Of a DNA stretch of 64,000 nucleotides, positions 1-64,000 are shown in pieces (the stretch's first letter is position 1; each line of letters opens with the position of its first letter). Location of the stretch: contig DWWL01000044.1 of assembly GCA_019119775.1 (NCBI GenBank), forward strand, positions 1 through 64,000, read 5' to 3'. Under the pieces are notes generated by a model. The model searched no databases. It saw nothing but the letters and a program-made list of their open reading frames with translations, and was not told the origin of the DNA. Source of the DNA: Candidatus Lachnoclostridium pullistercoris. Its GTDB lineage: Bacteria > Bacillota > Clostridia > Lachnospirales > Lachnospiraceae. The translations under genes and the position numbers were made by a program.

Positions 1-147
1 GGTGCTACCGTTACCGCTTCCGTAGTAAAGGAAGGAAAGGGCAGAAAGGTCATCGTCTACAAGTATAAGAGAAAGACCGGCTATCACAAGAAGAATGGCC
101 ACAGACAGCTCTTTACTCAGGTTAAGATCGAAAAGATCAACGCCTGA
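1..147 (+). CDS. rplU: 50S ribosomal protein L21, C-terminal part (truncated by window start)
   Basis: Frame 1 reads [48 protein letters not shown], typical L21 C-terminus; directly upstream of prp-rpmA. Confidence 0.95.
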
Positions 148-155
148 ACACAGCC

Positions 156-485
156 ATGATTCAGGTGGTCGTATGGAGAGATTCCGGACAGCAGATCCGG
201 GGAATTGACCTGGACGGCCATGCGGGATACGGGGAGGAAGGCGAGGACATTGTATGTGCCGCGGTTTCCGCTCTGGTTCTGAATATGGCAAATTCTGTAG
301 AAGCCTTCACGGAAGACACTTTTTCCGGTGAGGCGGCTGCGGAGGGAGGCGGTTTCTCCTTCCATTTCACAGGAGAGATCAGTCCGGAATCCAAACTTCT
401 TATGGATTCTCTGATTCTTGGTTTAAATCAGATCAGAGAAGAATATGGAGAACAATATATCAATATCCGACTTAAGGAGGTGTAA
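156..485 (+). CDS. prp: Ribosomal-processing cysteine protease Prp
   Basis: Between L21 and L27; GHAGYGEEGEDIVCAAVSAL contains the conserved His and Cys of the Prp family. Confidence 0.93.
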   Translation: MIQVVVWRDSGQQIRGIDLDGHAGYGEEGEDIVCAAVSALVLNMANSVEAFTEDTFSGEAAAEGGGFSFHFTGEISPESKLLMDSLILGLNQIREEYGEQYINIRLKEV

Positions 486-488
486 GTC

Positions 489-779
489 ATGTTTAAAATG
501 AACCTTCAGTTATTCGCTCACAAAAAGGGTGTTGGTTCTACGAAGAACGGCAGAGATTCCGAGTCCAAGAGACTTGGCGCCAAGAGAGCTGACGGACAGT
601 TCGTACTGGCAGGAAACATTCTCTACAGACAGCGCGGAACAAAGATTCATCCCGGTCTGAATGTGGGAAGAGGCGGAGATGACACCCTGTTTGCTATGGC
701 AGACGGCATCGTTCGTTTCGAGAGAAAGGGCAGAGACAAAAAGCAGGTTTCTGTATATCCGAGAACAATCAGCGAATAA
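489..779 (+). CDS. rpmA: 50S ribosomal protein L27 with N-terminal extension
   Basis: [31 protein letters not shown]27 family with Prp-cleavable leader. Confidence 0.98.
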
Positions 780-787
780 TTTTAAGC

Positions 788-822
788 AGGCTTCATACAG
801 ATTCGGTATGAAGCCTTTTTTC
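788..822 (+). terminator. Rho-independent terminator after rpmA
   Basis: AGGCTTCATAC/GTATGAAGCCT perfect 11-bp stem followed by T-run. Confidence 0.85.
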
Positions 823-862
823 AAATGATGGTACATCACGCAAAAAAGGAATTGGTGAAAAC

Positions 863-2149
863 ATGTTTGCTGACAGAGCAAAGATATTTATAAAATCAGG
901 AAACGGCGGCGACGGCCATGTCAGTTTCCGGCGGGAACTCTTCGTGCCGGCCGGCGGGCCCGACGGCGGAAACGGCGGCAAGGGCGGAGACATTATTTTC
1001 GTGGTGGACGACGGATTAAACACCCTGACGGATTTCCGTCAGGTTCGGAAGTACGTGGCCAAAAACGGAGAGCCCGGCGGAAAACGCCGCTGCTCCGGAA
1101 AGAGCGCGGAAGACCTGATTATCAAGGTTCCTGAGGGAACAGTGATCAAGGATTTTGAGTCCGGCAAGGTCATCGCCGACATGTCCGGCGAACACCGCCG
1201 TGAAGTCCTGTTAAAAGGCGGCAAAGGCGGCCTGGGAAATATGAATTACGCGACCTCCACCATGCAGGCCCCCAAATATGCCCAGCCCGGTCAGCCCGGC
1301 CAGGAGCTCTGGGTCCAGCTGGAATTAAAGGTCATCGCTGATGTGGGGCTGGTAGGCTTTCCCAACGTGGGGAAATCCACTCTGATCTCCAGAGTCAGCA
1401 ACGCAAAGCCGAAGGTGGCGAATTATCATTTTACCACCCTGGATCCCCATCTGGGCGTGGTCGATCTGGACGAGGGGAAAGGCTTTGTGATGGCAGACAT
1501 CCCGGGACTGATCGAGGGTGCCTCCCAGGGAGTGGGCTTAGGCTATGATTTCCTGCGCCACATTGAGCGGACGAAGGTCCTGATCCATGTGGTTGACGCG
1601 GCGTCCACAGAAGGCCGTGATCCGGTTGAGGACATCCGGGCGATCTGCAGAGAACTTGAGGCTTACAATCCGGAGCTTTTAAAGCGGCCCCAGGTGATCG
1701 CAGCCAACAAGATCGACAGCATCTACGTAGAGGAGGGAGAAGAAGATCCCATCAGCCGCTTAAGGAGAGAATTCGAGCCGGATCTTCCGGTGTATCCCAT
1801 CTCCGGCGTCACCGGCCAGGGGATCCGCGAGCTCCTCTACGGCGTCTATGAAAAGCTCCAGACGGTAGACCAGGCGCCGGTGATCTTTGAGAAAGAGCTG
1901 GATCCCAGTGAGCTGCGCAATGCAGAAAACCTGCCCTACACAGTAGAGGTAGTGGACGGCGTGTACGTGGTGGAAGGCCCCAGGATCGAAAAGATGCTGG
2001 GCTACACAAATCTGGAATCGGAGAAGGGATTTGTGTTCTTCCAGAATTTCCTGAGAGAGAATGGAATCCTGGACAAGCTGGAGGAAGCCGGCATCCAGGA
2101 AGGAGATACGGTCCGCATGTACGGTCTGGAATTTGATTATTACAAATAA
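863..2149 (+). CDS. obgE: Obg family GTPase
   Basis: Gly-rich Obg N-domain, GFPNVGKST P-loop, DIPGLIEGA, C-terminal OCT domain. Confidence 0.98.
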   Translation: MFADRAKIFIKSGNGGDGHVSFRRELFVPAGGPDGGNGGKGGDIIFVVDDGLNTLTDFRQVRKYVAKNGEPGGKRRCSGKSAEDLIIKVPEGTVIKDFESGKVIADMSGEHRREVLLKGGKGGLGNMNYATSTMQAPKYAQPGQPGQELWVQLELKVIADVGLVGFPNVGKSTLISRVSNAKPKVANYHFTTLDPHLGVVDLDEGKGFVMADIPGLIEGASQGVGLGYDFLRHIERTKVLIHVVDAASTEGRDPVEDIRAICRELEAYNPELLKRPQVIAANKIDSIYVEEGEEDPISRLRREFEPDLPVYPISGVTGQGIRELLYGVYEKLQTVDQAPVIFEKELDPSELRNAENLPYTVEVVDGVYVVEGPRIEKMLGYTNLESEKGFVFFQNFLRENGILDKLEEAGIQEGDTVRMYGLEFDYYK

Positions 2150-2159
2150 GGAGGAACTC

Positions 2160-2453
2160 ATGACAAGCAAGCAGAGAGCTTACTTAAAGGGACTTGCCAT
2201 GAACCTGGACCCGATCTTTCAGATCGGCAAAGGGAGCGTGACGCCGGAGCTGACGGCCGCTGTGGCGGAGGCTCTGGAGGCAAGAGAGCTGATCAAGCTG
2301 TCCGTGCTGAAAAACTGCCTGGATGACAGCAATTCCATCGCCCAGACGCTGGCTGAGCGGACCCGCTCAGAGGTCGTGCAGGTGATCGGCAAAAAGATCG
2401 TTCTCTATAAGCAGGCGAAGGATGAGAAGAAGAGAAAGATCGTTCTCCCCTGA
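2160..2453 (+). CDS. yhbY: YhbY-family (CRM domain) RNA-binding protein
   Basis: MTSKQRAYLKGLAMNLDPIFQIGKGSVTPEL; RBS aaggagg before ATG at 2160 rather than the longer ORF start at 2061. Confidence 0.93.
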   Translation: MTSKQRAYLKGLAMNLDPIFQIGKGSVTPELTAAVAEALEARELIKLSVLKNCLDDSNSIAQTLAERTRSEVVQVIGKKIVLYKQAKDEKKRKIVLP

Positions 2454-2473
2454 GTGCCGGAAAAGAGGCAGGT

Positions 2474-3091
2474 ATGAGACGGATTGGGATAATGGGCGGT
2501 ACGTTTGATCCGATCCATAACGGTCACATCGCGGTGGGGCGTCAGGCGTACCAGGAATACAGTCTGGAGGAGGTCTGGTTTATGCCTTCCGGCCATCCTC
2601 CCCACAAAAGGGATCATGCGGTCACAGACGCTGAGGACCGCTGCGAGATGACAAAACTGGCGATCCGGGATTACCCGTATTTTCGTTTTTCAGATTTTGA
2701 AGTGAAGCGTCAGGGAAATACCTACACGGCCCAGACTCTCACTTTGCTGAACGAACAATACCCGGATTCGAGATTTTTCTTTATTATCGGGGCAGATTCC
2801 CTGTTTGAGATCGAAAACTGGTATATGCCGGAGCGGATCATGGCGCAGGCAGTTCTTCTGGTGGCCGGAAGAGCCTATTCCAGGGCCAGCAGGAGTCTGG
2901 ACGATCAGATCCTTTATCTGAGAGAGCGCTACCACAGTGAAATCTACCGCCTCCATCTGGAGGAAATGGACGTGGCTTCCGTCCGTCTGCGCAGAATGGC
3001 GGCGGAAGGCCAGAACTTAAGGCCGTATGTTCCCACAGCGGTCTGGGAGTATATTAAAACTCACCATCTATATGAAGAAAGGCAGGACTGA
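2474..3091 (+). CDS. nadD: Nicotinate-nucleotide adenylyltransferase
   Basis: MGGTFDPIHNGHI nucleotidyltransferase motif; obg-yhbY-nadD-yqeK order. Confidence 0.96.
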   Translation: MRRIGIMGGTFDPIHNGHIAVGRQAYQEYSLEEVWFMPSGHPPHKRDHAVTDAEDRCEMTKLAIRDYPYFRFSDFEVKRQGNTYTAQTLTLLNEQYPDSRFFFIIGADSLFEIENWYMPERIMAQAVLLVAGRAYSRASRSLDDQILYLRERYHSEIYRLHLEEMDVASVRLRRMAAEGQNLRPYVPTAVWEYIKTHHLYEERQD

Positions 3092-3097
3092 GGACTA

Positions 3098-3682
3098 ATG
3101 AACGAACAGATTCCTTATTTCAGAGAGAGACTGAAGGCAAAACTTCCTCCCCTGCGCTATGAACACTCTCTGGGCGTTTCCTACACCGCTATGGCACTTG
3201 CCATGCGGTACGAATACGATCTGGACAAGGCAGAGATCGCAGGGCTGCTCCACGACTGTGCCAAGCACTATACCGATGACGAAATCATAAAGAAATGCCG
3301 CAAGCATGAGATTCCTCTGGAAGAGGCGGAACTCAGCGCTCCCGCCGTCCTGCACGCAAAATACGGGGCCTGGCTGGCAGAGCGCCGATACGGAATCTCC
3401 GACCCGGAGATCCTCTCCGCGATCCGCTGGCATACGACCGGAAAAGCGGATATGAGCCTGCTGGACAAGATCATCTATATTGCGGACTACATCGAACCCA
3501 GGAGAGACAAAGCCCCAGATCTTCCCAGAATGAGAAAACTGGCGTTTGAAGATCTGGACCTGGCCATGTATGAGATCCTGGAAGGGACACTCCAATATCT
3601 GAAGAAAAAAGGTTCAAATGTGGATCCCATGACCAACGAAGCTTATGATTATTTTAAGGAACTGACCGGTTCCCGCCGCTGA
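3098..3682 (+). CDS. yqeK: YqeK-type HD-domain phosphohydrolase
   Basis: RYEHSLGVSYTA...LLHDCAK HD motif; between nadD and rsfS. Confidence 0.93.
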   Translation: MNEQIPYFRERLKAKLPPLRYEHSLGVSYTAMALAMRYEYDLDKAEIAGLLHDCAKHYTDDEIIKKCRKHEIPLEEAELSAPAVLHAKYGAWLAERRYGISDPEILSAIRWHTTGKADMSLLDKIIYIADYIEPRRDKAPDLPRMRKLAFEDLDLAMYEILEGTLQYLKKKGSNVDPMTNEAYDYFKELTGSRR

Positions 3683-3703
3683 CGGCGAGAGAGGAGAATA
3701 CCA

Positions 3704-4057
3704 ATGGAAGATTCAAAGAAAATGGTCAGACTGGCTGCAGCTGCGCTGGAAGATAAGAAAGGCGAAAATATCACAGTGATCGATATTCATGACGTATCCG
3801 TACTGGCGGATTATTTTATCATCGCCGACGGCGGAAACGCCAGCCAGGTGCAGGCTATGGCCGACAGCGTGGAAGAACGTCTGGGAAAAGAAGGATTTGT
3901 CTGCAGACAGATCGAAGGCTATCAGAATGCCGGCTGGATCCTGATGGATTACGGCGATGTGATTGTACACGTCTTTTCCAGGGAAGACCGGCTGTTTTAT
4001 GATCTGGAAAGAATCTGGAGAGACGGAAAAACCATCGTAGATCTGAATGAACTTTGA
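3704..4057 (+). CDS. rsfS: Ribosome silencing factor RsfS
   Basis: DIHDVSVLADYFIIADGGNASQVQAMAD; family motif and context. Confidence 0.95.
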   Translation: MEDSKKMVRLAAAALEDKKGENITVIDIHDVSVLADYFIIADGGNASQVQAMADSVEERLGKEGFVCRQIEGYQNAGWILMDYGDVIVHVFSREDRLFYDLERIWRDGKTIVDLNEL

Positions 4058-4088
4058 TTTTTGATCTGCTGTGCAATCGGTGATCGGG

Positions 4089-4126
4089 CGCCTGCCGGAA
4101 ATTATGATTCCGGCGGGCGTTTTTTT
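4089..4126 (+). terminator. Rho-independent terminator after rsfS
   Basis: CGCCTGCCGGAA attatga TTCCGGCGGGCG then T7. Confidence 0.88.
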
Positions 4127-4160
4127 ATTTAACAGGAAAATTCGATTCCTGTTAAATAAA
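4124..4160. repeat. 15-bp perfect inverted repeat TTTATTTAACAGGAA-N7-TTCCTGTTAAATAAA
   Basis: Direct reading; partially overlaps the rsfS terminator T-run. Confidence 0.9.
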
Positions 4161-4186
4161 AATGCTCCGCAATAAAAATGTTCCGC
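4155..4186. repeat. Tandem 16-bp repeat AATAAAAATG[C/T]TCCGC x2
   Basis: AATAAAAATGCTCCGC AATAAAAATGTTCCGC, one mismatch. Confidence 0.85.
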
Positions 4187-4255
4187 GGGGGAGCGGGGAA
4201 TCACACTGCGGCGGAAAGGAGAATGTCGCTTCCGCGGCCCGCCGCAGGCGGAGAA

Positions 4256-4873
4256 TTATTTCAAAAGGCGGAACACGCCTATCACCCGTCCCAGGATCTG
4301 GACATCATCTGCGATAATGGGCTCCATCGTGTCATTTTCCGGCTGAAGCCGGTAATGGCCGTCCTCTTTATAAAAGGTCTTTACCGTGGCTGAATCCCCC
4401 AGCAGGGCGACTACCATCTCTCCGTTCTCCGCTGTATTCTGCATGCGGACGATCAGCTTATCGCCGTTCAGGACGCCGGCATTGATCATGCTTTCCCCTT
4501 TTACCTCAACCATAAACATGTCCGCATTGGGAAGCATATCCGCCGGGACCGGAAAGTAGTCAGAAATATTTTCCTCCGCCAGGATCGGCTGTCCGGCGGC
4601 CACTGTGCCGATCACAGGAATATTGACCAGCTCACGTCTGGAGGGATTGAAGTCCTCGTCTATGATCTCGATCGTCCGCGGCTTGGTCGGATCCCTGCGG
4701 ATATATCCCTTCTCCTCCAAAGTGGCCAGATGGGAGTGGACGGAAGAAGTGGATTTTAAATGAACCGCCTCGCAGATCTCCCTCACGGACGGGGGATAGC
4801 CCTTCTTTAATACGCATTCTTTTATATATTCTAAAATCTCGGTCTGTTTCGCAGTAATCTGTTCCTGACTCAT
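4256..4873 (-). CDS. lexA: LexA SOS repressor
   Basis: N-terminal wHTH (YPPSVREICEAVHLKSTSSVHSHL), VAAGQPI cleavage region, GESMINAG Ser and K-containing S24 domain. Confidence 0.97.
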   Translation of the reverse strand: MSQEQITAKQTEILEYIKECVLKKGYPPSVREICEAVHLKSTSSVHSHLATLEEKGYIRRDPTKPRTIEIIDEDFNPSRRELVNIPVIGTVAAGQPILAEENISDYFPVPADMLPNADMFMVEVKGESMINAGVLNGDKLIVRMQNTAENGEMVVALLGDSATVKTFYKEDGHYRLQPENDTMEPIIADDVQILGRVIGVFRLLK

Positions 4874-4933
4874 AGACGAACCTCCTCGAACTGATATTCT
4901 GGACTTATCATATCACATGTTCTGGAAAAAAGC

Positions 4934-5017
4934 AAACTTTTGTTCGATTATTTTTGCTTTTTCTATTGACAAACATATGTTCTGCAAATATAATGGGTGC
5001 ATAAAGAACGTATGTTC
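4934..5017. promoter_or_regulatory. Three LexA-type operators in the lexA/yneA-like divergent region
   Basis: AAACTTTTGTTC (4934-4945), AAACATATGTTC (4971-4982), GAACGTATGTTC (5006-5017); match the Gram-positive GAAC-N4-GTTC SOS box. Confidence 0.85.
4966..4994 (+). promoter_or_regulatory. Sigma-A promoter for the LysM/yneA-like gene
   Basis: TTGACA-N17-TATAAT; one LexA box lies in the spacer. Confidence 0.85.
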
Positions 5018-5066
5018 CTCTGTTTTCCGGATACAGATGAAATGTCAATAGGAGGGAGCACGGAAT

Positions 5067-5351
5067 ATGAAAAGAACTGTTTGTTTTCTGCTGGCGTGCA
5101 TACTGACCAGCTTGGTATTTTTCGGCTATTCACTGAACAATGTACTGGCAAAGGACAGCCGTCCGGAATTTCAGAGGTACTACAAAAGCGTGATGATTCG
5201 TCCGGGAGACAGTCTGTGGAGCCTGGCGGAGACCTACCGGGGAGAGGAGATGTCTGTGGAAGAATATATAGAAGAGCTGCGGTTCATGAACCAGCTGCGG
5301 TCTGACACGATCCACAGCGGTCAGTATCTCACTGTTCTGTATTTTGAGTAA
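5067..5351 (+). CDS. Small membrane-anchored LysM protein, YneA-like SOS cell-division inhibitor candidate
   Basis: One N-terminal TM segment plus LysM (MIRPGDSLWSLAETY...); divergent from lexA with LexA boxes in the promoter. Confidence 0.78.
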   Translation: MKRTVCFLLACILTSLVFFGYSLNNVLAKDSRPEFQRYYKSVMIRPGDSLWSLAETYRGEEMSVEEYIEELRFMNQLRSDTIHSGQYLTVLYFE

Positions 5352-5620
5352 AAGAAGGCTCTGTTCTGCGAAAAATGGTGCGAGAAATGATCTGCTGTCC
5401 AGTCTGTACCTGTCTGCCGTTTCATGATATAATGAGCGAAAGCGAGCCTGCGGGAGCTTGCTCACGCGAGGCGAGCGGCGAATGACGATCACAGGCTGTG
5501 CCTGTGGTCGAATAGGTGAAAGCCAGCCTGCGGAACTCCGTCCATTCGGGACGGGCTGCCGGCCAGCGATCAAAAACAGTGGCCATGATACATAAAGCAG
5601 ACTGCATGGGCACAGGAAGG

Positions 5621-7567
5621 ATGGATATTGTGAAGGTCACCTATGGAATTCTGGCACATGTGGATGCTGGGAAAACAACTTTTTCAGAACAGATCCTGTT
5701 CCGCAGCGGCGTGATACGCACTCTGGGAGGCGTGGACCGCGGGGACAGTTTTATGGATTTTGATGACATTGAGAAGGAGAGAGGAATCACCATCTTCTCC
5801 GAGCAGGCCGTCTACAGCCGCGGAGAAGACACTTACTGTCTGATCGATACGCCCGGTCACGCAGACTTCTCTGCAGAGATGGAGCGGGCTCTGGAAGTCC
5901 TGGACTACGCAGTGGTTCTGGTCAGCGGAACGGATGGAATCCAGGGGCATACCGAAACGATCTGGAACCTGCTCCGGAGATACAAAATACCCACATTTTT
6001 CTTTGTCAATAAGCTGGATCGGGATACTGCCGACTACGAAGCGGTGCTTAAAAGTCTCCAAGAACGTTTTTCTCCTGACGTGTGTGATTTTTCATTCTGG
6101 GCAGGAGGCGGCACAATCCCTGAGCAGTTAGTCATGGCTGCGGCTGAGGGACATGAAGATATTTTGGAACAGTATCTGGATGGGACTTTGTCAGCGGAAA
6201 ATCTGCAGAACCCTGCGGCCGGTCTGATCCGGGAGTGCCGCATTTATCCCTGCATGGGCGGTTCCGCGGCCGACGGCCGGGGAGTGGATGAGTTTCTTCA
6301 CATATTCTACAGCCTGGCCAGGACTGCAGACAGAAGCCAGGAGCCGTTAGGCGGCATTGTGTACAAGATCCGCCATGACCGGCAGGGAGAACGGCTGACG
6401 TTTGTAAAGCTGATGGGAGGAAATCTCTCTGTAAAAGATACTCTGGACGGCGAAAAGATCCACCAGATCCGCATTTACAGCGGCGATCACTTTGCCTCTG
6501 TCCCCCAGGCGTCCGCAGGCGATCTGGTCGCCCTGACCGGGATTTCGTCCAAAAAGCCAGGGGACGGCATAGGAACCTTTCCCGGCCTGCCGGAGCGCCT
6601 GGTACAGCCGGCTCTGCGGGCAAAAGTACTGTTTGATCCGTCCATTCCAGCCAGAAACATGATGGAAGTTTTTTCAGTACTGGAGGCGGAGGACCCCACA
6701 TTGCACGCAGAGTGGGAAGAATCTCTCCAGCAGCTCTCCATCCACATTCTGGGGAAGATCCAGCTGGAAGTGCTGACCGCTGAGATCCAGAAACGGTTCG
6801 GCATTTCTGTCTCCTTCGGCATTCCGGAGGTAGTCTACAAGGAAACGATCCGGGAGCCTGTCTGCGGATATGGGCATTTTGAGCCCCTGCGGCACTACGC
6901 AGAGGTGGCGATCCGGCTGGAACCGGCGGCCGCCGGTTCCGGGATCACATTCAGCAGTGAGTGTCATGTGGACCGCCTTGCAGTCAATTATCAGAATCTG
7001 ATCCGGACTCATGTAATGGAGCGGAAGCACAGAGGTGTTCTCACCGGATCAGAGCTGACCGATGTGAGAGTTGTTCTGACAGACGGCCGTTCCCATATCA
7101 AACATACGGAAGGCGGCGATTTCCGCGAAGCTCTTTACCGGGCTGTCCGTCAGGGGCTGATGAAGGCAGACAGCATTCTTCTGGAACCATATTACGCCTT
7201 TACCATTTACGTTCCGGATGAATTTGTGGGGAGAGTTCTCACCGATATTGGGAAATACCATGGAGAATTTGCTCCGCCAGTCATATCCGGCACCACGGCA
7301 GAGATCTCCGGGCGCGGTCCTGTTTCCCAGTTCATGAGCTATGCGGAAGAGATTGCCGGCCTTACAAAAGGCCGCGGCTCCGTGAGCCTTCAGGTCTGCG
7401 GATATTTTCCCTGCCACAATCAGGAAGAAGTGGTTCAGCGCATTGGTTATCAGCCAGACAGCGATCTGGAACAGCCATCCTATTCCGTATTCTGCAGCAA
7501 GGGAGCTGCCGTTATTGTAAACTGGCAGGACGCCGAAGCCCACATGCACTGCCTGAAATCCAAATAA
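5621..7567 (+). CDS. TetM/TetO-like ribosomal-protection GTPase paralogue (EF-G superfamily)
   Basis: AHVDAGKTT, DTPGHADF, NKLDRD GTPase motifs and domain IV/V layout of ribosomal-protection proteins; start chosen at MDIVKVTYGILAHVDAGKTT. Confidence 0.85.
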   Translation: MDIVKVTYGILAHVDAGKTTFSEQILFRSGVIRTLGGVDRGDSFMDFDDIEKERGITIFSEQAVYSRGEDTYCLIDTPGHADFSAEMERALEVLDYAVVLVSGTDGIQGHTETIWNLLRRYKIPTFFFVNKLDRDTADYEAVLKSLQERFSPDVCDFSFWAGGGTIPEQLVMAAAEGHEDILEQYLDGTLSAENLQNPAAGLIRECRIYPCMGGSAADGRGVDEFLHIFYSLARTADRSQEPLGGIVYKIRHDRQGERLTFVKLMGGNLSVKDTLDGEKIHQIRIYSGDHFASVPQASAGDLVALTGISSKKPGDGIGTFPGLPERLVQPALRAKVLFDPSIPARNMMEVFSVLEAEDPTLHAEWEESLQQLSIHILGKIQLEVLTAEIQKRFGISVSFGIPEVVYKETIREPVCGYGHFEPLRHYAEVAIRLEPAAAGSGITFSSECHVDRLAVNYQNLIRTHVMERKHRGVLTGSELTDVRVVLTDGRSHIKHTEGGDFREALYRAVRQGLMKADSILLEPYYAFTIYVPDEFVGRVLTDIGKYHGEFAPPVISGTTAEISGRGPVSQFMSYAEEIAGLTKGRGSVSLQVCGYFPCHNQEEVVQRIGYQPDSDLEQPSYSVFCSKGAAVIVNWQDAEAHMHCLKSK

Positions 7568-7630
7568 AAAGGTTCCTGTTGAACAAGAGTGAATTCTGCT
7601 TTGCTTATATAAAAAATGAGGGAGAAACCT

Positions 7631-8686
7631 TCAGGGTTTCTCCCGGAGACGCACTTTATTGCGGGCGCTGCGGCGGCGTTCGTCCTCCAGCGCTGCATAA
7701 TGTTTCTTGGTCGTATTTACATCTGAATGGCCCAAAACATCGGCTACCAGGTATATATCGCCCGTTTCCCGGTACAGATTCGTGCCATAAGTACTTCTCA
7801 GTTTGTGAGGCGTGATTTTCTTCAGCGGCGTGACAATTCTGGCATATTTTTTCACCAAGTTCTCCACGCTCCGGACCGACATCCGCTTTCTCTGAAGGGA
7901 GAGGAAGAGAGCATCCTCATGGCCTTCCTCCGGAAGGATACGTTCCCGTTCTTCCAGATAATTCTTCAGAGCTTCTTCCACCTCCTCGCCAAAGTAAACC
8001 GTTACCTCTTTTCCTCCTTTGCGGTGGATCCGGATTCCCCCATTTTTGAAATCCACATCCTGCAGGTCCAGTCCGACGCACTCTGAAACGCGGATTCCGG
8101 TTCCGAGAAGGAGAGTAAGCAGTGCCAGATCCCTGACTTTCGTCTTTTCGTGAAACGCCCGCTGTTTATCTGTGAGCGAGTCGCCGCTTTCCACCTCATC
8201 CAGCAGCTCCGCCACCTCATCAATATCCAGCCGGATGATTTCTTTTTCATGGAGTTTCGGCATCTGCACCAGGGCCGCCGGATTGGTTTTTATTTTTTCA
8301 TTGCGGAAAAAATAGTTGTAGAAGCTCTTCAGAGAAGAGATTTTTCTCATAATTCCCCGTTCCCGGTTGGTGACACCCTGGTTTTTGTCGTTGTACCTGT
8401 ATTTTAAATACTCCATGTATTCCTCCAGGTCGGTGACGGTGAGATCCTCCAGGTGTTCCAGAGTGATCTGATCCATCGTCAGCTTTGAGAGAACCGGATT
8501 TTCCTTTCTCAGAAAGTCAAAGAATACTTTCAGATCGTAGGCATAGGCAATTCTTGTTCTGGATGAAGTCCGCGGCTCAATCCCACGGAAAAAGTCAGCG
8601 CAGAAGAGGGGCAGTTCTTTGACCAGCGACCGCAGTTTCTGTATGTTTTCAATATCTTTCTGTTCATGGTAAGGAAGATTCGCCAT
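7631..8686 (-). CDS. Tyrosine recombinase/integrase (Xer-like)
   Basis: N-terminal SAM-like domain and catalytic R (GTGIRVSE), HKLRSTYGTNLY, LGHSDVNTTKKHYA. Confidence 0.9.
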   Translation of the reverse strand: MANLPYHEQKDIENIQKLRSLVKELPLFCADFFRGIEPRTSSRTRIAYAYDLKVFFDFLRKENPVLSKLTMDQITLEHLEDLTVTDLEEYMEYLKYRYNDKNQGVTNRERGIMRKISSLKSFYNYFFRNEKIKTNPAALVQMPKLHEKEIIRLDIDEVAELLDEVESGDSLTDKQRAFHEKTKVRDLALLTLLLGTGIRVSECVGLDLQDVDFKNGGIRIHRKGGKEVTVYFGEEVEEALKNYLEERERILPEEGHEDALFLSLQRKRMSVRSVENLVKKYARIVTPLKKITPHKLRSTYGTNLYRETGDIYLVADVLGHSDVNTTKKHYAALEDERRRSARNKVRLREKP

Positions 8687-8716
8687 TTCTTTTTCCTCCT
8701 GTGTTTCAAATATATT

Positions 8717-9436
8717 TTACAGCTGGGGCCATCCCTTGATATTTCCCTCAATCACTGCACGGAACAGGCGTGACTTTACGCCGGGATTTTCCCGTTCCAG
8801 CTGACGGATCAGATTTTTTACGTATTCCCTCTTGGTATGCCCGTCAACGGGACAGGGATTTTTGCAGACAGGGAGCTGATATTTTTTTTGAAATCCAATG
8901 ACATCCGCCTCCGGAACCATGATCATGGGCCGGATCACTGTCAGATCCATGCGGTCCAGATATGTATAAGGAGAGAACGCATAAAATCGTCCCTCATAGA
9001 TCAGAGACATCATCATAGTCTCAATCAGATCTTCTTTATGATGGGCGTAAGCGATCTTGTTGCATCCCAGCTCCTTTGCCTTCTCGTTGAGAGCGCCTTT
9101 CCGCATTTTGGCGCAGAGTGAACAGGGATTTGTCTCTTTTCTGGCCTCAAAAAGAATCGGCCCGATTTCTGTGGAGACAACCTGGTACGGCACTCCAAAA
9201 CGGCCGCAGAGCTCCCGTACCGGGTCCAGATTCAGATTTCCCAGCCCCAGATCCACCGTAATGGCAGACAGCTTAAATGGATTGGGATAGAAGCGCTGGA
9301 GGCCGTGCAGGGCACATAGAAGAGTTAAACTGTCTTTGCCGCCGGAAATTCCAACGGCAATATGATCGCCGGCCTCAATCATGTGATATTTATCAATTGC
9401 CTGTCTGGTCAGGCTCATTAAACGCTGCAGGTCCAT
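8717..9436 (-). CDS. TtcA/TilS-like PP-loop ATPase, tRNA thiolation family
   Basis: SGGKDS PP-loop; CSLCAKMRKG and CKNPCP cysteine motifs. Confidence 0.88.
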   Translation of the reverse strand: MDLQRLMSLTRQAIDKYHMIEAGDHIAVGISGGKDSLTLLCALHGLQRFYPNPFKLSAITVDLGLGNLNLDPVRELCGRFGVPYQVVSTEIGPILFEARKETNPCSLCAKMRKGALNEKAKELGCNKIAYAHHKEDLIETMMMSLIYEGRFYAFSPYTYLDRMDLTVIRPMIMVPEADVIGFQKKYQLPVCKNPCPVDGHTKREYVKNLIRQLERENPGVKSRLFRAVIEGNIKGWPQL

Positions 9437-9591
9437 AGGACAACAAACCGCCTTTCATTCAAGTAATTCAAATTTGTGCACATAATTTTTATAGATAAAA
9501 GAGAAGAACCCTCATTTTTCATAAAATCAAGTTTTGCAGCTAAGGACCAGGAAAACCGAATAATATGAGCTTATGGGCGCAATTCCATAGC

Positions 9592-9625
9592 AACTATTCG
9601 TTAAACTATTCTTTCGCGAATAGTT
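9592..9625. repeat. Inverted repeat AACTATTCG-N16-CGAATAGTT with an internal third copy
   Basis: Direct reading in a gene-free 440-bp interval. Confidence 0.75.
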
Positions 9626-9876
9626 AGATCGCTATCCGTCCTTACGCATCTCTTCATATTTTAGCAAGATCTGCCGCATTTTTCTACTGAAAAAATATTT
9701 TTATTTTTTCACCATTTTATATCCCGCTGCTCATCCTCTTTCTTCTGCGGCAAAAAGAAAAATCCCAAAGTCTGCAAGTCCATCCTGTGCGTTTTTCCGC
9801 ATGTCCGATCTGACGCTAAATAAATTAGACTGCATTTTCGGGATTTTTCAAAAAACAATATTATAAAGCAAAATAA

Positions 9877-11505
9877 TTATGATACTCCGGGACCATTTTC
9901 TCCGTCCTCAGCGGATATTTCCGCTGAAGGCCCCTGACTTGCCGGGCCGCCGCTTTGGCCGCCTCCGGAAGCTGTTTGATCAGAATTCTGGTTTCCGCCA
10001 TTCTGATTTTCATGGCCGAAAGGCGCCGAGTTTTCTGAGGCTGGACGGCTGCTCTCAGTTGCCGGACGGCTGGTTTCTGTTTCCTCCCCGCGAGACGGCG
10101 CCGTTGTCTCCGAGCTGTTTCCCGGATGCCTTCCGGGGCGTTCCTCATCCGATTCCCCGTAGGATTCCCTTGAAGGAGAAAGGTGGCTTCCCGGCCCGAT
10201 GGTTTCCTTTTCCTCATCGGAGTCTTCGGAATCTTCTTCCTCCGTCTCCTCATTTGGCTCGATCGTCTCCTCGACCGTTGTCTCCTCCGTCTCTGTGCTC
10301 TCCTCTGTCGGTTCTGTCTCCGGCTCGGTTTCCGGCGCTGCCGGCTGTGTGGATGACGGCACACGGCCGCCTCCCGTGTTGGCCTCAGGTGCATTTTCCC
10401 CTGGCTCTGTGAGTCCGCTGTCCTCTCCGATCTTCTGACTGATTGCCTTTACGGATGAAGGTGCCTGATATGTCTCATCGCCGAATAAAAGCTGATGGAG
10501 CTGTACCACATTACTTTCCAGAGTGGTGGGGATGACGCAGTCCATGCGCCCGATTTTCTTCGTCTCCCTGGAGAATGGGAATCCGGTAGTTTCCACGATC
10601 TGATACTTATTCACGTTTTTGGCAAGCGGAATCAGATCGTCAATGCCTAAGTCCGTGGAAATCTGCGGAAGTACTGCCATCAAAATGTTGTTTAACTCCG
10701 AAAAGCTGGCATTTTTCGCCTTTTCCATCGCCAGGCTGATCACTTTCCTCTGGCGGGCCGTACGGTTAAAATCAGTATCCATCAGACGAAGCCTGGCATA
10801 GGCCACCGCCTGAACGCCGTCCAAATGATTCATGCCGGCATGTTCCAGCTGATGGGAACCGATCCCGGTGGAATTTACGGTTTCCGTTATAAATGAATTG
10901 ATGTAGGCAAATTCTGCATCGCTGATTTCCAGATCAATGCCGCCCAAAATGTTGATGGCGTCGGCAACCGCTTTCCAGTTAAACGTTGCATAATTGTCAA
11001 ACTTAAGGTCCAGATTCTCCTCCAGAGCCGCCACAGCCTGCTTGTGGCCCCCTTTAAAATAAGCTTCATTGATCTTATGGTAAGTTCCATCGGAATCAAT
11101 TTTTAAATAAGTATCCCTGTATACCGATACCAGCGTAATCTCCCCTGTCGCCCGGTCAATATTGCAGATCATCTCCACATCGGAAAGGGCATTTTCCTCC
11201 AGATTGCCGTCTCTGGAATCAACTCCGAATACGGCGATCGTCCAATATCCGTCATCGTGAAGCCGGCGGAAAATGAAAAATCCGGCAAAGACAACAATCA
11301 GCAGAACGGCCAGGATCGTCAGGCGCATGATCTTTTTCTTTTTCCTCTTTTTTCTCAGTGCCTTCGCTCTCCTGATCTTCCTCTCCTCAAACTCTTCCTG
11401 GTGACGGTTGATAAAATCCGATTCCCGTTTTCTGGTCGGCCGCTTCCTGTGCTTCATCCGTTCCAGTTCATCTTCATACTCGTAACTCATAGTTTCCCTC
11501 CACAC
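9877..11505 (-). CDS. LCP (LytR-CpsA-Psr) family protein with long low-complexity C-terminal tail
   Basis: N-terminal cytoplasmic basic segment, TM, LCP motifs (AVFGVDSRD, DGVQAVAYARLR, DFNRTARQRKV). Confidence 0.92.
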   Translation of the reverse strand: MWRETMSYEYEDELERMKHRKRPTRKRESDFINRHQEEFEERKIRRAKALRKKRKKKKIMRLTILAVLLIVVFAGFFIFRRLHDDGYWTIAVFGVDSRDGNLEENALSDVEMICNIDRATGEITLVSVYRDTYLKIDSDGTYHKINEAYFKGGHKQAVAALEENLDLKFDNYATFNWKAVADAINILGGIDLEISDAEFAYINSFITETVNSTGIGSHQLEHAGMNHLDGVQAVAYARLRLMDTDFNRTARQRKVISLAMEKAKNASFSELNNILMAVLPQISTDLGIDDLIPLAKNVNKYQIVETTGFPFSRETKKIGRMDCVIPTTLESNVVQLHQLLFGDETYQAPSSVKAISQKIGEDSGLTEPGENAPEANTGGGRVPSSTQPAAPETEPETEPTEESTETEETTVEETIEPNEETEEEDSEDSDEEKETIGPGSHLSPSRESYGESDEERPGRHPGNSSETTAPSRGEETETSRPATESSRPASENSAPFGHENQNGGNQNSDQTASGGGQSGGPASQGPSAEISAEDGENGPGVS

Positions 11506-11507
11506 TT

Positions 11508-13484
11508 TTATTCGATCAGATTTCTGTAATATTTCCAGTTTGCGTCCAATTCACTGACGGTCACGTTGTTTGCCGGACCGCTGCTCTCATGAATGCAGAT
11601 CAGCTTTCCTCCGCTCCCCCATCCTAAAAACATGACTACATGAGCGTTGTCTCCCGTCCGCACGATAATATCTCCCGGCTGCAGCCGGCTTCTGGAGGTC
11701 GCCGACCCGCAGCGGATCAGCCCGCTGGTCCCTTCCGCCGGCAGCCGCTCTCCTGTCACAGACCAATATACCCAGGCAATCCATCCAGAACAGTCAAGTC
11801 CCTTCTTGATACGCCCTTCTTTATCGGAGCTTACCAGACTGCCGAAATGATTGCCTTCATATCCAGGCGCAGATGCTTTCCCGCCCCAGTAATAGGGAAC
11901 GCGCCCTACCGATTCCAGTGCAAAGCGGACCAGTTCTCTCCTTTCAGGAGAAAGGTCCGGCGGCAGAAGCTCCAGATATGTATCGATCTCCGTCTCACCC
12001 ATAGGAGGCTGAAGAGAAATATCCGATATGCTGAGGCCATAGTTTTCATACCAGTCCTGGTCCGTCAGGTCCTTTGCCAGAGCTTTCATCTCCTCATTCC
12101 ATCCGCTCCACCGCTCTGAGGTCTCCGCGCCTCTGGAATCCAGCTGGTACAGATTTTCTCTGCTCTCCTCCGTCCCTACGACGCGCACAGTGATCGTCAG
12201 ATCAATGTGTCCAGGACAGGAAACTTCCTCGCTCTGCCGGGCAGTCTCCTCTGTTTCCGGTTCTTGGCTGCTCTCTGCCTGAGTCTCCTCCTCAGAAGCG
12301 GCATCCACCAGCATCTGAACATATTCGCCGGGCCCCTGAAGCTCAGACGGCGTAGTCAGCGCTGCCGGTGTTTCCTGGTAGGCTTCCGATGCCGTATCCG
12401 CGGCAGATGAACCGCTGACAGATTCTGCAGCAGCTGCCGCCTCAGCTGTGGGAGAAGCGGCAAATGCCGCGGCAGTTTCCGCCCCAGCAGATTCCGTTCT
12501 CGCCGCTGACTCTGGGATTTCCGGCTCCTCTACTGCGTCCGGTTGAACTCCCGGCTCTGCAGAACCCGGTATCTCCGCCGTGTCAATCTGGCCTCCCGAT
12601 CCCGGCTCCTCCGCTGCGCCTGCAGACGCTCCGGCATCCGGTTCTGTCCCAGGCCCTGCTTCTGCAGATCCGCTTCCCGCCTCAGCTTCCGCCGGCGGCG
12701 GCTGACCGTTCTCAGGCTCCGTCTCCCACTGGCTGTCTGACATGGCGGCACTGCTCTCTTCCGCCTCCATCTCAGCTACGTCCTCCGCCATCTCCTCAGC
12801 TTCGGACAGGTCCATGCACCCATCACAGTAGTAGACGTCGCTCATGGAAACCTGATAACTGTGGGACGCATTCCACAGCTCCTTCGCGTACTCCAAAAAT
12901 AAGTCTGTGTCCTGATAATCGTGATAGAATGTATATACATTGGCCATGGACAGGATTTCCTTTACATTGGACGTTCCCTCCGCCTCTTTTCCATCCCCGT
13001 CCAGGATGGAAATATGGATCCGGCTCCAGGACCCGACCTTCCAAGTGGAAGGATCTTCTGCCCTCTGGTTCTCATCTTTTCTGTTGTATTTTCCCATGAT
13101 GAAATCTGCAGAACGCCCCAGCCTGGCTGCCATCTGCTCCGGTGTCATGCCGGAAAGGTTGTAGATCTGGTCCAGCCAGTTCTGGTCCGTGATCTCCAGT
13201 TCCTGATAAATCGCCCCCATTTTGCTGTTCAGAATATTGGAGGAATCGGCCCCATCAGGAAATTCAAAGACCAGGTTTAAAACATTCGGCAGTATTTCCG
13301 GTTCTGTCTCTTCATCCTGCACCGGCTCAGAGGCCGGCTGTTCATCCGCAAAAGAAGGGGCAGGCTCCGGCAGGGGGACAGCTCCCGTCCACACCGGTAC
13401 CCGGCGTCCGGCCCACACGGCAAAGATGGTGCCCGCCAGGATCCACGCCGCTCCCGCCCTGCGGAAGATCTCTTTTTTCTTCAT
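11508..13484 (-). CDS. Secreted NlpC/P60-type (C40) peptidase with A/E/P-rich linker
   Basis: C-terminal LDCSGWIAWVYW...GDIIVRTGDNAHVVMFLG catalytic motifs; N-terminal signal/TM; start taken at MKKKEIFRRAG. Confidence 0.87.
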   Translation of the reverse strand: MKKKEIFRRAGAAWILAGTIFAVWAGRRVPVWTGAVPLPEPAPSFADEQPASEPVQDEETEPEILPNVLNLVFEFPDGADSSNILNSKMGAIYQELEITDQNWLDQIYNLSGMTPEQMAARLGRSADFIMGKYNRKDENQRAEDPSTWKVGSWSRIHISILDGDGKEAEGTSNVKEILSMANVYTFYHDYQDTDLFLEYAKELWNASHSYQVSMSDVYYCDGCMDLSEAEEMAEDVAEMEAEESSAAMSDSQWETEPENGQPPPAEAEAGSGSAEAGPGTEPDAGASAGAAEEPGSGGQIDTAEIPGSAEPGVQPDAVEEPEIPESAARTESAGAETAAAFAASPTAEAAAAAESVSGSSAADTASEAYQETPAALTTPSELQGPGEYVQMLVDAASEEETQAESSQEPETEETARQSEEVSCPGHIDLTITVRVVGTEESRENLYQLDSRGAETSERWSGWNEEMKALAKDLTDQDWYENYGLSISDISLQPPMGETEIDTYLELLPPDLSPERRELVRFALESVGRVPYYWGGKASAPGYEGNHFGSLVSSDKEGRIKKGLDCSGWIAWVYWSVTGERLPAEGTSGLIRCGSATSRSRLQPGDIIVRTGDNAHVVMFLGWGSGGKLICIHESSGPANNVTVSELDANWKYYRNLIE

Positions 13485-13613
13485 CTGATCTGTATCCTTC
13501 AATTCAGTTATCCAATTTAAAACTATAACATACAATGAAAAGGAAAAACAGTACGAAACCCTTAAAATTTATTTAATTCGTCCATTTCCCCCTCTTCCCC
13601 GCCGCCTTTTGTA

Positions 13614-13642
13614 TTGACGCATTTTTCTGAAATCGTTATAAT
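13614..13642 (+). promoter_or_regulatory. Sigma-A promoter of glmS
   Basis: TTGACG-N17-TATAAT. Confidence 0.8.
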
Positions 13643-13764
13643 GTAGGCATTTGAAGGAGCTCTTCTGCTGGAAAGCGGCAGAGCGGAAAGACGTGTATCT
13701 GAAAGTACAGCTGAACTTACTTTTTGCTGAAAAACGACTGAAACAAGATTGGAGTGAAAAAATT

Positions 13765-15582
13765 ATGTGTGGAATTATCGGCTATACAGGCCCTCTGCAG
13801 GCGAAGGATGTTCTCCTAAACGGGCTTTCCCAGCTGGAATATCGGGGCTATGACAGCGCAGGAATCGCATTTTTTGAATCGGGCCAGAATGTCCGCGTTG
13901 TAAAGACCACGGGAAAGGTCGCCCGGCTGAAGGAGCTGTGCTCCAGCATCACAGAGGAGATCCACTGCGGAATCGGCCATACCAGATGGGCAACCCACGG
14001 CGGAGTTACCGTGGAAAATGCCCACCCTCATCAGGCCGGCAGAGTGACCCTGATCCACAACGGGATCATTGAAAATTATCATCAGCTGACCGCTGATTTT
14101 CATTTGGAGGGGACTCTCATCTCCCAGACGGACAGCGAGGTGGCAGCCAGAGTGCTGGATCAGATCTACGATCATGATCCCATTTCCTCCATCCGGCGTC
14201 TGGTCCCCCTTTTAGAGGGCTCCTACGGCTTCTGTATCCTTTTTTCCGATCATCCCGGGGAAATCTATGCCGTCCGCAACGTAAGCCCTCTGGTGGCCGC
14301 CTACACCCATTCAGGCTCCCTCATCGCCTCTGATCTGACCGCCCTGATCCCCTACACGAGAAAATACGCGGTGGTTCCGGAAAATCAGATCGTAAAGCTG
14401 ACTCCCTACCGGATGGAATTTTATCAGATGGACGGAACGCCGGCTTCCCCGGAGATACTGGAAGTAAACTGGGATACGGACGCCGCCATGAAGAACGGAT
14501 ATCCCCATTTCATGCTGAAAGAAATCCATGAGCAGCCGGAGGCGCTGAAAAAAACGATTCTCCCCCGCCTTACAAAGGGCCTGCCGGATTTTGGGGATGA
14601 CGGCATACCGGACAGTCTGTTCCAGACCTGCAGCCAGATCCGGATCGTCGCCTGCGGCACCGCCATGCACGCGGGAATGGTGGCAAGGGCTGTTATGGAA
14701 CCCCTTCTTAAGATTCCTGTCCTCGTCTCCGTAGCCTCTGAATTCCGCTACGAGGATCCTCTGGTAAACGACCAGACTCTCACCATTGTGATCTCCCAGT
14801 CCGGGGAGACCATCGACACTCTGGCCGCTCTGCGCCTGGCAAAGGAACTCGGCTCCAAGGTCCTTTCCGTAGTAAATGTGAAAGGCTCCACCATCGCCAG
14901 AGAAAGCGACTATGTTCTCTACACCCACGCCGGTCCGGAGATCGCTGTAGCCAGCACCAAGGCTTATTCCGTCCAGCTGGCTGCCCTTTATATGATCACC
15001 TGCCGCATGGCCTGCGTGCGCGGAAAAATGACCGACCAGGAAGCTGCCTCTTTCATGGAAGACCTGCTGGACGTGATCCCGGCCATGGAAGAAATGCTGG
15101 ACCAGGCAGAAACTATCAAGACCATCGTACGCCCCCTGATCGACAAGCCGGACGCTTTCTTCATCGGGCGCAACTTAGACTATGCCTTCTCTCTGGAAGG
15201 CGCCCTTAAATTAAAAGAGATCTCCTACATCCACGCGGACGCCTACGCGGCCGGAGAATTAAAGCACGGCACCATCGCCCTCATCGCCGACCAGGTACCG
15301 GTGATCGCCCTGGCCACCCAGGACAGAATCTTCTCCAAGATGATCTCCAATGTGCGTGAAGTGAAGGCCAGGGGCGCCTACGTGATCCTGATCACCAAAA
15401 AGGAAGCAGATGTGGATCCGGAGCTGGCGGATGTGCGGATCCGGATCCCTGATCTCCACGACCGCTTTACCGTCTTCCCCATCGCGGTGGTCCTCCAGCT
15501 GATTGCCTACTATGCGTCCCTCTTAAAGGGACTGGATGTGGATCAGCCCCGCAATCTGGCAAAATCAGTCACGGTGGAGTGA
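13765..15582 (+). CDS. glmS: Glutamine-fructose-6-phosphate aminotransferase (isomerizing)
   Basis: MCGIIGYTG N-terminal nucleophile Cys2 sets the start; C-terminal ...PRNLAKSVTVE. Confidence 0.98.
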   Translation: MCGIIGYTGPLQAKDVLLNGLSQLEYRGYDSAGIAFFESGQNVRVVKTTGKVARLKELCSSITEEIHCGIGHTRWATHGGVTVENAHPHQAGRVTLIHNGIIENYHQLTADFHLEGTLISQTDSEVAARVLDQIYDHDPISSIRRLVPLLEGSYGFCILFSDHPGEIYAVRNVSPLVAAYTHSGSLIASDLTALIPYTRKYAVVPENQIVKLTPYRMEFYQMDGTPASPEILEVNWDTDAAMKNGYPHFMLKEIHEQPEALKKTILPRLTKGLPDFGDDGIPDSLFQTCSQIRIVACGTAMHAGMVARAVMEPLLKIPVLVSVASEFRYEDPLVNDQTLTIVISQSGETIDTLAALRLAKELGSKVLSVVNVKGSTIARESDYVLYTHAGPEIAVASTKAYSVQLAALYMITCRMACVRGKMTDQEAASFMEDLLDVIPAMEEMLDQAETIKTIVRPLIDKPDAFFIGRNLDYAFSLEGALKLKEISYIHADAYAAGELKHGTIALIADQVPVIALATQDRIFSKMISNVREVKARGAYVILITKKEADVDPELADVRIRIPDLHDRFTVFPIAVVLQLIAYYASLLKGLDVDQPRNLAKSVTVE

Positions 15583-15717
15583 TCTCCCTCACGATCCCCT
15601 CCCCGGCGGGAAGAGTCCGCGGCGAAATCAGGAAGCGATGGGCGCGAAAAACAATACCGACAGAAAGCGGCACTTTCCTTTCCGCTCCAGTGCGATTCCC
15701 GCGGAGCGTTTTTGTAA

Positions 15718-15812
15718 AACAAGGGACATTTTGTATAACAGGGAACATCATATCTAACAGGGAACATCATATCTAACAGGGAACATCGTTTCTAACAAGG
15801 AACATCGTTTCC
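15718..15812. repeat. Five tandem 19-bp repeats, consensus AACAGGGAACATCATATCT
   Basis: Units begin at 15718, 15737, 15756, 15775, 15794; copies 2 and 3 identical, others diverged. Confidence 0.93.
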
Positions 15813-15819
15813 TGTACAA

Positions 15820-15866
15820 AAAGCAGGGCCGCGCCGGTTTATCCCGCCGGCGCAGCCCTGCTTTCT
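15820..15866. terminator. Bidirectional terminator between convergent glmS and cytidylate-kinase-like gene
   Basis: AAGCAGGGC.GCGCCGG ... CCGGCGC.GCCCTGCTT with flanking A/T runs. Confidence 0.85.
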
Positions 15867-15945
15867 TCTTCCTTTTTTCTGTTTTCATTTTCCCGTTAAG
15901 GAACCTTCGCATTTACTCAGAACTCTTACTCAAAAATCTGCTCAC

Positions 15946-16590
15946 TTACTTCTGAGCGGCCCTGTACTGTTTCATTTTCGCATCTGCGAAAGCCAGAATC
16001 ATATCTACCGTTCCGTCAATTCCCAGCACGCTGCTGTTGATGCAGAGATCGTAGCTGCGGACATCGCCCCACTTTTTGCTGGAATAGTAATTGTAGTAGC
16101 TGGAGCGCTCCTTATCCGTCTTCATCATAATCTCTTTCGCCTTGGCTTCGCTCACATTGTTGCGCTCTGCCAGGCGGCGGACCTTCGTCTCGTCATCGCC
16201 GGTCACAAACACGCTGACCCGGTTGGGATAATCCTCCAGCGCATAGTCTGCGCACCGGCCTACGATCACGCAGGACTCCCGGTCTGCCAGCGCCTTGATC
16301 GCCTCAAACTGCGCCAGAAAAATCTTGTGGTTAATGGGCATATCCATGTATCCGGAAGAGGTATATCCAAAAGAATAGGAATCCATCACCAGGGAATACA
16401 GGAAACTTTTCGTGGGCTTTTCATCATGTGTCTCAAACAGCTCCTCGCACAGGCCGCTGTCCTTTGCCGCCAGAGCAAGCAGCTCCTTGTCGTAGCACTT
16501 GATTCCCAGCTTTTCCGCCGCTTTCTGTCCAATCTCTTTTCCGCCGCTGCCCGACTGCCGTCCAATTGTAATGATCAGGTTGTTGCTCAT
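15946..16590 (-). CDS. Cytidylate kinase-like family protein
   Basis: MSNNLIITIGRQSGSGGKEIGQKAAEKLGIKCYDKEL P-loop variant of the family. Confidence 0.9.
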   Translation of the reverse strand: MSNNLIITIGRQSGSGGKEIGQKAAEKLGIKCYDKELLALAAKDSGLCEELFETHDEKPTKSFLYSLVMDSYSFGYTSSGYMDMPINHKIFLAQFEAIKALADRESCVIVGRCADYALEDYPNRVSVFVTGDDETKVRRLAERNNVSEAKAKEIMMKTDKERSSYYNYYSSKKWGDVRSYDLCINSSVLGIDGTVDMILAFADAKMKQYRAAQK

Positions 16591-16680
16591 ACTTATCTGC
16601 TCCTTCCCTATGCTGAATTCGCCTGAAAAGCGTTTATTTACTATCCCTATTATATAGCGAAAAAGCAAAAAAGTATATAA

Positions 16681-17592
16681 TTATTTTAATATTTTCAAAA
16701 GTTTTTGGAAATATTCAGGCAACGGAGCGGAAAACTCCATATATTCACCGGTTCTCGGATGAACAAAGCCTAAAACCCCGGCGTGGAGCGTCTGTCCCTG
16801 CAGTCCCGGGATGGGACATTTGGCCGGCCCGTACACCGTATCCCCCAGAAGAGGATGATGGATGCTGGCCATATGGACCCGGATCTGGTGCGTCCGCCCC
16901 GTCTCCAGCTGGCATTCCACGTAGGTGTACTTTTCAAAGCGCTGCAGCACCCGGTAATGGGTGACCGCTTCCCGTCCGTTTTTGTAGTTGATGCTCATTT
17001 TCTTCCGATCTGTGGGATGACGACCGATGGGAGCGTCCACCGTCCCCTCCTCCTCTTTGATCACCCCGTGGACAATGGCATAGTACTTCCGGGTGATGGA
17101 GTGAACCTTCAGCTGATCCGCTATGCTCTGATGAGCGAAATCATTTTTGCAGGCCACCAGCACCCCTGTAGTGTCCATGTCAATGCGGTGCACGATCCCC
17201 GGCCGGAGAACGCCGTTGATGCCGGATAAATCCCCCCTGCAGTGGGCCAGAAGTCCGTTGACCAGAGTTCCGCTTGTATGGCCGGCAGCCGGATGGACCA
17301 CCATTCCCTTCGGCTTGTTGATGAGAATGAGATCCTGGTCCTCATAGATAATATCTAACTCCATGGGCTCAGCCGCCACCTCCGGCTCCTCCGGCTCCGG
17401 CACCGTCACCTCCACCACATCATTCTCCGCCACCCGGTAGCTGCTCTTGACTGCCTTTCCGTTGACGAGAACGCCGCCGTTTTTCAATATTTTCTGAATA
17501 TAAGAACGGGAAAGGTCCTCCAGCTGTCCGCTTATGAACGCGTCCAGCCTGGAGTCCTTTCCCTCTTCCGTCACAGTGAGAAACTGTTTCAA
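16681..17592 (-). CDS. rluD: RluD-type 23S rRNA pseudouridine synthase
   Basis: S4 domain then RPGIVHRIDMDTTGVLV catalytic Asp motif. Confidence 0.93.
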   Translation of the reverse strand: MKQFLTVTEEGKDSRLDAFISGQLEDLSRSYIQKILKNGGVLVNGKAVKSSYRVAENDVVEVTVPEPEEPEVAAEPMELDIIYEDQDLILINKPKGMVVHPAAGHTSGTLVNGLLAHCRGDLSGINGVLRPGIVHRIDMDTTGVLVACKNDFAHQSIADQLKVHSITRKYYAIVHGVIKEEEGTVDAPIGRHPTDRKKMSINYKNGREAVTHYRVLQRFEKYTYVECQLETGRTHQIRVHMASIHHPLLGDTVYGPAKCPIPGLQGQTLHAGVLGFVHPRTGEYMEFSAPLPEYFQKLLKILK

Positions 17593-18107
17593 TGGGAATC
17601 TCCTTTCTTCCGTCTCAGAGAAAACGGTTCCAGATCGCTGTCCCGATAGTAAAACAGGAACAGCAGAATCAGAGCCGCCGCAGAAACTGTCACGTAGCAG
17701 TCCGCCACGTTGAACACCGGGAAATTAATCAGGCGGAAATAGAAAAAATCCACCACATACCCCTGTGCGACCCGGTCGATCAGGTTCCCGACCGCCCCGG
17801 AAACGATTCCCACGACGCTTAGATAAAGGGGAACGTATTTCTTTTCCTGGGGCATTCTGCAGACGGCAAACAGAGCCGCCGCCACAACGACAGCCGCAAT
17901 CAGGAAAAAGAACGCCTGCCGCCCCTGAAGCATTCCGAAGGCCGCTCCCCGGTTTTCCAGGTAGGTCAGCTCGAAAACACCCTTGATCAGAACCAGGGGA
18001 GGCTGCCCCATCAGATGATCCACCGCCAGCGCCTTCGTCCACTGGTCCAGCCCCACAAGGACGGCACAGCTGAGGAAAAAGGCGGCAAATTGCTTCCATT
18101 TTTTCAT
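17589..18107 (-). CDS. lspA: Lipoprotein signal peptidase II
   Basis: ENRGAAFGMLQG, GNLIDRVAQGYVVDFF, NVADCYVT; four TM segments; overlaps rluD. Confidence 0.96.
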   Translation of the reverse strand: MKKWKQFAAFFLSCAVLVGLDQWTKALAVDHLMGQPPLVLIKGVFELTYLENRGAAFGMLQGRQAFFFLIAAVVVAAALFAVCRMPQEKKYVPLYLSVVGIVSGAVGNLIDRVAQGYVVDFFYFRLINFPVFNVADCYVTVSAAALILLFLFYYRDSDLEPFSLRRKKGDSH

Positions 18108-18122
18108 AAGTCTGCTCCTTAT

Positions 18123-19208
18123 TTACCGGAGAATGAAGGACAGGCCCGCTCTCATCTCTTCCTCCGTCACCGTCCGGTCCACGTAAGCGTCCCCGACCCG
18201 CTCCAGAAGGATGAATTTCACCGTCCCGCCATCCATCTTCTTGTCATTTTTGGTGGCCCGGATGACCGCCTCCGGCGAAATCCCGTCCACCGTCCGCGGA
18301 AGGCCGAACCGCTCCAGAAGCTCGCCCAGGTGCTCCACCTCGCTCATGGGAATCTTGCCCCGCAGATGAGAGATATAGGCGGCAGCCAGGCAGCCGAGGG
18401 CCACGCAGTGGCCGTGGAGCATGGCAAAATTTTTTTCCTTCTCAATGGCATGGCCAAGAGTGTGGCCGAAATTCAGGAGGGCGCGTACTCCCTGCTCGCC
18501 CGGATCCTCCTCCACCACCTTCTGCTTAATCAGGTCGCTGGAGAGTATCATCTCCTCGCAAGTCTGGAGATTCCGCTCCATGATTTCCCTGGAGCAGTCA
18601 TCCAGCCACTGATAATAATCCGCATTCTGGATCAGCCCGTGCTTCACCACCTCGCCCATGCCGGAGGAATACTGCTCCGGAGGAAGGGTGCGCAGCACCG
18701 CCATATTGCTGTAGACCATTTTCGGCATGTGGAACGCTCCCACCATATTTTTGTAGGAGAGGAAGTCCACTCCCGTCTTCCCGCCGATGCTGCTGTCCAC
18801 CTGGGAGAGCAGGGTGGTTGGAATCTGGATGAAAGAGACGCCTCTCAGATAGGTGGCCGCCGCAAATCCGCACAGATCCCCCACTACGCCGCCGCCGAGA
18901 GCCACCAGGACGTCTTTACGGTCAAACTTTTCCAGGATCAGAGTCTCATACAGCTTCTGCACCGTGTTTAAATTCTTGTGCTCCTCTCCGGCCGGAAAGA
19001 TAAAATTCACCACATGGCAGCAGCAGGAGGCAAAAATATCCGCCACCTCATTCAGATAAAGGTCCGCCACGTTGGAATCCGTGACAATGCATACCTTCCG
19101 CCCGTCCGTAAAGGGAGCTGCCTCCCTCGCCAGCCGGTCAAAGGATATCTCCATCACAATGTCATAGATGGACCGCCCGTCCATATGGATCGTCATTCGC
19201 TCCGACAT
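18123..19208 (-). CDS. aroB: 3-dehydroquinate synthase
   Basis: ALGGGVVGDLCGFAAATYLRG, NFGHTLGHAIE motifs. Confidence 0.97.
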   Translation of the reverse strand: MSERMTIHMDGRSIYDIVMEISFDRLAREAAPFTDGRKVCIVTDSNVADLYLNEVADIFASCCCHVVNFIFPAGEEHKNLNTVQKLYETLILEKFDRKDVLVALGGGVVGDLCGFAAATYLRGVSFIQIPTTLLSQVDSSIGGKTGVDFLSYKNMVGAFHMPKMVYSNMAVLRTLPPEQYSSGMGEVVKHGLIQNADYYQWLDDCSREIMERNLQTCEEMILSSDLIKQKVVEEDPGEQGVRALLNFGHTLGHAIEKEKNFAMLHGHCVALGCLAAAYISHLRGKIPMSEVEHLGELLERFGLPRTVDGISPEAVIRATKNDKKMDGGTVKFILLERVGDAYVDRTVTEEEMRAGLSFILR

Positions 19209-19388
19209 ATCTGTTCCTCCTCACGCAAAAAGGTCCCCGCCGACGCAAAAAAGATCCCTTCCCATTTTCGGAAAGAAAGCGCCCATGCTTTTGAATACCG
19301 GCATCTCATGGGAGATCTCTGCCGAAGAAATGGAAGGGATTTCCTCTTATGTATCAGGACGGAAACCGCCTTTTTCATCTGTCTTTCG

Positions 19389-19904
19389 TCAATTAAAGTG
19401 TACGTTCAGACCGGTCACATCAAATGCGCCGGCGCTAAGTAGGTCCTGGAAGTCACCTGACAGCTCCACCGACTCCGGAGTCGCGATAAAGATGCAGCTG
19501 GAGATCTTCTGAAGATTGCCGTTCATGGAGTAAGTCGCCCCGGACGCAAAATCAATAATCCTCTGGGCCACTTCCGTGTGAAGTCCCTCCATATTCAGCA
19601 CCACCGCCTTGCCGGCCAGCAGGTAATCACAGATGTCCTTGGAATCCTCCATGGACGAGGGCTTTACTAAGGAAACTTCCATTCCTCCCCGGCGCATGGG
19701 AACCACCTTGCTGCTGGAACGGTTCAGAAACTTGGGACGGGGCTGCTCCGGCTCGTCCTCCTCATCGTCGTAGCTATTATTGTTCCTCGAAAAGAATCCG
19801 CGCTTCGCCGGCTTTTCTTCTTCGTAATCATCATCTAAGAAGTAATCGTCGTCATCTTCGTCGCTTAATCTCATGGTATCCATAAACTTCGCTAAAAGGC
19901 TCAT
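19389..19904 (-). CDS. sepF: Cell division protein SepF
   Basis: MSLLAKFMDTMRL start, acidic linker, C-terminal SepF domain (VVLNMEGLHTEVAQRIIDFASGATY). Confidence 0.93.
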   Translation of the reverse strand: MSLLAKFMDTMRLSDEDDDDYFLDDDYEEEKPAKRGFFSRNNNSYDDEEDEPEQPRPKFLNRSSSKVVPMRRGGMEVSLVKPSSMEDSKDICDYLLAGKAVVLNMEGLHTEVAQRIIDFASGATYSMNGNLQKISSCIFIATPESVELSGDFQDLLSAGAFDVTGLNVHFN

Positions 19905-19914
19905 TCTAACACTC

Positions 19915-20595
19915 CTATCTGGCGCCAAAAATTCCGGTGCCAACTCTAATCATGGTGCTTCCCTCCTCAATGGCGACCTGGTAATCACCGGTCATTCCCA
20001 TAGAGAGGACACTCATAGTACCATTATCAATGTTTTTACTTTTTATGTCAATAAAAAGTTGCGATAATTTTTTAAAAATATCGCGGTTTTCTTCCGGATC
20101 CTCCACAAATGGAGCGATTGTCATGAGTCCTTTGACGGTTAAATGAGAAAACTGGGAGATCTCCTTTAACGCTTCCTCCACCTCTTCCAGGAAAAAGCCG
20201 TACTTGCTCTCCTCCCTGGCCACGTTCACCTCCAGGAGAATATCCGTATGGAGCTGCCTCTTCTGGGCCTCCGCCTGGATCTGCTCCGCCAGCCGCAGGG
20301 AATCCACCGAGTGGATGAGAACCACCTTGTCGATCACCTGGCGCACCTTATTGCGCTGCAGATGTCCGATCATGTGAAACCGGGCATCCTGAGGGATCTG
20401 CGGGCGTTTTTCCAGGATCTCCTGCACCTTGTTCTCGCCAAAATCCCTGGCTCCGGCTTCATAAGCCTCCATCAGCATCTCCACCGGCTTGGTCTTGCTC
20501 ACCGCGATGAGCGTCACATCGTCAATATTTCTGCCGGATCTGAGACAGGCTTCTTCCATGTGCTTTCTGACTTCCATAAGATTTTCTTTTACCAT
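19915..20595 (-). CDS. yggS: YggS-family PLP-binding protein
   Basis: LIAVSKTKPVEML, FGENKVQEI, LMTIAPFVEDPE, LSMGMTGDYQVAIEEGSTMIRVGTGIFG. Confidence 0.96.
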   Translation of the reverse strand: MVKENLMEVRKHMEEACLRSGRNIDDVTLIAVSKTKPVEMLMEAYEAGARDFGENKVQEILEKRPQIPQDARFHMIGHLQRNKVRQVIDKVVLIHSVDSLRLAEQIQAEAQKRQLHTDILLEVNVAREESKYGFFLEEVEEALKEISQFSHLTVKGLMTIAPFVEDPEENRDIFKKLSQLFIDIKSKNIDNGTMSVLSMGMTGDYQVAIEEGSTMIRVGTGIFGAR

Positions 20596-20659
20596 ACTGA
20601 TCGCTCCTTTGCTGCCCGGCCGGCGCACACTCAGGCTGACGGCCGGATTCTTTTTCTTT

Positions 20660-22126
20660 TTACTGATAGATAATGGCTCCCTCCTTCACGGTCGATGCGT
20701 CCAGCACAATGTGGTCGTAGACGGAAAGGCCGTAGCGGGTGCCTTTTTCCACTATGTAGTACTCGTCGTTGGAGGTGATGATCTCCACCTGACGGAACAC
20801 GGCGTATCCCCGGTTGATGTTGTAGACTCCGTCTAAGGACGCTGTCTGCCCCACCTGGAACCGTTCTGTGGAACCGGGCTTCACCAGATAGTCCCCGGCC
20901 TTAATATCTCCGTCGTCGGACACCTCGATGTAGTAGTATCCGTCCTTGGAATTGTAGATGGTGGCCGGCACAAACACGATGGTGGAGGAACCGTCCTGCT
21001 CAGAGTACGTCTCCTTCATAAAGCCGTCGGATGTGCTGTCGCCGCCCTGAGTCACATAGTCCTCCGGGATCAGGTAAAACTGCTTCTGGGTCACTGCCGT
21101 CTTGGGGATCTTCAAGCCGGTGGTGGTGTCGGCGCTGATCTCAAAATTCAAGAAACGCTCCGACTCAAACTGCACCATATACTTGCTGAAATCCAGCTGG
21201 CCGCAGACCGTGCCGTCCGCCCCGGAGATCACGGAGAAATCTCCCGTCAGCTCCAGGTCGTACCCAGGAAAGGTCACTTGAAGCTGATCCTTCCCGCTGT
21301 AGTCCGCCACGTCCTGCTCGTCCATGGGAAAGACCAGAGACCATTTGTCGGAGGTGATGATCTTGTAAACAGGGGCTCCCTGTTCTACCAGATCGCCGGA
21401 CTTTGCCTGGGTGCGGCTGTAGCCGGCCCGGTTAAACGCGTCCCCGGTCACGGCTGCAGGCGTCAGGTCCGCGTAGGCATGGGCCTGCCCGTCGCCGTCC
21501 GTGTACTGGTCCACCACATAGGAGACTACTCCCGCCTTGTCCGCCCGGATCTGGTGAAAATTGATCCCCGCCTGGGCCATGGCGTCCGCCAGGCTGTCCA
21601 TGGCGCTGAAGCTGACATACTCCATCATGGCTGCCTCCAGAGAATATTTGGTATCCTCCACCTTTGAAAAATTGTCGTCGTCGTAGGAGAGGCTGAAAGA
21701 GGTCAGCTCTTTTTTCAGGGCTGCCAGATCTTCGTCGCTGATCTGGGCAGCCCCGCCGCCGTTCTCCTCCAGAAACTGCTCCACCCGCCCCGACTCATCC
21801 AGGGAATAAACGCTGGAGCCCACAGAAGCCCGTTTTCCTTCCCGGATATAGTAATTGATGTAGCCGGCGCTGTCCGTGCTGTAGACGCTCTCCTCCCGAA
21901 GGATCAGGCCGGTGTACTCCCGGTCCTCCATAATGCTGCCCTCCGCCACTTCATAGAACTGTACCTTCTCCCTGGTAAGATAAGTGTACACGTAAAAAGC
22001 CATGTACAGAAATATCAGGAAAAAAATGATGGCTCCAATGTTGGTGTGATGGAGCTTATCCCGTTTTTTCAGATGTTTTTTCCGCTTTTCCAGATCAATA
22101 ACTTCCGGATTTCTCTTTTTTGCCAT
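20660..22126 (-). CDS. HlyD/RND adaptor-like single-pass membrane protein
   Basis: Basic N-terminus, one TM, lipoyl/beta-barrel-like repeats; upstream of yggS-sepF. Confidence 0.7.
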   Translation of the reverse strand: MAKKRNPEVIDLEKRKKHLKKRDKLHHTNIGAIIFFLIFLYMAFYVYTYLTREKVQFYEVAEGSIMEDREYTGLILREESVYSTDSAGYINYYIREGKRASVGSSVYSLDESGRVEQFLEENGGGAAQISDEDLAALKKELTSFSLSYDDDNFSKVEDTKYSLEAAMMEYVSFSAMDSLADAMAQAGINFHQIRADKAGVVSYVVDQYTDGDGQAHAYADLTPAAVTGDAFNRAGYSRTQAKSGDLVEQGAPVYKIITSDKWSLVFPMDEQDVADYSGKDQLQVTFPGYDLELTGDFSVISGADGTVCGQLDFSKYMVQFESERFLNFEISADTTTGLKIPKTAVTQKQFYLIPEDYVTQGGDSTSDGFMKETYSEQDGSSTIVFVPATIYNSKDGYYYIEVSDDGDIKAGDYLVKPGSTERFQVGQTASLDGVYNINRGYAVFRQVEIITSNDEYYIVEKGTRYGLSVYDHIVLDASTVKEGAIIYQ

Positions 22127-22206
22127 GAACAGGTCCTCCACAGGTCAGCAATTAGGCTTCGATAAAAAAGACCTCCGCTTTGTTCTGCAGAGGTCTGTTG
22201 TTTATC

Positions 22207-22626
22207 TTATAACGCGATGATCACATCTTTCTGAGCATTCTCAGGCATGTTCTCCTTGTCCATGGATACGCTCAGCACGAAGGTTACGTGATATTTCTCG
22301 CCGATAGTTTCCAAGGTTGTGATCACTTCCGAGATGTCTTCTCCCTCCAGGGAAGCCAGCTTCAGGAAGCTGTCCAAAAACATCATCTCCAAATCATAAT
22401 CCTGGGAAATAATTCCGCAGATGAAACCGATGAACGCCTCACAGGAAGCGATCGGATATTCCTTCACATTGATGAGACGAATCTTATTATTCAGCTCATA
22501 CATATGCTTGGAACTCTTGTCCAGGTATACGATGGATCCGGTGGATTCCTTTATGGCTGTGTTGGCCTTGTCCAACAGATATTTTGTCTTTCCTTTACCC
22601 TTTTCTCCTGCGATGATCTGAACCAT
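22207..22626 (-). CDS. Small P-loop NTPase of unknown function
   Basis: MVQIIAGEKGKGKTKYLLDKAN Walker A; LEMMFLDSF Walker-B-like. Confidence 0.75.
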   Translation of the reverse strand: MVQIIAGEKGKGKTKYLLDKANTAIKESTGSIVYLDKSSKHMYELNNKIRLINVKEYPIASCEAFIGFICGIISQDYDLEMMFLDSFLKLASLEGEDISEVITTLETIGEKYHVTFVLSVSMDKENMPENAQKDVIIAL

Positions 22627-22716
22627 AACAATATCCTCCTTGAGTTTATTAAATTTGCATAAAAAATCAATTCATATTACCCTAATTATAGAACAAATTC
22701 TTAAAAAAGGCAATCA

Positions 22717-23697
22717 CTAATTGACAATTTTATTCATAAGATTTGTCATGTTGCCGTAGAGGGCCGGACGGCTGTCCGCCTTCATGACAACGGAGATGTA
22801 TTCCCCGCCGTCATCGGCTTCGCTGGAGACGATCAGGCAGTAGCCGGCAGCCTGTGTCGTGCCGGTTTTTCCTCCTGTTACCGTAACTCCTTCAGGAGCC
22901 TGCTGTTCTCCGGTCATATACTGGTTTCCCATCTTCCAGGTCTGCGAAACCGTCTCCCCTGCACCGTTGACGTACTCCGCATAGTAGGAAGAAGTCCCCA
23001 CAATCTTCCGGAACTTTGGCTCCTTCATTGCTTCATTGAATATCAGATAGAGATCATAGGCGGTAGTGTAGTGGTCCTCATCGGTCAGGCCGTGAGGATT
23101 GGTAAAATGGGTGCCCGTGGCCCCCAGCGCCAGCGCCTCCTCGTTCATCATATCCGCGAAGGCTGGAATGCTCCCGGCAATGTGGACGGCGATGGCCGCC
23201 CCGGCATCATTTCCCGAGGGGAGCATCAGTCCGTAGAGCAGCTGCTCCAGGGTCAGCCGGTCCCCGGGATGAATGTTGCAGAGGGAGGCGCCGGATTCTG
23301 TGATCACCGCGTCCTCCGTCACTGTCACCTCATCCGCCAGGTTTCCATGGCGCAGAGCCACCAGAGCCGTCATCACCTTCGTGATGCTGGCCGGGTACAT
23401 TTTCTCATACATGTTTTTATAGTAGGGAACCGTCCCGTCTTCCAGGGAAAACAGGGCCGCCGCCTCCGCCGTGATCTCGCTGTCCTCGTAGTCTCCGCTT
23501 CCGTCCGGCACGCACAGATCTGCGGCGAACGTCTCCGCCTTTTCTTCTCCGGACGCCGAAAAGCTTCTCTCTGCCAGAGAATAGGGGCGCTCCTTCACCT
23601 CACTGCCGCAGCCGGAAAGAAGGGCGGCGCAAAGAAGGGCAGCCGCCAGGCAGGAAACTGCCCGCCGGTTCCGTTTTACTTGTACGCTTCTCTCCAT
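22717..23697 (-). CDS. D-alanyl-D-alanine carboxypeptidase (DacF-like lipoprotein)
   Basis: Lipobox LLSGCGS; SITKVMTAL (SxxK), SGND (SxN), TGGKTGTTQAAG (KTG). Confidence 0.94.
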   Translation of the reverse strand: MERSVQVKRNRRAVSCLAAALLCAALLSGCGSEVKERPYSLAERSFSASGEEKAETFAADLCVPDGSGDYEDSEITAEAAALFSLEDGTVPYYKNMYEKMYPASITKVMTALVALRHGNLADEVTVTEDAVITESGASLCNIHPGDRLTLEQLLYGLMLPSGNDAGAAIAVHIAGSIPAFADMMNEEALALGATGTHFTNPHGLTDEDHYTTAYDLYLIFNEAMKEPKFRKIVGTSSYYAEYVNGAGETVSQTWKMGNQYMTGEQQAPEGVTVTGGKTGTTQAAGYCLIVSSEADDGGEYISVVMKADSRPALYGNMTNLMNKIVN

Positions 23698-24071
23698 TCC
23701 ATATCTCCGCGGTCCAAAGACTTGATTAACAGCTCCGCCGTCGCCACATTGGTGGCAAGGGGAATATTGTAGAGATCGCAGAGCCTGACAATGTCGTTGA
23801 CATCGGGTTCATGCTCCTTCGGATGAAGCGGATCTCTCAGAAAGATCACCAGGTCAATGGTGTTGTGCTCGATCTCTGCGCTCAGCTGCTTATTTCCCCC
23901 CAGATGGCCGGCCAGGAACTTGTGCACGTTTAAATTCGTTACCTCCTCAATAAGGCGCCCGGTAGTCCCGGTTGCGTACAGGGTATTCCTGCTTAAGATT
24001 CCCCTGTACGCGATGCAGAAGTTCTGCATCAGCTTTTTCTTGGAATCGTGGGCTACTAATCCGATATTCAT
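23676..24071 (-). CDS. mgsA: Methylglyoxal synthase
   Basis: MNIGLVAHDSKKKLM, GTTGRLIEE, LAGHLGGNKQLSAEI. Confidence 0.97.
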   Translation of the reverse strand: MNIGLVAHDSKKKLMQNFCIAYRGILSRNTLYATGTTGRLIEEVTNLNVHKFLAGHLGGNKQLSAEIEHNTIDLVIFLRDPLHPKEHEPDVNDIVRLCDLYNIPLATNVATAELLIKSLDRGDMEWREAYK

Positions 24072-24089
24072 TACGAAATCCTCCTTCTT

Positions 24090-25214
24090 TTAACGCATAT
24101 TTCTCTGAAGTCCAACATTTAATAAAACCCCCAGCCCGATGTACATACTGACAAGCGAGCTCACGCCGTAACTGATGAATGGAAGGGGAAGTCCCGTGTT
24201 GGGGAAGATCCCGGTGGCCACAGCGATATTGGCAAAGGTCTGGAAGGCTAAAAGGGCTGACACCCCACAGCCGATCAGCTTTCCGGACATGTCCTTCGCC
24301 CGGTGGGCCATGATAAGGCATTCATATACCAGTACGGCAAACAGTGCAATCACCGCCACACAGCCTATAAACCCCAGCTCCTCGCCGATGACTGCAAAAA
24401 TGAAGTCCGTCTGTTCCTCGGATAAGAAGTTTCCGTTTTTTACGGACGCCAGCGTGTTGTTATTGAGTCCCTTTCCGTGGAGCATCCCGGAACCGATGGC
24501 CATGATGGAGTTGGCCTGCTGGTAGCCGGTGGCCGCGTATTCGTCCGGGTTGAGCCAGGCGAGGACGCGGGTGATCTGATACCCCTGAAGAAACGGGATT
24601 CGGTTCAGGACATCCGTAAATCTGGCCAGATACATGAGAAGCCCGAGAACGGGCACGATCACAGCCAGGGTTCCGAAAATCCATTTATAGCTCAGGCCCG
24701 CAACGAAAACCATGCAGACCAGAACAAACACAATCACAAGAGTGGTGGAAAGGTTCGGCTCCTCCAAAATCAGCGCCAGAGGAACGGCAAACACAGCCGC
24801 GATGAGGGCCAGCGTCCTGATGGAATTTAAGGTTTCCAGGTGTTTTACCAGAAACCAGGACGAGAACACGATCATGCCGTGCTTGACAAATTCCGAGGGC
24901 TGAAATTGGATGCCCGCGACCTCGATCCACCGGGTCGCTCCGTTTACATTCCGGCCGAACAGAAGAACGGCCACCAGAATGACGATGCAGCCGGCGTAGA
25001 TGCCCCAGCTGTAAGTGAGGATCTTCTGATAAGGGATCAGAGAGATCACCGCCATGACGGCCAGTCCCAGCACAATTCCCAGTGCCTGCTTCTGCACCAG
25101 ACCGGAATCCTGTCCGGAGGCGCTGTTGATCACCAGAAGCCCGATGCAGTTTAAGGCCAGAACGTACAGCACCAGCCGGAAATTGTAATTTCTGAAGTTG
25201 TAGTTAAGTATCAT
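24090..25214 (-). CDS. rodA: RodA (SEDS) rod-shape peptidoglycan polymerase
   Basis: SEDS multi-TM protein; FQPSEFVKHGMIV, GLPLPFISYGVSSLVSMYIGLGVLLNV; in min/mre cluster. Confidence 0.95.
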   Translation of the reverse strand: MILNYNFRNYNFRLVLYVLALNCIGLLVINSASGQDSGLVQKQALGIVLGLAVMAVISLIPYQKILTYSWGIYAGCIVILVAVLLFGRNVNGATRWIEVAGIQFQPSEFVKHGMIVFSSWFLVKHLETLNSIRTLALIAAVFAVPLALILEEPNLSTTLVIVFVLVCMVFVAGLSYKWIFGTLAVIVPVLGLLMYLARFTDVLNRIPFLQGYQITRVLAWLNPDEYAATGYQQANSIMAIGSGMLHGKGLNNNTLASVKNGNFLSEEQTDFIFAVIGEELGFIGCVAVIALFAVLVYECLIMAHRAKDMSGKLIGCGVSALLAFQTFANIAVATGIFPNTGLPLPFISYGVSSLVSMYIGLGVLLNVGLQRNMR

Positions 25215-25490
25215 TTAAAATGTCCCCTTATTTCCCATGTGCAATATTGGAATGTTGGCATAAAGGGCCGGTATCTTTCTGCCGGCAGCGGCAGTTTCCT
25301 CCCGGATCTGTATCTGAATTCCTCTTCGGTCAATCTCCATGTAGCGGGAGACTGCGGCCGCAAGGTCCTCTTTTACCATCTCGATCATCCCGGGAGAGCA
25401 GTCAGTCTTGTCCGCGATCAGGATGAGCCGGAGTCTGTCCTTTGCCAGCTCTCCCGAGTTTTTTCGCTGCAGTCCTGATAAAATTCTCAT
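25215..25490 (-). CDS. minE: Cell division topological specificity factor MinE
   Basis: AKDRLRLILIADKTDCSPGMIEMVKEDLAAAVSRYMEID; adjacent to minD. Confidence 0.96.
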   Translation of the reverse strand: MRILSGLQRKNSGELAKDRLRLILIADKTDCSPGMIEMVKEDLAAAVSRYMEIDRRGIQIQIREETAAAGRKIPALYANIPILHMGNKGTF

Positions 25491-25502
25491 ATTCCGTCCC
25501 CC

Positions 25503-26294
25503 TTACGCCCGCTTGAGCAGGCCGGTCAGCCTGCGGAATATGCTTTTGGAGGCTTCCAGGTTCATCAGGGGAACGCTCTCCCCCACAAGCCTTCTGCAGA
25601 TATTCATATAGGCCTGTCCCGCCAGGGACTGGGTGCCCGCCAGGGGCTCCCCCTGATTGGTGGAGATGACGATGTCCTCATCGTCGGGAATGGCGCCGAT
25701 CATATTGACAGAGAGGATGTCCACCACGTCCCCCACCGACATCATGTCCCCCCGGCGCACCATATCCATGCGCACCCGGTTGACGATGAGATCGATCGCG
25801 CCCATGTCCTCCGCTTCCAGAAGGCCGATGATCCGGTCAGCGTCCCGGATTGCGGACACCTCCGGCGTCGTCACCACAAACGCCCGGTCCGCCCCGGCCA
25901 CGGCATTCTTAAAGCCGCGCTCTATGCCTGCGGGACTGTCTAACAGGATGTAGTCGAATTCTCCGCGGAGGTCGCCTACGAGCTTTTTCATTTGGCCCGG
26001 ATTGACCGCGGTCTTGTCCCGGGTCTGGGCCGATGGCAGCAAATACAGGTTGGGATATCTTTTGTCTTTAATCAGGGCCTGCTTGATGCGGCAGTTCCCC
26101 TCCACCACGTCCACCAGATTGTAGACGATGCGGTTCTCCAGCCCCATGACCACGTCCAGGTTGCGCAGTCCGATGTCAGTGTCGATCAGGACTACCTTGT
26201 AGCCTAAGATGGCCAGGCCGGTTCCCACATTTGCGGAGGTCGTCGTCTTGCCTACCCCGCCTTTTCCGGAAGTAATCACAATGACTTCACTCAT
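25503..26294 (-). CDS. minD: Septum site-determining ATPase MinD
   Basis: MSEVIVITSGKGGVGKTTTSANVGTGLA deviant Walker A; ORF-track extension to 26585 is non-native. Confidence 0.98.
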   Translation of the reverse strand: MSEVIVITSGKGGVGKTTTSANVGTGLAILGYKVVLIDTDIGLRNLDVVMGLENRIVYNLVDVVEGNCRIKQALIKDKRYPNLYLLPSAQTRDKTAVNPGQMKKLVGDLRGEFDYILLDSPAGIERGFKNAVAGADRAFVVTTPEVSAIRDADRIIGLLEAEDMGAIDLIVNRVRMDMVRRGDMMSVGDVVDILSVNMIGAIPDDEDIVISTNQGEPLAGTQSLAGQAYMNICRRLVGESVPLMNLEASKSIFRRLTGLLKRA

Positions 26295-26362
26295 AATGAA
26301 TATCCTCCTGATATGAAATTGCCATATTATATTGTAACAAATATTCTGGAAATTTTCCAGTA

Positions 26363-27028
26363 TTAAATGAAATTTATCCGGCTGAGGAAACTTTTTTTCA
26401 GCGGCTTCACCGCAATCCTGCCGTCCTCCACGCCGGCGATCATAGGCCCCCTTCCCAGCCGTCTGGGCCGGTCGCCGCACTTTAGCTGCAGGGAGGCGAT
26501 CCTCAGCTGAAGAGGAGCCATCTCCAGGGCAACCGCCACCGCATCCCGGTTTCCGGCAGCCCCCGCGTGGAGAATGCCCCGGCATTCTCCCAGGACCACA
26601 ATGTTTCCCGTGGCGCTCACCCGCGCCCCCCGCTCCACGTCGCCGATGACCACGATGCTGGCCTCCGCCTCCAGAGTCTCTCCCGCCCTTAAGCTGCCTT
26701 TATAGAAATTGCCGGTCCGGGAGTTTAATTCCATCAGCTTTTCATTGAGCGCCTTCTCACAGCGCCTGGTCCGCTCCAGATCCCGGTCCAGCAGACAGAG
26801 GATCTCGATCTGGGAGTTTTCCGTGATGGTGTTGACCACCGCAAACTCTTCCTCCGGCGTCATCTCCCGCCCTTCCAGGGACAGGGCCATCTGCACCGAT
26901 CCCCAGAACCTGGCGCTCTCCCGGAATTTGACCGCCACATCTTCAAGCAGCTTTTCAAAAGGCGGGGCCGGGTCCAGAATGACCGTCAGCCCCGATTTAT
27001 TTCCTTTTATCACCACCGTACTGTGCAT
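26363..27028 (-). CDS. minC: Septum site-determining protein MinC
   Basis: C-terminal beta-helix (GSLRAGETLEAEASIVVIGDVERGARVSATGNIVVLG); adjacent to minD. Confidence 0.95.
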   Translation of the reverse strand: MHSTVVIKGNKSGLTVILDPAPPFEKLLEDVAVKFRESARFWGSVQMALSLEGREMTPEEEFAVVNTITENSQIEILCLLDRDLERTRRCEKALNEKLMELNSRTGNFYKGSLRAGETLEAEASIVVIGDVERGARVSATGNIVVLGECRGILHAGAAGNRDAVAVALEMAPLQLRIASLQLKCGDRPRRLGRGPMIAGVEDGRIAVKPLKKSFLSRINFI

Positions 27029-27120
27029 CGAAAAGACACCTCCTCATACGGGCGGCAAAAGCCGCCGGTGAATCGCCGCACTCTGCGCCCGCCGCCGTAA
27101 ACTGCGGGCGCTCTGCCGCG

Positions 27121-30000
27121 TCAGTCTCTGACGTTGACCGTAGTCGCCTCCAGAGCCTTGGTATTCATGATCTGATCCAGATCCGTGTATCCGAAGTAGA
27201 ACTGGTACACATTTTTTGCCAGAGAGGCCGCGTTCGCGGAGGTGTATCCGTTGGGGATATTCACCGTCACGCTGATCTCCGGGTTTTCAAACGGGGCGTA
27301 GGAGATGAAGAACGCGTGGTTCGCGTGGCTGCTCGTCTCCTGGGCCGTACCGGTCTTTCCGGCCACCGCCACCTCCATGTCGCCGTACACGCGCTTAAGA
27401 GAGGTGTTGGTGATCACCCGGCGCATTCCCGCCTGCACCGTATCCCAGCTGGAATCAGCCACGTCTATGGTAGAGTATACCTCCGGAGTATAATCTTCAA
27501 TCAGATTGCCGTCAGAATCCGTCACCTTGTCGATCAGGCTCAGGTTGTAGACCGTTCCCCGGTTGGCGATGGCCGTCACATATCTGGACAGCTGAACATT
27601 GTTGTAGGCATGGGTCGCCTGTCCCATGGCGGAACGCTCCGGGTCTTCCGTGGTCATGTGGGGAGCCACCTCGGGGATCTCCACGCCGGACGTGCTGTCC
27701 AGGCCGAATTTCGCCGCATACTCCCGGATCTTCTCCACGCCCAGAGCGGAGGAATAGGTTCCGTTCTCATCTATGGAAAGACGGTGGCCCATCTCGTTAA
27801 AGTAATAGTTGCAGGAGTTCTGAATGGCCTCAACCATCGTCTCCTCCCCGTGGCTTCCGGGATAGACGGAACAGCGGATCGGTGTCGCTACCTCTTCATA
27901 GAGTCCTGTACAGTTGATCAGCTCTCCCGCGTTGCCCACGCCCTCCTCCAGGGCCGCAATGGCCGTGATGGGCTTGAAGGTGGAGCCGGGGGCCTTGACC
28001 ACCTGGGTGGCGTTGTTGTAGAGGGGATTGGACAGGTCGTTTAACAGCTGATTGTAGTAGGCCGTGTCCATGGTGCCGGAGAGGCGGTTGTTGTCATAGC
28101 TGGGATAAGTCACCAGAGCCAGCACTTCCCCCGTATTTACATCCGTGACCGTCACGCCCGCCGTGCACGGCTCCAGAGCCATCTGGGCCGGCGTCAGCTC
28201 AATATTGGAGATCTTGTTCCGGATAAACTGGAAGGCGTACTCCTCCCCGTTCGCCTGAAGCATGGCGGTCTCCGACGGGTCGTCCGCCAGAACGCCCTGG
28301 TCGTAGAGGGCCAGGCACAGTTCTTTTCCGGTGATGGTCCCGCTGTGGATCAGGTGGTCATATATTTTTTTCTCAAAGCCGCTGTCCTCCTCAATGCCGC
28401 TCAGCGCAGTCTCCACCAGGACCTCGTAAATGTCGTCGGCCCCGGAATACTTGCTGTCGATCTCCAGCCTGGACGTGTCGATCCAGCTGCCGGCGATCCC
28501 GGCGTAGAGGTACTCTCTCAGGCTGATAGTCTGATTTTTCCACGCCTGATACTGCTCATTTCCCTGGTCAATGTTTGCCGTGACCAGAATGCCGCAGCGG
28601 TCACTGGCCAGATAGGTGCTGATGTAGGACATATAGTCCGCCAGATCCTCCGGCAGATCTTTCATGGCCGTGGGATGATCGCTGTAAAGCTCCGCCCGCA
28701 GCCGGTCAAAGATCTGGCTCTTCGCGGAAGAATATTTGCGGTAGATGCCTGTCTCTGTGGAGGAGGCATCCTCCGCTGCGAAGTGATCCGCGGAGAGGAC
28801 ATTGTTGTTGATCAGCTGGAAGTAGGCGTCCCGGATGGGAATTACCCGGCTGGTGCCGTCCCGGTCCTCATTGACGCTCTCGTCCTCATTCACCAGTTTG
28901 GAGGCCACAATTCCCGCAAGCTGCTGCTCGATCAGATGGTAGATGCCCTTCTGCAGATCCCGGTCTATGGTCAGATACACATCCTCTCCCGCCACCGGGT
29001 CGGTCTGGGACAGCACCTCCATCACCCGTCCCACATTGTCCACGCTGATGGTCTGGTGGCCTTTCTTTCCCTGAAGGAACGTCTCCATGGCGGACTCAAT
29101 GCCCGTCCGCCCCACAATATCCGTCAGAGCGTAGTCCGGGTCTTCCTTCTGCAGCTGCTCCAGCTGGTCTTCCTGGACCTTGCCGGTGTAGCCGATGATG
29201 GGGGCAAAGTACACGCTGTCGTTGTAGACGCGGATGGTCGTCTCCGTCACATCCACGCCCAGAAGGTCCGCGGAGTGCTCCGTAATGTCCGCCATAGTCT
29301 CCTCGCTGATATAGGAAGTCACCTGCGTCGCCTCATACCTGCGGTAGGAGGTGAGTCCCATGGTATAGCGGATATTCACCACCTGGAGAGCCTCCTCGTC
29401 CGTCATGGAAATGGGATTCCCGTTCTCGTCCGTCAGCTCGTCCAGCTCATAAGTCTTCATTCTGTTTTCAAACAGCTCCCTGGCGGTAATATCCGCCGGA
29501 TAGTCCCCGTCCGGTCCGGTGAGCTCGTCGATGGTCCGCAGTCCGTAAAGGTCGCTTAAGAACCGCCGCCTCGCCGTCTCCGTGGAGGAAGTGTAGTACA
29601 TTTCCCCGCTGTCGTCGATGGCCACCTCAAACCGGCCCTCCACCTTCTCTCCATGCTTATTGAGAATGCGCACCAGGCGCAGAAGCATGGCATTGCGGTC
29701 GTTGACATCTGCGTATTCTCCGTTGTCCTGCACCGTCACCGTGTAGGCCAGTTTATTGTAAGCCAGCACATTTCCATTTCGGTCGTAGATATTGCCTCTG
29801 GTGCCAGGAGTCGTCACCTCCCGCTCCGTCAGCTGGATATAGTCCCGCAGATAGCTCTCCCCGTTCACGATCTGGAGGTTGAACAGCTTCACCACCAGGA
29901 CCACGAACATGCAGGAGAACACGATCGCCAGGGCCGCCAGACGGGAGGAGAGGATTTTCCTCCCCAGAGTCTTTATCAGTTCAAGAAAATCATCAAACAA
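27121..30000 (-). CDS. mrdA: Penicillin-binding protein 2, unusually long
   Basis: PGSTFKPITA (SxxK), QNSCNYYF (SxN), AGKTGTAQ (KTG); between minC and mreD. Confidence 0.93.
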   Translation of the reverse strand: MFDDFLELIKTLGRKILSSRLAALAIVFSCMFVVLVVKLFNLQIVNGESYLRDYIQLTEREVTTPGTRGNIYDRNGNVLAYNKLAYTVTVQDNGEYADVNDRNAMLLRLVRILNKHGEKVEGRFEVAIDDSGEMYYTSSTETARRRFLSDLYGLRTIDELTGPDGDYPADITARELFENRMKTYELDELTDENGNPISMTDEEALQVVNIRYTMGLTSYRRYEATQVTSYISEETMADITEHSADLLGVDVTETTIRVYNDSVYFAPIIGYTGKVQEDQLEQLQKEDPDYALTDIVGRTGIESAMETFLQGKKGHQTISVDNVGRVMEVLSQTDPVAGEDVYLTIDRDLQKGIYHLIEQQLAGIVASKLVNEDESVNEDRDGTSRVIPIRDAYFQLINNNVLSADHFAAEDASSTETGIYRKYSSAKSQIFDRLRAELYSDHPTAMKDLPEDLADYMSYISTYLASDRCGILVTANIDQGNEQYQAWKNQTISLREYLYAGIAGSWIDTSRLEIDSKYSGADDIYEVLVETALSGIEEDSGFEKKIYDHLIHSGTITGKELCLALYDQGVLADDPSETAMLQANGEEYAFQFIRNKISNIELTPAQMALEPCTAGVTVTDVNTGEVLALVTYPSYDNNRLSGTMDTAYYNQLLNDLSNPLYNNATQVVKAPGSTFKPITAIAALEEGVGNAGELINCTGLYEEVATPIRCSVYPGSHGEETMVEAIQNSCNYYFNEMGHRLSIDENGTYSSALGVEKIREYAAKFGLDSTSGVEIPEVAPHMTTEDPERSAMGQATHAYNNVQLSRYVTAIANRGTVYNLSLIDKVTDSDGNLIEDYTPEVYSTIDVADSSWDTVQAGMRRVITNTSLKRVYGDMEVAVAGKTGTAQETSSHANHAFFISYAPFENPEISVTVNIPNGYTSANAASLAKNVYQFYFGYTDLDQIMNTKALEATTVNVRD

Positions 30001-30511
30001 AATCCGTATCTCTCCTTTTTTCCAGCTCCTCCATCTTCCTGGTGATATGCAGGAACACCCGGTATACCAGAAGCGTCATCAGGACCGTGAAAATGATCTC
30101 CGGCACCATGATCTCCCGGAAATAGTACAGAAAATCCAGACGGTTCCGGATCAGGAAGCGGAAGATGTAAATGTAAAGGTTGTAGGCAAGATCGTTCAGT
30201 CCGCTTAAGATCAAAGGAAGAGTGATATAGTCCTCATAGTAGTATCTGGTAAAAATGCCATTTACATACCCCATGCAGACGTAAAACAGTGTATAAAATC
30301 CAAAGGGCCCGCTGTAAAACAGGTCCAGCAGAATCCCGCAGAGAAAGCCGCAGAGCATCCCGGCGTCCTTTCCGCAGATGAACCCGAAGGAAAAGGTCAG
30401 AATCAGCAGCAGATTGGGGGAGGCGGACAAAAAGGGGATCTGAGGGAAGATGCAGCTCTGAATGGTGAAGGCCGCAATGGCTAAAGCCAGATTGATGATC
30501 AGCCGCTTCAT
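29993..30511 (-). CDS. mreD: Rod shape-determining protein MreD
   Basis: Multi-TM, position between mreC and mrdA, overlapping starts/stops. Confidence 0.88.
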   Translation of the reverse strand: MKRLIINLALAIAAFTIQSCIFPQIPFLSASPNLLLILTFSFGFICGKDAGMLCGFLCGILLDLFYSGPFGFYTLFYVCMGYVNGIFTRYYYEDYITLPLILSGLNDLAYNLYIYIFRFLIRNRLDFLYYFREIMVPEIIFTVLMTLLVYRVFLHITRKMEELEKRRDTDFV

Positions 30512-31536
30512 GGATTCTCCTCCCCTTCCTGCGTCTCCTCGGAAACCGTCTCCCCGTCAGTCCCCTCTCCCGCGCCGGAAGATCCTTCCTCCGGGGCGGC
30601 CGTTCCTTCCTCTGCTGTCTCTGTCTCCCCGCCGGAAGGGGCGGAAGTTTCCGCCGTCTCCCCGCCGGAAGTTTCCGAGCCGGCAGAATCTGACGCGTCT
30701 TTCTCGCTCATCTCGCTCTTTAAGTCAGTGATGACCAGTACCTCCTGCAGAGTGTCAAACTGAGCCGCCGGAATCAGATATCCCGACTTTGTGACACGGC
30801 TGCTGTCCACGGAAATGTCAGCGGCATAGCCGATGAGCAGTCCCGGCAGGAAGCGGGAGCTGATGTTGGAGGTGACGATCCGGTCGCCGTCCTTCACATC
30901 CCCGTCCTGGGCAATGTGGGTCAGGCGGAGTCGTCCTTCCCGGTAAAGGGTCAGATCTCCTTCCACCACGCATCCGGAGCCGGACTGCATGGCCATGGCG
31001 TACACCTCGCTGGAATCGTCAATAATGGAGCGGACCGTGGCGTAATTGGCCCCCACGTCCGTGACGATTCCCACCAGGCCGCCTCCGGCGATCACGTTCA
31101 TATCCTCCCGGATTCCATCCTCAGAACCTTTATCTATGCGGAAAATATGGAACCAGTCCCCGGAGTCCTTTGCGATGACCCTGGCGCCCACCTTGCTGTA
31201 CTGCATATATTCCTGATCCAGCCCGTAAAGCTCCCGCAGGCGGTCCAGCTCAAACTGCTCCTGCTGCAGGCGGCCGTTCTCCTCCGACAGCTCATCCACC
31301 CGGGTTTTAAGCTCCTCATTCTCCTGAAGTGCCTCCTGAAGACTGGAATAATTCCTGATCTTTTCGTAGACGGCAGAGCCGGCCCGGTTGATCCCCGACT
31401 GGATGGGGGTGAGCACATATCCCACCCCGTTTCTCACGGGAGTCAGAAACCCGTCATTTACGGATGAGATGCCGATGAGCAGGATGCAGAACACGCTCAG
31501 TCCGATCAAAATATATTTGCTGCGCTTTGATTCCAT
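30508..31536 (-). CDS. mreC: Rod shape-determining protein MreC
   Basis: TM, coiled coil, ARVIAKDSGDWFHIFRIDKGSEDGI; acidic/Ser-rich C-tail. Confidence 0.94.
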   Translation of the reverse strand: MESKRSKYILIGLSVFCILLIGISSVNDGFLTPVRNGVGYVLTPIQSGINRAGSAVYEKIRNYSSLQEALQENEELKTRVDELSEENGRLQQEQFELDRLRELYGLDQEYMQYSKVGARVIAKDSGDWFHIFRIDKGSEDGIREDMNVIAGGGLVGIVTDVGANYATVRSIIDDSSEVYAMAMQSGSGCVVEGDLTLYREGRLRLTHIAQDGDVKDGDRIVTSNISSRFLPGLLIGYAADISVDSSRVTKSGYLIPAAQFDTLQEVLVITDLKSEMSEKDASDSAGSETSGGETAETSAPSGGETETAEEGTAAPEEGSSGAGEGTDGETVSEETQEGEENP

Positions 31537-32232
31537 CTATAACATTCCCCGTTCTTTCAGACTCAAAAATGTATTATCTCCGATAATAATGTGATCCAGC
31601 AGAGGGATCCCCACCATCTCTCCTGCCAGGCGCACCCGTTTGGTAAAGGCTGCGTCCTCCCGGCTGGGGGAGGGATCTCCGCTGGGATGATTGTGGACCA
31701 GGATCAGGCTCACCGCCCGGTAGCGGAGCGCCTCTATGAAAATTTCTCTGGGAGTGGCCAGGGACGCATTCACCGTTCCCCGCGAGATCAAAACATCCTT
31801 GATCAGGACCTGGCGGGTGTTGAAAAACATAGCCCGCAGCTCTTCCTGCTCCCTGTGGCGCATTTCTTCCATATAATAACCGGCGATGGCCTCCGGGCTG
31901 TGAAAAGACAGCTCCTGACCCGAGGCAGCCCGCCGCCAGATGCGCCGGGACAGCTCGCAGATGCACAGAAGCTGGCTGGCCTTCACCGGCCCCACTCCGT
32001 GAAGCTCCATGAGCTCCGGCATGGACCGGTGGAGCAGGCCTAAAAGCCCGTCCTCCTCTCCCCCGCTCTCCAGGATCTTCCTGGCCAGCTCCAGGGAGCT
32101 GAAATGGCGGGAGCCGGTGCGGATAATCACCGCCAAAAGCTCCGCGTCGCTTAGCATCTCCGGGCCGCATGACAGACATTTTTCATAGGGGCGTTCCTCT
32201 GGCGGAAGCTCCTTCATCTTATATTGACTCAT
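31537..32232 (-). CDS. radC: RadC-family (JAB/MPN) protein
   Basis: LVHNHPSGDPSPSREDAAFTKRV metalloprotease-like motif. Confidence 0.96.
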   Translation of the reverse strand: MSQYKMKELPPEERPYEKCLSCGPEMLSDAELLAVIIRTGSRHFSSLELARKILESGGEEDGLLGLLHRSMPELMELHGVGPVKASQLLCICELSRRIWRRAASGQELSFHSPEAIAGYYMEEMRHREQEELRAMFFNTRQVLIKDVLISRGTVNASLATPREIFIEALRYRAVSLILVHNHPSGDPSPSREDAAFTKRVRLAGEMVGIPLLDHIIIGDNTFLSLKERGML

Positions 32233-32286
32233 AATTCCTCCTGACCGTGTGACTCTCCAAGTCTTCCCCTTCAGGAGTACCGGACC

Positions 32287-32538
32287 CTAGATCCAGCGGA
32301 ACACTAACAGGGCGATCACGATCCCCAGAATGCTGGCCATGGTGATCTTAATGCTCAGCCCGAAGGTGATCACTAAGATCCCCAGGTCCAGATTGATGGG
32401 CGGGGTGATGCCGAAGGACTGTCCGAAGCTCAGCCAGGACAGCATGGGCACGCCGGCCGTCATTTCCCCGATAAAACCGCCCAGGACGATCCCCGCCAGC
32501 ATCAGCAGAAGAAGGATCCAGAAATTTTTATTTCTCAT
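32287..32538 (-). CDS. DUF4321-type small membrane protein
   Basis: 83 aa, two TM helices, LDLGILVITFGLSIKITMASILGI; syntenic with radC/mre. Confidence 0.75.
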   Translation of the reverse strand: MRNKNFWILLLLMLAGIVLGGFIGEMTAGVPMLSWLSFGQSFGITPPINLDLGILVITFGLSIKITMASILGIVIALLVFRWI

Positions 32539-32602
32539 TGGTAAGCACTCTCCCGTTCAAGTTCGTCCTATTCTATCACAAGTTTTCTCCTGTGTACAGC
32601 CC

Positions 32603-33883
32603 TCAGAGGGTAACAAGACCGGCCTCCGCCAGCTTCTGCAGGGACATGAGGATTCCCAGCTTCGCGTGGTACCAGGTCAGTCCGCCCTGGAAATAAACGG
32701 CGTAGGGCGGCTTGATGGGGCCGTCCGCAGAAAGCTCAATGGAAGATCCCTGGACGAAAGCGCCTGCCGCCATGATGACGGGAGCGTCGTATCCGGGCAT
32801 GTCCCACGGTTCCGGCGTCACGAAGCTGTCCACAGGAGCCGCCGCCTGGATGCCCTTGCAGAAGGCAATCACCGCCCCCGGCTTTCCGAAGGTGACTGCC
32901 TGGATGATGTCGTGGCGGGATTCGGTGGAATTGGGAACCACGTCAAAGCCCAGGGCTTCGTAGATGTTTGCGGCAAAAATGGCGCCTTTAAGGGCTCCCG
33001 CCACCACTGTGGGCGCAAGGAAGAAGCCCTGGAAAAACGACTGGTTTAACCCCAGGCTCGCTCCCACTTCTTTCCCCTGTCCAGGGGCGGACAGACGGTA
33101 GGCCGCCCGCTCCACACAGTCCTTCCGGCCCACAATATAGCCGCCGATGGGGGCCAGGCCGCCGCCGGGATTTTTGATGAGAGAGCCTACGATCATATCG
33201 GCTCCCACCTCCAGGGGCTCTCTGCGCTCCACAAATTCTCCGTAGCAGTTGTCCACCATGCAGATCACGTCGGGGCGGATGCTCTTGATAAAGGAGATCA
33301 GCTCTCCGATCCGGTCTACCGACAGGGTCGGCCGGGTGGCGTAGCCTTTCGAGCGCTGGATGGTGACCAGCTTTGTCCTGTCGTTTAAGGCGGCGCGGAT
33401 TCCCTCGAAATCAAAGGAACCGTCCGGCAGCAGATCCACCTGGCGGTAGGTCACGCCGTATTCCTTCAGGGATCCCACCGCGTCACGGATGCCGATCACC
33501 TCATCCAGAGTGTCATAGGGTTTTCCCACCGGGGAGAGCAGCTCGTCTCCCGGGCGCAGGTTGCCGGAGAGGGCAATGTGGAGGGCATGGGTTCCGCTCA
33601 TCACCTGGGGACGCACCAGGGCGTCCTCCCCGCGGAAGGTTTTGGCATAGACTTCCTCCAGCACATCTCTTCCCAGATCGTTGTAGCCGTAGCCGGTGGT
33701 GGCGGCAAAATGGATGTCGCTGACCCGGCATTCCTGCATGGCGCGGATCACTTTCATCTGATTGTATTCTGCCGTCTCGTCGATGGCCTCAAACCGTTCT
33801 TTCAGCTGTTTTTCTATCTTCAGTCCGAACTCCAGCACCTGGCTGCAGATGCCCATTGATTCGTACATTTCTTTCATTTCCAT
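32603..33883 (-). CDS. Methionine gamma-lyase family / aluminum-resistance-like PLP enzyme (YnbB-like)
   Basis: FAATTGYGYNDLGRDVLEEVYA, SGTHAL, VDNCYGEF, GGLAPIGGYIVG. Confidence 0.92.
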   Translation of the reverse strand: MEMKEMYESMGICSQVLEFGLKIEKQLKERFEAIDETAEYNQMKVIRAMQECRVSDIHFAATTGYGYNDLGRDVLEEVYAKTFRGEDALVRPQVMSGTHALHIALSGNLRPGDELLSPVGKPYDTLDEVIGIRDAVGSLKEYGVTYRQVDLLPDGSFDFEGIRAALNDRTKLVTIQRSKGYATRPTLSVDRIGELISFIKSIRPDVICMVDNCYGEFVERREPLEVGADMIVGSLIKNPGGGLAPIGGYIVGRKDCVERAAYRLSAPGQGKEVGASLGLNQSFFQGFFLAPTVVAGALKGAIFAANIYEALGFDVVPNSTESRHDIIQAVTFGKPGAVIAFCKGIQAAAPVDSFVTPEPWDMPGYDAPVIMAAGAFVQGSSIELSADGPIKPPYAVYFQGGLTWYHAKLGILMSLQKLAEAGLVTL

Positions 33884-34842
33884 TGGTACTCCTTCTCACA
33901 GTCCACCTTGATCTTCTCGAGCATCCGGCGGCTGTCGCAATCATATTCTTCCTGTATCAGCCAGCGGGTATCGCGTTCCCTGCGGAACCAGGTCAGCTGC
34001 CGCTTGGCAAAATGGCGGGTGTCCCGCTTCATCACGTACACCGCCTCCTCAAGTGTGCATTTTCCGTCCAGATAGTCCAGGATCTCCTTGTATCCCAGTC
34101 CCTGCATGGAAACCATGTCCCGGGTGCAGCCCATCTCTTTCAGCCGCTTTACCTCCTCCACCAGTCCGTTCTCCATCATCAGATCCACTCTCCGGTCAAT
34201 GCGCCGGTAGAGCTCTTCCCTGTCCATGGAGATCACATAATAAAGGAAGTGATAGGGGGACGTTTTTTCCCTCTCCTCCTGGTTGTGGACGGAGATCTTC
34301 TCCCCGGTGAGCTTATAATACTCGATGGCGCGGATCACCCGTTTCCGGTTGTTGGCATGAATGGCCGCGGCCGACTCCGGATCGATTTCCTCCAGCATAC
34401 GGTGAAGGTACTCCGGCCCTTTTTCCTCTCCCAGCCGCTCCAGCTCCCGGCGGATGGCCCCGTTCTCCTCCGTCTCCTTAAAATCAATGTCGTAGAGCAG
34501 GGCCTGAATGTAAAACCCGGTGCCGCCCGCGATGATGGGGAGACGGCCGCGGGAGTAAATATCCTCCACCGCCTCTCTGGCCAGCTTCTGAAACACCGCC
34601 ACGTTGAAGGGCTCCCAGGGCTCCAGCACGTCGATGAGATGATGGGGAACCCCGTCCATCTCCTCCCTGGTCACTTTGGCGGAGCCGATGTCCATGCGGC
34701 GGTACACCTGCATGGAATCGGCGCTGACCACCTCTCCGTTTAAGGCTTTCGCGGCCTGGATGGACAGGGCGGTCTTTCCCACCGCGGTGGGGCCGGTGAT
34801 GATCAAAAGCGGGCGGTCTGAAACACAAAGGGACGCCGTCAT
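33874..34842 (-). CDS. miaA: tRNA dimethylallyltransferase
   Basis: ITGPTAVGKTALSIQAAK, SADSMQVYRRMDIGSAK, HLIDVLEP. Confidence 0.97.
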   Translation of the reverse strand: MTASLCVSDRPLLIITGPTAVGKTALSIQAAKALNGEVVSADSMQVYRRMDIGSAKVTREEMDGVPHHLIDVLEPWEPFNVAVFQKLAREAVEDIYSRGRLPIIAGGTGFYIQALLYDIDFKETEENGAIRRELERLGEEKGPEYLHRMLEEIDPESAAAIHANNRKRVIRAIEYYKLTGEKISVHNQEEREKTSPYHFLYYVISMDREELYRRIDRRVDLMMENGLVEEVKRLKEMGCTRDMVSMQGLGYKEILDYLDGKCTLEEAVYVMKRDTRHFAKRQLTWFRRERDTRWLIQEEYDCDSRRMLEKIKVDCEKEYQWK

Positions 34843-35420
34843 TCCTCCCTCTCCTTTCCCCGCTCACGGCTGATCTTTTCCAGGCAGTCGTTTTTTACAG
34901 TCTCCTGAAGCTCTCTGGTGTAGGGGGAAAAGCTGCACTGCTCCTTTCCGTACACCAGATTTTTTTCATATTCCAGAGGAAGCCAGGTGGAAATGGGCGC
35001 CTCGTTGTGCTGGATGATCGTCTCCATCCGGTCCAGGGCCTTGTAAAGGCGGGCCTCATCTGTCTCCTGGGCATCCATCTCCTGATAGAGAGCCTTCATC
35101 TCCCCGCAAAACGGCTGGGGAAGGGTGTCTACCCAGTCTGACAAAAGGGTTCTCTCCCTCTCCTCATCCTCCTCTGTCTTCACAAAGGCGGGGATATCTC
35201 CCGTAAAGGCTTCTCCCAGATCATGGATCAGGCACATCCGGATCACCTTGTCCATGTCCAGATCCGGGTACTCGTCCTTCACAAAATATGCCATCAGCGT
35301 CAGGCGCCAGCTGTGCTCCGCCACGCTCTCATGACGGCCGCGGGACGTCCAGGAGTGGCGGGTGTTGTTCTTCAGCTGTTCTGCAACTTCCAGGGCATTA
35401 AGCAGTGCTCTGATCTCCAT
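34839..35420 (-). CDS. YfbR-type HD-domain hydrolase
   Basis: SVAEHSWRLTLMAYF...CLIHDLGEAFTGDIP. Confidence 0.9.
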   Translation of the reverse strand: MEIRALLNALEVAEQLKNNTRHSWTSRGRHESVAEHSWRLTLMAYFVKDEYPDLDMDKVIRMCLIHDLGEAFTGDIPAFVKTEEDEERERTLLSDWVDTLPQPFCGEMKALYQEMDAQETDEARLYKALDRMETIIQHNEAPISTWLPLEYEKNLVYGKEQCSFSPYTRELQETVKNDCLEKISRERGKEREE

Positions 35421-35626
35421 AGATCCTCCTATTCTCCAGGTTCTGCACCGGCCCCCTTCTTCGTGCTGTATACAATATATGCGCCAGGGGCGCAGAATAG
35501 ACGAAGTTTTTCCCGGCCGGTGCTCCTAGTATAACATGGAATATATTGGGTATTTCTTACAATTTGCGTAAGATTTCTTGTTTACATAATTATTTTATGT
35601 CTACTTATCAGCCGCAAAGGCTTCAT

Positions 35627-37822
35627 TTACACAATCCTCTTGAATTTCTTCTCCAGCTCGTAGCGGCTCATGGATATGATGGTAGGCCTGCCGTGGGGAC
35701 AGGCGTAGGGATTGTCCAGGGTCAGCAGCTGATCGATCAGCTCGTTGGCCTCCGCCGCCGACATGGAGTGGTTGCCCTTCACCGCTGCCTTGCAGGACAT
35801 GGACGCCACCCGCTCGTAGATGATATCCGGGTCTGCCGCCGCCGAATCCTCGGAAAGCTGGTCGATCATCTCCATCAGAAGCTCCTTCTTGGCGATGGAA
35901 AACAGATTTCCCGGCACGCCGCTGACGGCGTACTCCCGCCCCCCGAAGGGCTCGATCTCAAATCCGATCCTGGTAAAGGACTCCCGGTATTTCTCCAGAA
36001 GCAGCTGTTCCTTCTCATTTAAAGTGAGAATAATGGGCGGGCTCACCGCCTGGGAGGTGAACTCCCGGTCCTTTAAGGACTTCATAGTCCGCTCGTAGAG
36101 CACTTTCTCGTGGGCCGCGTGCTGATCGATGATAAAGAGCTGGTCATTAAATTCCACCAGCCAGTAGGTGTCAAACAGCTGGCCGATCAGCTTGTGGCGG
36201 ACTCTGGACTCCGGCTCCAGCAGTTTTTCCCCGAAAAGGTCCAGCTGCTGCGGCTCCATGGCCTCCTTCCCCTTCTCCTGTCCGCCGGGGAAGGATGCGC
36301 CGGATGGGCTGCCGGACTCCGGCGGGGAAAGACGGCCGTCAGCCGGAATCTCCGGAGCAGATGTGGGCGGCAGAGCGCCTTCGCCCGCTGACGGGGCTGC
36401 TGCCTCGGAAAGCGGCGGCTCGGAAAGCGCAGACCCGGCAGCCGGCGGCTTGGAAAGTCCAGAACCGGAAATCGGCGGCTCGGAAAGCACAGGCCCGGAA
36501 AGCGCTGCCGCGGCCGGCGCCGGATCCGCCTCAGCCCGGGAAAACTTCTCCTGCAGGCTTCCCTCCTCCCGCCCTGTGTTAAAGGCGGATTGAAGTGCCT
36601 CCTGGGAAGCCCGGCCGCTCTTGACACCGGACGGAAACGTCCGCGGAGAATTTTCTCTTTCTCCGTAGGGCGCCCGCTCCTCCTTCACGCCCGGGCGGAG
36701 ATGAAACGCCTCCATCCGGGACCGCTCAAACGGCTCCAGGGAGTGCTCCTTTTTCTTCAGCTCCTCCGCCTGGCGGCGCAGGTCGTAAGCCGCCTTTTTC
36801 TCCTCCTTCTCCAAACTGACCTCAGGGATCAGTTCCCTGTGGGAGAGGGCGTTCTGGAGGGATGCCAGAACCATGCGGTAGATCCCCTCCCCGTCCCGAA
36901 ACCTCAGCTCCATCTTGGTGGGGTGGACGTTCACGTCCAGAAACTCCGGCTCGATCTCAAAATGCAGCAGGGTGAAGGGGTACTTGTGCTGCATCATAAA
37001 CGGCTTATAGGCCTCTTCTATGGCTTTGGAGATAATGCTGCTCTTAATGTATCTTCCGTTAATATAGTAGTTTTCATAGTTCCGGTTGCTTCTGGCAATC
37101 ACCGGCTTTCCGATATATCCCTTCAGCTTCACCGGCCCGCCGTCCGCGTTCACGGACAGCAGGTTGGAGGCGATCTCCCTGCCGAATACGGTGTAGATAA
37201 TGTCCTTTAAATTGTGGTTTCCCGAGGTGTGGAGCTTATTCTGATTGTTCTGGATAAAGCGGATGGACACCTCCGGGTGGGAGAGGGCGATTTTTTCCAC
37301 CAGATCGGCCACATGGGCCCCCTCCGTCTGGGCTGTCTTTAAAAACTTCCGGCGCACCGGCGTGTTGTAAAACAGGTTTCTGGCGATGAATGTGGTTCCT
37401 TCCGGAGCGCCCACCTCCTCGGAGGACTTCTCCTCCCCGCCCTCAATGCGGTAGCGCACCCCCGTCATTCCCTGGCTGGTCTTGGTGATCATCTCCACCT
37501 GGGAGACAGCGGCAATGCTGGCCAGAGCCTCTCCGCGGAATCCCAGGGAGGAGACGGTAAACAGATCCTCCACCGAGGAGATCTTGCTGGTGGCATGGCT
37601 CAGAAAGGCGGTGGGCACTTCCTCGGGAGGAATGCCGCAGCCGTTGTCCGTCACGCGGATGAAGGAGATTCCGCCGTCCCTGATCTCCACCGTCACCGCT
37701 GTGGCCTTCGCGTCGATGGCGTTTTCCAAAAGCTCCTTGACCACGGAGGCGGGGCGCTCGATCACCTCCCCCGCCGCAATCTTGTTGATCGTATTCTGAT
37801 CCAGTACTGTAATATGAGGCAT
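35627..37822 (-). CDS. mutL: DNA mismatch repair protein MutL
   Basis: IAAGEVIERPASVVKELLENAIDA, GFRGEALASI; linker then C-terminal dimerisation domain. Confidence 0.97.
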   Translation of the reverse strand: MPHITVLDQNTINKIAAGEVIERPASVVKELLENAIDAKATAVTVEIRDGGISFIRVTDNGCGIPPEEVPTAFLSHATSKISSVEDLFTVSSLGFRGEALASIAAVSQVEMITKTSQGMTGVRYRIEGGEEKSSEEVGAPEGTTFIARNLFYNTPVRRKFLKTAQTEGAHVADLVEKIALSHPEVSIRFIQNNQNKLHTSGNHNLKDIIYTVFGREIASNLLSVNADGGPVKLKGYIGKPVIARSNRNYENYYINGRYIKSSIISKAIEEAYKPFMMQHKYPFTLLHFEIEPEFLDVNVHPTKMELRFRDGEGIYRMVLASLQNALSHRELIPEVSLEKEEKKAAYDLRRQAEELKKKEHSLEPFERSRMEAFHLRPGVKEERAPYGERENSPRTFPSGVKSGRASQEALQSAFNTGREEGSLQEKFSRAEADPAPAAAALSGPVLSEPPISGSGLSKPPAAGSALSEPPLSEAAAPSAGEGALPPTSAPEIPADGRLSPPESGSPSGASFPGGQEKGKEAMEPQQLDLFGEKLLEPESRVRHKLIGQLFDTYWLVEFNDQLFIIDQHAAHEKVLYERTMKSLKDREFTSQAVSPPIILTLNEKEQLLLEKYRESFTRIGFEIEPFGGREYAVSGVPGNLFSIAKKELLMEMIDQLSEDSAAADPDIIYERVASMSCKAAVKGNHSMSAAEANELIDQLLTLDNPYACPHGRPTIISMSRYELEKKFKRIV
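36405..36509. repeat. Imperfect 30-bp tandem repeats (3.5 copies) within the MutL linker
   Basis: Units at 36420, 36450 and 36480 beginning T[C/T]GGAAAG and (first two) ending GGCGGC, preceded by a 15-bp half unit; 10-aa periodicity in PPISGSGLSK/PPAAGSALSE. Confidence 0.8.
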
Positions 37823-37831
37823 ACTCTTCTC

Positions 37832-40495
37832 CTATTTCCCGTCCCAGCGGTTCTTTAACCTGGTCTGAAGGCGGTACAGCGTGTTCAGCGCGTCGATGGG
37901 CGTCATGGCGCTTAAATCCATTTCGCCCAGTTCTTTAATGATGTCATCCTCCCGGACAGTGTCAAAGAGGGTCAGCTGAGCCAGCTCCACGTCATCCGGC
38001 TTCGGCACCGGACGGTGGGCGCCGGCGGCGGAGGCGCTCATGCCTGCAATCTCCTTTGCCCTGGCGGTGATATCCGCGTCGGCCAGCTCCTCCACCAGTT
38101 CCTTTGCCCGGCGGATCACCGGCTCCGGCACGCCGGCAAGCTTTGCCACCTGGATGCCGTAGCTTTTATCTGCCCCGCCCTTTACGATCTTCCGCAGGAA
38201 AACGATGTCGTCCCCCTGCTCCTTCACGGCGATGCAGTAGTTGTTGACCCCGCTTAAGGTCCCCTCCAGCTCCGTCAGCTCGTGGTAGTGGGTGGCAAAA
38301 AGTGTTTTCGCCCCCAGGATCTTCGTGTTGCAGATATATTCCACCACCGCCCAGGCGATGGCCAGCCCGTCGAAGGTGCTGGTGCCGCGGCCGATCTCGT
38401 CCAAAATCAGCAGGCTGTTTCTCGTGGCATTCCTTAAAATGTTGGCCACCTCCGTCATCTCCACCATAAAGGTGCTCTGGCCGGAGGCCAGGTCGTCGGA
38501 GGCCCCCACCCGCGTGAAGATCCGGTCGCACAGGCCGATGTTCGCCTCGTCCGCCGGCACAAAGCTGCCGATCTGGGCCATGAGGACGATGAGGGCCGTC
38601 TGGCGCATGTAAGTGGATTTTCCGGCCATATTGGGACCGGTGATGATGGAAATTCTGTTTTTCCCGTTGTCCAGATAGGTGTCATTTGCCACAAACAGGT
38701 CGTCCCGCATCATCTGTTCCACCACGGGATGGCGGCCGTTTTTGATCTGAATGACGCCTTTCTCATTGATCTTCGGCTTCGTGTAATTATTTCTGGTGGC
38801 CACCAGAGAGAGGGAGGCAAACACGTCAATGCCGGCGATGGCCTTGGCCGTCCTCTGGATGCGGACCACCTCCCCGGCGATCTTATCCCGCACCTGGCAG
38901 AACAGATCGTACTCCAGAGACACCAGCTTGTCCTCCGCCCCCAGGATCACGTCCTCCAGCTCCTTCAGCTCAGCGGTGGTAAACCGCTCCGCGTTGACCA
39001 GGGTCTGCTTGCGGATGAAGTAGTCAGGCACCAGATCCTTAAAGGAATTGGTCACTTCAAAATAATAGCCGAACACTTTGTTGAACTTGATTTTCAGGCC
39101 CTTGATGCCTGTCTTCTCCCGCTCTTTGGCCTCCAGCTGGGCCAGCCAGGTCTTTCCCTCCGTCTTCGCGTTTCTCAGCTGGTCGGCCTCCTTGTCGAAG
39201 CCTTCCCGGATCATATTTCCCTCCCGCACAGAAACCGGCGGCTCATCCACAATGGCGGAGGCGATCAGATCCCTCAGATCTTCCAGCGGGTCCAGATCCT
39301 CCCAGATCTTCTTTAAAATGGGGGAGGTAAACTCCTTTAGCAGATCCTTGATGAAAGGGAGCATCTCCAGAGAATTTTTAAAGGAGAGCAGGTCCCTGGG
39401 ATTAGCCGTCTTGTAGCTGATGCGGCCGATGAGCCGCTCCAGATCGTAAATGGAGTTTAAATATTCCCGCAGCTCTTCTCTTGATATGTAGTTTAAATTC
39501 AGCTCTTCCACCGCGTTCTGACGGTTTAAGATCTCCTCCCGGTGGATCAGGGGCTGCTCGATAAAGCTCCGCAGCAGCCTGGCCCCCATGGCCGTCTTCG
39601 TCTTGTCCAGCACCCAGAGGAGCGTTCCCCTCTTCTGCTTTTCCCTGAGGGTCTCCAGAAGCTCCAGGTTCCTTCTGGTGGAAATGTCCAGGATCATAAA
39701 CTGTCCCGTGGAGTAGGGCTTGATGGTGGTAATGTGGGAGAGATCGCTCTTCTGCGTCTCGTACATGTACTGCATCACCGCTCCGGCGGCGATGATCCCC
39801 GTCTGGTACTCTCCCAGCCCCAGGCCGTCCAGAGACGCCACCCGGTAGTGTTCCTTCAAAATGTTCCGGCAGGCATCATCAGAAAAGAACCGGGCGTCTA
39901 AGGGCGATAGATAAGCCTGACACCGGTTCTTTAATTCATCCATGTCTATGCCGGAAACGTAAAACGCGTTGTTGCACACGATCTCCGACGGGTTAAAATG
40001 GGCCAGCTCGTCAAAAAGCTCCCGCTGGCTCTTCACCTCCGTCACAAAAAAGTCTCCCGTGCTGATGTCGCAGGAGGCGATGCCGAAACAATCCCCCATG
40101 TAGACGATTCCCATGAGGAAATTGTTTTTCGTCTCGTCCAGCGCCTGGGAGCTGGTGAGAGTTCCGGGAGTCACCACCCGGATCACCTCCCGCCGCACCA
40201 GACCCTTCGCCAGCTTCGGATCCTCCATCTGCTCGGCGATGGCCACCTTGTATCCCTTCTGCACCAGTTTGGTCAGATAGGTTTCCACCGCGTGGTGGGG
40301 AACGCCGCACATGGGAGCCCGCTCCTCAAGGCCGCATTCCTTGCCCGTCAAGGTGATCTCCAGTTCCTTCGACGCGGTGATGGCGTCGTCAAAGAACATT
40401 TCATAGAAATCCCCCAGGCGGTAGAACAGGATGCAGTCCGGATACTGTTCTTTCGTCTTTTTATATTCAACCATCATTGGTGATAATTTTGCCAC
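37832..40495 (-). CDS. mutS: DNA mismatch repair protein MutS
   Basis: TGPNMAGKSTYMRQ Walker A, LGDFYEMF mismatch-binding motif. Confidence 0.98.
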   Translation of the reverse strand: MAKLSPMMVEYKKTKEQYPDCILFYRLGDFYEMFFDDAITASKELEITLTGKECGLEERAPMCGVPHHAVETYLTKLVQKGYKVAIAEQMEDPKLAKGLVRREVIRVVTPGTLTSSQALDETKNNFLMGIVYMGDCFGIASCDISTGDFFVTEVKSQRELFDELAHFNPSEIVCNNAFYVSGIDMDELKNRCQAYLSPLDARFFSDDACRNILKEHYRVASLDGLGLGEYQTGIIAAGAVMQYMYETQKSDLSHITTIKPYSTGQFMILDISTRRNLELLETLREKQKRGTLLWVLDKTKTAMGARLLRSFIEQPLIHREEILNRQNAVEELNLNYISREELREYLNSIYDLERLIGRISYKTANPRDLLSFKNSLEMLPFIKDLLKEFTSPILKKIWEDLDPLEDLRDLIASAIVDEPPVSVREGNMIREGFDKEADQLRNAKTEGKTWLAQLEAKEREKTGIKGLKIKFNKVFGYYFEVTNSFKDLVPDYFIRKQTLVNAERFTTAELKELEDVILGAEDKLVSLEYDLFCQVRDKIAGEVVRIQRTAKAIAGIDVFASLSLVATRNNYTKPKINEKGVIQIKNGRHPVVEQMMRDDLFVANDTYLDNGKNRISIITGPNMAGKSTYMRQTALIVLMAQIGSFVPADEANIGLCDRIFTRVGASDDLASGQSTFMVEMTEVANILRNATRNSLLILDEIGRGTSTFDGLAIAWAVVEYICNTKILGAKTLFATHYHELTELEGTLSGVNNYCIAVKEQGDDIVFLRKIVKGGADKSYGIQVAKLAGVPEPVIRRAKELVEELADADITARAKEIAGMSASAAGAHRPVPKPDDVELAQLTLFDTVREDDIIKELGEMDLSAMTPIDALNTLYRLQTRLKNRWDGK

Positions 40496-40501
40496 TGTTT
40501 T

Positions 40502-42022
40502 TTAAACCTCCTGACGGCCCATGTAGTAGAATCCTCTGGACTCTTCCAGGTACACATTCACGATGGAGCCGATCAGGCTCTCATCCCCCGGAAAATGCAC
40601 CAGAGTGTTGTTGCTCATCCGCCCCGTCACGTAACCGTCCATGTGACTGTTTTTCTCCTCCACCAGCACCGGCTGCACCGTGTGCACGTCGCGGCCGCAC
40701 ACTTCGGAGGCGATCTGCTGCACTTCTTTTAACAGGCGGTCAAACCGGTCCTTCACCACCTCTTCCGGCACCTGGCCGTCCATGGACGCCGCCGGAGTTC
40801 CCGTGCGCTTGGAGTAGATAAAGGTGAACGCGCTGTCGTAGCGCACCTTTCTCACCACGTCCAGAGTATCCTCAAAATCCGCCTCCGTCTCCCCGGGGAA
40901 GCCGACGATGATGTCGGTGGTCAGGGAAATGTCGGGAATGGCAGTTTTGATCCGGTCCACCAGATCCAGATACTGCTCCTTTGTGTAGCGCCGGTTCATC
41001 TTCTTTAAGATCTCCGTGCTCCCCGACTGCACCGGCAGGTGGAGATGGCGGCAGATCTTTTTGGACTCCTTCATCACCTGGATCAGCTCGTCCGACAGAT
41101 CCTTCGGGTGGGAAGTCATAAAGCGGATCCGTTCAATGCCGTCGATCTGTTCCACCCGGCGCAGAAGCTCGGCAAAGCTGATGGGAGTGCTCAACGTCTT
41201 TCCGTAGGAATTGACGTTCTGTCCCAAAAGCATCACTTCCACCACGCCCTCGGAAGCCAGCCGCCTGATCTCATCCAGAATATCCTCCGGCTCCCGGCTT
41301 CTCTCCCGTCCCCTCACATAGGGGACGATGCAGTAGCTGCAGAAATTGTTGCAGCCGAACATAATGTTGACGCCCGATTTAAAGGAATATTTTCTCTCCG
41401 CGGGAAGATCTTCCACAATCTCCGAAGTTCCCTCCCACACGTCCACCTCCATGCGGCCGGTGGTCAGGCGGTCAAAGAGAAGCTCCGCCAGCTTGAAAAT
41501 ATTGTGGGTGCCGAAGATAATGTCCACGAAGCGGTAGCTTTTTCTGATTTTCTCCACTTCCTCCGGCTCCTGCATCATGCAGCCGCAGATGCCCACCAGC
41601 ATGGAAGGATGTTTTTTCTTCAGGCTGTGGACATAGCCTAAGTGGCCGTACACCTTCTGGTTGGCATTCTCCCGGACCGTGCAGGTGTTGTAAAGGACAA
41701 AATCCGCCTCCTCCGTCTCCGTTTCCCGGAAACCGGCCCTGATTAACAGGCCGGACAATTTCTCAGAATCTTTCGCGTTCATCTGGCAGCCGTAAGTCTC
41801 TATATGGAAGGTAGCGTAGGTCCCCTCCGCCGCCATGCGCTCCGCCGTCTCTTTCCCGTAACGGAGAGCGGCCTCCCCGTCCGAAAGCTCCGCCTCAAAG
41901 CGCGCCTTTAAGATCTCGCGGATCTGGTCGCAGAAATAAAGCTGGCGCTCCGGCTCTGTTTCCGGTGCCTGCGCCAGGATATGGTCTCTGTCAAATTCTC
42001 TGTTGCCTGATTTTATCATCAT
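40502..42022 (-). CDS. miaB: tRNA methylthiotransferase MiaB
   Basis: UPF0004 (YGCQMNAKDSEKLSG), radical SAM NNFCSYCIVPYVRGRE, C-terminal TRAM; start position inferred. Confidence 0.96.
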   Translation of the reverse strand: MMIKSGNREFDRDHILAQAPETEPERQLYFCDQIREILKARFEAELSDGEAALRYGKETAERMAAEGTYATFHIETYGCQMNAKDSEKLSGLLIRAGFRETETEEADFVLYNTCTVRENANQKVYGHLGYVHSLKKKHPSMLVGICGCMMQEPEEVEKIRKSYRFVDIIFGTHNIFKLAELLFDRLTTGRMEVDVWEGTSEIVEDLPAERKYSFKSGVNIMFGCNNFCSYCIVPYVRGRERSREPEDILDEIRRLASEGVVEVMLLGQNVNSYGKTLSTPISFAELLRRVEQIDGIERIRFMTSHPKDLSDELIQVMKESKKICRHLHLPVQSGSTEILKKMNRRYTKEQYLDLVDRIKTAIPDISLTTDIIVGFPGETEADFEDTLDVVRKVRYDSAFTFIYSKRTGTPAASMDGQVPEEVVKDRFDRLLKEVQQIASEVCGRDVHTVQPVLVEEKNSHMDGYVTGRMSNNTLVHFPGDESLIGSIVNVYLEESRGFYYMGRQEV

Positions 42023-42245
42023 AGGAATAACCGTCCTCTTTCTATATGGAAATTCGCCGTTTTCCCCCGCCAGCCGGATTTCCAGGCAGAAAAAGGCCGG
42101 GGAGGAAAACTCAGATTTCATAATTATATATCAACAGGTAAGAGAAATCAAACAAATCTTGCAGAACCTTTCCTTCTTTTGTATGATAAAGCTGTCACGA
42201 AAACCTGAAACTGCGTTTTGGTTTAAGAAAGAAAGTGAGGAAGAC

Positions 42246-43208
42246 ATGAAAATCCTGATTGTTATGCCCTTTAACGACTCCCACAGACAGTATGTGGAAT
42301 CCATCGCGTCCGGCTGCCGGTGCGTTTACTCTTCCAGAGAGACAGTCACCCCAGAGGAAGTGCGGGACGCGGACATTATCCTGGGAAATGTTCCCCCGGC
42401 CCTTCTGGCCCAGGCGGAAAGTCTGAAATGGATTCAGTTAAACTCCGCCGGCTCCGACGCCTACTGCAAGCCGGGAGTCCTTCGCCCGGAGGTGCTGCTC
42501 ACCTGCGCCACCGGCGCTTACGGCCTGGCCGTGTCCGAGGGAATGCTCTCCATGACCCTGGCCCTGTGCCGCAAGCTGGATCTGTACGCCAAGAACCAGG
42601 CGGAGCACCTGTGGCAGGCCCAGGGAGCCATTACTTCCGTGTGGAACTCCACCACTCTGATCCTGGGCCTGGGCGACATCGGCAGAGAGTACGCCAGCCG
42701 CATGAAAGCCCTGGGCAGCTACACCATCGGCATCCGGAGAAACATTTCCCAGAAGCCGGACTATGTGGATGAGCTCCACACCATGGATGACCTGGATGAG
42801 CTGCTGCCGAGAGCCGATTTTGTGGCCATGTCCCTGCCCAGCACGCCCCAGACCCATCACCTGATGGATGAGCGCCGTCTGCTCCTGATGAAAAAAGGCA
42901 GCTACCTGATCAACGCCGGGCGCGGGGACGCGGTGGACTGCGCCGCCTTAAACGACGTTCTCCGAAAGGGCGTCTCCCTTGCCGGCTGCGCCCTGGATGT
43001 GACGGAACCGGAGCCTCTGCCCGCAGACCATCCCCTGTGGGACGCTCCCCGCACCATCATCATGCCCCACTGCGCCGGAAACTTCTTCCTTCCGGAGACA
43101 TTTGAGCGGGTGGTGCGCATCACCGGGAAAAATCTGGAGAAATTCCTGGCCGGAAACCTGGCGGAAATGGATAACATTGTCGCCCGCAGCGGCGATATCC
43201 GCCGGTAA
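42246..43208 (+). CDS. D-2-hydroxyacid dehydrogenase family protein
   Basis: LGLGDIGREYASRMKALG, VAMSLPSTPQTHHLMD, NAGRGDAVD. Confidence 0.92.
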   Translation: MKILIVMPFNDSHRQYVESIASGCRCVYSSRETVTPEEVRDADIILGNVPPALLAQAESLKWIQLNSAGSDAYCKPGVLRPEVLLTCATGAYGLAVSEGMLSMTLALCRKLDLYAKNQAEHLWQAQGAITSVWNSTTLILGLGDIGREYASRMKALGSYTIGIRRNISQKPDYVDELHTMDDLDELLPRADFVAMSLPSTPQTHHLMDERRLLLMKKGSYLINAGRGDAVDCAALNDVLRKGVSLAGCALDVTEPEPLPADHPLWDAPRTIIMPHCAGNFFLPETFERVVRITGKNLEKFLAGNLAEMDNIVARSGDIRR

Positions 43209-43383
43209 AGGACGGTCAGATGGACACGCCTGCATGTCCGCCCGGCTCGCTTCCCGCGGGAATAAAGAATCTGTTAAATTTCCCAAATCCGCTTGACGGT
43301 TTTTGACGCCAATTTTTATAATAATCCCTGTGCAGCAGAAGCTGCAGGAAAGGATTGCGGCCTGACGGCCGTTATATAAGCAA

Positions 43384-44454
43384 ATGGATTCAAATAAAAC
43401 AGAAACTCGAAGAGCGTTTATCATCAACGTTATTTACTTTGTGCTCCTGGCGGGGATCGTTTTTGTCCTTCTGAGGAATTTTCTTCCCATGTTCGCCCCA
43501 TTTCTCATCGGATTTGTGCTGGCCTCTCTCCTGACGCCCCTGATCCGGCTGGTGTCCAGAAAGTGGAAGATCCGCCGCCAGACGGCAGCCGTGGCGGTTC
43601 TGATCCTCTGCTACGGGGTGATCTTTGCGGTCATCGGCTTTTTCGGCAGCCGTTTTATCGGCTTTCTCCAGGACCAGGCCATGAAACTGCCGGAATACTA
43701 CAGAAATTTTCTGGAACCAGGGCTTACCCAGCTCTCTGAGCGGATCCTGGCCAGTTTTCCGGAGTCGGGGGGAACAGTGGAAAGCCTTCTTGGCAGCCTG
43801 GAAAACAGCGTGCAGAGCGGAATCACCCAGATCTCCGGAGCTGCCATCAGCCTGGGGGCGTCCTGGATCGTGGGCTTTCCCGGCTTTCTGATCCAGCTGA
43901 TCTTCACGGTGATCTCCTCCTTCTTTTTCACCCTGGACTTAGAGCCTGTCACCAAATTTATCCTGCGGCAGTTCGGCCCGGAGCGCAGAAATATGATCCT
44001 GGAGATCGTCCTCAGCGCCAAGACTGTGATCTGGAAGATCCTCTGCGTCTATGCCCTCTTAATGACCGTCACCTTTTTTGAGCTGTATCTGGGATTTACC
44101 ATCTTAAAAATCCCCATGGCGCCCCTGCTGGCTCTCCTGGTGGCCATCGTGGACATTCTTCCCGTGCTGGGAACGGGCACGGTGCTCATTCCCTGGGGAC
44201 TGGTGCTCCTGATCCTGGGAAATACTTTCCTGGGCGTGGGCATCCTCATCCTCTATCTGGTGATCACCGTGGTGCGCCAGACTCTGGAGCCGAAGATCAT
44301 CGGAAGCCAGGTGGGCCTCCATCCCATCGTCACACTCCTCTGCATCTACGCCGGAGCCCAGCTCATCGGCGTGGTGGGGATCTTTGCCTTCCCGGTGATC
44401 GCCACAGTGATCAAGAAGCTGAATGACGAGGGGACGATCCATGTGATCCGCTGA
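43384..44454 (+). CDS. AI-2E/PerM family transporter
   Basis: Multi-TM; DILPVLGTGTVLIPWGLVLLILGN motif of the family. Confidence 0.92.
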   Translation: MDSNKTETRRAFIINVIYFVLLAGIVFVLLRNFLPMFAPFLIGFVLASLLTPLIRLVSRKWKIRRQTAAVAVLILCYGVIFAVIGFFGSRFIGFLQDQAMKLPEYYRNFLEPGLTQLSERILASFPESGGTVESLLGSLENSVQSGITQISGAAISLGASWIVGFPGFLIQLIFTVISSFFFTLDLEPVTKFILRQFGPERRNMILEIVLSAKTVIWKILCVYALLMTVTFFELYLGFTILKIPMAPLLALLVAIVDILPVLGTGTVLIPWGLVLLILGNTFLGVGILILYLVITVVRQTLEPKIIGSQVGLHPIVTLLCIYAGAQLIGVVGIFAFPVIATVIKKLNDEGTIHVIR

Positions 44455-44537
44455 TCACTATTTCCTGAACTGACCTGCGGACTGACAGGTTTGAATGAAA
44501 AAATTGCAGAAGGAGCCCACAGTTTTCCGAAAATGAG

Positions 44538-44577
44538 CAGGGACCGCAGCCAGCAAAAAGCCGCGGTCCCTGTTTTC
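44538..44577. terminator. Terminator between convergent permease and hydrolase genes
   Basis: CAGGGACCGC ... GCGGTCCCTG then TTTTC. Confidence 0.82.
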
Positions 44578-47500
44578 TCAATACGTCCGGTTCTTTGGCT
44601 GGTTTCCGGCCCACACGGCCGCGGGCACCAGCACGCCCAGCTTCTTGTCCGGATAATACTGATATCCGATGTCCGTTCCCTTCAAATTCTCTGCCTTCAC
44701 ATACTTCCTTCCGCCTATTTCTGCAGTCTCCAGCTCCAGCGGCTTTCCCTGGAACGCTTCCAGGTATTCCGCTGCCGCGTATATTTCCCCATTTTTTTCC
44801 GCAAACAGCGGATAGCCCAGATCCCTGTCTTTAAAATTCTCCAGGATCCTCCTGCTGCCGGGAGATGCCACCGTCTTTTTGTGGGGCAGCTTTCCTCTCA
44901 GATAGGTGTCAAAGAAGCTGCAGACTGCGTTCACCACCGGAGCCGTCTGACCATAGCTGCCGTTGGTGTTGGCAAACAGAAAGCAGTCCGCCCCGTAGCG
45001 GCTGCAGGCTTCAAACGTCCGCCGGGACTGGCGGTCCGGAATGTCCACCCGCACCATCCCCAGGCCGGAAAATAAAGCCGCCGGCGGGAAATCCGGCCCA
45101 ATGTGGCTCACCGGGCTGGCCAAAATGGCCTTTCTCAGCATTTCATCCAGAACCGGGTCCGTGCCCTCTCTGCCCTGTTCCATGTAATCCCTCAGCACCT
45201 TGATGCCCTTTCCTTCCCCTGCAAATCCGATCACTTCCCCCAGGGGAGCTTTAGGGCCGTCGCTGTTGTCAAATTTCATCTTCCGGATCTCTTCCGGGCA
45301 GTCTTTATACTCTTCCTCCAGGTCCAGCCCCATATGGAGAATGTCAGACCAGCCATAGCCCACGCAGACGGCCTGAAGGCGGCTGGAGACGCCGGCGTTT
45401 CCTCCCACGCAGCCTTCCAGCTCTGCCTCTCCCGCGGAGGCGGCAGCAATCAGGACGGCATTGCCTCCCATGGACTGGCCGCTGCCTCCCAGGCGGTCCG
45501 GATCTACCTTAAGCTCTGCCGCATGGGCCCGCACATAGCGGATGCATCCTTTGATGTCATAAACATAGTCCGGGAAACAGTTGGGGGGATAATTGCGCAT
45601 ATCCACACCGATCACCGCGTACCCCCGGCGCAGAAGCTCCAGCTGAATATTGGTGAGCCTGGAGGGTGTGCCGCTGTAGCCGTGCATATAGAGAACAGCC
45701 GGCGCCTTCTCTTCCCTGCTGTCCATGCGGTATTCCTCCACATAGAGGGTTTTCACCGCCGGCAGGAACAAAAGGCGGCCGTGGGCTGCCACAGAGACTG
45801 TGTCCACCACCCGGCGCCTGCGGTAGGGAAGGGGAATCACGGCAGGTTCTCCCCCCTGGTAGTCACAGATCGCCCCGTCCTCCGCCGGCCTCCCTTCCAT
45901 GGTGAAGGAAAAACCGGCTCCAAACACGGCTTTCCCGTTTTCCATCTCATATCCTGCCTCTGGAGAACCGGCGTCCATCTTTTTCCAGCAGCCATTGTAA
46001 TACAGATATAGGTGATCCTTAAAGAAATACAGCGTTCCCGGTCCCTGATATCCTTCCGTCTCCACCTGGCCCTTATACACATTTTCCTCATGCTCGATGA
46101 ACGGCACGCGGATGAAAGAGGCGTGGTCCCCGCCCTGATAGAGGGTGACGGTGGGGAGATCTTCCTCCCGGTACATGGGGTGCTGGAATGCCTTTTTATT
46201 GGCGCAGGTGATGGTCAGGCGCAGGCGGCTGCCCTCGGCAAAATGCCTGACAGCGGGCTCAATGGCAAACTGGAGATGGGTGGGATTTTTCATGCCCTCC
46301 GCCAGACATTTCTCCATATCTGCCCGCATACAGGGGTGGTAGCAGACTCCCGCCTCGTTCCAGGCCGCCCTTGGAGCCGTGGTGCGGTGGGATGCCCGCA
46401 GCATGCCCATGGATACGTACCGGGACTCTCCGCTCTTTAACACTTCTTCCAGATAGACGATGAAGTCGGCATCCGGCTGATCGCAGGTCACCCACAGGTC
46501 CACGCCCACACTGCCTGCCATCTCATTGCGGTAACGGCCATAGAGGGGCAGGGACGTGAACGTGAGCCCCTTATTGTCCACGCCCGGCGTCATGTCTCCG
46601 TCCCAGGTAAGAGCCATCCGCTCAAAGGTACTGCCCTCCCCGCTGTCAAACACCTCAATGGACGTGTCCACTTTGTAATCCGTGGTCTGACTGTCCCCAG
46701 GCTTTTCCAGGGAGAGGGAGCCGTCATTTTGAGAGCCGCAGGTGCCGGATCTGTCTGCCGTCAGGTAAAAAACCGTCCGCCGCTCATTCTCCACCGGCCA
46801 GGTGTCGGAGAAGCGCCAGCGCCTCCCCTCCTCTGCGCCGATCATGTAGTAGACGTAAGGCGGGCGCTTGTCAAAGCCATTGTCCACGCCCTTCAGCAGG
46901 TTGTCCAGCCATTTGTGGTGCTCCGCCAGCATGTCAAAGGCTCCCTCCGGATAAATGGTATCAGCAGTGGTGCGGGTGCACTGCCTGTGGGTCCAGGGGC
47001 CCAGCACCATGGTTCCGCCCCACTCCTTAGATGCCATGAGCTGGCCGAAGGTGCCAGACTCACAGAGCCCCGCAAACTGATGGATCTGAATGTCTGTCTT
47101 TTTAAATACCTCAATATCCGTAATGGGCGGAATGGTGATGTTGGTCTTCTCCCCGCCGAAATTTGGGTTTTCATCGTCCCGGCACATATTTTCCAGGAGA
47201 AGGGACTCCATGAACCTCCTGTTCCTGCCATACTGTCCGGTGAGATATGCCTCATAGGCCATATCTCCGTTCGGGTCCTCGTCCACCGGCTCCACCTGTG
47301 GATCCGCCAGCACCTCCTCCTTCGTCTTTTTCGTCGGGCTGACGGCGCTGCCGGACACGTTATTCTTCCGGTGCAGGGGAATGGCAGACACGCCGTTGGG
47401 ATAGTCCTGATAGTAAAAATCCGGGTCGCACACAATGGGGGTGATGCCCTTTAAGCCTCTGCTGGGCTCCGGCCGGCAGACCGCCGCGGCAAACTGGATC

Positions 47501-47946
47501 AGCCCCCGGTTGGAGCCGCCCACAGCGGCCACCTGACCGTCGCTCCAGTCCTGGCGGATAATCCAGTCAATAACCGCGTTGACATCTTTTCGGTTCTCAA
47601 TGCTGGCAAAGCTGTCCTGAGTGCCGTAGGAGGCCCCGGCTCCCCGGTTTTCCAGCATCGCGCCCACATACCCGTAAGGCACGCAGCGCTCGATCAGATC
47701 CACGCCGTTTCTCTTCGGGGATTTCTTCATGCGGCCTCCCCGGGAAATCAGCAGGATCACCGGAAATTTTCCTTCCGCTATGGAACCGTCCTCACAGGTG
47801 GGAAACACCAGATCCAGAGCCAGCTTCGTGCCGTCAAACCCGGATACATACTGGGATTTTATGGTGAAACCGGCGTATTCTTTTTCTGCAAAGCCTTCAT
47901 ATTTTCCCGGCAGGGAATTGCGTTTTATCTCCTTCATGCGGATCAC
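44578..47946 (-). CDS. CocE/NonD (S15-like) hydrolase fused to a second alpha/beta hydrolase domain
   Basis: N-part: RGGRMKKSP..AMLENRGAGASYGTQ, AVGGSNRG nucleophile; mid beta-sandwich; C-part: VLYMHGYSGTPSR, GGSGQSMGG nucleophile; C-terminal stalk-like segment. Confidence 0.82.
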   Translation of the reverse strand: MIRMKEIKRNSLPGKYEGFAEKEYAGFTIKSQYVSGFDGTKLALDLVFPTCEDGSIAEGKFPVILLISRGGRMKKSPKRNGVDLIERCVPYGYVGAMLENRGAGASYGTQDSFASIENRKDVNAVIDWIIRQDWSDGQVAAVGGSNRGLIQFAAAVCRPEPSRGLKGITPIVCDPDFYYQDYPNGVSAIPLHRKNNVSGSAVSPTKKTKEEVLADPQVEPVDEDPNGDMAYEAYLTGQYGRNRRFMESLLLENMCRDDENPNFGGEKTNITIPPITDIEVFKKTDIQIHQFAGLCESGTFGQLMASKEWGGTMVLGPWTHRQCTRTTADTIYPEGAFDMLAEHHKWLDNLLKGVDNGFDKRPPYVYYMIGAEEGRRWRFSDTWPVENERRTVFYLTADRSGTCGSQNDGSLSLEKPGDSQTTDYKVDTSIEVFDSGEGSTFERMALTWDGDMTPGVDNKGLTFTSLPLYGRYRNEMAGSVGVDLWVTCDQPDADFIVYLEEVLKSGESRYVSMGMLRASHRTTAPRAAWNEAGVCYHPCMRADMEKCLAEGMKNPTHLQFAIEPAVRHFAEGSRLRLTITCANKKAFQHPMYREEDLPTVTLYQGGDHASFIRVPFIEHEENVYKGQVETEGYQGPGTLYFFKDHLYLYYNGCWKKMDAGSPEAGYEMENGKAVFGAGFSFTMEGRPAEDGAICDYQGGEPAVIPLPYRRRRVVDTVSVAAHGRLLFLPAVKTLYVEEYRMDSREEKAPAVLYMHGYSGTPSRLTNIQLELLRRGYAVIGVDMRNYPPNCFPDYVYDIKGCIRYVRAHAAELKVDPDRLGGSGQSMGGNAVLIAAASAGEAELEGCVGGNAGVSSRLQAVCVGYGWSDILHMGLDLEEEYKDCPEEIRKMKFDNSDGPKAPLGEVIGFAGEGKGIKVLRDYMEQGREGTDPVLDEMLRKAILASPVSHIGPDFPPAALFSGLGMVRVDIPDRQSRRTFEACSRYGADCFLFANTNGSYGQTAPVVNAVCSFFDTYLRGKLPHKKTVASPGSRRILENFKDRDLGYPLFAEKNGEIYAAAEYLEAFQGKPLELETAEIGGRKYVKAENLKGTDIGYQYYPDKKLGVLVPAAVWAGNQPKNRTY

Positions 47947-48080
47947 ACTCCTTTTCCTTCTGTCTCAGCCGTCTCCGTCCCAGTCTTCATCAGGCGGCTG
48001 CCGAAAAAGATAAATTTCTGTTTTATTCGGCAATATGTTTTCCTGTGCGGCCAGGAAAACACCTGCTCACCTTTATATAG

Positions 48081-48096
48081 AGCAAAAGTCATGCCA
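48081..48096 (-). promoter_or_regulatory. Candidate sigma-54 (-24/-12) promoter for the hydrolase gene
   Basis: Minus strand TGGCAT-GACTT-TTGCT; GG and GC doublets separated by exactly 10 bp. Confidence 0.75.
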
Positions 48097-48240
48097 ACAT
48101 CCGCCATATCCTCTGCCTGTTTTCCAAAAATCCGTTAAAATTGTAAAATCAGGGGTATTTTTTATGCGAAATTATTGCAAAAGATGAGAAAATTCAAATT
48201 TTCCGGAATGTAAAATCCGTGATTTTAGAATGCAATATTA

Positions 48241-48335
48241 TGGAACAGAGCATAAAAAATGGAACATTTCGAAATGATTAGCCCGGAATGTTCCATTATG
48301 TTTCTGTATGTTTCGATACGTTTTATTTTGTTCCA
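48241..48335. promoter_or_regulatory. Candidate activator-binding array (GGAACA inverted repeats) upstream of the sigma-54 promoter
   Basis: TGGAACA at 48241; perfect 11-bp inverted repeat AATGGAACATT (48258-48268)/AATGTTCCATT (48287-48297); TGTTCCA at 48329. Confidence 0.6.
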
Positions 48336-48398
48336 AATCAATTAAAAATGTTTTAATATGTTTCATCCAGCAGTTCAGCTGACGCGTTTCAGTTTCAT

Positions 48399-50396
48399 CT
48401 AGTATGTTTCATCCAGGCCGTACTTTTTCATCTTCCGCCAGAGGCTGGAGCGCCCGATCCCCAGGGCCTGGGCCGCCTGCCCGCGGTTTCCACCGCTGGC
48501 CTCCAGCGCTTCTTCAAGCCGCTCCCGCTCTCTCCGTTCCTTTTCAGAGAGCTGAGACAGATTCGGAGCCGGAACCTCAGGTTCTTCCTTCTCCGTCCTC
48601 TCCTCTTCCGGAAATTCCTCGCAGATGTCCGCAAGCTGCCGGCGGATCATGCCGCCGTCCACCTTCTGCCGGTCGCTGACGATCACCAGCCGCTCGCAGA
48701 AGTTTCTGAGCTGCCGCACATTTCCCGGCCAGGAAAAGGACAGGAGCGCATTCCCGGCGTCCTGGGTCAGCTCCAGATTCTTGGAAGCCCGTTCTCCGTA
48801 ACGGGCCAGAAACTCCTCCGCCAGCAGAAGGATGTCCTTCCCCCGGCTGCGCAGAGGCGGGATCCGCAGGGTGAGAACGTTCAGGCGGTAGTAGAGGTCC
48901 TCCCGGAATTTTCCTTCCCTGACCAGCTTCTGCAGGCTCTTGTTGGAGGCGGCGATGATGCGCACATCCACAGGAATCACCCGGTCGTCTCCCACCCGGG
49001 TGATCACCCGCTCTTCGATCACCCGCAGCAGGCGCACCTGGCCCTGCAGATCCATCTCAGAGATCTCATCCAGAAAGATCGTCCCCTTGTCTGCCTGTTC
49101 GATCAGTCCTTTCTTTCCCTGGCGGGAAGCGCCGGTGAAGGCGCCTCCCACATAGCCAAACAGCTCGCTCTCCAGCAGGCTCATGGGAAGAGCCCCGCAG
49201 TTCACCGCCACAAAAGGCTGATCCTTCCTCGTGCTGTAGTTGTGGATGCTCTGGGCAAACAGCTCCTTTCCCGTGCCCGATTCCCCGAAGAGAAGGATGT
49301 TGGCCTGGTTTTTGGCAAACTGCTTCGCCTCATAGCGGCACTGCTCCATAACCGCTGAATCTCCTTTGATATCGGAAAAATGGTATTTCGCCGCAAGCCC
49401 TCTGGAATAGATCTCATTTTTGATCTGGGATTCCAGGTTCTCCACTCTCTCCTTCTGATTCATATGGAGGATAGCGCCCTGGATCTGCCCGTTTTTCAGA
49501 TAAGGTACGGCGCTGACGATCACCGCATGGTCCCGGATCTGAAGGATGTTTCCGTAGATCGTCTCCCCCTTTTTCAGCACCGCCGCCAGCTTCTGCCGGT
49601 CCAGCTCCGGGGCCAGTTCACAGATCGGCCGGCCGGTGATCTCCTTCTGGCCCAGGATCTCCCTGACGATGGCATTGCTGATGACCACCCGTCCGTCCGG
49701 ACTGATCATGGCCATCCCCTCGAAGGAGTAATCCATCATAAACTCCAGAGTCCGGCGGTACTCCCGCTGGCTCCGCAGGTTCTCCACAAACATCACCGCC
49801 ATCTCCAGGGTGTGGCAGTAGGACTCATACTCGTCGGCGTTTTCCGTGTAGTAGGCGCGCATTCCCAGGGCCGCCGCCTCCCGACAGACCCTCAGCCCGC
49901 CGATGATAAAAGTAGCTCCTTCCTCCCGCGCCTGGACCAGCTTTCTGCGGATGTACTCCGGGGCGTCCTCCTCCATCACCACGTTAATCATCTCCAGATG
50001 AAACAGATAGCGTATGATCTCCCGGTTGATCAGCAGCGGCTGATGACTGAACACCGCCGCCTTAGCCCCCGGCAGGAGAAATTCTTCCGGATGCTGCTTC
50101 ATCACCTGGACAAACAGAGAAAAGGTGCTGGACGCCAGAAACTGAATGGGAATTACCGGAATCCTGCTGCTGACCCCCGCCTCTTTTAAAATCCGTTCCA
50201 TCCGCCCGCGGCAGATCACAGCGTCAATCCGGGCCGCCTCCATCTGGCGGAGCAGCTCCCGCATTTCCGGGGAATCGCTGCGGACCAGGGAATCCTCTAT
50301 GTGCTTTTCCTCCAGGGAAATGCCCATTTTTTCCGCCGTCTCCTGCATCAGCGCATCCTTCCCCGCCTTTCTCGTGGAAAGATACCAGAATTTCAC
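48399..50396 (-). CDS. Sigma-54-dependent transcriptional activator with PrpR-type N-terminal sensor, PAS, AAA+ and Fis HTH
   Basis: GESGTGKELFAQSIHN Walker A, GAFTGASRQGKKG sigma-54 contact loop, C-terminal Fis-type HTH; PrpR_N-like N-terminus. Confidence 0.92.
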   Translation of the reverse strand: MKFWYLSTRKAGKDALMQETAEKMGISLEEKHIEDSLVRSDSPEMRELLRQMEAARIDAVICRGRMERILKEAGVSSRIPVIPIQFLASSTFSLFVQVMKQHPEEFLLPGAKAAVFSHQPLLINREIIRYLFHLEMINVVMEEDAPEYIRRKLVQAREEGATFIIGGLRVCREAAALGMRAYYTENADEYESYCHTLEMAVMFVENLRSQREYRRTLEFMMDYSFEGMAMISPDGRVVISNAIVREILGQKEITGRPICELAPELDRQKLAAVLKKGETIYGNILQIRDHAVIVSAVPYLKNGQIQGAILHMNQKERVENLESQIKNEIYSRGLAAKYHFSDIKGDSAVMEQCRYEAKQFAKNQANILLFGESGTGKELFAQSIHNYSTRKDQPFVAVNCGALPMSLLESELFGYVGGAFTGASRQGKKGLIEQADKGTIFLDEISEMDLQGQVRLLRVIEERVITRVGDDRVIPVDVRIIAASNKSLQKLVREGKFREDLYYRLNVLTLRIPPLRSRGKDILLLAEEFLARYGERASKNLELTQDAGNALLSFSWPGNVRQLRNFCERLVIVSDRQKVDGGMIRRQLADICEEFPEEERTEKEEPEVPAPNLSQLSEKERRERERLEEALEASGGNRGQAAQALGIGRSSLWRKMKKYGLDETY

Positions 50397-50433
50397 TCTG
50401 CCGCCTCCTCTCCCCTTCTCAGTATCCGGTTAC

Positions 50434-51558
50434 TCAGGCAAAATACTCCAGCACAGTCTCAAACGTCACTTCATATCCCAGCTCCAAAGAATCTCTCAGC
50501 ACGTACTCCTCCCTGGTGTGGGCGCCGCTCCCGAAATAGGCGCCGAAGCACACCGCCGGGATGTCCATGGAAAGAGGAATGTTGCAGTCGGTGGAACCAG
50601 GCTGGCGCTTCACTTTCTTTCCGGTCACTGCTTCCAGACGTTTCTCCGCCTTCTGCAGAAGTTCCTCTCTTTTCGCCTCCGTCTCCGGGCTTAAATTCTC
50701 GCAGGGGCGCTCTCCCACCAGCTTCACCTCAATGCCCGGCCGGTCCAGGATCCGGTCAAACTGCTCTTTCATGTAGTCCAGACCGGATTTGGTGTCGGAG
50801 CGGAACTCGCAGAGCATGGACGCCTCCTGGGCGATGGTGTTGACAGAAGTGCCTCCCGTGATGGTACCCACGTTGTAGGTGGTTTTTCCTTCCTCAGGAA
50901 CCTGAACCGCGTAAATGTCCTCGATGATGGCCGCCAGCTTTTCGATGGCATTCTCTCTGCCGAAATCGCCGTAGGAGTGGCCGCCCTGGGTCTTTGCCGT
51001 CACTAAGAACCGATGGGATCCTACTGCCCGGTTGGTCACGCCGTCCAGTTTCCCGTCAAAGCTGTAAAACTCCCGGATCTGCCCCTTGTAATCTTCGCAG
51101 ATTTTCCGGCTTCCCTTTAAATTTCCCAGGCCCTCTTCCCCGGAATTGCACACAAAGAGAATGCCGGCGTCCTTCGGTTTTAAGCCTTTCTCCGTCACGT
51201 ACTTCGCAATCATAAGGATATTGACCAGATTGGCCGTGTCGTCTCCCACGCCGGGGCAGCAGAGCTTTCCATCCTCCTCCTTCCAGGGAAGGGGATCCGT
51301 GTCCGGAAATACCACGTCTGTGTGGGCCATGAACACGATCACCGGCCCGTCCTCCGTCACGCCGAAGGGATAGACCACATTGAGGGCCTCGTCAGTGTAG
51401 ACTCCCTCCGCCCCCATGTCTTCCAGCCACTTTCTGCAGAATTCCATCCGCTTCTCCTCATGGTTGGACGGGGATGGGATCTGGGCGATGGTCTTTAAAA
51501 GCTCATACGCCTCCTCCTTATGGTCTTCAATAAACTGTTTTGCCTGTGCTGACAGCAT
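50434..51558 (-). CDS. M20 family metallopeptidase (PepT-like)
   Basis: VFMAHTDVVFPDTD, GVGDDTANLVNIL, CNSGEEGLGNLKG metal-site motifs. Confidence 0.92.
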   Translation of the reverse strand: MLSAQAKQFIEDHKEEAYELLKTIAQIPSPSNHEEKRMEFCRKWLEDMGAEGVYTDEALNVVYPFGVTEDGPVIVFMAHTDVVFPDTDPLPWKEEDGKLCCPGVGDDTANLVNILMIAKYVTEKGLKPKDAGILFVCNSGEEGLGNLKGSRKICEDYKGQIREFYSFDGKLDGVTNRAVGSHRFLVTAKTQGGHSYGDFGRENAIEKLAAIIEDIYAVQVPEEGKTTYNVGTITGGTSVNTIAQEASMLCEFRSDTKSGLDYMKEQFDRILDRPGIEVKLVGERPCENLSPETEAKREELLQKAEKRLEAVTGKKVKRQPGSTDCNIPLSMDIPAVCFGAYFGSGAHTREEYVLRDSLELGYEVTFETVLEYFA

Positions 51559-51616
51559 ATGCTTTATCCTCCTTTTTCGTATTCGCTGATGTATTCATAT
51601 TCACTGATGTAATGGC

Positions 51617-51660
51617 AGAAAGGCACCCCTCCGGCCGCTCTCGCCTTTGGGATGCCTTTC
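51617..51660 (-). terminator. Stem-loop between oppA-2 and M20 peptidase (attenuator/partial terminator)
   Basis: AGAAAGGCACCCC ... GGGATGCCTTTC; no strong T-run in the minus direction. Confidence 0.55.
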
Positions 51661-51696
51661 AGAGAATTCCGGAGCGTTCGTCATCCGGATATAAAA

Positions 51697-53343
51697 CTAA
51701 TTTTTGTACGTCTTGCTCAGATAAACGTTTCCTGTGGGATGATAGATGAAGTTCTGCACGTTGGGAAGGTATGCAGACAGGCTTTCCTGATGGGAAATGG
51801 GAAGCCAGATGCACTCATCCGCCAGCTTCTGCTCCATCTTCTCATAGAGAGCGTTTCTCTCCTCGCCGTTAGGAAGGCTTACTGCCTCGGCCAGCATGGC
51901 GTTGTACTCGTCGTTCTTATAGTGGGCCACGTTGATGCCGATATCCTCGTTGGCCAGCAGGTTTAAGAAGTTGTCCGGATCGCCGTTGTCTCCCGTCCAT
52001 CCAAACAGGCACACGTCAAAATCTCCCGTATTGCACTTGTCAATGTAGGAGGTCCAGTCAAAGGTGTCGATGGTGCAGTTGACGCCGACTTTTGCCCAGT
52101 AGCCCTGGATCGCCTCCGCAAGAGTCTGGCCGGTGGCGGTGTTGTAGGGTCTGGGATTGGTGTAGGCCACCATGTAGAGATCCGTCACGCCTTTTTCCGC
52201 CAGAGTCGCTTTTGCTGCCTCCGGGTCATAGGATACCTGATGAACGTTGCTGCTGTAGCCGGGCACGAAGCTGGGAAGAATGGTGGTCGCCTCAGACGCG
52301 TAGCCTCTGTAAAGGCTCTGCACCAGCTCCGGAACGTTGATCGCCTGGGAAAGGGCTTTTCTCACCTCCGGGTCCGTGATCACGTCGGTGTTGTAGGCCA
52401 TGTAGTTGATGTTCATTCCCTCCACCTGATTGATGACGCAGCCGGCGGCAGTGATCTGATCCACTACGTTGGCGTCGATGCCGTCAATAATATCTACCTC
52501 GCCGTTGGTGAGGGCCACCACGCGGGCGGAATTGTCCGTGATGATCCGGAATACCAGGTTCTTTGCCACTGCCGGCTCTCCCCAGTAATCCTCGTTGCGC
52601 TCCATCACCACAGCCTCAGCCTTGTCCCATCTGACAAATTTGTAAGGGCCGGTGCCGCAGGGATGCTCGTTTAAGTTGTTGTCATATTTCTCGCAGGCCG
52701 TGGGGCTCACGATGGGAGCGCCTAAAGACATGGCCAGATTGTTTAAGAACGGCGTGCTGGCCTTCTTCATCTTAAACTCTACCGTGTACTCGTCGATCAC
52801 GTTGCAGGACTCCACATCCCCGTACACGAAATCGCCGTAGTTCATGTTCTCCGTCTTGTTGATGGTCTGACGGTCCACGTTGAACTTCACCGCCTCCGCG
52901 TTGAAATCCGTTCCGTCGTGGAACTTGACTCCCTGTCTTAAGTGGAAGGTGTAGGTCAGTCCGTCGTCGCTGATATCCCAGGACTCTGCCAGGCAGGGCT
53001 CCACCTCCGTGTTGGAGTCCCCGAATTTCAAAAGGCCCTCATACATCTGCACGATGGGCTTGGAAGACTCTCCGTCGTCCACGATCGCCGGGTCCAGGCC
53101 TCTCGGATCCGCTCCCTGGGCGAAGGTAAGGGTCTGCTCCCGGTCCACATCCTCCGGGATCTCCCCATACTCCTTGAGGGCTTCGCCCGCTGCCGCCGTC
53201 TCCGGCGCAGACGTCTCTCCCGTCTCCGTTCCGGCCGCCTCCGCCGCCGTTGTGGAAGCCGTATCAGATCCGCTGCCGCCGCAGGCAGCCATGGACAGAG
53301 CCACAGCAGAGAGCAGCAGGGCACTGACTACTTTCTTTTTCAT
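51697..53343 (-). CDS. Oligopeptide ABC transporter substrate-binding lipoprotein (SBP family 5), distal copy
   Basis: Lipobox LSMAACGG; TYTFHLRQGVKFHDGTDFNAEAVKFNVDR SBP_bac_5 signature. Confidence 0.95.
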   Translation of the reverse strand: MKKKVVSALLLSAVALSMAACGGSGSDTASTTAAEAAGTETGETSAPETAAAGEALKEYGEIPEDVDREQTLTFAQGADPRGLDPAIVDDGESSKPIVQMYEGLLKFGDSNTEVEPCLAESWDISDDGLTYTFHLRQGVKFHDGTDFNAEAVKFNVDRQTINKTENMNYGDFVYGDVESCNVIDEYTVEFKMKKASTPFLNNLAMSLGAPIVSPTACEKYDNNLNEHPCGTGPYKFVRWDKAEAVVMERNEDYWGEPAVAKNLVFRIITDNSARVVALTNGEVDIIDGIDANVVDQITAAGCVINQVEGMNINYMAYNTDVITDPEVRKALSQAINVPELVQSLYRGYASEATTILPSFVPGYSSNVHQVSYDPEAAKATLAEKGVTDLYMVAYTNPRPYNTATGQTLAEAIQGYWAKVGVNCTIDTFDWTSYIDKCNTGDFDVCLFGWTGDNGDPDNFLNLLANEDIGINVAHYKNDEYNAMLAEAVSLPNGEERNALYEKMEQKLADECIWLPISHQESLSAYLPNVQNFIYHPTGNVYLSKTYKN

Positions 53344-53429
53344 ATTACGTTTCCTCCTCTCCTGTCTCCAGCCCGTCTCTGGCAGAAATTGACCAAAAAC
53401 AGGCCATGATAGGTAGAATTATAGTACAA

Positions 53430-53461
53430 TTCCGCAAAAAGCACAACTGCTTTTTGCGGAA
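53430..53461. repeat. 13-bp perfect inverted repeat TTCCGCAAAAAGC-N6-GCTTTTTGCGGAA upstream of distal oppA
   Basis: Direct reading; next to minus-strand TATAAT at 53418-53423. Confidence 0.9.
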
Positions 53462-53484
53462 CTGCTGAAAAAATATTTTTGTCC

Positions 53485-53637
53485 GTAACAGTTCAGACGG
53501 CGGGTAAACAGAGGGGAAAACTGACGTCAAGCTCGCTTGTAAGTAAATTTTCCCCTCTGTTTACACATCGGATGGACATCCGATGCTTCTTGTCCGGCTT
53601 ATTGGCCGGGCAAGAAGATACCCGTCTGAACTGTTAC
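53485..53637. other. Four-helix (cloverleaf-like) nested inverted-repeat element
   Basis: P1 53485-53500/53622-53637 (16/16 bp); P2 53504-53520/53548-53564 (17/17); P3 53566-53585 (CATCGGATG-GA-CATCCGATG); P4 53586-53617 (CTTCTTGTCCGGC/GCCGGGCAAGAAG, one T.G). Confidence 0.92.
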
Positions 53638-54623
53638 TATTTTCCGTCGTACAGATGGCAGGCCACCAGATGGCCGCCGCCCACGTCCTTCATCTCCGGC
53701 AGGATCTCGTCGCAGCCCTGGCACTTCTTGAAGCACCGGGAGCTGAAGCGGCATCCCTTCGGCGGATCGATGGGGGTGGGCACATCTCCCGTCAGGATGA
53801 TTCTCTCTTTCTTCTTTGTCACATCCGTGGAAGGGATGGCGGACAGAAGAGCCTGGGTGTAGGGATTTAAAGGATTGTCGTAGATCTCATGCTTTCCGGC
53901 AACCTCCATCAGTTTTCCCAGATACATGACGCCCACCCGGTCGCTGATGTGCTTCACCACGTTTAGGCCGTGGGCGATGAATAAGTAGGTCAGGCCGAAC
54001 TGTTCCTTTAAGTCGTCCAGCAGGTTTAACACCTGGGCCTGAATGGACACGTCCAGAGCAGATACCGGCTCGTCGCAGACGATGAGCTTGGGCTCCACCG
54101 CCAGGGCTCTGGCGATTCCCACTCTCTGGCGCTGGCCGCCGGAGAACTCATGGGGATAGCGGTTTCTCTGGTGATTGGCCAGACCTACGCAGTTTAACAG
54201 GTAAGTCACCCGGTCCTCGATCTGATCCTCCGGAAGCAGGTGGTTGATGCGGATGGGCTCCGCGATAATATCTCCGATGGTCATACGGGGATTTAAGGAG
54301 GCGTAGGGATCCTGGAAGATCAGCTGAATGTCCTTGCAGTACTTCCGTCTCTCCTTGCGGGACAGCTTTGTAAGGTCCACCCCGTTGTAGATGATCTCTC
54401 CCTCCGTGGGGGTATAGAGATCCACCAGCATCTTGCCGATGGTGGACTTTCCGCAGCCGGACTCGCCCACCAGGCCGAAGGCTTCTCCCTTATAAATCTT
54501 GAAGGAAACGTCGTCCACCGCCTTCAGAATGGAGGTGGGTTTCCCGAAAAAGTTGGTTTCAACCGTGAAATATTTCTTCAGGTTTTTTACCTCTAAAAGA
54601 ACTTCTCTCGTCTCTTCGCTCAT
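53637..54623 (-). CDS. oppF: Oligopeptide ABC transporter ATPase OppF-like
   Basis: GLVGESGCGKST, SGGQRQRVGIARAL, C-terminal oligopeptide Cys motif. Confidence 0.95.
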   Translation of the reverse strand: MSEETREVLLEVKNLKKYFTVETNFFGKPTSILKAVDDVSFKIYKGEAFGLVGESGCGKSTIGKMLVDLYTPTEGEIIYNGVDLTKLSRKERRKYCKDIQLIFQDPYASLNPRMTIGDIIAEPIRINHLLPEDQIEDRVTYLLNCVGLANHQRNRYPHEFSGGQRQRVGIARALAVEPKLIVCDEPVSALDVSIQAQVLNLLDDLKEQFGLTYLFIAHGLNVVKHISDRVGVMYLGKLMEVAGKHEIYDNPLNPYTQALLSAIPSTDVTKKKERIILTGDVPTPIDPPKGCRFSSRCFKKCQGCDEILPEMKDVGGGHLVACHLYDGK

Positions 54624-55604
<981 letters not shown>

Positions 55605-55616
55605 GACGGCTCCTCC

Positions 55617-56510
55617 TTATACTCGTTCTTTCGGATCCAGGGCGTCTCTCAAGCCGTCTCCGAACAGGTTGAAGGCCAGAACGGCCAGGGTAATGGCAAG
55701 TCCCGGGAAGATCAGGGTGTAGGGGGCGGAGAAAATGTAGGTTCTCGCCCGTCCCAGCATATCTCCCCACTCAGACATGGGCGGCTGTACGCCCATGCCC
55801 AGAAAGCCCAGGGCCGCCGTGTCCAGGATAGCCGTGGAGATTCCCAGGGTCGCGCGGACCACAATGGAAGAAATCACGTTGGGCAGGATGTGGCGGAAAA
55901 TGATCCGTCCGTCTGAGTTGCCGATCACCTTCGCCGCCGCCACATAGTCATTCTCCTTTACGGAAAGAATAGAGCTGCGGACAATGCGGGCGTACTCCGG
56001 AATGGAAACAGTTCCGATGGCGATGACCGCCTTGTCCAGTCCCTTTCCCAGAGCTGCCATCAGAGTGATGGCAAGCAGGATGGAGGGAATGGAGAGCATG
56101 ATGTCCATACATCTCATGATAAAGCCGTCGATCTTGCCGCCGAAATATCCGGCCACCGATCCCAGGATGGTTCCGATCACCAGGGAGAAGGCCACGGCAG
56201 AAAGACCTACCAGCAGAGAGACCTTCGTTCCGGACAGCACGCGGGAGAAGATGTCGCGTCCCAGCTGATCCGTGCCGAACCAGTACTCTGCGCAGGGTTT
56301 TACGAAGGTGTGGGCCATGTCGGAATACTCCGGGTCATAGGGAGCCAGCAGGTCCCCGAAAATGGCCAGGAAAATGAGAATCACAATGACCACCAGCCCG
56401 GCCAGGGCCGCCTTGTTTTTCTTTAAGGTGTCCCACATGACCTTTAACTGGGACTCCGGTTTCTCGATGACCTCTCCGGCCACCACTTCTGTGCGTTTTT
56501 TCTTTGCCAT
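55617..56510 (-). CDS. oppC: Oligopeptide ABC transporter permease OppC-like
   Basis: FGTDQLGRDIFSRVLSGTKVSL, EYARIVRSSILSVKENDYV EAA-type loop. Confidence 0.95.
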   Translation of the reverse strand: MAKKKRTEVVAGEVIEKPESQLKVMWDTLKKNKAALAGLVVIVILIFLAIFGDLLAPYDPEYSDMAHTFVKPCAEYWFGTDQLGRDIFSRVLSGTKVSLLVGLSAVAFSLVIGTILGSVAGYFGGKIDGFIMRCMDIMLSIPSILLAITLMAALGKGLDKAVIAIGTVSIPEYARIVRSSILSVKENDYVAAAKVIGNSDGRIIFRHILPNVISSIVVRATLGISTAILDTAALGFLGMGVQPPMSEWGDMLGRARTYIFSAPYTLIFPGLAITLAVLAFNLFGDGLRDALDPKERV

Positions 56511-56513
56511 GGC

Positions 56514-57530
56514 TTACGCCTCCTTTCCTGAATATTTAATTCTGGGATCGAGGAAGGCGTATACCACGTCCACGATCAGATTCATCAAAACGAAGATCAC
56601 GGCAATGAGCAGAACCACGCCCTGCACCACAGGGAAGTCTGACTTCATGATGCACTGCACCGTGTAGTTGCCGATTCCGGGCCAGGAGTACACAGACTCC
56701 GTCAGCACGGCTCCGCCGAGCAGGGATCCCAACTGCAGGCCGATGACGGTGGCCACGGGCAGCATGGCGTTTCTCAGGGCGTGACGGCGGTTTACTTTTC
56801 CCTCCGGAACACCCTTCGCCCTTGCGGTGCGGATATAGTCCTGATTTAAGGTTTCCAGCATGCTGGAACGGGTCATTCTGGCGATGATAGCCATGGAATA
56901 AAGGCTCAAGGTCACGGCCGGAAGCACCAGGTGCTGAAGCACGTCCTTTAATGCCTCCCAGTCTCCCGCCAGGATGCTGTCAATGATCATAAAGCCCGTC
57001 ACCGTATCGGGCCTCAGGGCCGGGTTTACTCTTCCTGTGGACGGCAGCCAGTGAAGAGTGCCGGAGAACAGGATGATCAGCATGATGCCCAGCCAGAAGA
57101 TCGGAATGGACACGCCCACCAGGGAGAGGAGCATGCCTCCGTTGTCAAAAATCGAGTTTTTGTGGACGGCGGATACGACGCCCACCGCAATTCCCAGCAC
57201 CGAGGCCAGGATGATGGCTACGACGGCCAGCTCCACCGTAGCCGGGAAACGGGACATGATCTCGTCCACCACCGGCGTCTTGGTGTAGTAGGAAGTTCCC
57301 AGGTCACCGGTGAAAGCTCCTTTTATGAAGTCCACATACTGGACTACCACCGGGTCATTCAGGCCGTTGGCCTCTCTCCACGCGTCCATGCTCTCCTGGG
57401 TGGCATGCTGTCCCAGCACGATGGGAGCCGGGTCAGGCGCGCAGACACGCATCAGGAAGAATACAATCAGCGACACCCCAAACAGTACCGGGATGAGCAG
57501 GAGCAGTCTCTTCACAATGTACTTTATCAT
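56514..57530 (-). CDS. oppB: Oligopeptide ABC transporter permease OppB-like
   Basis: MIKYIVKRLLLLIPVLFGVSLIVFFLMR; ARMTRSSMLETLNQDYIRTARAKG. Confidence 0.96.
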   Translation of the reverse strand: MIKYIVKRLLLLIPVLFGVSLIVFFLMRVCAPDPAPIVLGQHATQESMDAWREANGLNDPVVVQYVDFIKGAFTGDLGTSYYTKTPVVDEIMSRFPATVELAVVAIILASVLGIAVGVVSAVHKNSIFDNGGMLLSLVGVSIPIFWLGIMLIILFSGTLHWLPSTGRVNPALRPDTVTGFMIIDSILAGDWEALKDVLQHLVLPAVTLSLYSMAIIARMTRSSMLETLNQDYIRTARAKGVPEGKVNRRHALRNAMLPVATVIGLQLGSLLGGAVLTESVYSWPGIGNYTVQCIMKSDFPVVQGVVLLIAVIFVLMNLIVDVVYAFLDPRIKYSGKEA

Positions 57531-57562
57531 CTTATCTACCTCTTTCTTCTTTTTGTTTTCAT

Positions 57563-57623
57563 GGGGAACAATTCATTTCTGAACCGGCCATCCCCTTCCT
57601 GGCTCAGAAACGGACTGTTCCCC
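57563..57623. repeat. Nested inverted repeat in oppA-oppB intergenic region
   Basis: GGGGAACA/TGTTCCCC outer; TTTCTGA/TCAGAAA middle; GCCA/TGGC inner. Confidence 0.65.
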
Positions 57624-57655
57624 CGGAACCGTCCGGAGTATCCTTTCGTCCCATA

Positions 57656-57696
57656 GACACCCATAAAGGGCAGATTGCTCTGCCCTTATGGTGTAA
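57656..57696 (-). terminator. Intercistronic stem-loop after first oppA
   Basis: ACACCCATAAAGGGCAG attgct CTGCCCTTATGGTGT, two single-base bulges. Confidence 0.7.
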
Positions 57697-57721
57697 ATGC
57701 CAGTTCCTCGCTGTCAGTCTA

Positions 57722-59377
57722 TCAGTTTTTGTAAGTGTGGCTCAGGTACGTGTTGCCGGTCGGATGATAGATGAAGTTCTGTACGTTGCTGAGATAGCCG
57801 GCCAGGTTCTCCTGGTGGGAAATCAGCAGCCATACATTCTCGTCCGCAACCTTCTGCTCCATCTCTGCGTAAGCGGCGTTTCTCTCATCTCCGTTGGGAA
57901 GAGAAGCTGCGTCAGAGAGCATCTGATTGAATTCCTCGTCGTGGTACTGTGCCACGTTCATCTCAATGTCATCAGAAGCAAGCAGATTTAAGAAGTTGTC
58001 CGGGTCGCCGTTGTCGCCGATCCATCCGTACAGACATACGTCGTAGTCGCCGGTTCCGATCTTCTCCTTGTAGGTGGTCCAGTCATAAGCGTCGATGGTG
58101 CAGTTTACGCCAACCTTTGCCCAGTAGCCCTGGATTGCCTCTGCCAGAGTCTGTCCGGTAGCGGTGTTGTAAGGTCTGGGGTTGGTGTAGGCCAGCATGT
58201 GGATCTCGGTAACGCCCTTCTCCTCAAGCACCTGCTTCGCATCTTCCGGATCGTACTGGGTCTGGGTCACGTCTGCGCTGTAGCCCGGAACGAAGGAAGG
58301 AAGAATGGTGGTCGCCTCTGTTGCGTAGCCTCTGTAAAGGCTCTGTACCAGCTCCGGTACGTTCACAGCCTCGCTGAGAGCTCTTCTCACATCCGGATCG
58401 TCCAGCTTCTGGGTGTTGTAGCCCAGGTAGTTGATGTTCATTCCCTCGGTCTTGTTTAACAGACAGCCGGCAGCGGTGATCTGATCCACCACGTTGGCGT
58501 CGATGCCGTCAATGATGTCAACCTCGCCGTTGGTGAGAGCCACCACGCGGGCGGAGTTGTCCGTGATGGTACGGAACACGATCTCCTTGGCAACGCCCTT
58601 GTCTCCCCAGTAATCTTCGTTTCTCTCCAGCACAACAGCCTCGTTCTTGTCCCATCTCACGAACTTGTAGGGACCGGTTCCGCAGGGAGCCTCGTTTAAG
58701 TTGTTGCCGGCAGCCTCACAGGCAGTGGGGCTTACCATGGGAGCACCTAAAGACATGGCCAGGTTGTTTAAGAAGGGAGTGCTGGCCTTACTCAGCACGA
58801 TCTCTACCGTGTAGTCGTCGATGACGTTGCATGCAGCCACATCGCCGAACACGAAGTCTGCGTACAGCATGTCGGACGTCTTGTTCACCGTCTGACGGTC
58901 GATGTTGTACTTCACTGCTTCCGCGTTGAAATCAGTGCCGTCGTGGAACTTTACACCCTGTCTTAAGTGGAAGGTGTAGGTCAGTCCATCGTCGCTGATG
59001 TCCCAGGACTCTGCCAGACAGGGCTCCACCTCGGTGTTGGAATCGCCGAACTTGGTCAGGCCCTCATACATCTGTACGATGGGCTTGGAAGACTCGCCGT
59101 CGTCCACCAGAGCCGGGTCCAGACCTCTCGGGTCTGCGCCCTGAGCATATGTAAGAGTCTGCTCCCGGTCCACATCCTCCGGAACCTCAGCAAACTCCGT
59201 CAGGTTCTCCGCCGCCTGCGCTGTCTGCGCCTCGCTGCTTTCTTCCGCGGTGCTGCCGCCCTCTTCAGAGGACTGAGCAGCCGTGGTGTCTGTTGTGGAG
59301 CTGCCTCCGCCGCAGCCGGATAATACGGCAGCCGTCATGGCAGTACACAGCAGTACGCTGGCTAATTTCTTTTTCAT
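57722..59377 (-). CDS. Oligopeptide ABC transporter substrate-binding lipoprotein (SBP family 5), proximal copy
   Basis: Lipobox AVLSGCGGG; long near-identical stretches with 51697-53343; start at MKKKLASVLL. Confidence 0.95.
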   Translation of the reverse strand: MKKKLASVLLCTAMTAAVLSGCGGGSSTTDTTAAQSSEEGGSTAEESSEAQTAQAAENLTEFAEVPEDVDREQTLTYAQGADPRGLDPALVDDGESSKPIVQMYEGLTKFGDSNTEVEPCLAESWDISDDGLTYTFHLRQGVKFHDGTDFNAEAVKYNIDRQTVNKTSDMLYADFVFGDVAACNVIDDYTVEIVLSKASTPFLNNLAMSLGAPMVSPTACEAAGNNLNEAPCGTGPYKFVRWDKNEAVVLERNEDYWGDKGVAKEIVFRTITDNSARVVALTNGEVDIIDGIDANVVDQITAAGCLLNKTEGMNINYLGYNTQKLDDPDVRRALSEAVNVPELVQSLYRGYATEATTILPSFVPGYSADVTQTQYDPEDAKQVLEEKGVTEIHMLAYTNPRPYNTATGQTLAEAIQGYWAKVGVNCTIDAYDWTTYKEKIGTGDYDVCLYGWIGDNGDPDNFLNLLASDDIEMNVAQYHDEEFNQMLSDAASLPNGDERNAAYAEMEQKVADENVWLLISHQENLAGYLSNVQNFIYHPTGNTYLSHTYKN

Positions 59378-59472
59378 AATAGCTCCTCCTTTTCCAATTT
59401 CCATTCCCGACCAGGCAGCATCCCGCTACTACTTTAATGAGCCAATGTGCCAAATCTGCAATGTTGAAGCTG

Positions 59473-59501
59473 ATTATAGCCCGAATCTGAATAAATTACA
59501 A
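59473..59501 (-). promoter_or_regulatory. Sigma-A promoter of opp operon
   Basis: Minus strand TTGTAA-N17-TATAAT. Confidence 0.75.
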
Positions 59502-59621
59502 CTATTTTTTATAAAAACTTTATTTTTTATCATAAACATACAAGGAACTTCCTTATTTTCGCCATATTTCGGCGTTTTTTCCATGTGATCAGATGTCCGC
59601 GCACCAAAGACATTCCAGGCA

Positions 59622-59650
59622 GATGAAAAGTGTGCGCAAGAAGCGCACAC
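59622..59650 (-). terminator. Terminator after proA
   Basis: GTGTGCGC aagaa GCGCACAC with T-run in minus direction. Confidence 0.8.
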
Positions 59651-59662
59651 CTCACCTGTCTC

Positions 59663-60907
59663 CTACGGCCTTACCTGTCCGTCGCCGCAGATCACATATT
59701 TGATGGTAGTCAGCTCCCTAAGACCCATGGGCCCCCTGGCGTGGAGCTTCTGGGTGCTGATGCCGATCTCCGCCCCGAAGCCGAACTCCGCCCCGTCGGT
59801 AAAGCGGGTGGAGGCGTTGACGTACACTGCCGCAGAGTCGATCTCGTCCAGGAACCGCTTGGCGTTTGCATAATCTTTCGTGATGATGGCCTCGGAATGG
59901 CCGGTGCTGTAGCGGTTGATGTGGTCGATGGCCTCGTCCAGGCTGTCCACCAGCTTGACGGAGAGGATGTAGTCCAGATATTCCGTTCCCCAGTCCTCCT
60001 CAGCGGCAGGAACGATCCCCTCTGCCAGGCGGCAGCTCTCCTCGTCCCCCCGGATCTCCACCTGCTTCTCATCCAGCTTCTTTTTTAACAGAGGGAGAAA
60101 TTCCGCCGCAATGCTTCTGTGGACCACCAGGGATTCACAGGCGTTGCAGACCCCGATCCTCTGGGTCTTGGCGTTGTAGATGATATCCAGGGCCATCTGG
60201 AAATCGGCGGAGGCATCCACGTAAATGTGGCAGTTGCCGGTTCCCGTCTCGATGACGGGCACAGTGCTGTTCTCCACCACCGTGCGGATCAGCCCGGCGC
60301 TTCCCCTGGGGATGAGCACGTCCAGGTAGCCGTTTAAGCGCATCAGTTCTCTCGCACTCTCCCTGCCCGTGTCGGAGATCAGCTGCACGGCATCCTCCGG
60401 CAGACCGGCGCTCTTAAGTCCCTCTCTGATGGCCTTCACAATGGCCAGATTGGACTGGATGGCATCGCTTCCGCCCTTTAAGATCACTGCGTTTCCCGAC
60501 TTGAAGCAGAGGCCGAAGGCGTCTGCCGTCACGTTGGGGCGGGCCTCATAGATGATGCCGATGACCCCCAGGGGAACTCTCTTCTTCCCGATGAGCAGGC
60601 CGTTGGGGCGGCGCTTCATGGATTCCACCTCCCCGATGGGGTCCTCCAAGGCTGCCACACTTTTAAATCCATCCGCCATGGCCTCCACCCGGGAGGCGGT
60701 CAGGCGCAGGCGGTCCACCATGCCGGGCTTCATCCCCCTGGCCTCCGCCTCCCTCACATCCGCCTCATTGGCCTCCAGAATCTGTCTCTGGCTGGCGGAC
60801 AAAGCGTCAGCCGCCGCCAAAAGACCCCTGTTTTTTTCCTCCTGTCCCAGTTTTCCCATCAGACGGGACACTTTCTTTGCCTTTGCTCCCATTTCTGTCA
60901 GATTCAT
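59663..60907 (-). CDS. proA: Glutamate-5-semialdehyde dehydrogenase
   Basis: [42 protein letters not shown]. Confidence 0.97.
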
Positions 60908-61518
60908 ATCAAATTCCCCTTTCTCCTCGCGGCAGTCCCAAAGCTGTCTTCTTTTTTCCCGTTTTCCAAAGTGCGGCCGCAGTCATGGATCTGTTTTTCC
61001 GTGACCACCCAGTCCATCCTTCTGTCATGGGCCTCCAGCCTCAAAGGCTCTGTGACCTGAAACTCAAAGCAGAAGCCCACTGCCGGGTGGTCCGGCTCTC
61101 TGTCAAAAAATCGGTCGTAAAAACCGGCGCCGTAGCCGGCCCGGCCTCCTTCCCGGTCAAACGCCAGGCCCGGAGTCACCACAGGGGCGTCCGGCCAGTA
61201 CACCGGCTCGCCGCAGCGCGGCTCCCGGATCCCCATGCTCCCCGGCAGAAGGTCCTCCATCTCCGCCTCGTAAAAGGCGATGTCCTTTCCCTCCACCCGG
61301 GGAAATGCCACCCGCACTCCCGCTTTTTTCAGAAGCTTTGCCAACGGACCGGTCCCCATCTCAGAGGGAAGGTCCGCATAGCAGAGCACTTTTTCGCAGC
61401 CGGCCAGCAGGCGCAGCGCCTGGTTTGCCGCCGCCAGACTCTTTTCTTCCTTTTCCTCCGGCGTCAGGCGGCTCCTTAAAGAGCGGATCCTGGCCCGCGC
61501 TTCATCCTTTTCCAGCAT
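60904..61518 (-). CDS. 5-formyltetrahydrofolate cyclo-ligase family protein
   Basis: [26 protein letters not shown] motif. Confidence 0.95.
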
Positions 61519-61573
61519 ATGATACGTCCTTTGCTTTTTACAGGCTCATTGCTTTTTATCGATCCTTTGCCCT

Positions 61574-61795
61574 TTATACGTCTTTTATCCCGCCAAACTT
61601 CCTGCCCAGGTCGGTGACGGACCCGTCCTTTTCCACGATGGAAATGTTGTTTAAATGGCCTCTCAGGCTTTCCCGGATGGCGGTGACGTACTCTTTGCGC
61701 AGTCTGGCCTGCTCCTCCTTCTCTTCCTCGGTCAGTCCCACGGACTGGGACTTGTGGTACAGTGTGTTGATGCGGTCAATGTCTTCCTGTCTCAT
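61574..61795 (-). CDS. DUF896 (YnzC-like) protein
   Basis: INTLYHKSQSVGLTEEEKEEQARLRKEYV. Confidence 0.93.
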   Translation of the reverse strand: MRQEDIDRINTLYHKSQSVGLTEEEKEEQARLRKEYVTAIRESLRGHLNNISIVEKDGSVTDLGRKFGGIKDV

Positions 61796-61822
61796 GATCC
61801 CTTCCTCCTTCTCTCCCTGACG

Positions 61823-62677
61823 TCAATATTCATTGGTAATATAATGGATCAGGTCAAAATCCAGATTTTCGTGGGCGAGGAAGAGGGTTCCCTTTTCCTC
61901 CCCGGCCACAATATCCTCCACGATCTCCACGGAATCGCCGTTGGCGATGACCATGTCCGATCCGGCGTCGGTGGCGATCCTGGCCGCGGCCAGCTTGGCT
62001 GCCATGCCGCCGGTCCCCACGTCGCTCCCCGTGGTGCTCTTTCCCATCTGCATCAGCTCGGGCGTGATCCACTCCACCAGGCTGATAAATCTGGCGTCCG
62101 GGTGGGTCTTGGGATCGTCTGAGTACAAGCCGTCGATATCTGAGAGCAGGATCAGCAGATCTGCCCCGATCAGGGCCGCCACGATGGCGGAGAGACGGTC
62201 ATTGTCGCCGAACTGGATCTCGTGGGTGGATACAGTGTCGTTTTCATTGACGATGGGGATGGTCCCCAGCTTTAACAGCTCGTCAAATGTATTCTGCGCA
62301 TTGTAGCGGGAATCGTCCACGATGATGGTATTCTTTGTGAGCAGCACCTGGGCGGCCGTCTGGTTGTACTCGGAAAACAGCTTCTGGTAAACCATCATCA
62401 GACGGGCCTGGCCAACGGCGGCGTACGCCTGCTTTTCCGACACGGTCTCCGGCTTTTTGCGGTTTCCCAGGGCCTGCCGCCCCGCGGCGATGGCGCCGGA
62501 GGACACCAGCACCACCTCTTTTCCCTGGCCCTTCAGATCGCTGATGACCCGCACCAGCTTTTCAATCTTCATCAGATTTAAATCCCCTGTCTCCCTGTGG
62601 GTCAGAGAGGAGGAGCCGATTTTGATCACAATCCTCTTTTTGTCTTTTAAATGCTCTTTTCTCATGTCTTTGTTCAT
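61823..62677 (-). CDS. proB: Glutamate 5-kinase
   Basis: RIVIKIGSSSLTHRETG, SSGAIAAGRQAL, GTGGMAAKLAAARIA. Confidence 0.96.
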   Translation of the reverse strand: MNKDMRKEHLKDKKRIVIKIGSSSLTHRETGDLNLMKIEKLVRVISDLKGQGKEVVLVSSGAIAAGRQALGNRKKPETVSEKQAYAAVGQARLMMVYQKLFSEYNQTAAQVLLTKNTIIVDDSRYNAQNTFDELLKLGTIPIVNENDTVSTHEIQFGDNDRLSAIVAALIGADLLILLSDIDGLYSDDPKTHPDARFISLVEWITPELMQMGKSTTGSDVGTGGMAAKLAAARIATDAGSDMVIANGDSVEIVEDIVAGEEKGTLFLAHENLDFDLIHYITNEY

Positions 62678-64000
62678 GGATTCTCCTTTTTCGCGCTGTC
62701 CGCGCCGCAGATTTCTTCCGGAAGGGCGTAGCGGGATGCGATCTCCTCCGCCACCCGTATGCCGTCCATGGCGGCGGAAGTGATGCCGCCCGCATATCCG
62801 GCCCCCTCCCCGCAGGGATAAAGGCCGGCCAGACTGCTGCTCTCCAGCCGTTCGTTTCTGGGGATCCGCACCGGTGAGGAAGTGCGGCTCTCCACGCCGG
62901 CAAAAATGGCGTCCTCCCGGTCAAAGCCGCGGATCTTTCTGCCGAACGCCTCCACGCCCTCGATCAAAGCCTCTGAAAGCTCTTCCGGCAGAAGCTCCCT
63001 TAAGTTGGCAAACGCCCAGTCTCCCTTCATCTGGGGCTCCACTTCCCCGAAGGCAGTGCTCTCTTTCCCCTCCCGGAAATCACCGAACAGCTGCACCGGG
63101 ATCTTTCCGCCGCCCAGGCGGTAGGCCCGTTCCTCCAGCCGCCGCTGGAATTCCACGCCGGCCAGAGGGCCTTCTCCCCCGAAATCCTCCGGGGTGACGG
63201 TGACGATCAGGGCGCTGTTGGCATTTCTGCCGTCTCTGGCGTGGTCGCTCATGCCGTTTACCGCCAGCCGCCCGGCCTCCGAGGAGGCGTTGACCACATA
63301 TCCCCCCGGGCACATGCAGAAGGAGTAAACGCCGCGGCCTCCCGCCGTCTGGTGGGTCAGCTTGTAGCTGGCCGGCTCCAGAAGTTTTGCTCCCTTCTCC
63401 CCGTACTGGGAAATGTCAATCATCCGCTGGGGATGCTGGATCCGCAGCCCCACAGCAAACGGCTTGGCCTCCATGGCAATGCCCAGGCCCTCCAGCACCC
63501 GGAAGGTATCCCTGGCGCTGTGACCCACGGCCAGCACCGCCGCCTGGGCCGGGATGACCTCCCCGCTTTCCAAAACCACTCCCGTCAGACGGCCGTCTGA
63601 CATTTTAAGCCCTGTCACCAGGCTGGAAAAGCGCACCTGACCGCCCAGGCGGATGATTTCCTCCCGGATGGCCCGGACGACGCCCGCCAGAACGTCCGTT
63701 CCGATATGGGGCTTTGCCTGGTAGACGATGGCCGGGTCCGCCCCTAACTGGGCGAAGGTCTTTAAAACCATCTGATTCCTGCCGGTCTTATCCTTCACCA
63801 GGGTGTTCAGCTTTCCGTCGGAGAAGGTTCCCGCTCCCCCCTCTCCAAACTGAACGTTGGAATTGGGGTCCAGCGCTCCTCCCGCCCAGAAGGCGGCCAC
63901 CTTTTTCGTCCTCTCCTCCACCGGCTCTCCCCGCTCCAGAATCAGAGGGCGGTAGCCGGCCCTGGCCAGCATCAGGCCGCAGAACAGGCCGGCCGGCCCT
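62674..64000 (-). CDS. FAD-dependent oxidoreductase (BaiN/uncharacterised FAD-dehydrogenase type), N-terminus beyond window
   Basis: Reading continues through the window edge as GPAGLFCGLMLARAGYRPLILERG; NSNVQFGEGGAGTFSDGKLNT. Confidence 0.88.
   Translation of the reverse strand, partial: GPAGLFCGLMLARAGYRPLILERGEPVEERTKKVAAFWAGGALDPNSNVQFGEGGAGTFSDGKLNTLVKDKTGRNQMVLKTFAQLGADPAIVYQAKPHIGTDVLAGVVRAIREEIIRLGGQVRFSSLVTGLKMSDGRLTGVVLESGEVIPAQAAVLAVGHSARDTFRVLEGLGIAMEAKPFAVGLRIQHPQRMIDISQYGEKGAKLLEPASYKLTHQTAGGRGVYSFCMCPGGYVVNASSEAGRLAVNGMSDHARDGRNANSALIVTVTPEDFGGEGPLAGVEFQRRLEERAYRLGGGKIPVQLFGDFREGKESTAFGEVEPQMKGDWAFANLRELLPEELSEALIEGVEAFGRKIRGFDREDAIFAGVESRTSSPVRIPRNERLESSSLAGLYPCGEGAGYAGGITSAAMDGIRVAEEIASRYALPEEICGADSAKKENP

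Follow-up and report, generated by a model that had tools for sequence, protein, structure and literature searches.

A predicted sigma-54 promoter and an opposed, helically phased array of half-sites between a PrpR_N-type activator gene and a two-domain hydrolase gene in Candidatus Lachnoclostridium pullistercoris

In the 64,000-nucleotide stretch of Candidatus Lachnoclostridium pullistercoris DNA analysed here (the window), the gene for a sigma-54 enhancer-binding protein (EBP) and a large hydrolase gene are separated by an intergenic region rich in GGAACA-like repeats, and the question raised by this locus is whether that region is a sigma-54 promoter with its own enhancer and, if so, what the repeats do. 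The sigma-54 regulons of Clostridiales have been surveyed and 39 EBP groups described (Nie et al., 2019; PMC6615313). In that survey, the upstream activating sequences (UASs) lie 100–250 bp upstream of promoters with the consensus TTGGCATN5TTGCT, and the commonest UAS of Fis-type EBPs is TGT-N10-12-ACA. The features discussed below are collected in Table 1.

Table 1. Features of the hydrolase–activator locus (window coordinates)
Feature	Position	Strand	Remarks
Target hydrolase gene	44578..47937	-	approximately 1119 amino acids, two-domain alpha/beta hydrolase; start from orthologue N-termini
Predicted 5' leader of hydrolase	47938..48069	-	approximately 130 nt, two hairpins; relatives have an MFS gene there
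Sigma-54 promoter (predicted)	48081..48097	-	-24 TTGGCATG, -12 TTGCT, GG-N10-GC; conserved position in eight related loci
Second mirrored half-site	48241..48247	-	TGTTCCA; 19 bp from first mirrored half-site
Inverted repeat, right arm	48258..48268	-	AATGTTCCATT, then TTTTATG; arm and tail give a six-T run
Inverted repeat, left arm	48287..48297	-	AATGGAACATT
Direct arm, presumed upstream activating sequence	48289..48366	-	eight 10-bp slots with RRACA: AAACA 48363, AAACA 48353, degenerate 48343, GAACA 48333, AAACG 48323, AAACA 48313, AAACA 48303, GAACA 48293
Activator gene	48399..50396	-	665 amino acids: PrpR_N, PAS, AAA+ with GAFTGA, Fis-type HTH
M20-family peptidase gene	50434..51558	-	directly upstream of activator gene; kept in nearest relative

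The predicted sigma-54 site reads TTGGCATGACTTTTGCT on the minus strand and contains TGGCA, TTGCW and the GG-N10-GC spacing. A preliminary description had proposed TGGCAT-N5-TTGCT with this spacing, which is confirmed by the minus-strand sequence of 48096–48081, TGGCATGACTTTTGCT. On a consensus matrix with manually set weights the site scores 18.3 of a possible 20.6 bits, and it is the only match above 13.0 bits in the window. A consensus scan of the minus strand from 47900 to 48700 detected no sigma-70-type promoter. The 2.84 Mb genome contains a complete rpoN gene, encoding the AID, core-binding and DNA-binding domains, so that the absence of rpoN, named in the preliminary description as grounds for rejecting a sigma-54 promoter, does not apply. 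Exact matches to TGGCAYRN4TTGCW number six in the genome and none in a reversed control; as base counting predicts approximately two to three per genome, the count is not decisive by itself, and it is the placement of the matches that decides. Five of the six adjoin an EBP gene: the window site, one at C1 (EBP gene, then an aminotransferase gene), one at C16 (EBP gene, then a gene for a PLP enzyme) and two at C53, one on each side of an EBP gene. The sixth is within another gene.

The gene upstream of this promoter encodes an EBP. As proposed earlier, it is a PrpR-type activator: a PrpR_N domain scoring over the Pfam cut-off and a weakly matching PAS domain are followed by an AAA+ domain, which carries the Walker motif GESGTGKE and GAFTGA, and by a C-terminal Fis-type HTH. 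It shares the PrpR_N, AAA+ and Fis-type HTH domains with PrpR, the activator of propionate catabolism, but falls below the cut-off of the NCBIfam PrpR equivalog (351.9 versus 499.2 bits), and the inspected neighbourhood lacks propionate-catabolism genes. The NCBIfam PrdR model gives 386.2 against a cut-off of 795, and by these cut-offs the protein is neither a propionate PrpR nor a PrdR. The M20-family peptidase gene that ends a peptide-type ABC operon is separated from the activator gene by only 37 bp, and the activator gene is therefore probably co-transcribed with that operon, for which the matrix scan gave no sigma-54 site. The operon itself (51697–59404, minus strand) carries genes for similar substrate-binding proteins, one at each end.

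Downstream of the promoter, the open reading frame had been described as a large hydrolase gene at 44578–47946. The hydrolase assignment stands, while translation more probably begins at ATG 47937 than at GTG 47946, because the shorter protein aligns with the orthologue starts MSENKRNSLPGKY/MEEKKRNSLPGKY. The product comprises a CocE/NonD S15 domain and PepX_C followed by a BD-FAE/esterase-like domain. Its N-terminal half resembles CocE and the X-Pro dipeptidyl peptidases (S15), matching CocE_NonD and CocE structures (3i2g, E 6e-18), but in the window protein this half is fused to the second, esterase-like domain. Only 12 relatives came out of a pattern-based scan covering 85,462 species genomes. 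With the transcription start placed from the -12 element, the predicted leader would contain the hairpins TGTTTTCCTG/CAGGAAAACA and TGCCGAA/TTCGGCA.

The promoter is retained among these relatives. All eight hydrolase loci with at least 56% identity (L034–L041) have an upstream sigma-54 site scoring 15.2–20.0, located before the hydrolase gene itself or before MFS/MatC/transporter–hydrolase operons, and two remote loci (L044 and L045, 29–31% identity) have one before a peptide-transporter–hydrolase operon. Four of the eight carry close orthologues of the activator. The nearest relative, Candidatus Lachnoclostridium avicola (L034), has the order M20–EBP–MFS–hydrolase, the MFS gene sitting between promoter and hydrolase; the window locus lacks this gene, and no match to it was found in the window genome (89% complete). 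The hydrolase gene follows a MatC/CitMHS carrier gene (a Pfam assignment, made in L035) and an MFS gene in L035 and L036, and an MFS gene, an esterase gene and a similar carrier-like gene in L039 ([Clostridium] citroniae). Since the operons of relatives pair the hydrolase with an MFS transporter, with or without a MatC/CitMHS carrier, the probable function is to take up and cleave an organic compound of ester or amide type. Five EBPs were treated as orthologues, those of the window, L034, L035, L039 and L036; the L034, L035 and L039 proteins are 56–73% identical to the window activator, and the L036 protein, outside the identity table, was assigned from an open frame before the promoter with the same C-terminus. 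The recognition helix is near-identical in all five, (I/M)(G/A)R(S/T)SLWRKMKKY.

Several further loci came to light. On the same contig as its orthologous locus, L036 has a second S15-type hydrolase gene, accompanied by a divergent EBP gene of its own and a sigma-54 site (CTGGCACGCTTTTTGCT; 10433–16718). L030 (460–5313) and L032 (5927–10785) carry a paralogous EBP gene and a sigma-54 site before esterase-like and CitMHS carrier genes, repeating the EBP–hydrolase–carrier theme. In L031 (6513–11518) strong sigma-54 sites flank an EBP gene on both sides, with TTGCA-type half-sites; a GntP permease is one target, and a single in-frame TAG interrupts the EBP match.

Between the stop codon of the activator gene and the -24 element lie the repeats. 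The 11-bp perfect inverted repeat of the preliminary description is exact, its arms being separated by 18 bp, and both additional GGAACA half-sites are present, TGGAACA at 48335–48329 and the second mirrored half-site. The distance given for these elements also holds, as they lie 145–239 bp upstream of the -24 element, so that repeated dyad half-sites occur within the 100–250 bp interval of a UAS. The heptamers TGGAACA and TGTTCCA occur 12 times in the window, four of them inside these 95 bp. TGGAACA-N8-36-TGTTCCA recurs at one further place in the genome (C83), which is within an open reading frame and was rejected as an enhancer. GRRACA/TGTYYC-like half-sites occupy the gap from EBP stop to -24 in all five orthologous loci, centred approximately 105–185 bp before -24 in the window and the four orthologues. 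Binding of the GGAACA elements by the adjacent activator is inferred from two features: the half-sites are co-conserved with the nearly invariant recognition helix, and they stand in a 10-bp register.

This register, which the preliminary description did not include, extends beyond the inverted repeat. The window half-sites are part of a longer array (48366–48241) in which six RRACA matches, in all slots of the direct arm but 48343 and 48323, share one 10-bp register, and the direct array runs on into the inverted repeat. L035 has seven direct half-sites 10 bp apart and three mirrored ones, also 10 bp apart. None of 1000 dinucleotide shuffles matched the observed number of 10-bp pairs in either locus, a figure to be read with the register having first been noticed by eye, so that motif and period were chosen after the data were seen; L035 had been inspected together with the window and so counts only in part as an independent test. 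In the 741 kb of strand scanned, at least four RRACA in a common register were found in the window and L035 loci only, and no such array appeared at any other period from 7 to 13. By inspection, L034 and L036 have 10-bp neighbours inside both arms and no long array; the long direct array is confined to two of the five orthologous loci. Strict four-decamer matches in 397 genomes of the family consisted largely of simple repeats; among the non-simple loci, the 11 that were checked lacked a nearby EBP gene. When three decamers were required, in the window genome and in those of the nearest relative, L035, L036 and L039, every match beyond the UAS regions lay apart from EBP genes and from plausible sigma-54 promoters. 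A separate tandem array with a period of 19 (TAACAGGGAACATCATATC) and a GGAACAT core lies at 15710–15806 (plus strand) of the window, between convergent glmS-like and cytidylate-kinase-like genes; given this position and the lack of an exact match among 20 relatives, it was rejected as a second enhancer.

Alternatively, the inverted repeat could serve the activator gene as its intrinsic terminator, a reading absent from the preliminary description; the promoter would still be real, and the enhancer would lie elsewhere or be weaker. As RNA, the window repeat forms a hairpin (-14.5 kcal/mol, z -4.1) with six U at its end; hairpins at the equivalent place in L034, L035 and L036 are stronger (-30 to -33 kcal/mol), and in the paralogous L030 and L032 loci a hairpin carrying a long T run lies between EBP gene and promoter. 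An intrinsic terminator has a GC-rich stem and then a T run; the window repeat has a six-T run but an AT-rich 11-bp stem, and a consensus scan did not report it as a terminator. A terminator leaves unexplained why, in the window and L035, half-sites beyond the hairpin keep the register, and why the GRRACA/TGTYYC letters are shared. In L039 the two elements are apart: first comes a canonical hairpin, GCCGGGAAGGGAG, with a T run, and then the TGGTACA/TGTGCCA dyad, which has no T run and folds no more strongly than shuffles (z -0.6). A terminator in place of the enhancer is regarded as unlikely, yet as a serious rival. The two roles can coexist, and the most fitting reading of the half-sites is an enhancer that would coincide, in some species, with the terminator of the activator gene. 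The 10-bp spacing might also reflect phased A-tracts, that is, intrinsically bent DNA aiding looping, and the window array is indeed AT-rich, its short A runs being in phase with the helix. In L035, however, RACA is the core that recurs, and its surroundings are less A-rich (AAGACAGCGT AAGACAGAAT), from which it follows that the letters are conserved and not the A runs, and mirrored half-sites accompany the array; bending as the whole explanation thus appears very improbable. A different regulator might also bind the array while the adjacent activator acts elsewhere, as regulators of other types, such as those with OmpR/PhoB-like sites, more typically use direct 10-bp repeats. This is scarcely to be expected when the half-sites co-occur with this EBP clade, lie downstream of the activator stop codon and ahead of the sole sigma-54 promoter, and have no other regulator gene adjacent.

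With high probability, the minus strand of 48081–48366 is an EBP-controlled sigma-54 promoter region for the adjacent hydrolase gene. The promoter, the activator domains, rpoN, the array and the conserved architecture can be read from the sequence, and binding, looping, inducer and substrate are presumed. The ACA...TGT orientation of the half-sites, the occurrence of the long array at two orthologous loci only and the possible terminator hairpin weigh against this account. In the mechanism proposed, the PrpR_N/PAS regulator would bind GRRACA half-sites on one face of the helix approximately 145–270 bp upstream of the promoter, in the direct 10-bp array and the mirrored half-sites. Its N-terminal domain would detect a small molecule, the presumed inducer; the activated regulator would then loop across the AT-rich spacer to the -24/-12 element and, spending ATP, convert the sigma-54 polymerase complex there to its open form, leading to expression of the hydrolase and cleavage of its putative substrate. 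Tentatively, and with a good deal of doubt, it may be suggested that this clade of PrpR_N-type activators uses opposed GRRACA arrays at one helical turn (10 bp), which would place several subunits on one DNA face, and that the dyad centre doubles as the terminator hairpin of the activator gene.

The locus belongs to the known type of EBP–sigma-54 catabolic regulon. It resembles the surveyed Clostridiales regulons in having one EBP beside one target operon, and in UAS distance, promoter consensus and the PrpR_N sensing domain (PMC6615313). It differs in that none of the 39 EBP groups listed there has a CocE/S15 hydrolase target, and in that its half-sites, by inspection, are oriented ACA...TGT, opposite to the TGT-N10-12-ACA dyad that is common, not universal, in Clostridiales. 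Titles and abstracts of the open-access literature yielded no relevant description of helically phased EBP half-sites, and the enhancer layout is possibly new. Aside from this layout the system is ordinary in kind. The sigma-54 regulons of gut Lachnospiraceae gain a target not described in the papers checked, a fused CocE/esterase hydrolase that in relatives is accompanied by transporters, and the window and L035 loci together provide two natural enhancers for asking how EBP oligomers assemble on DNA.
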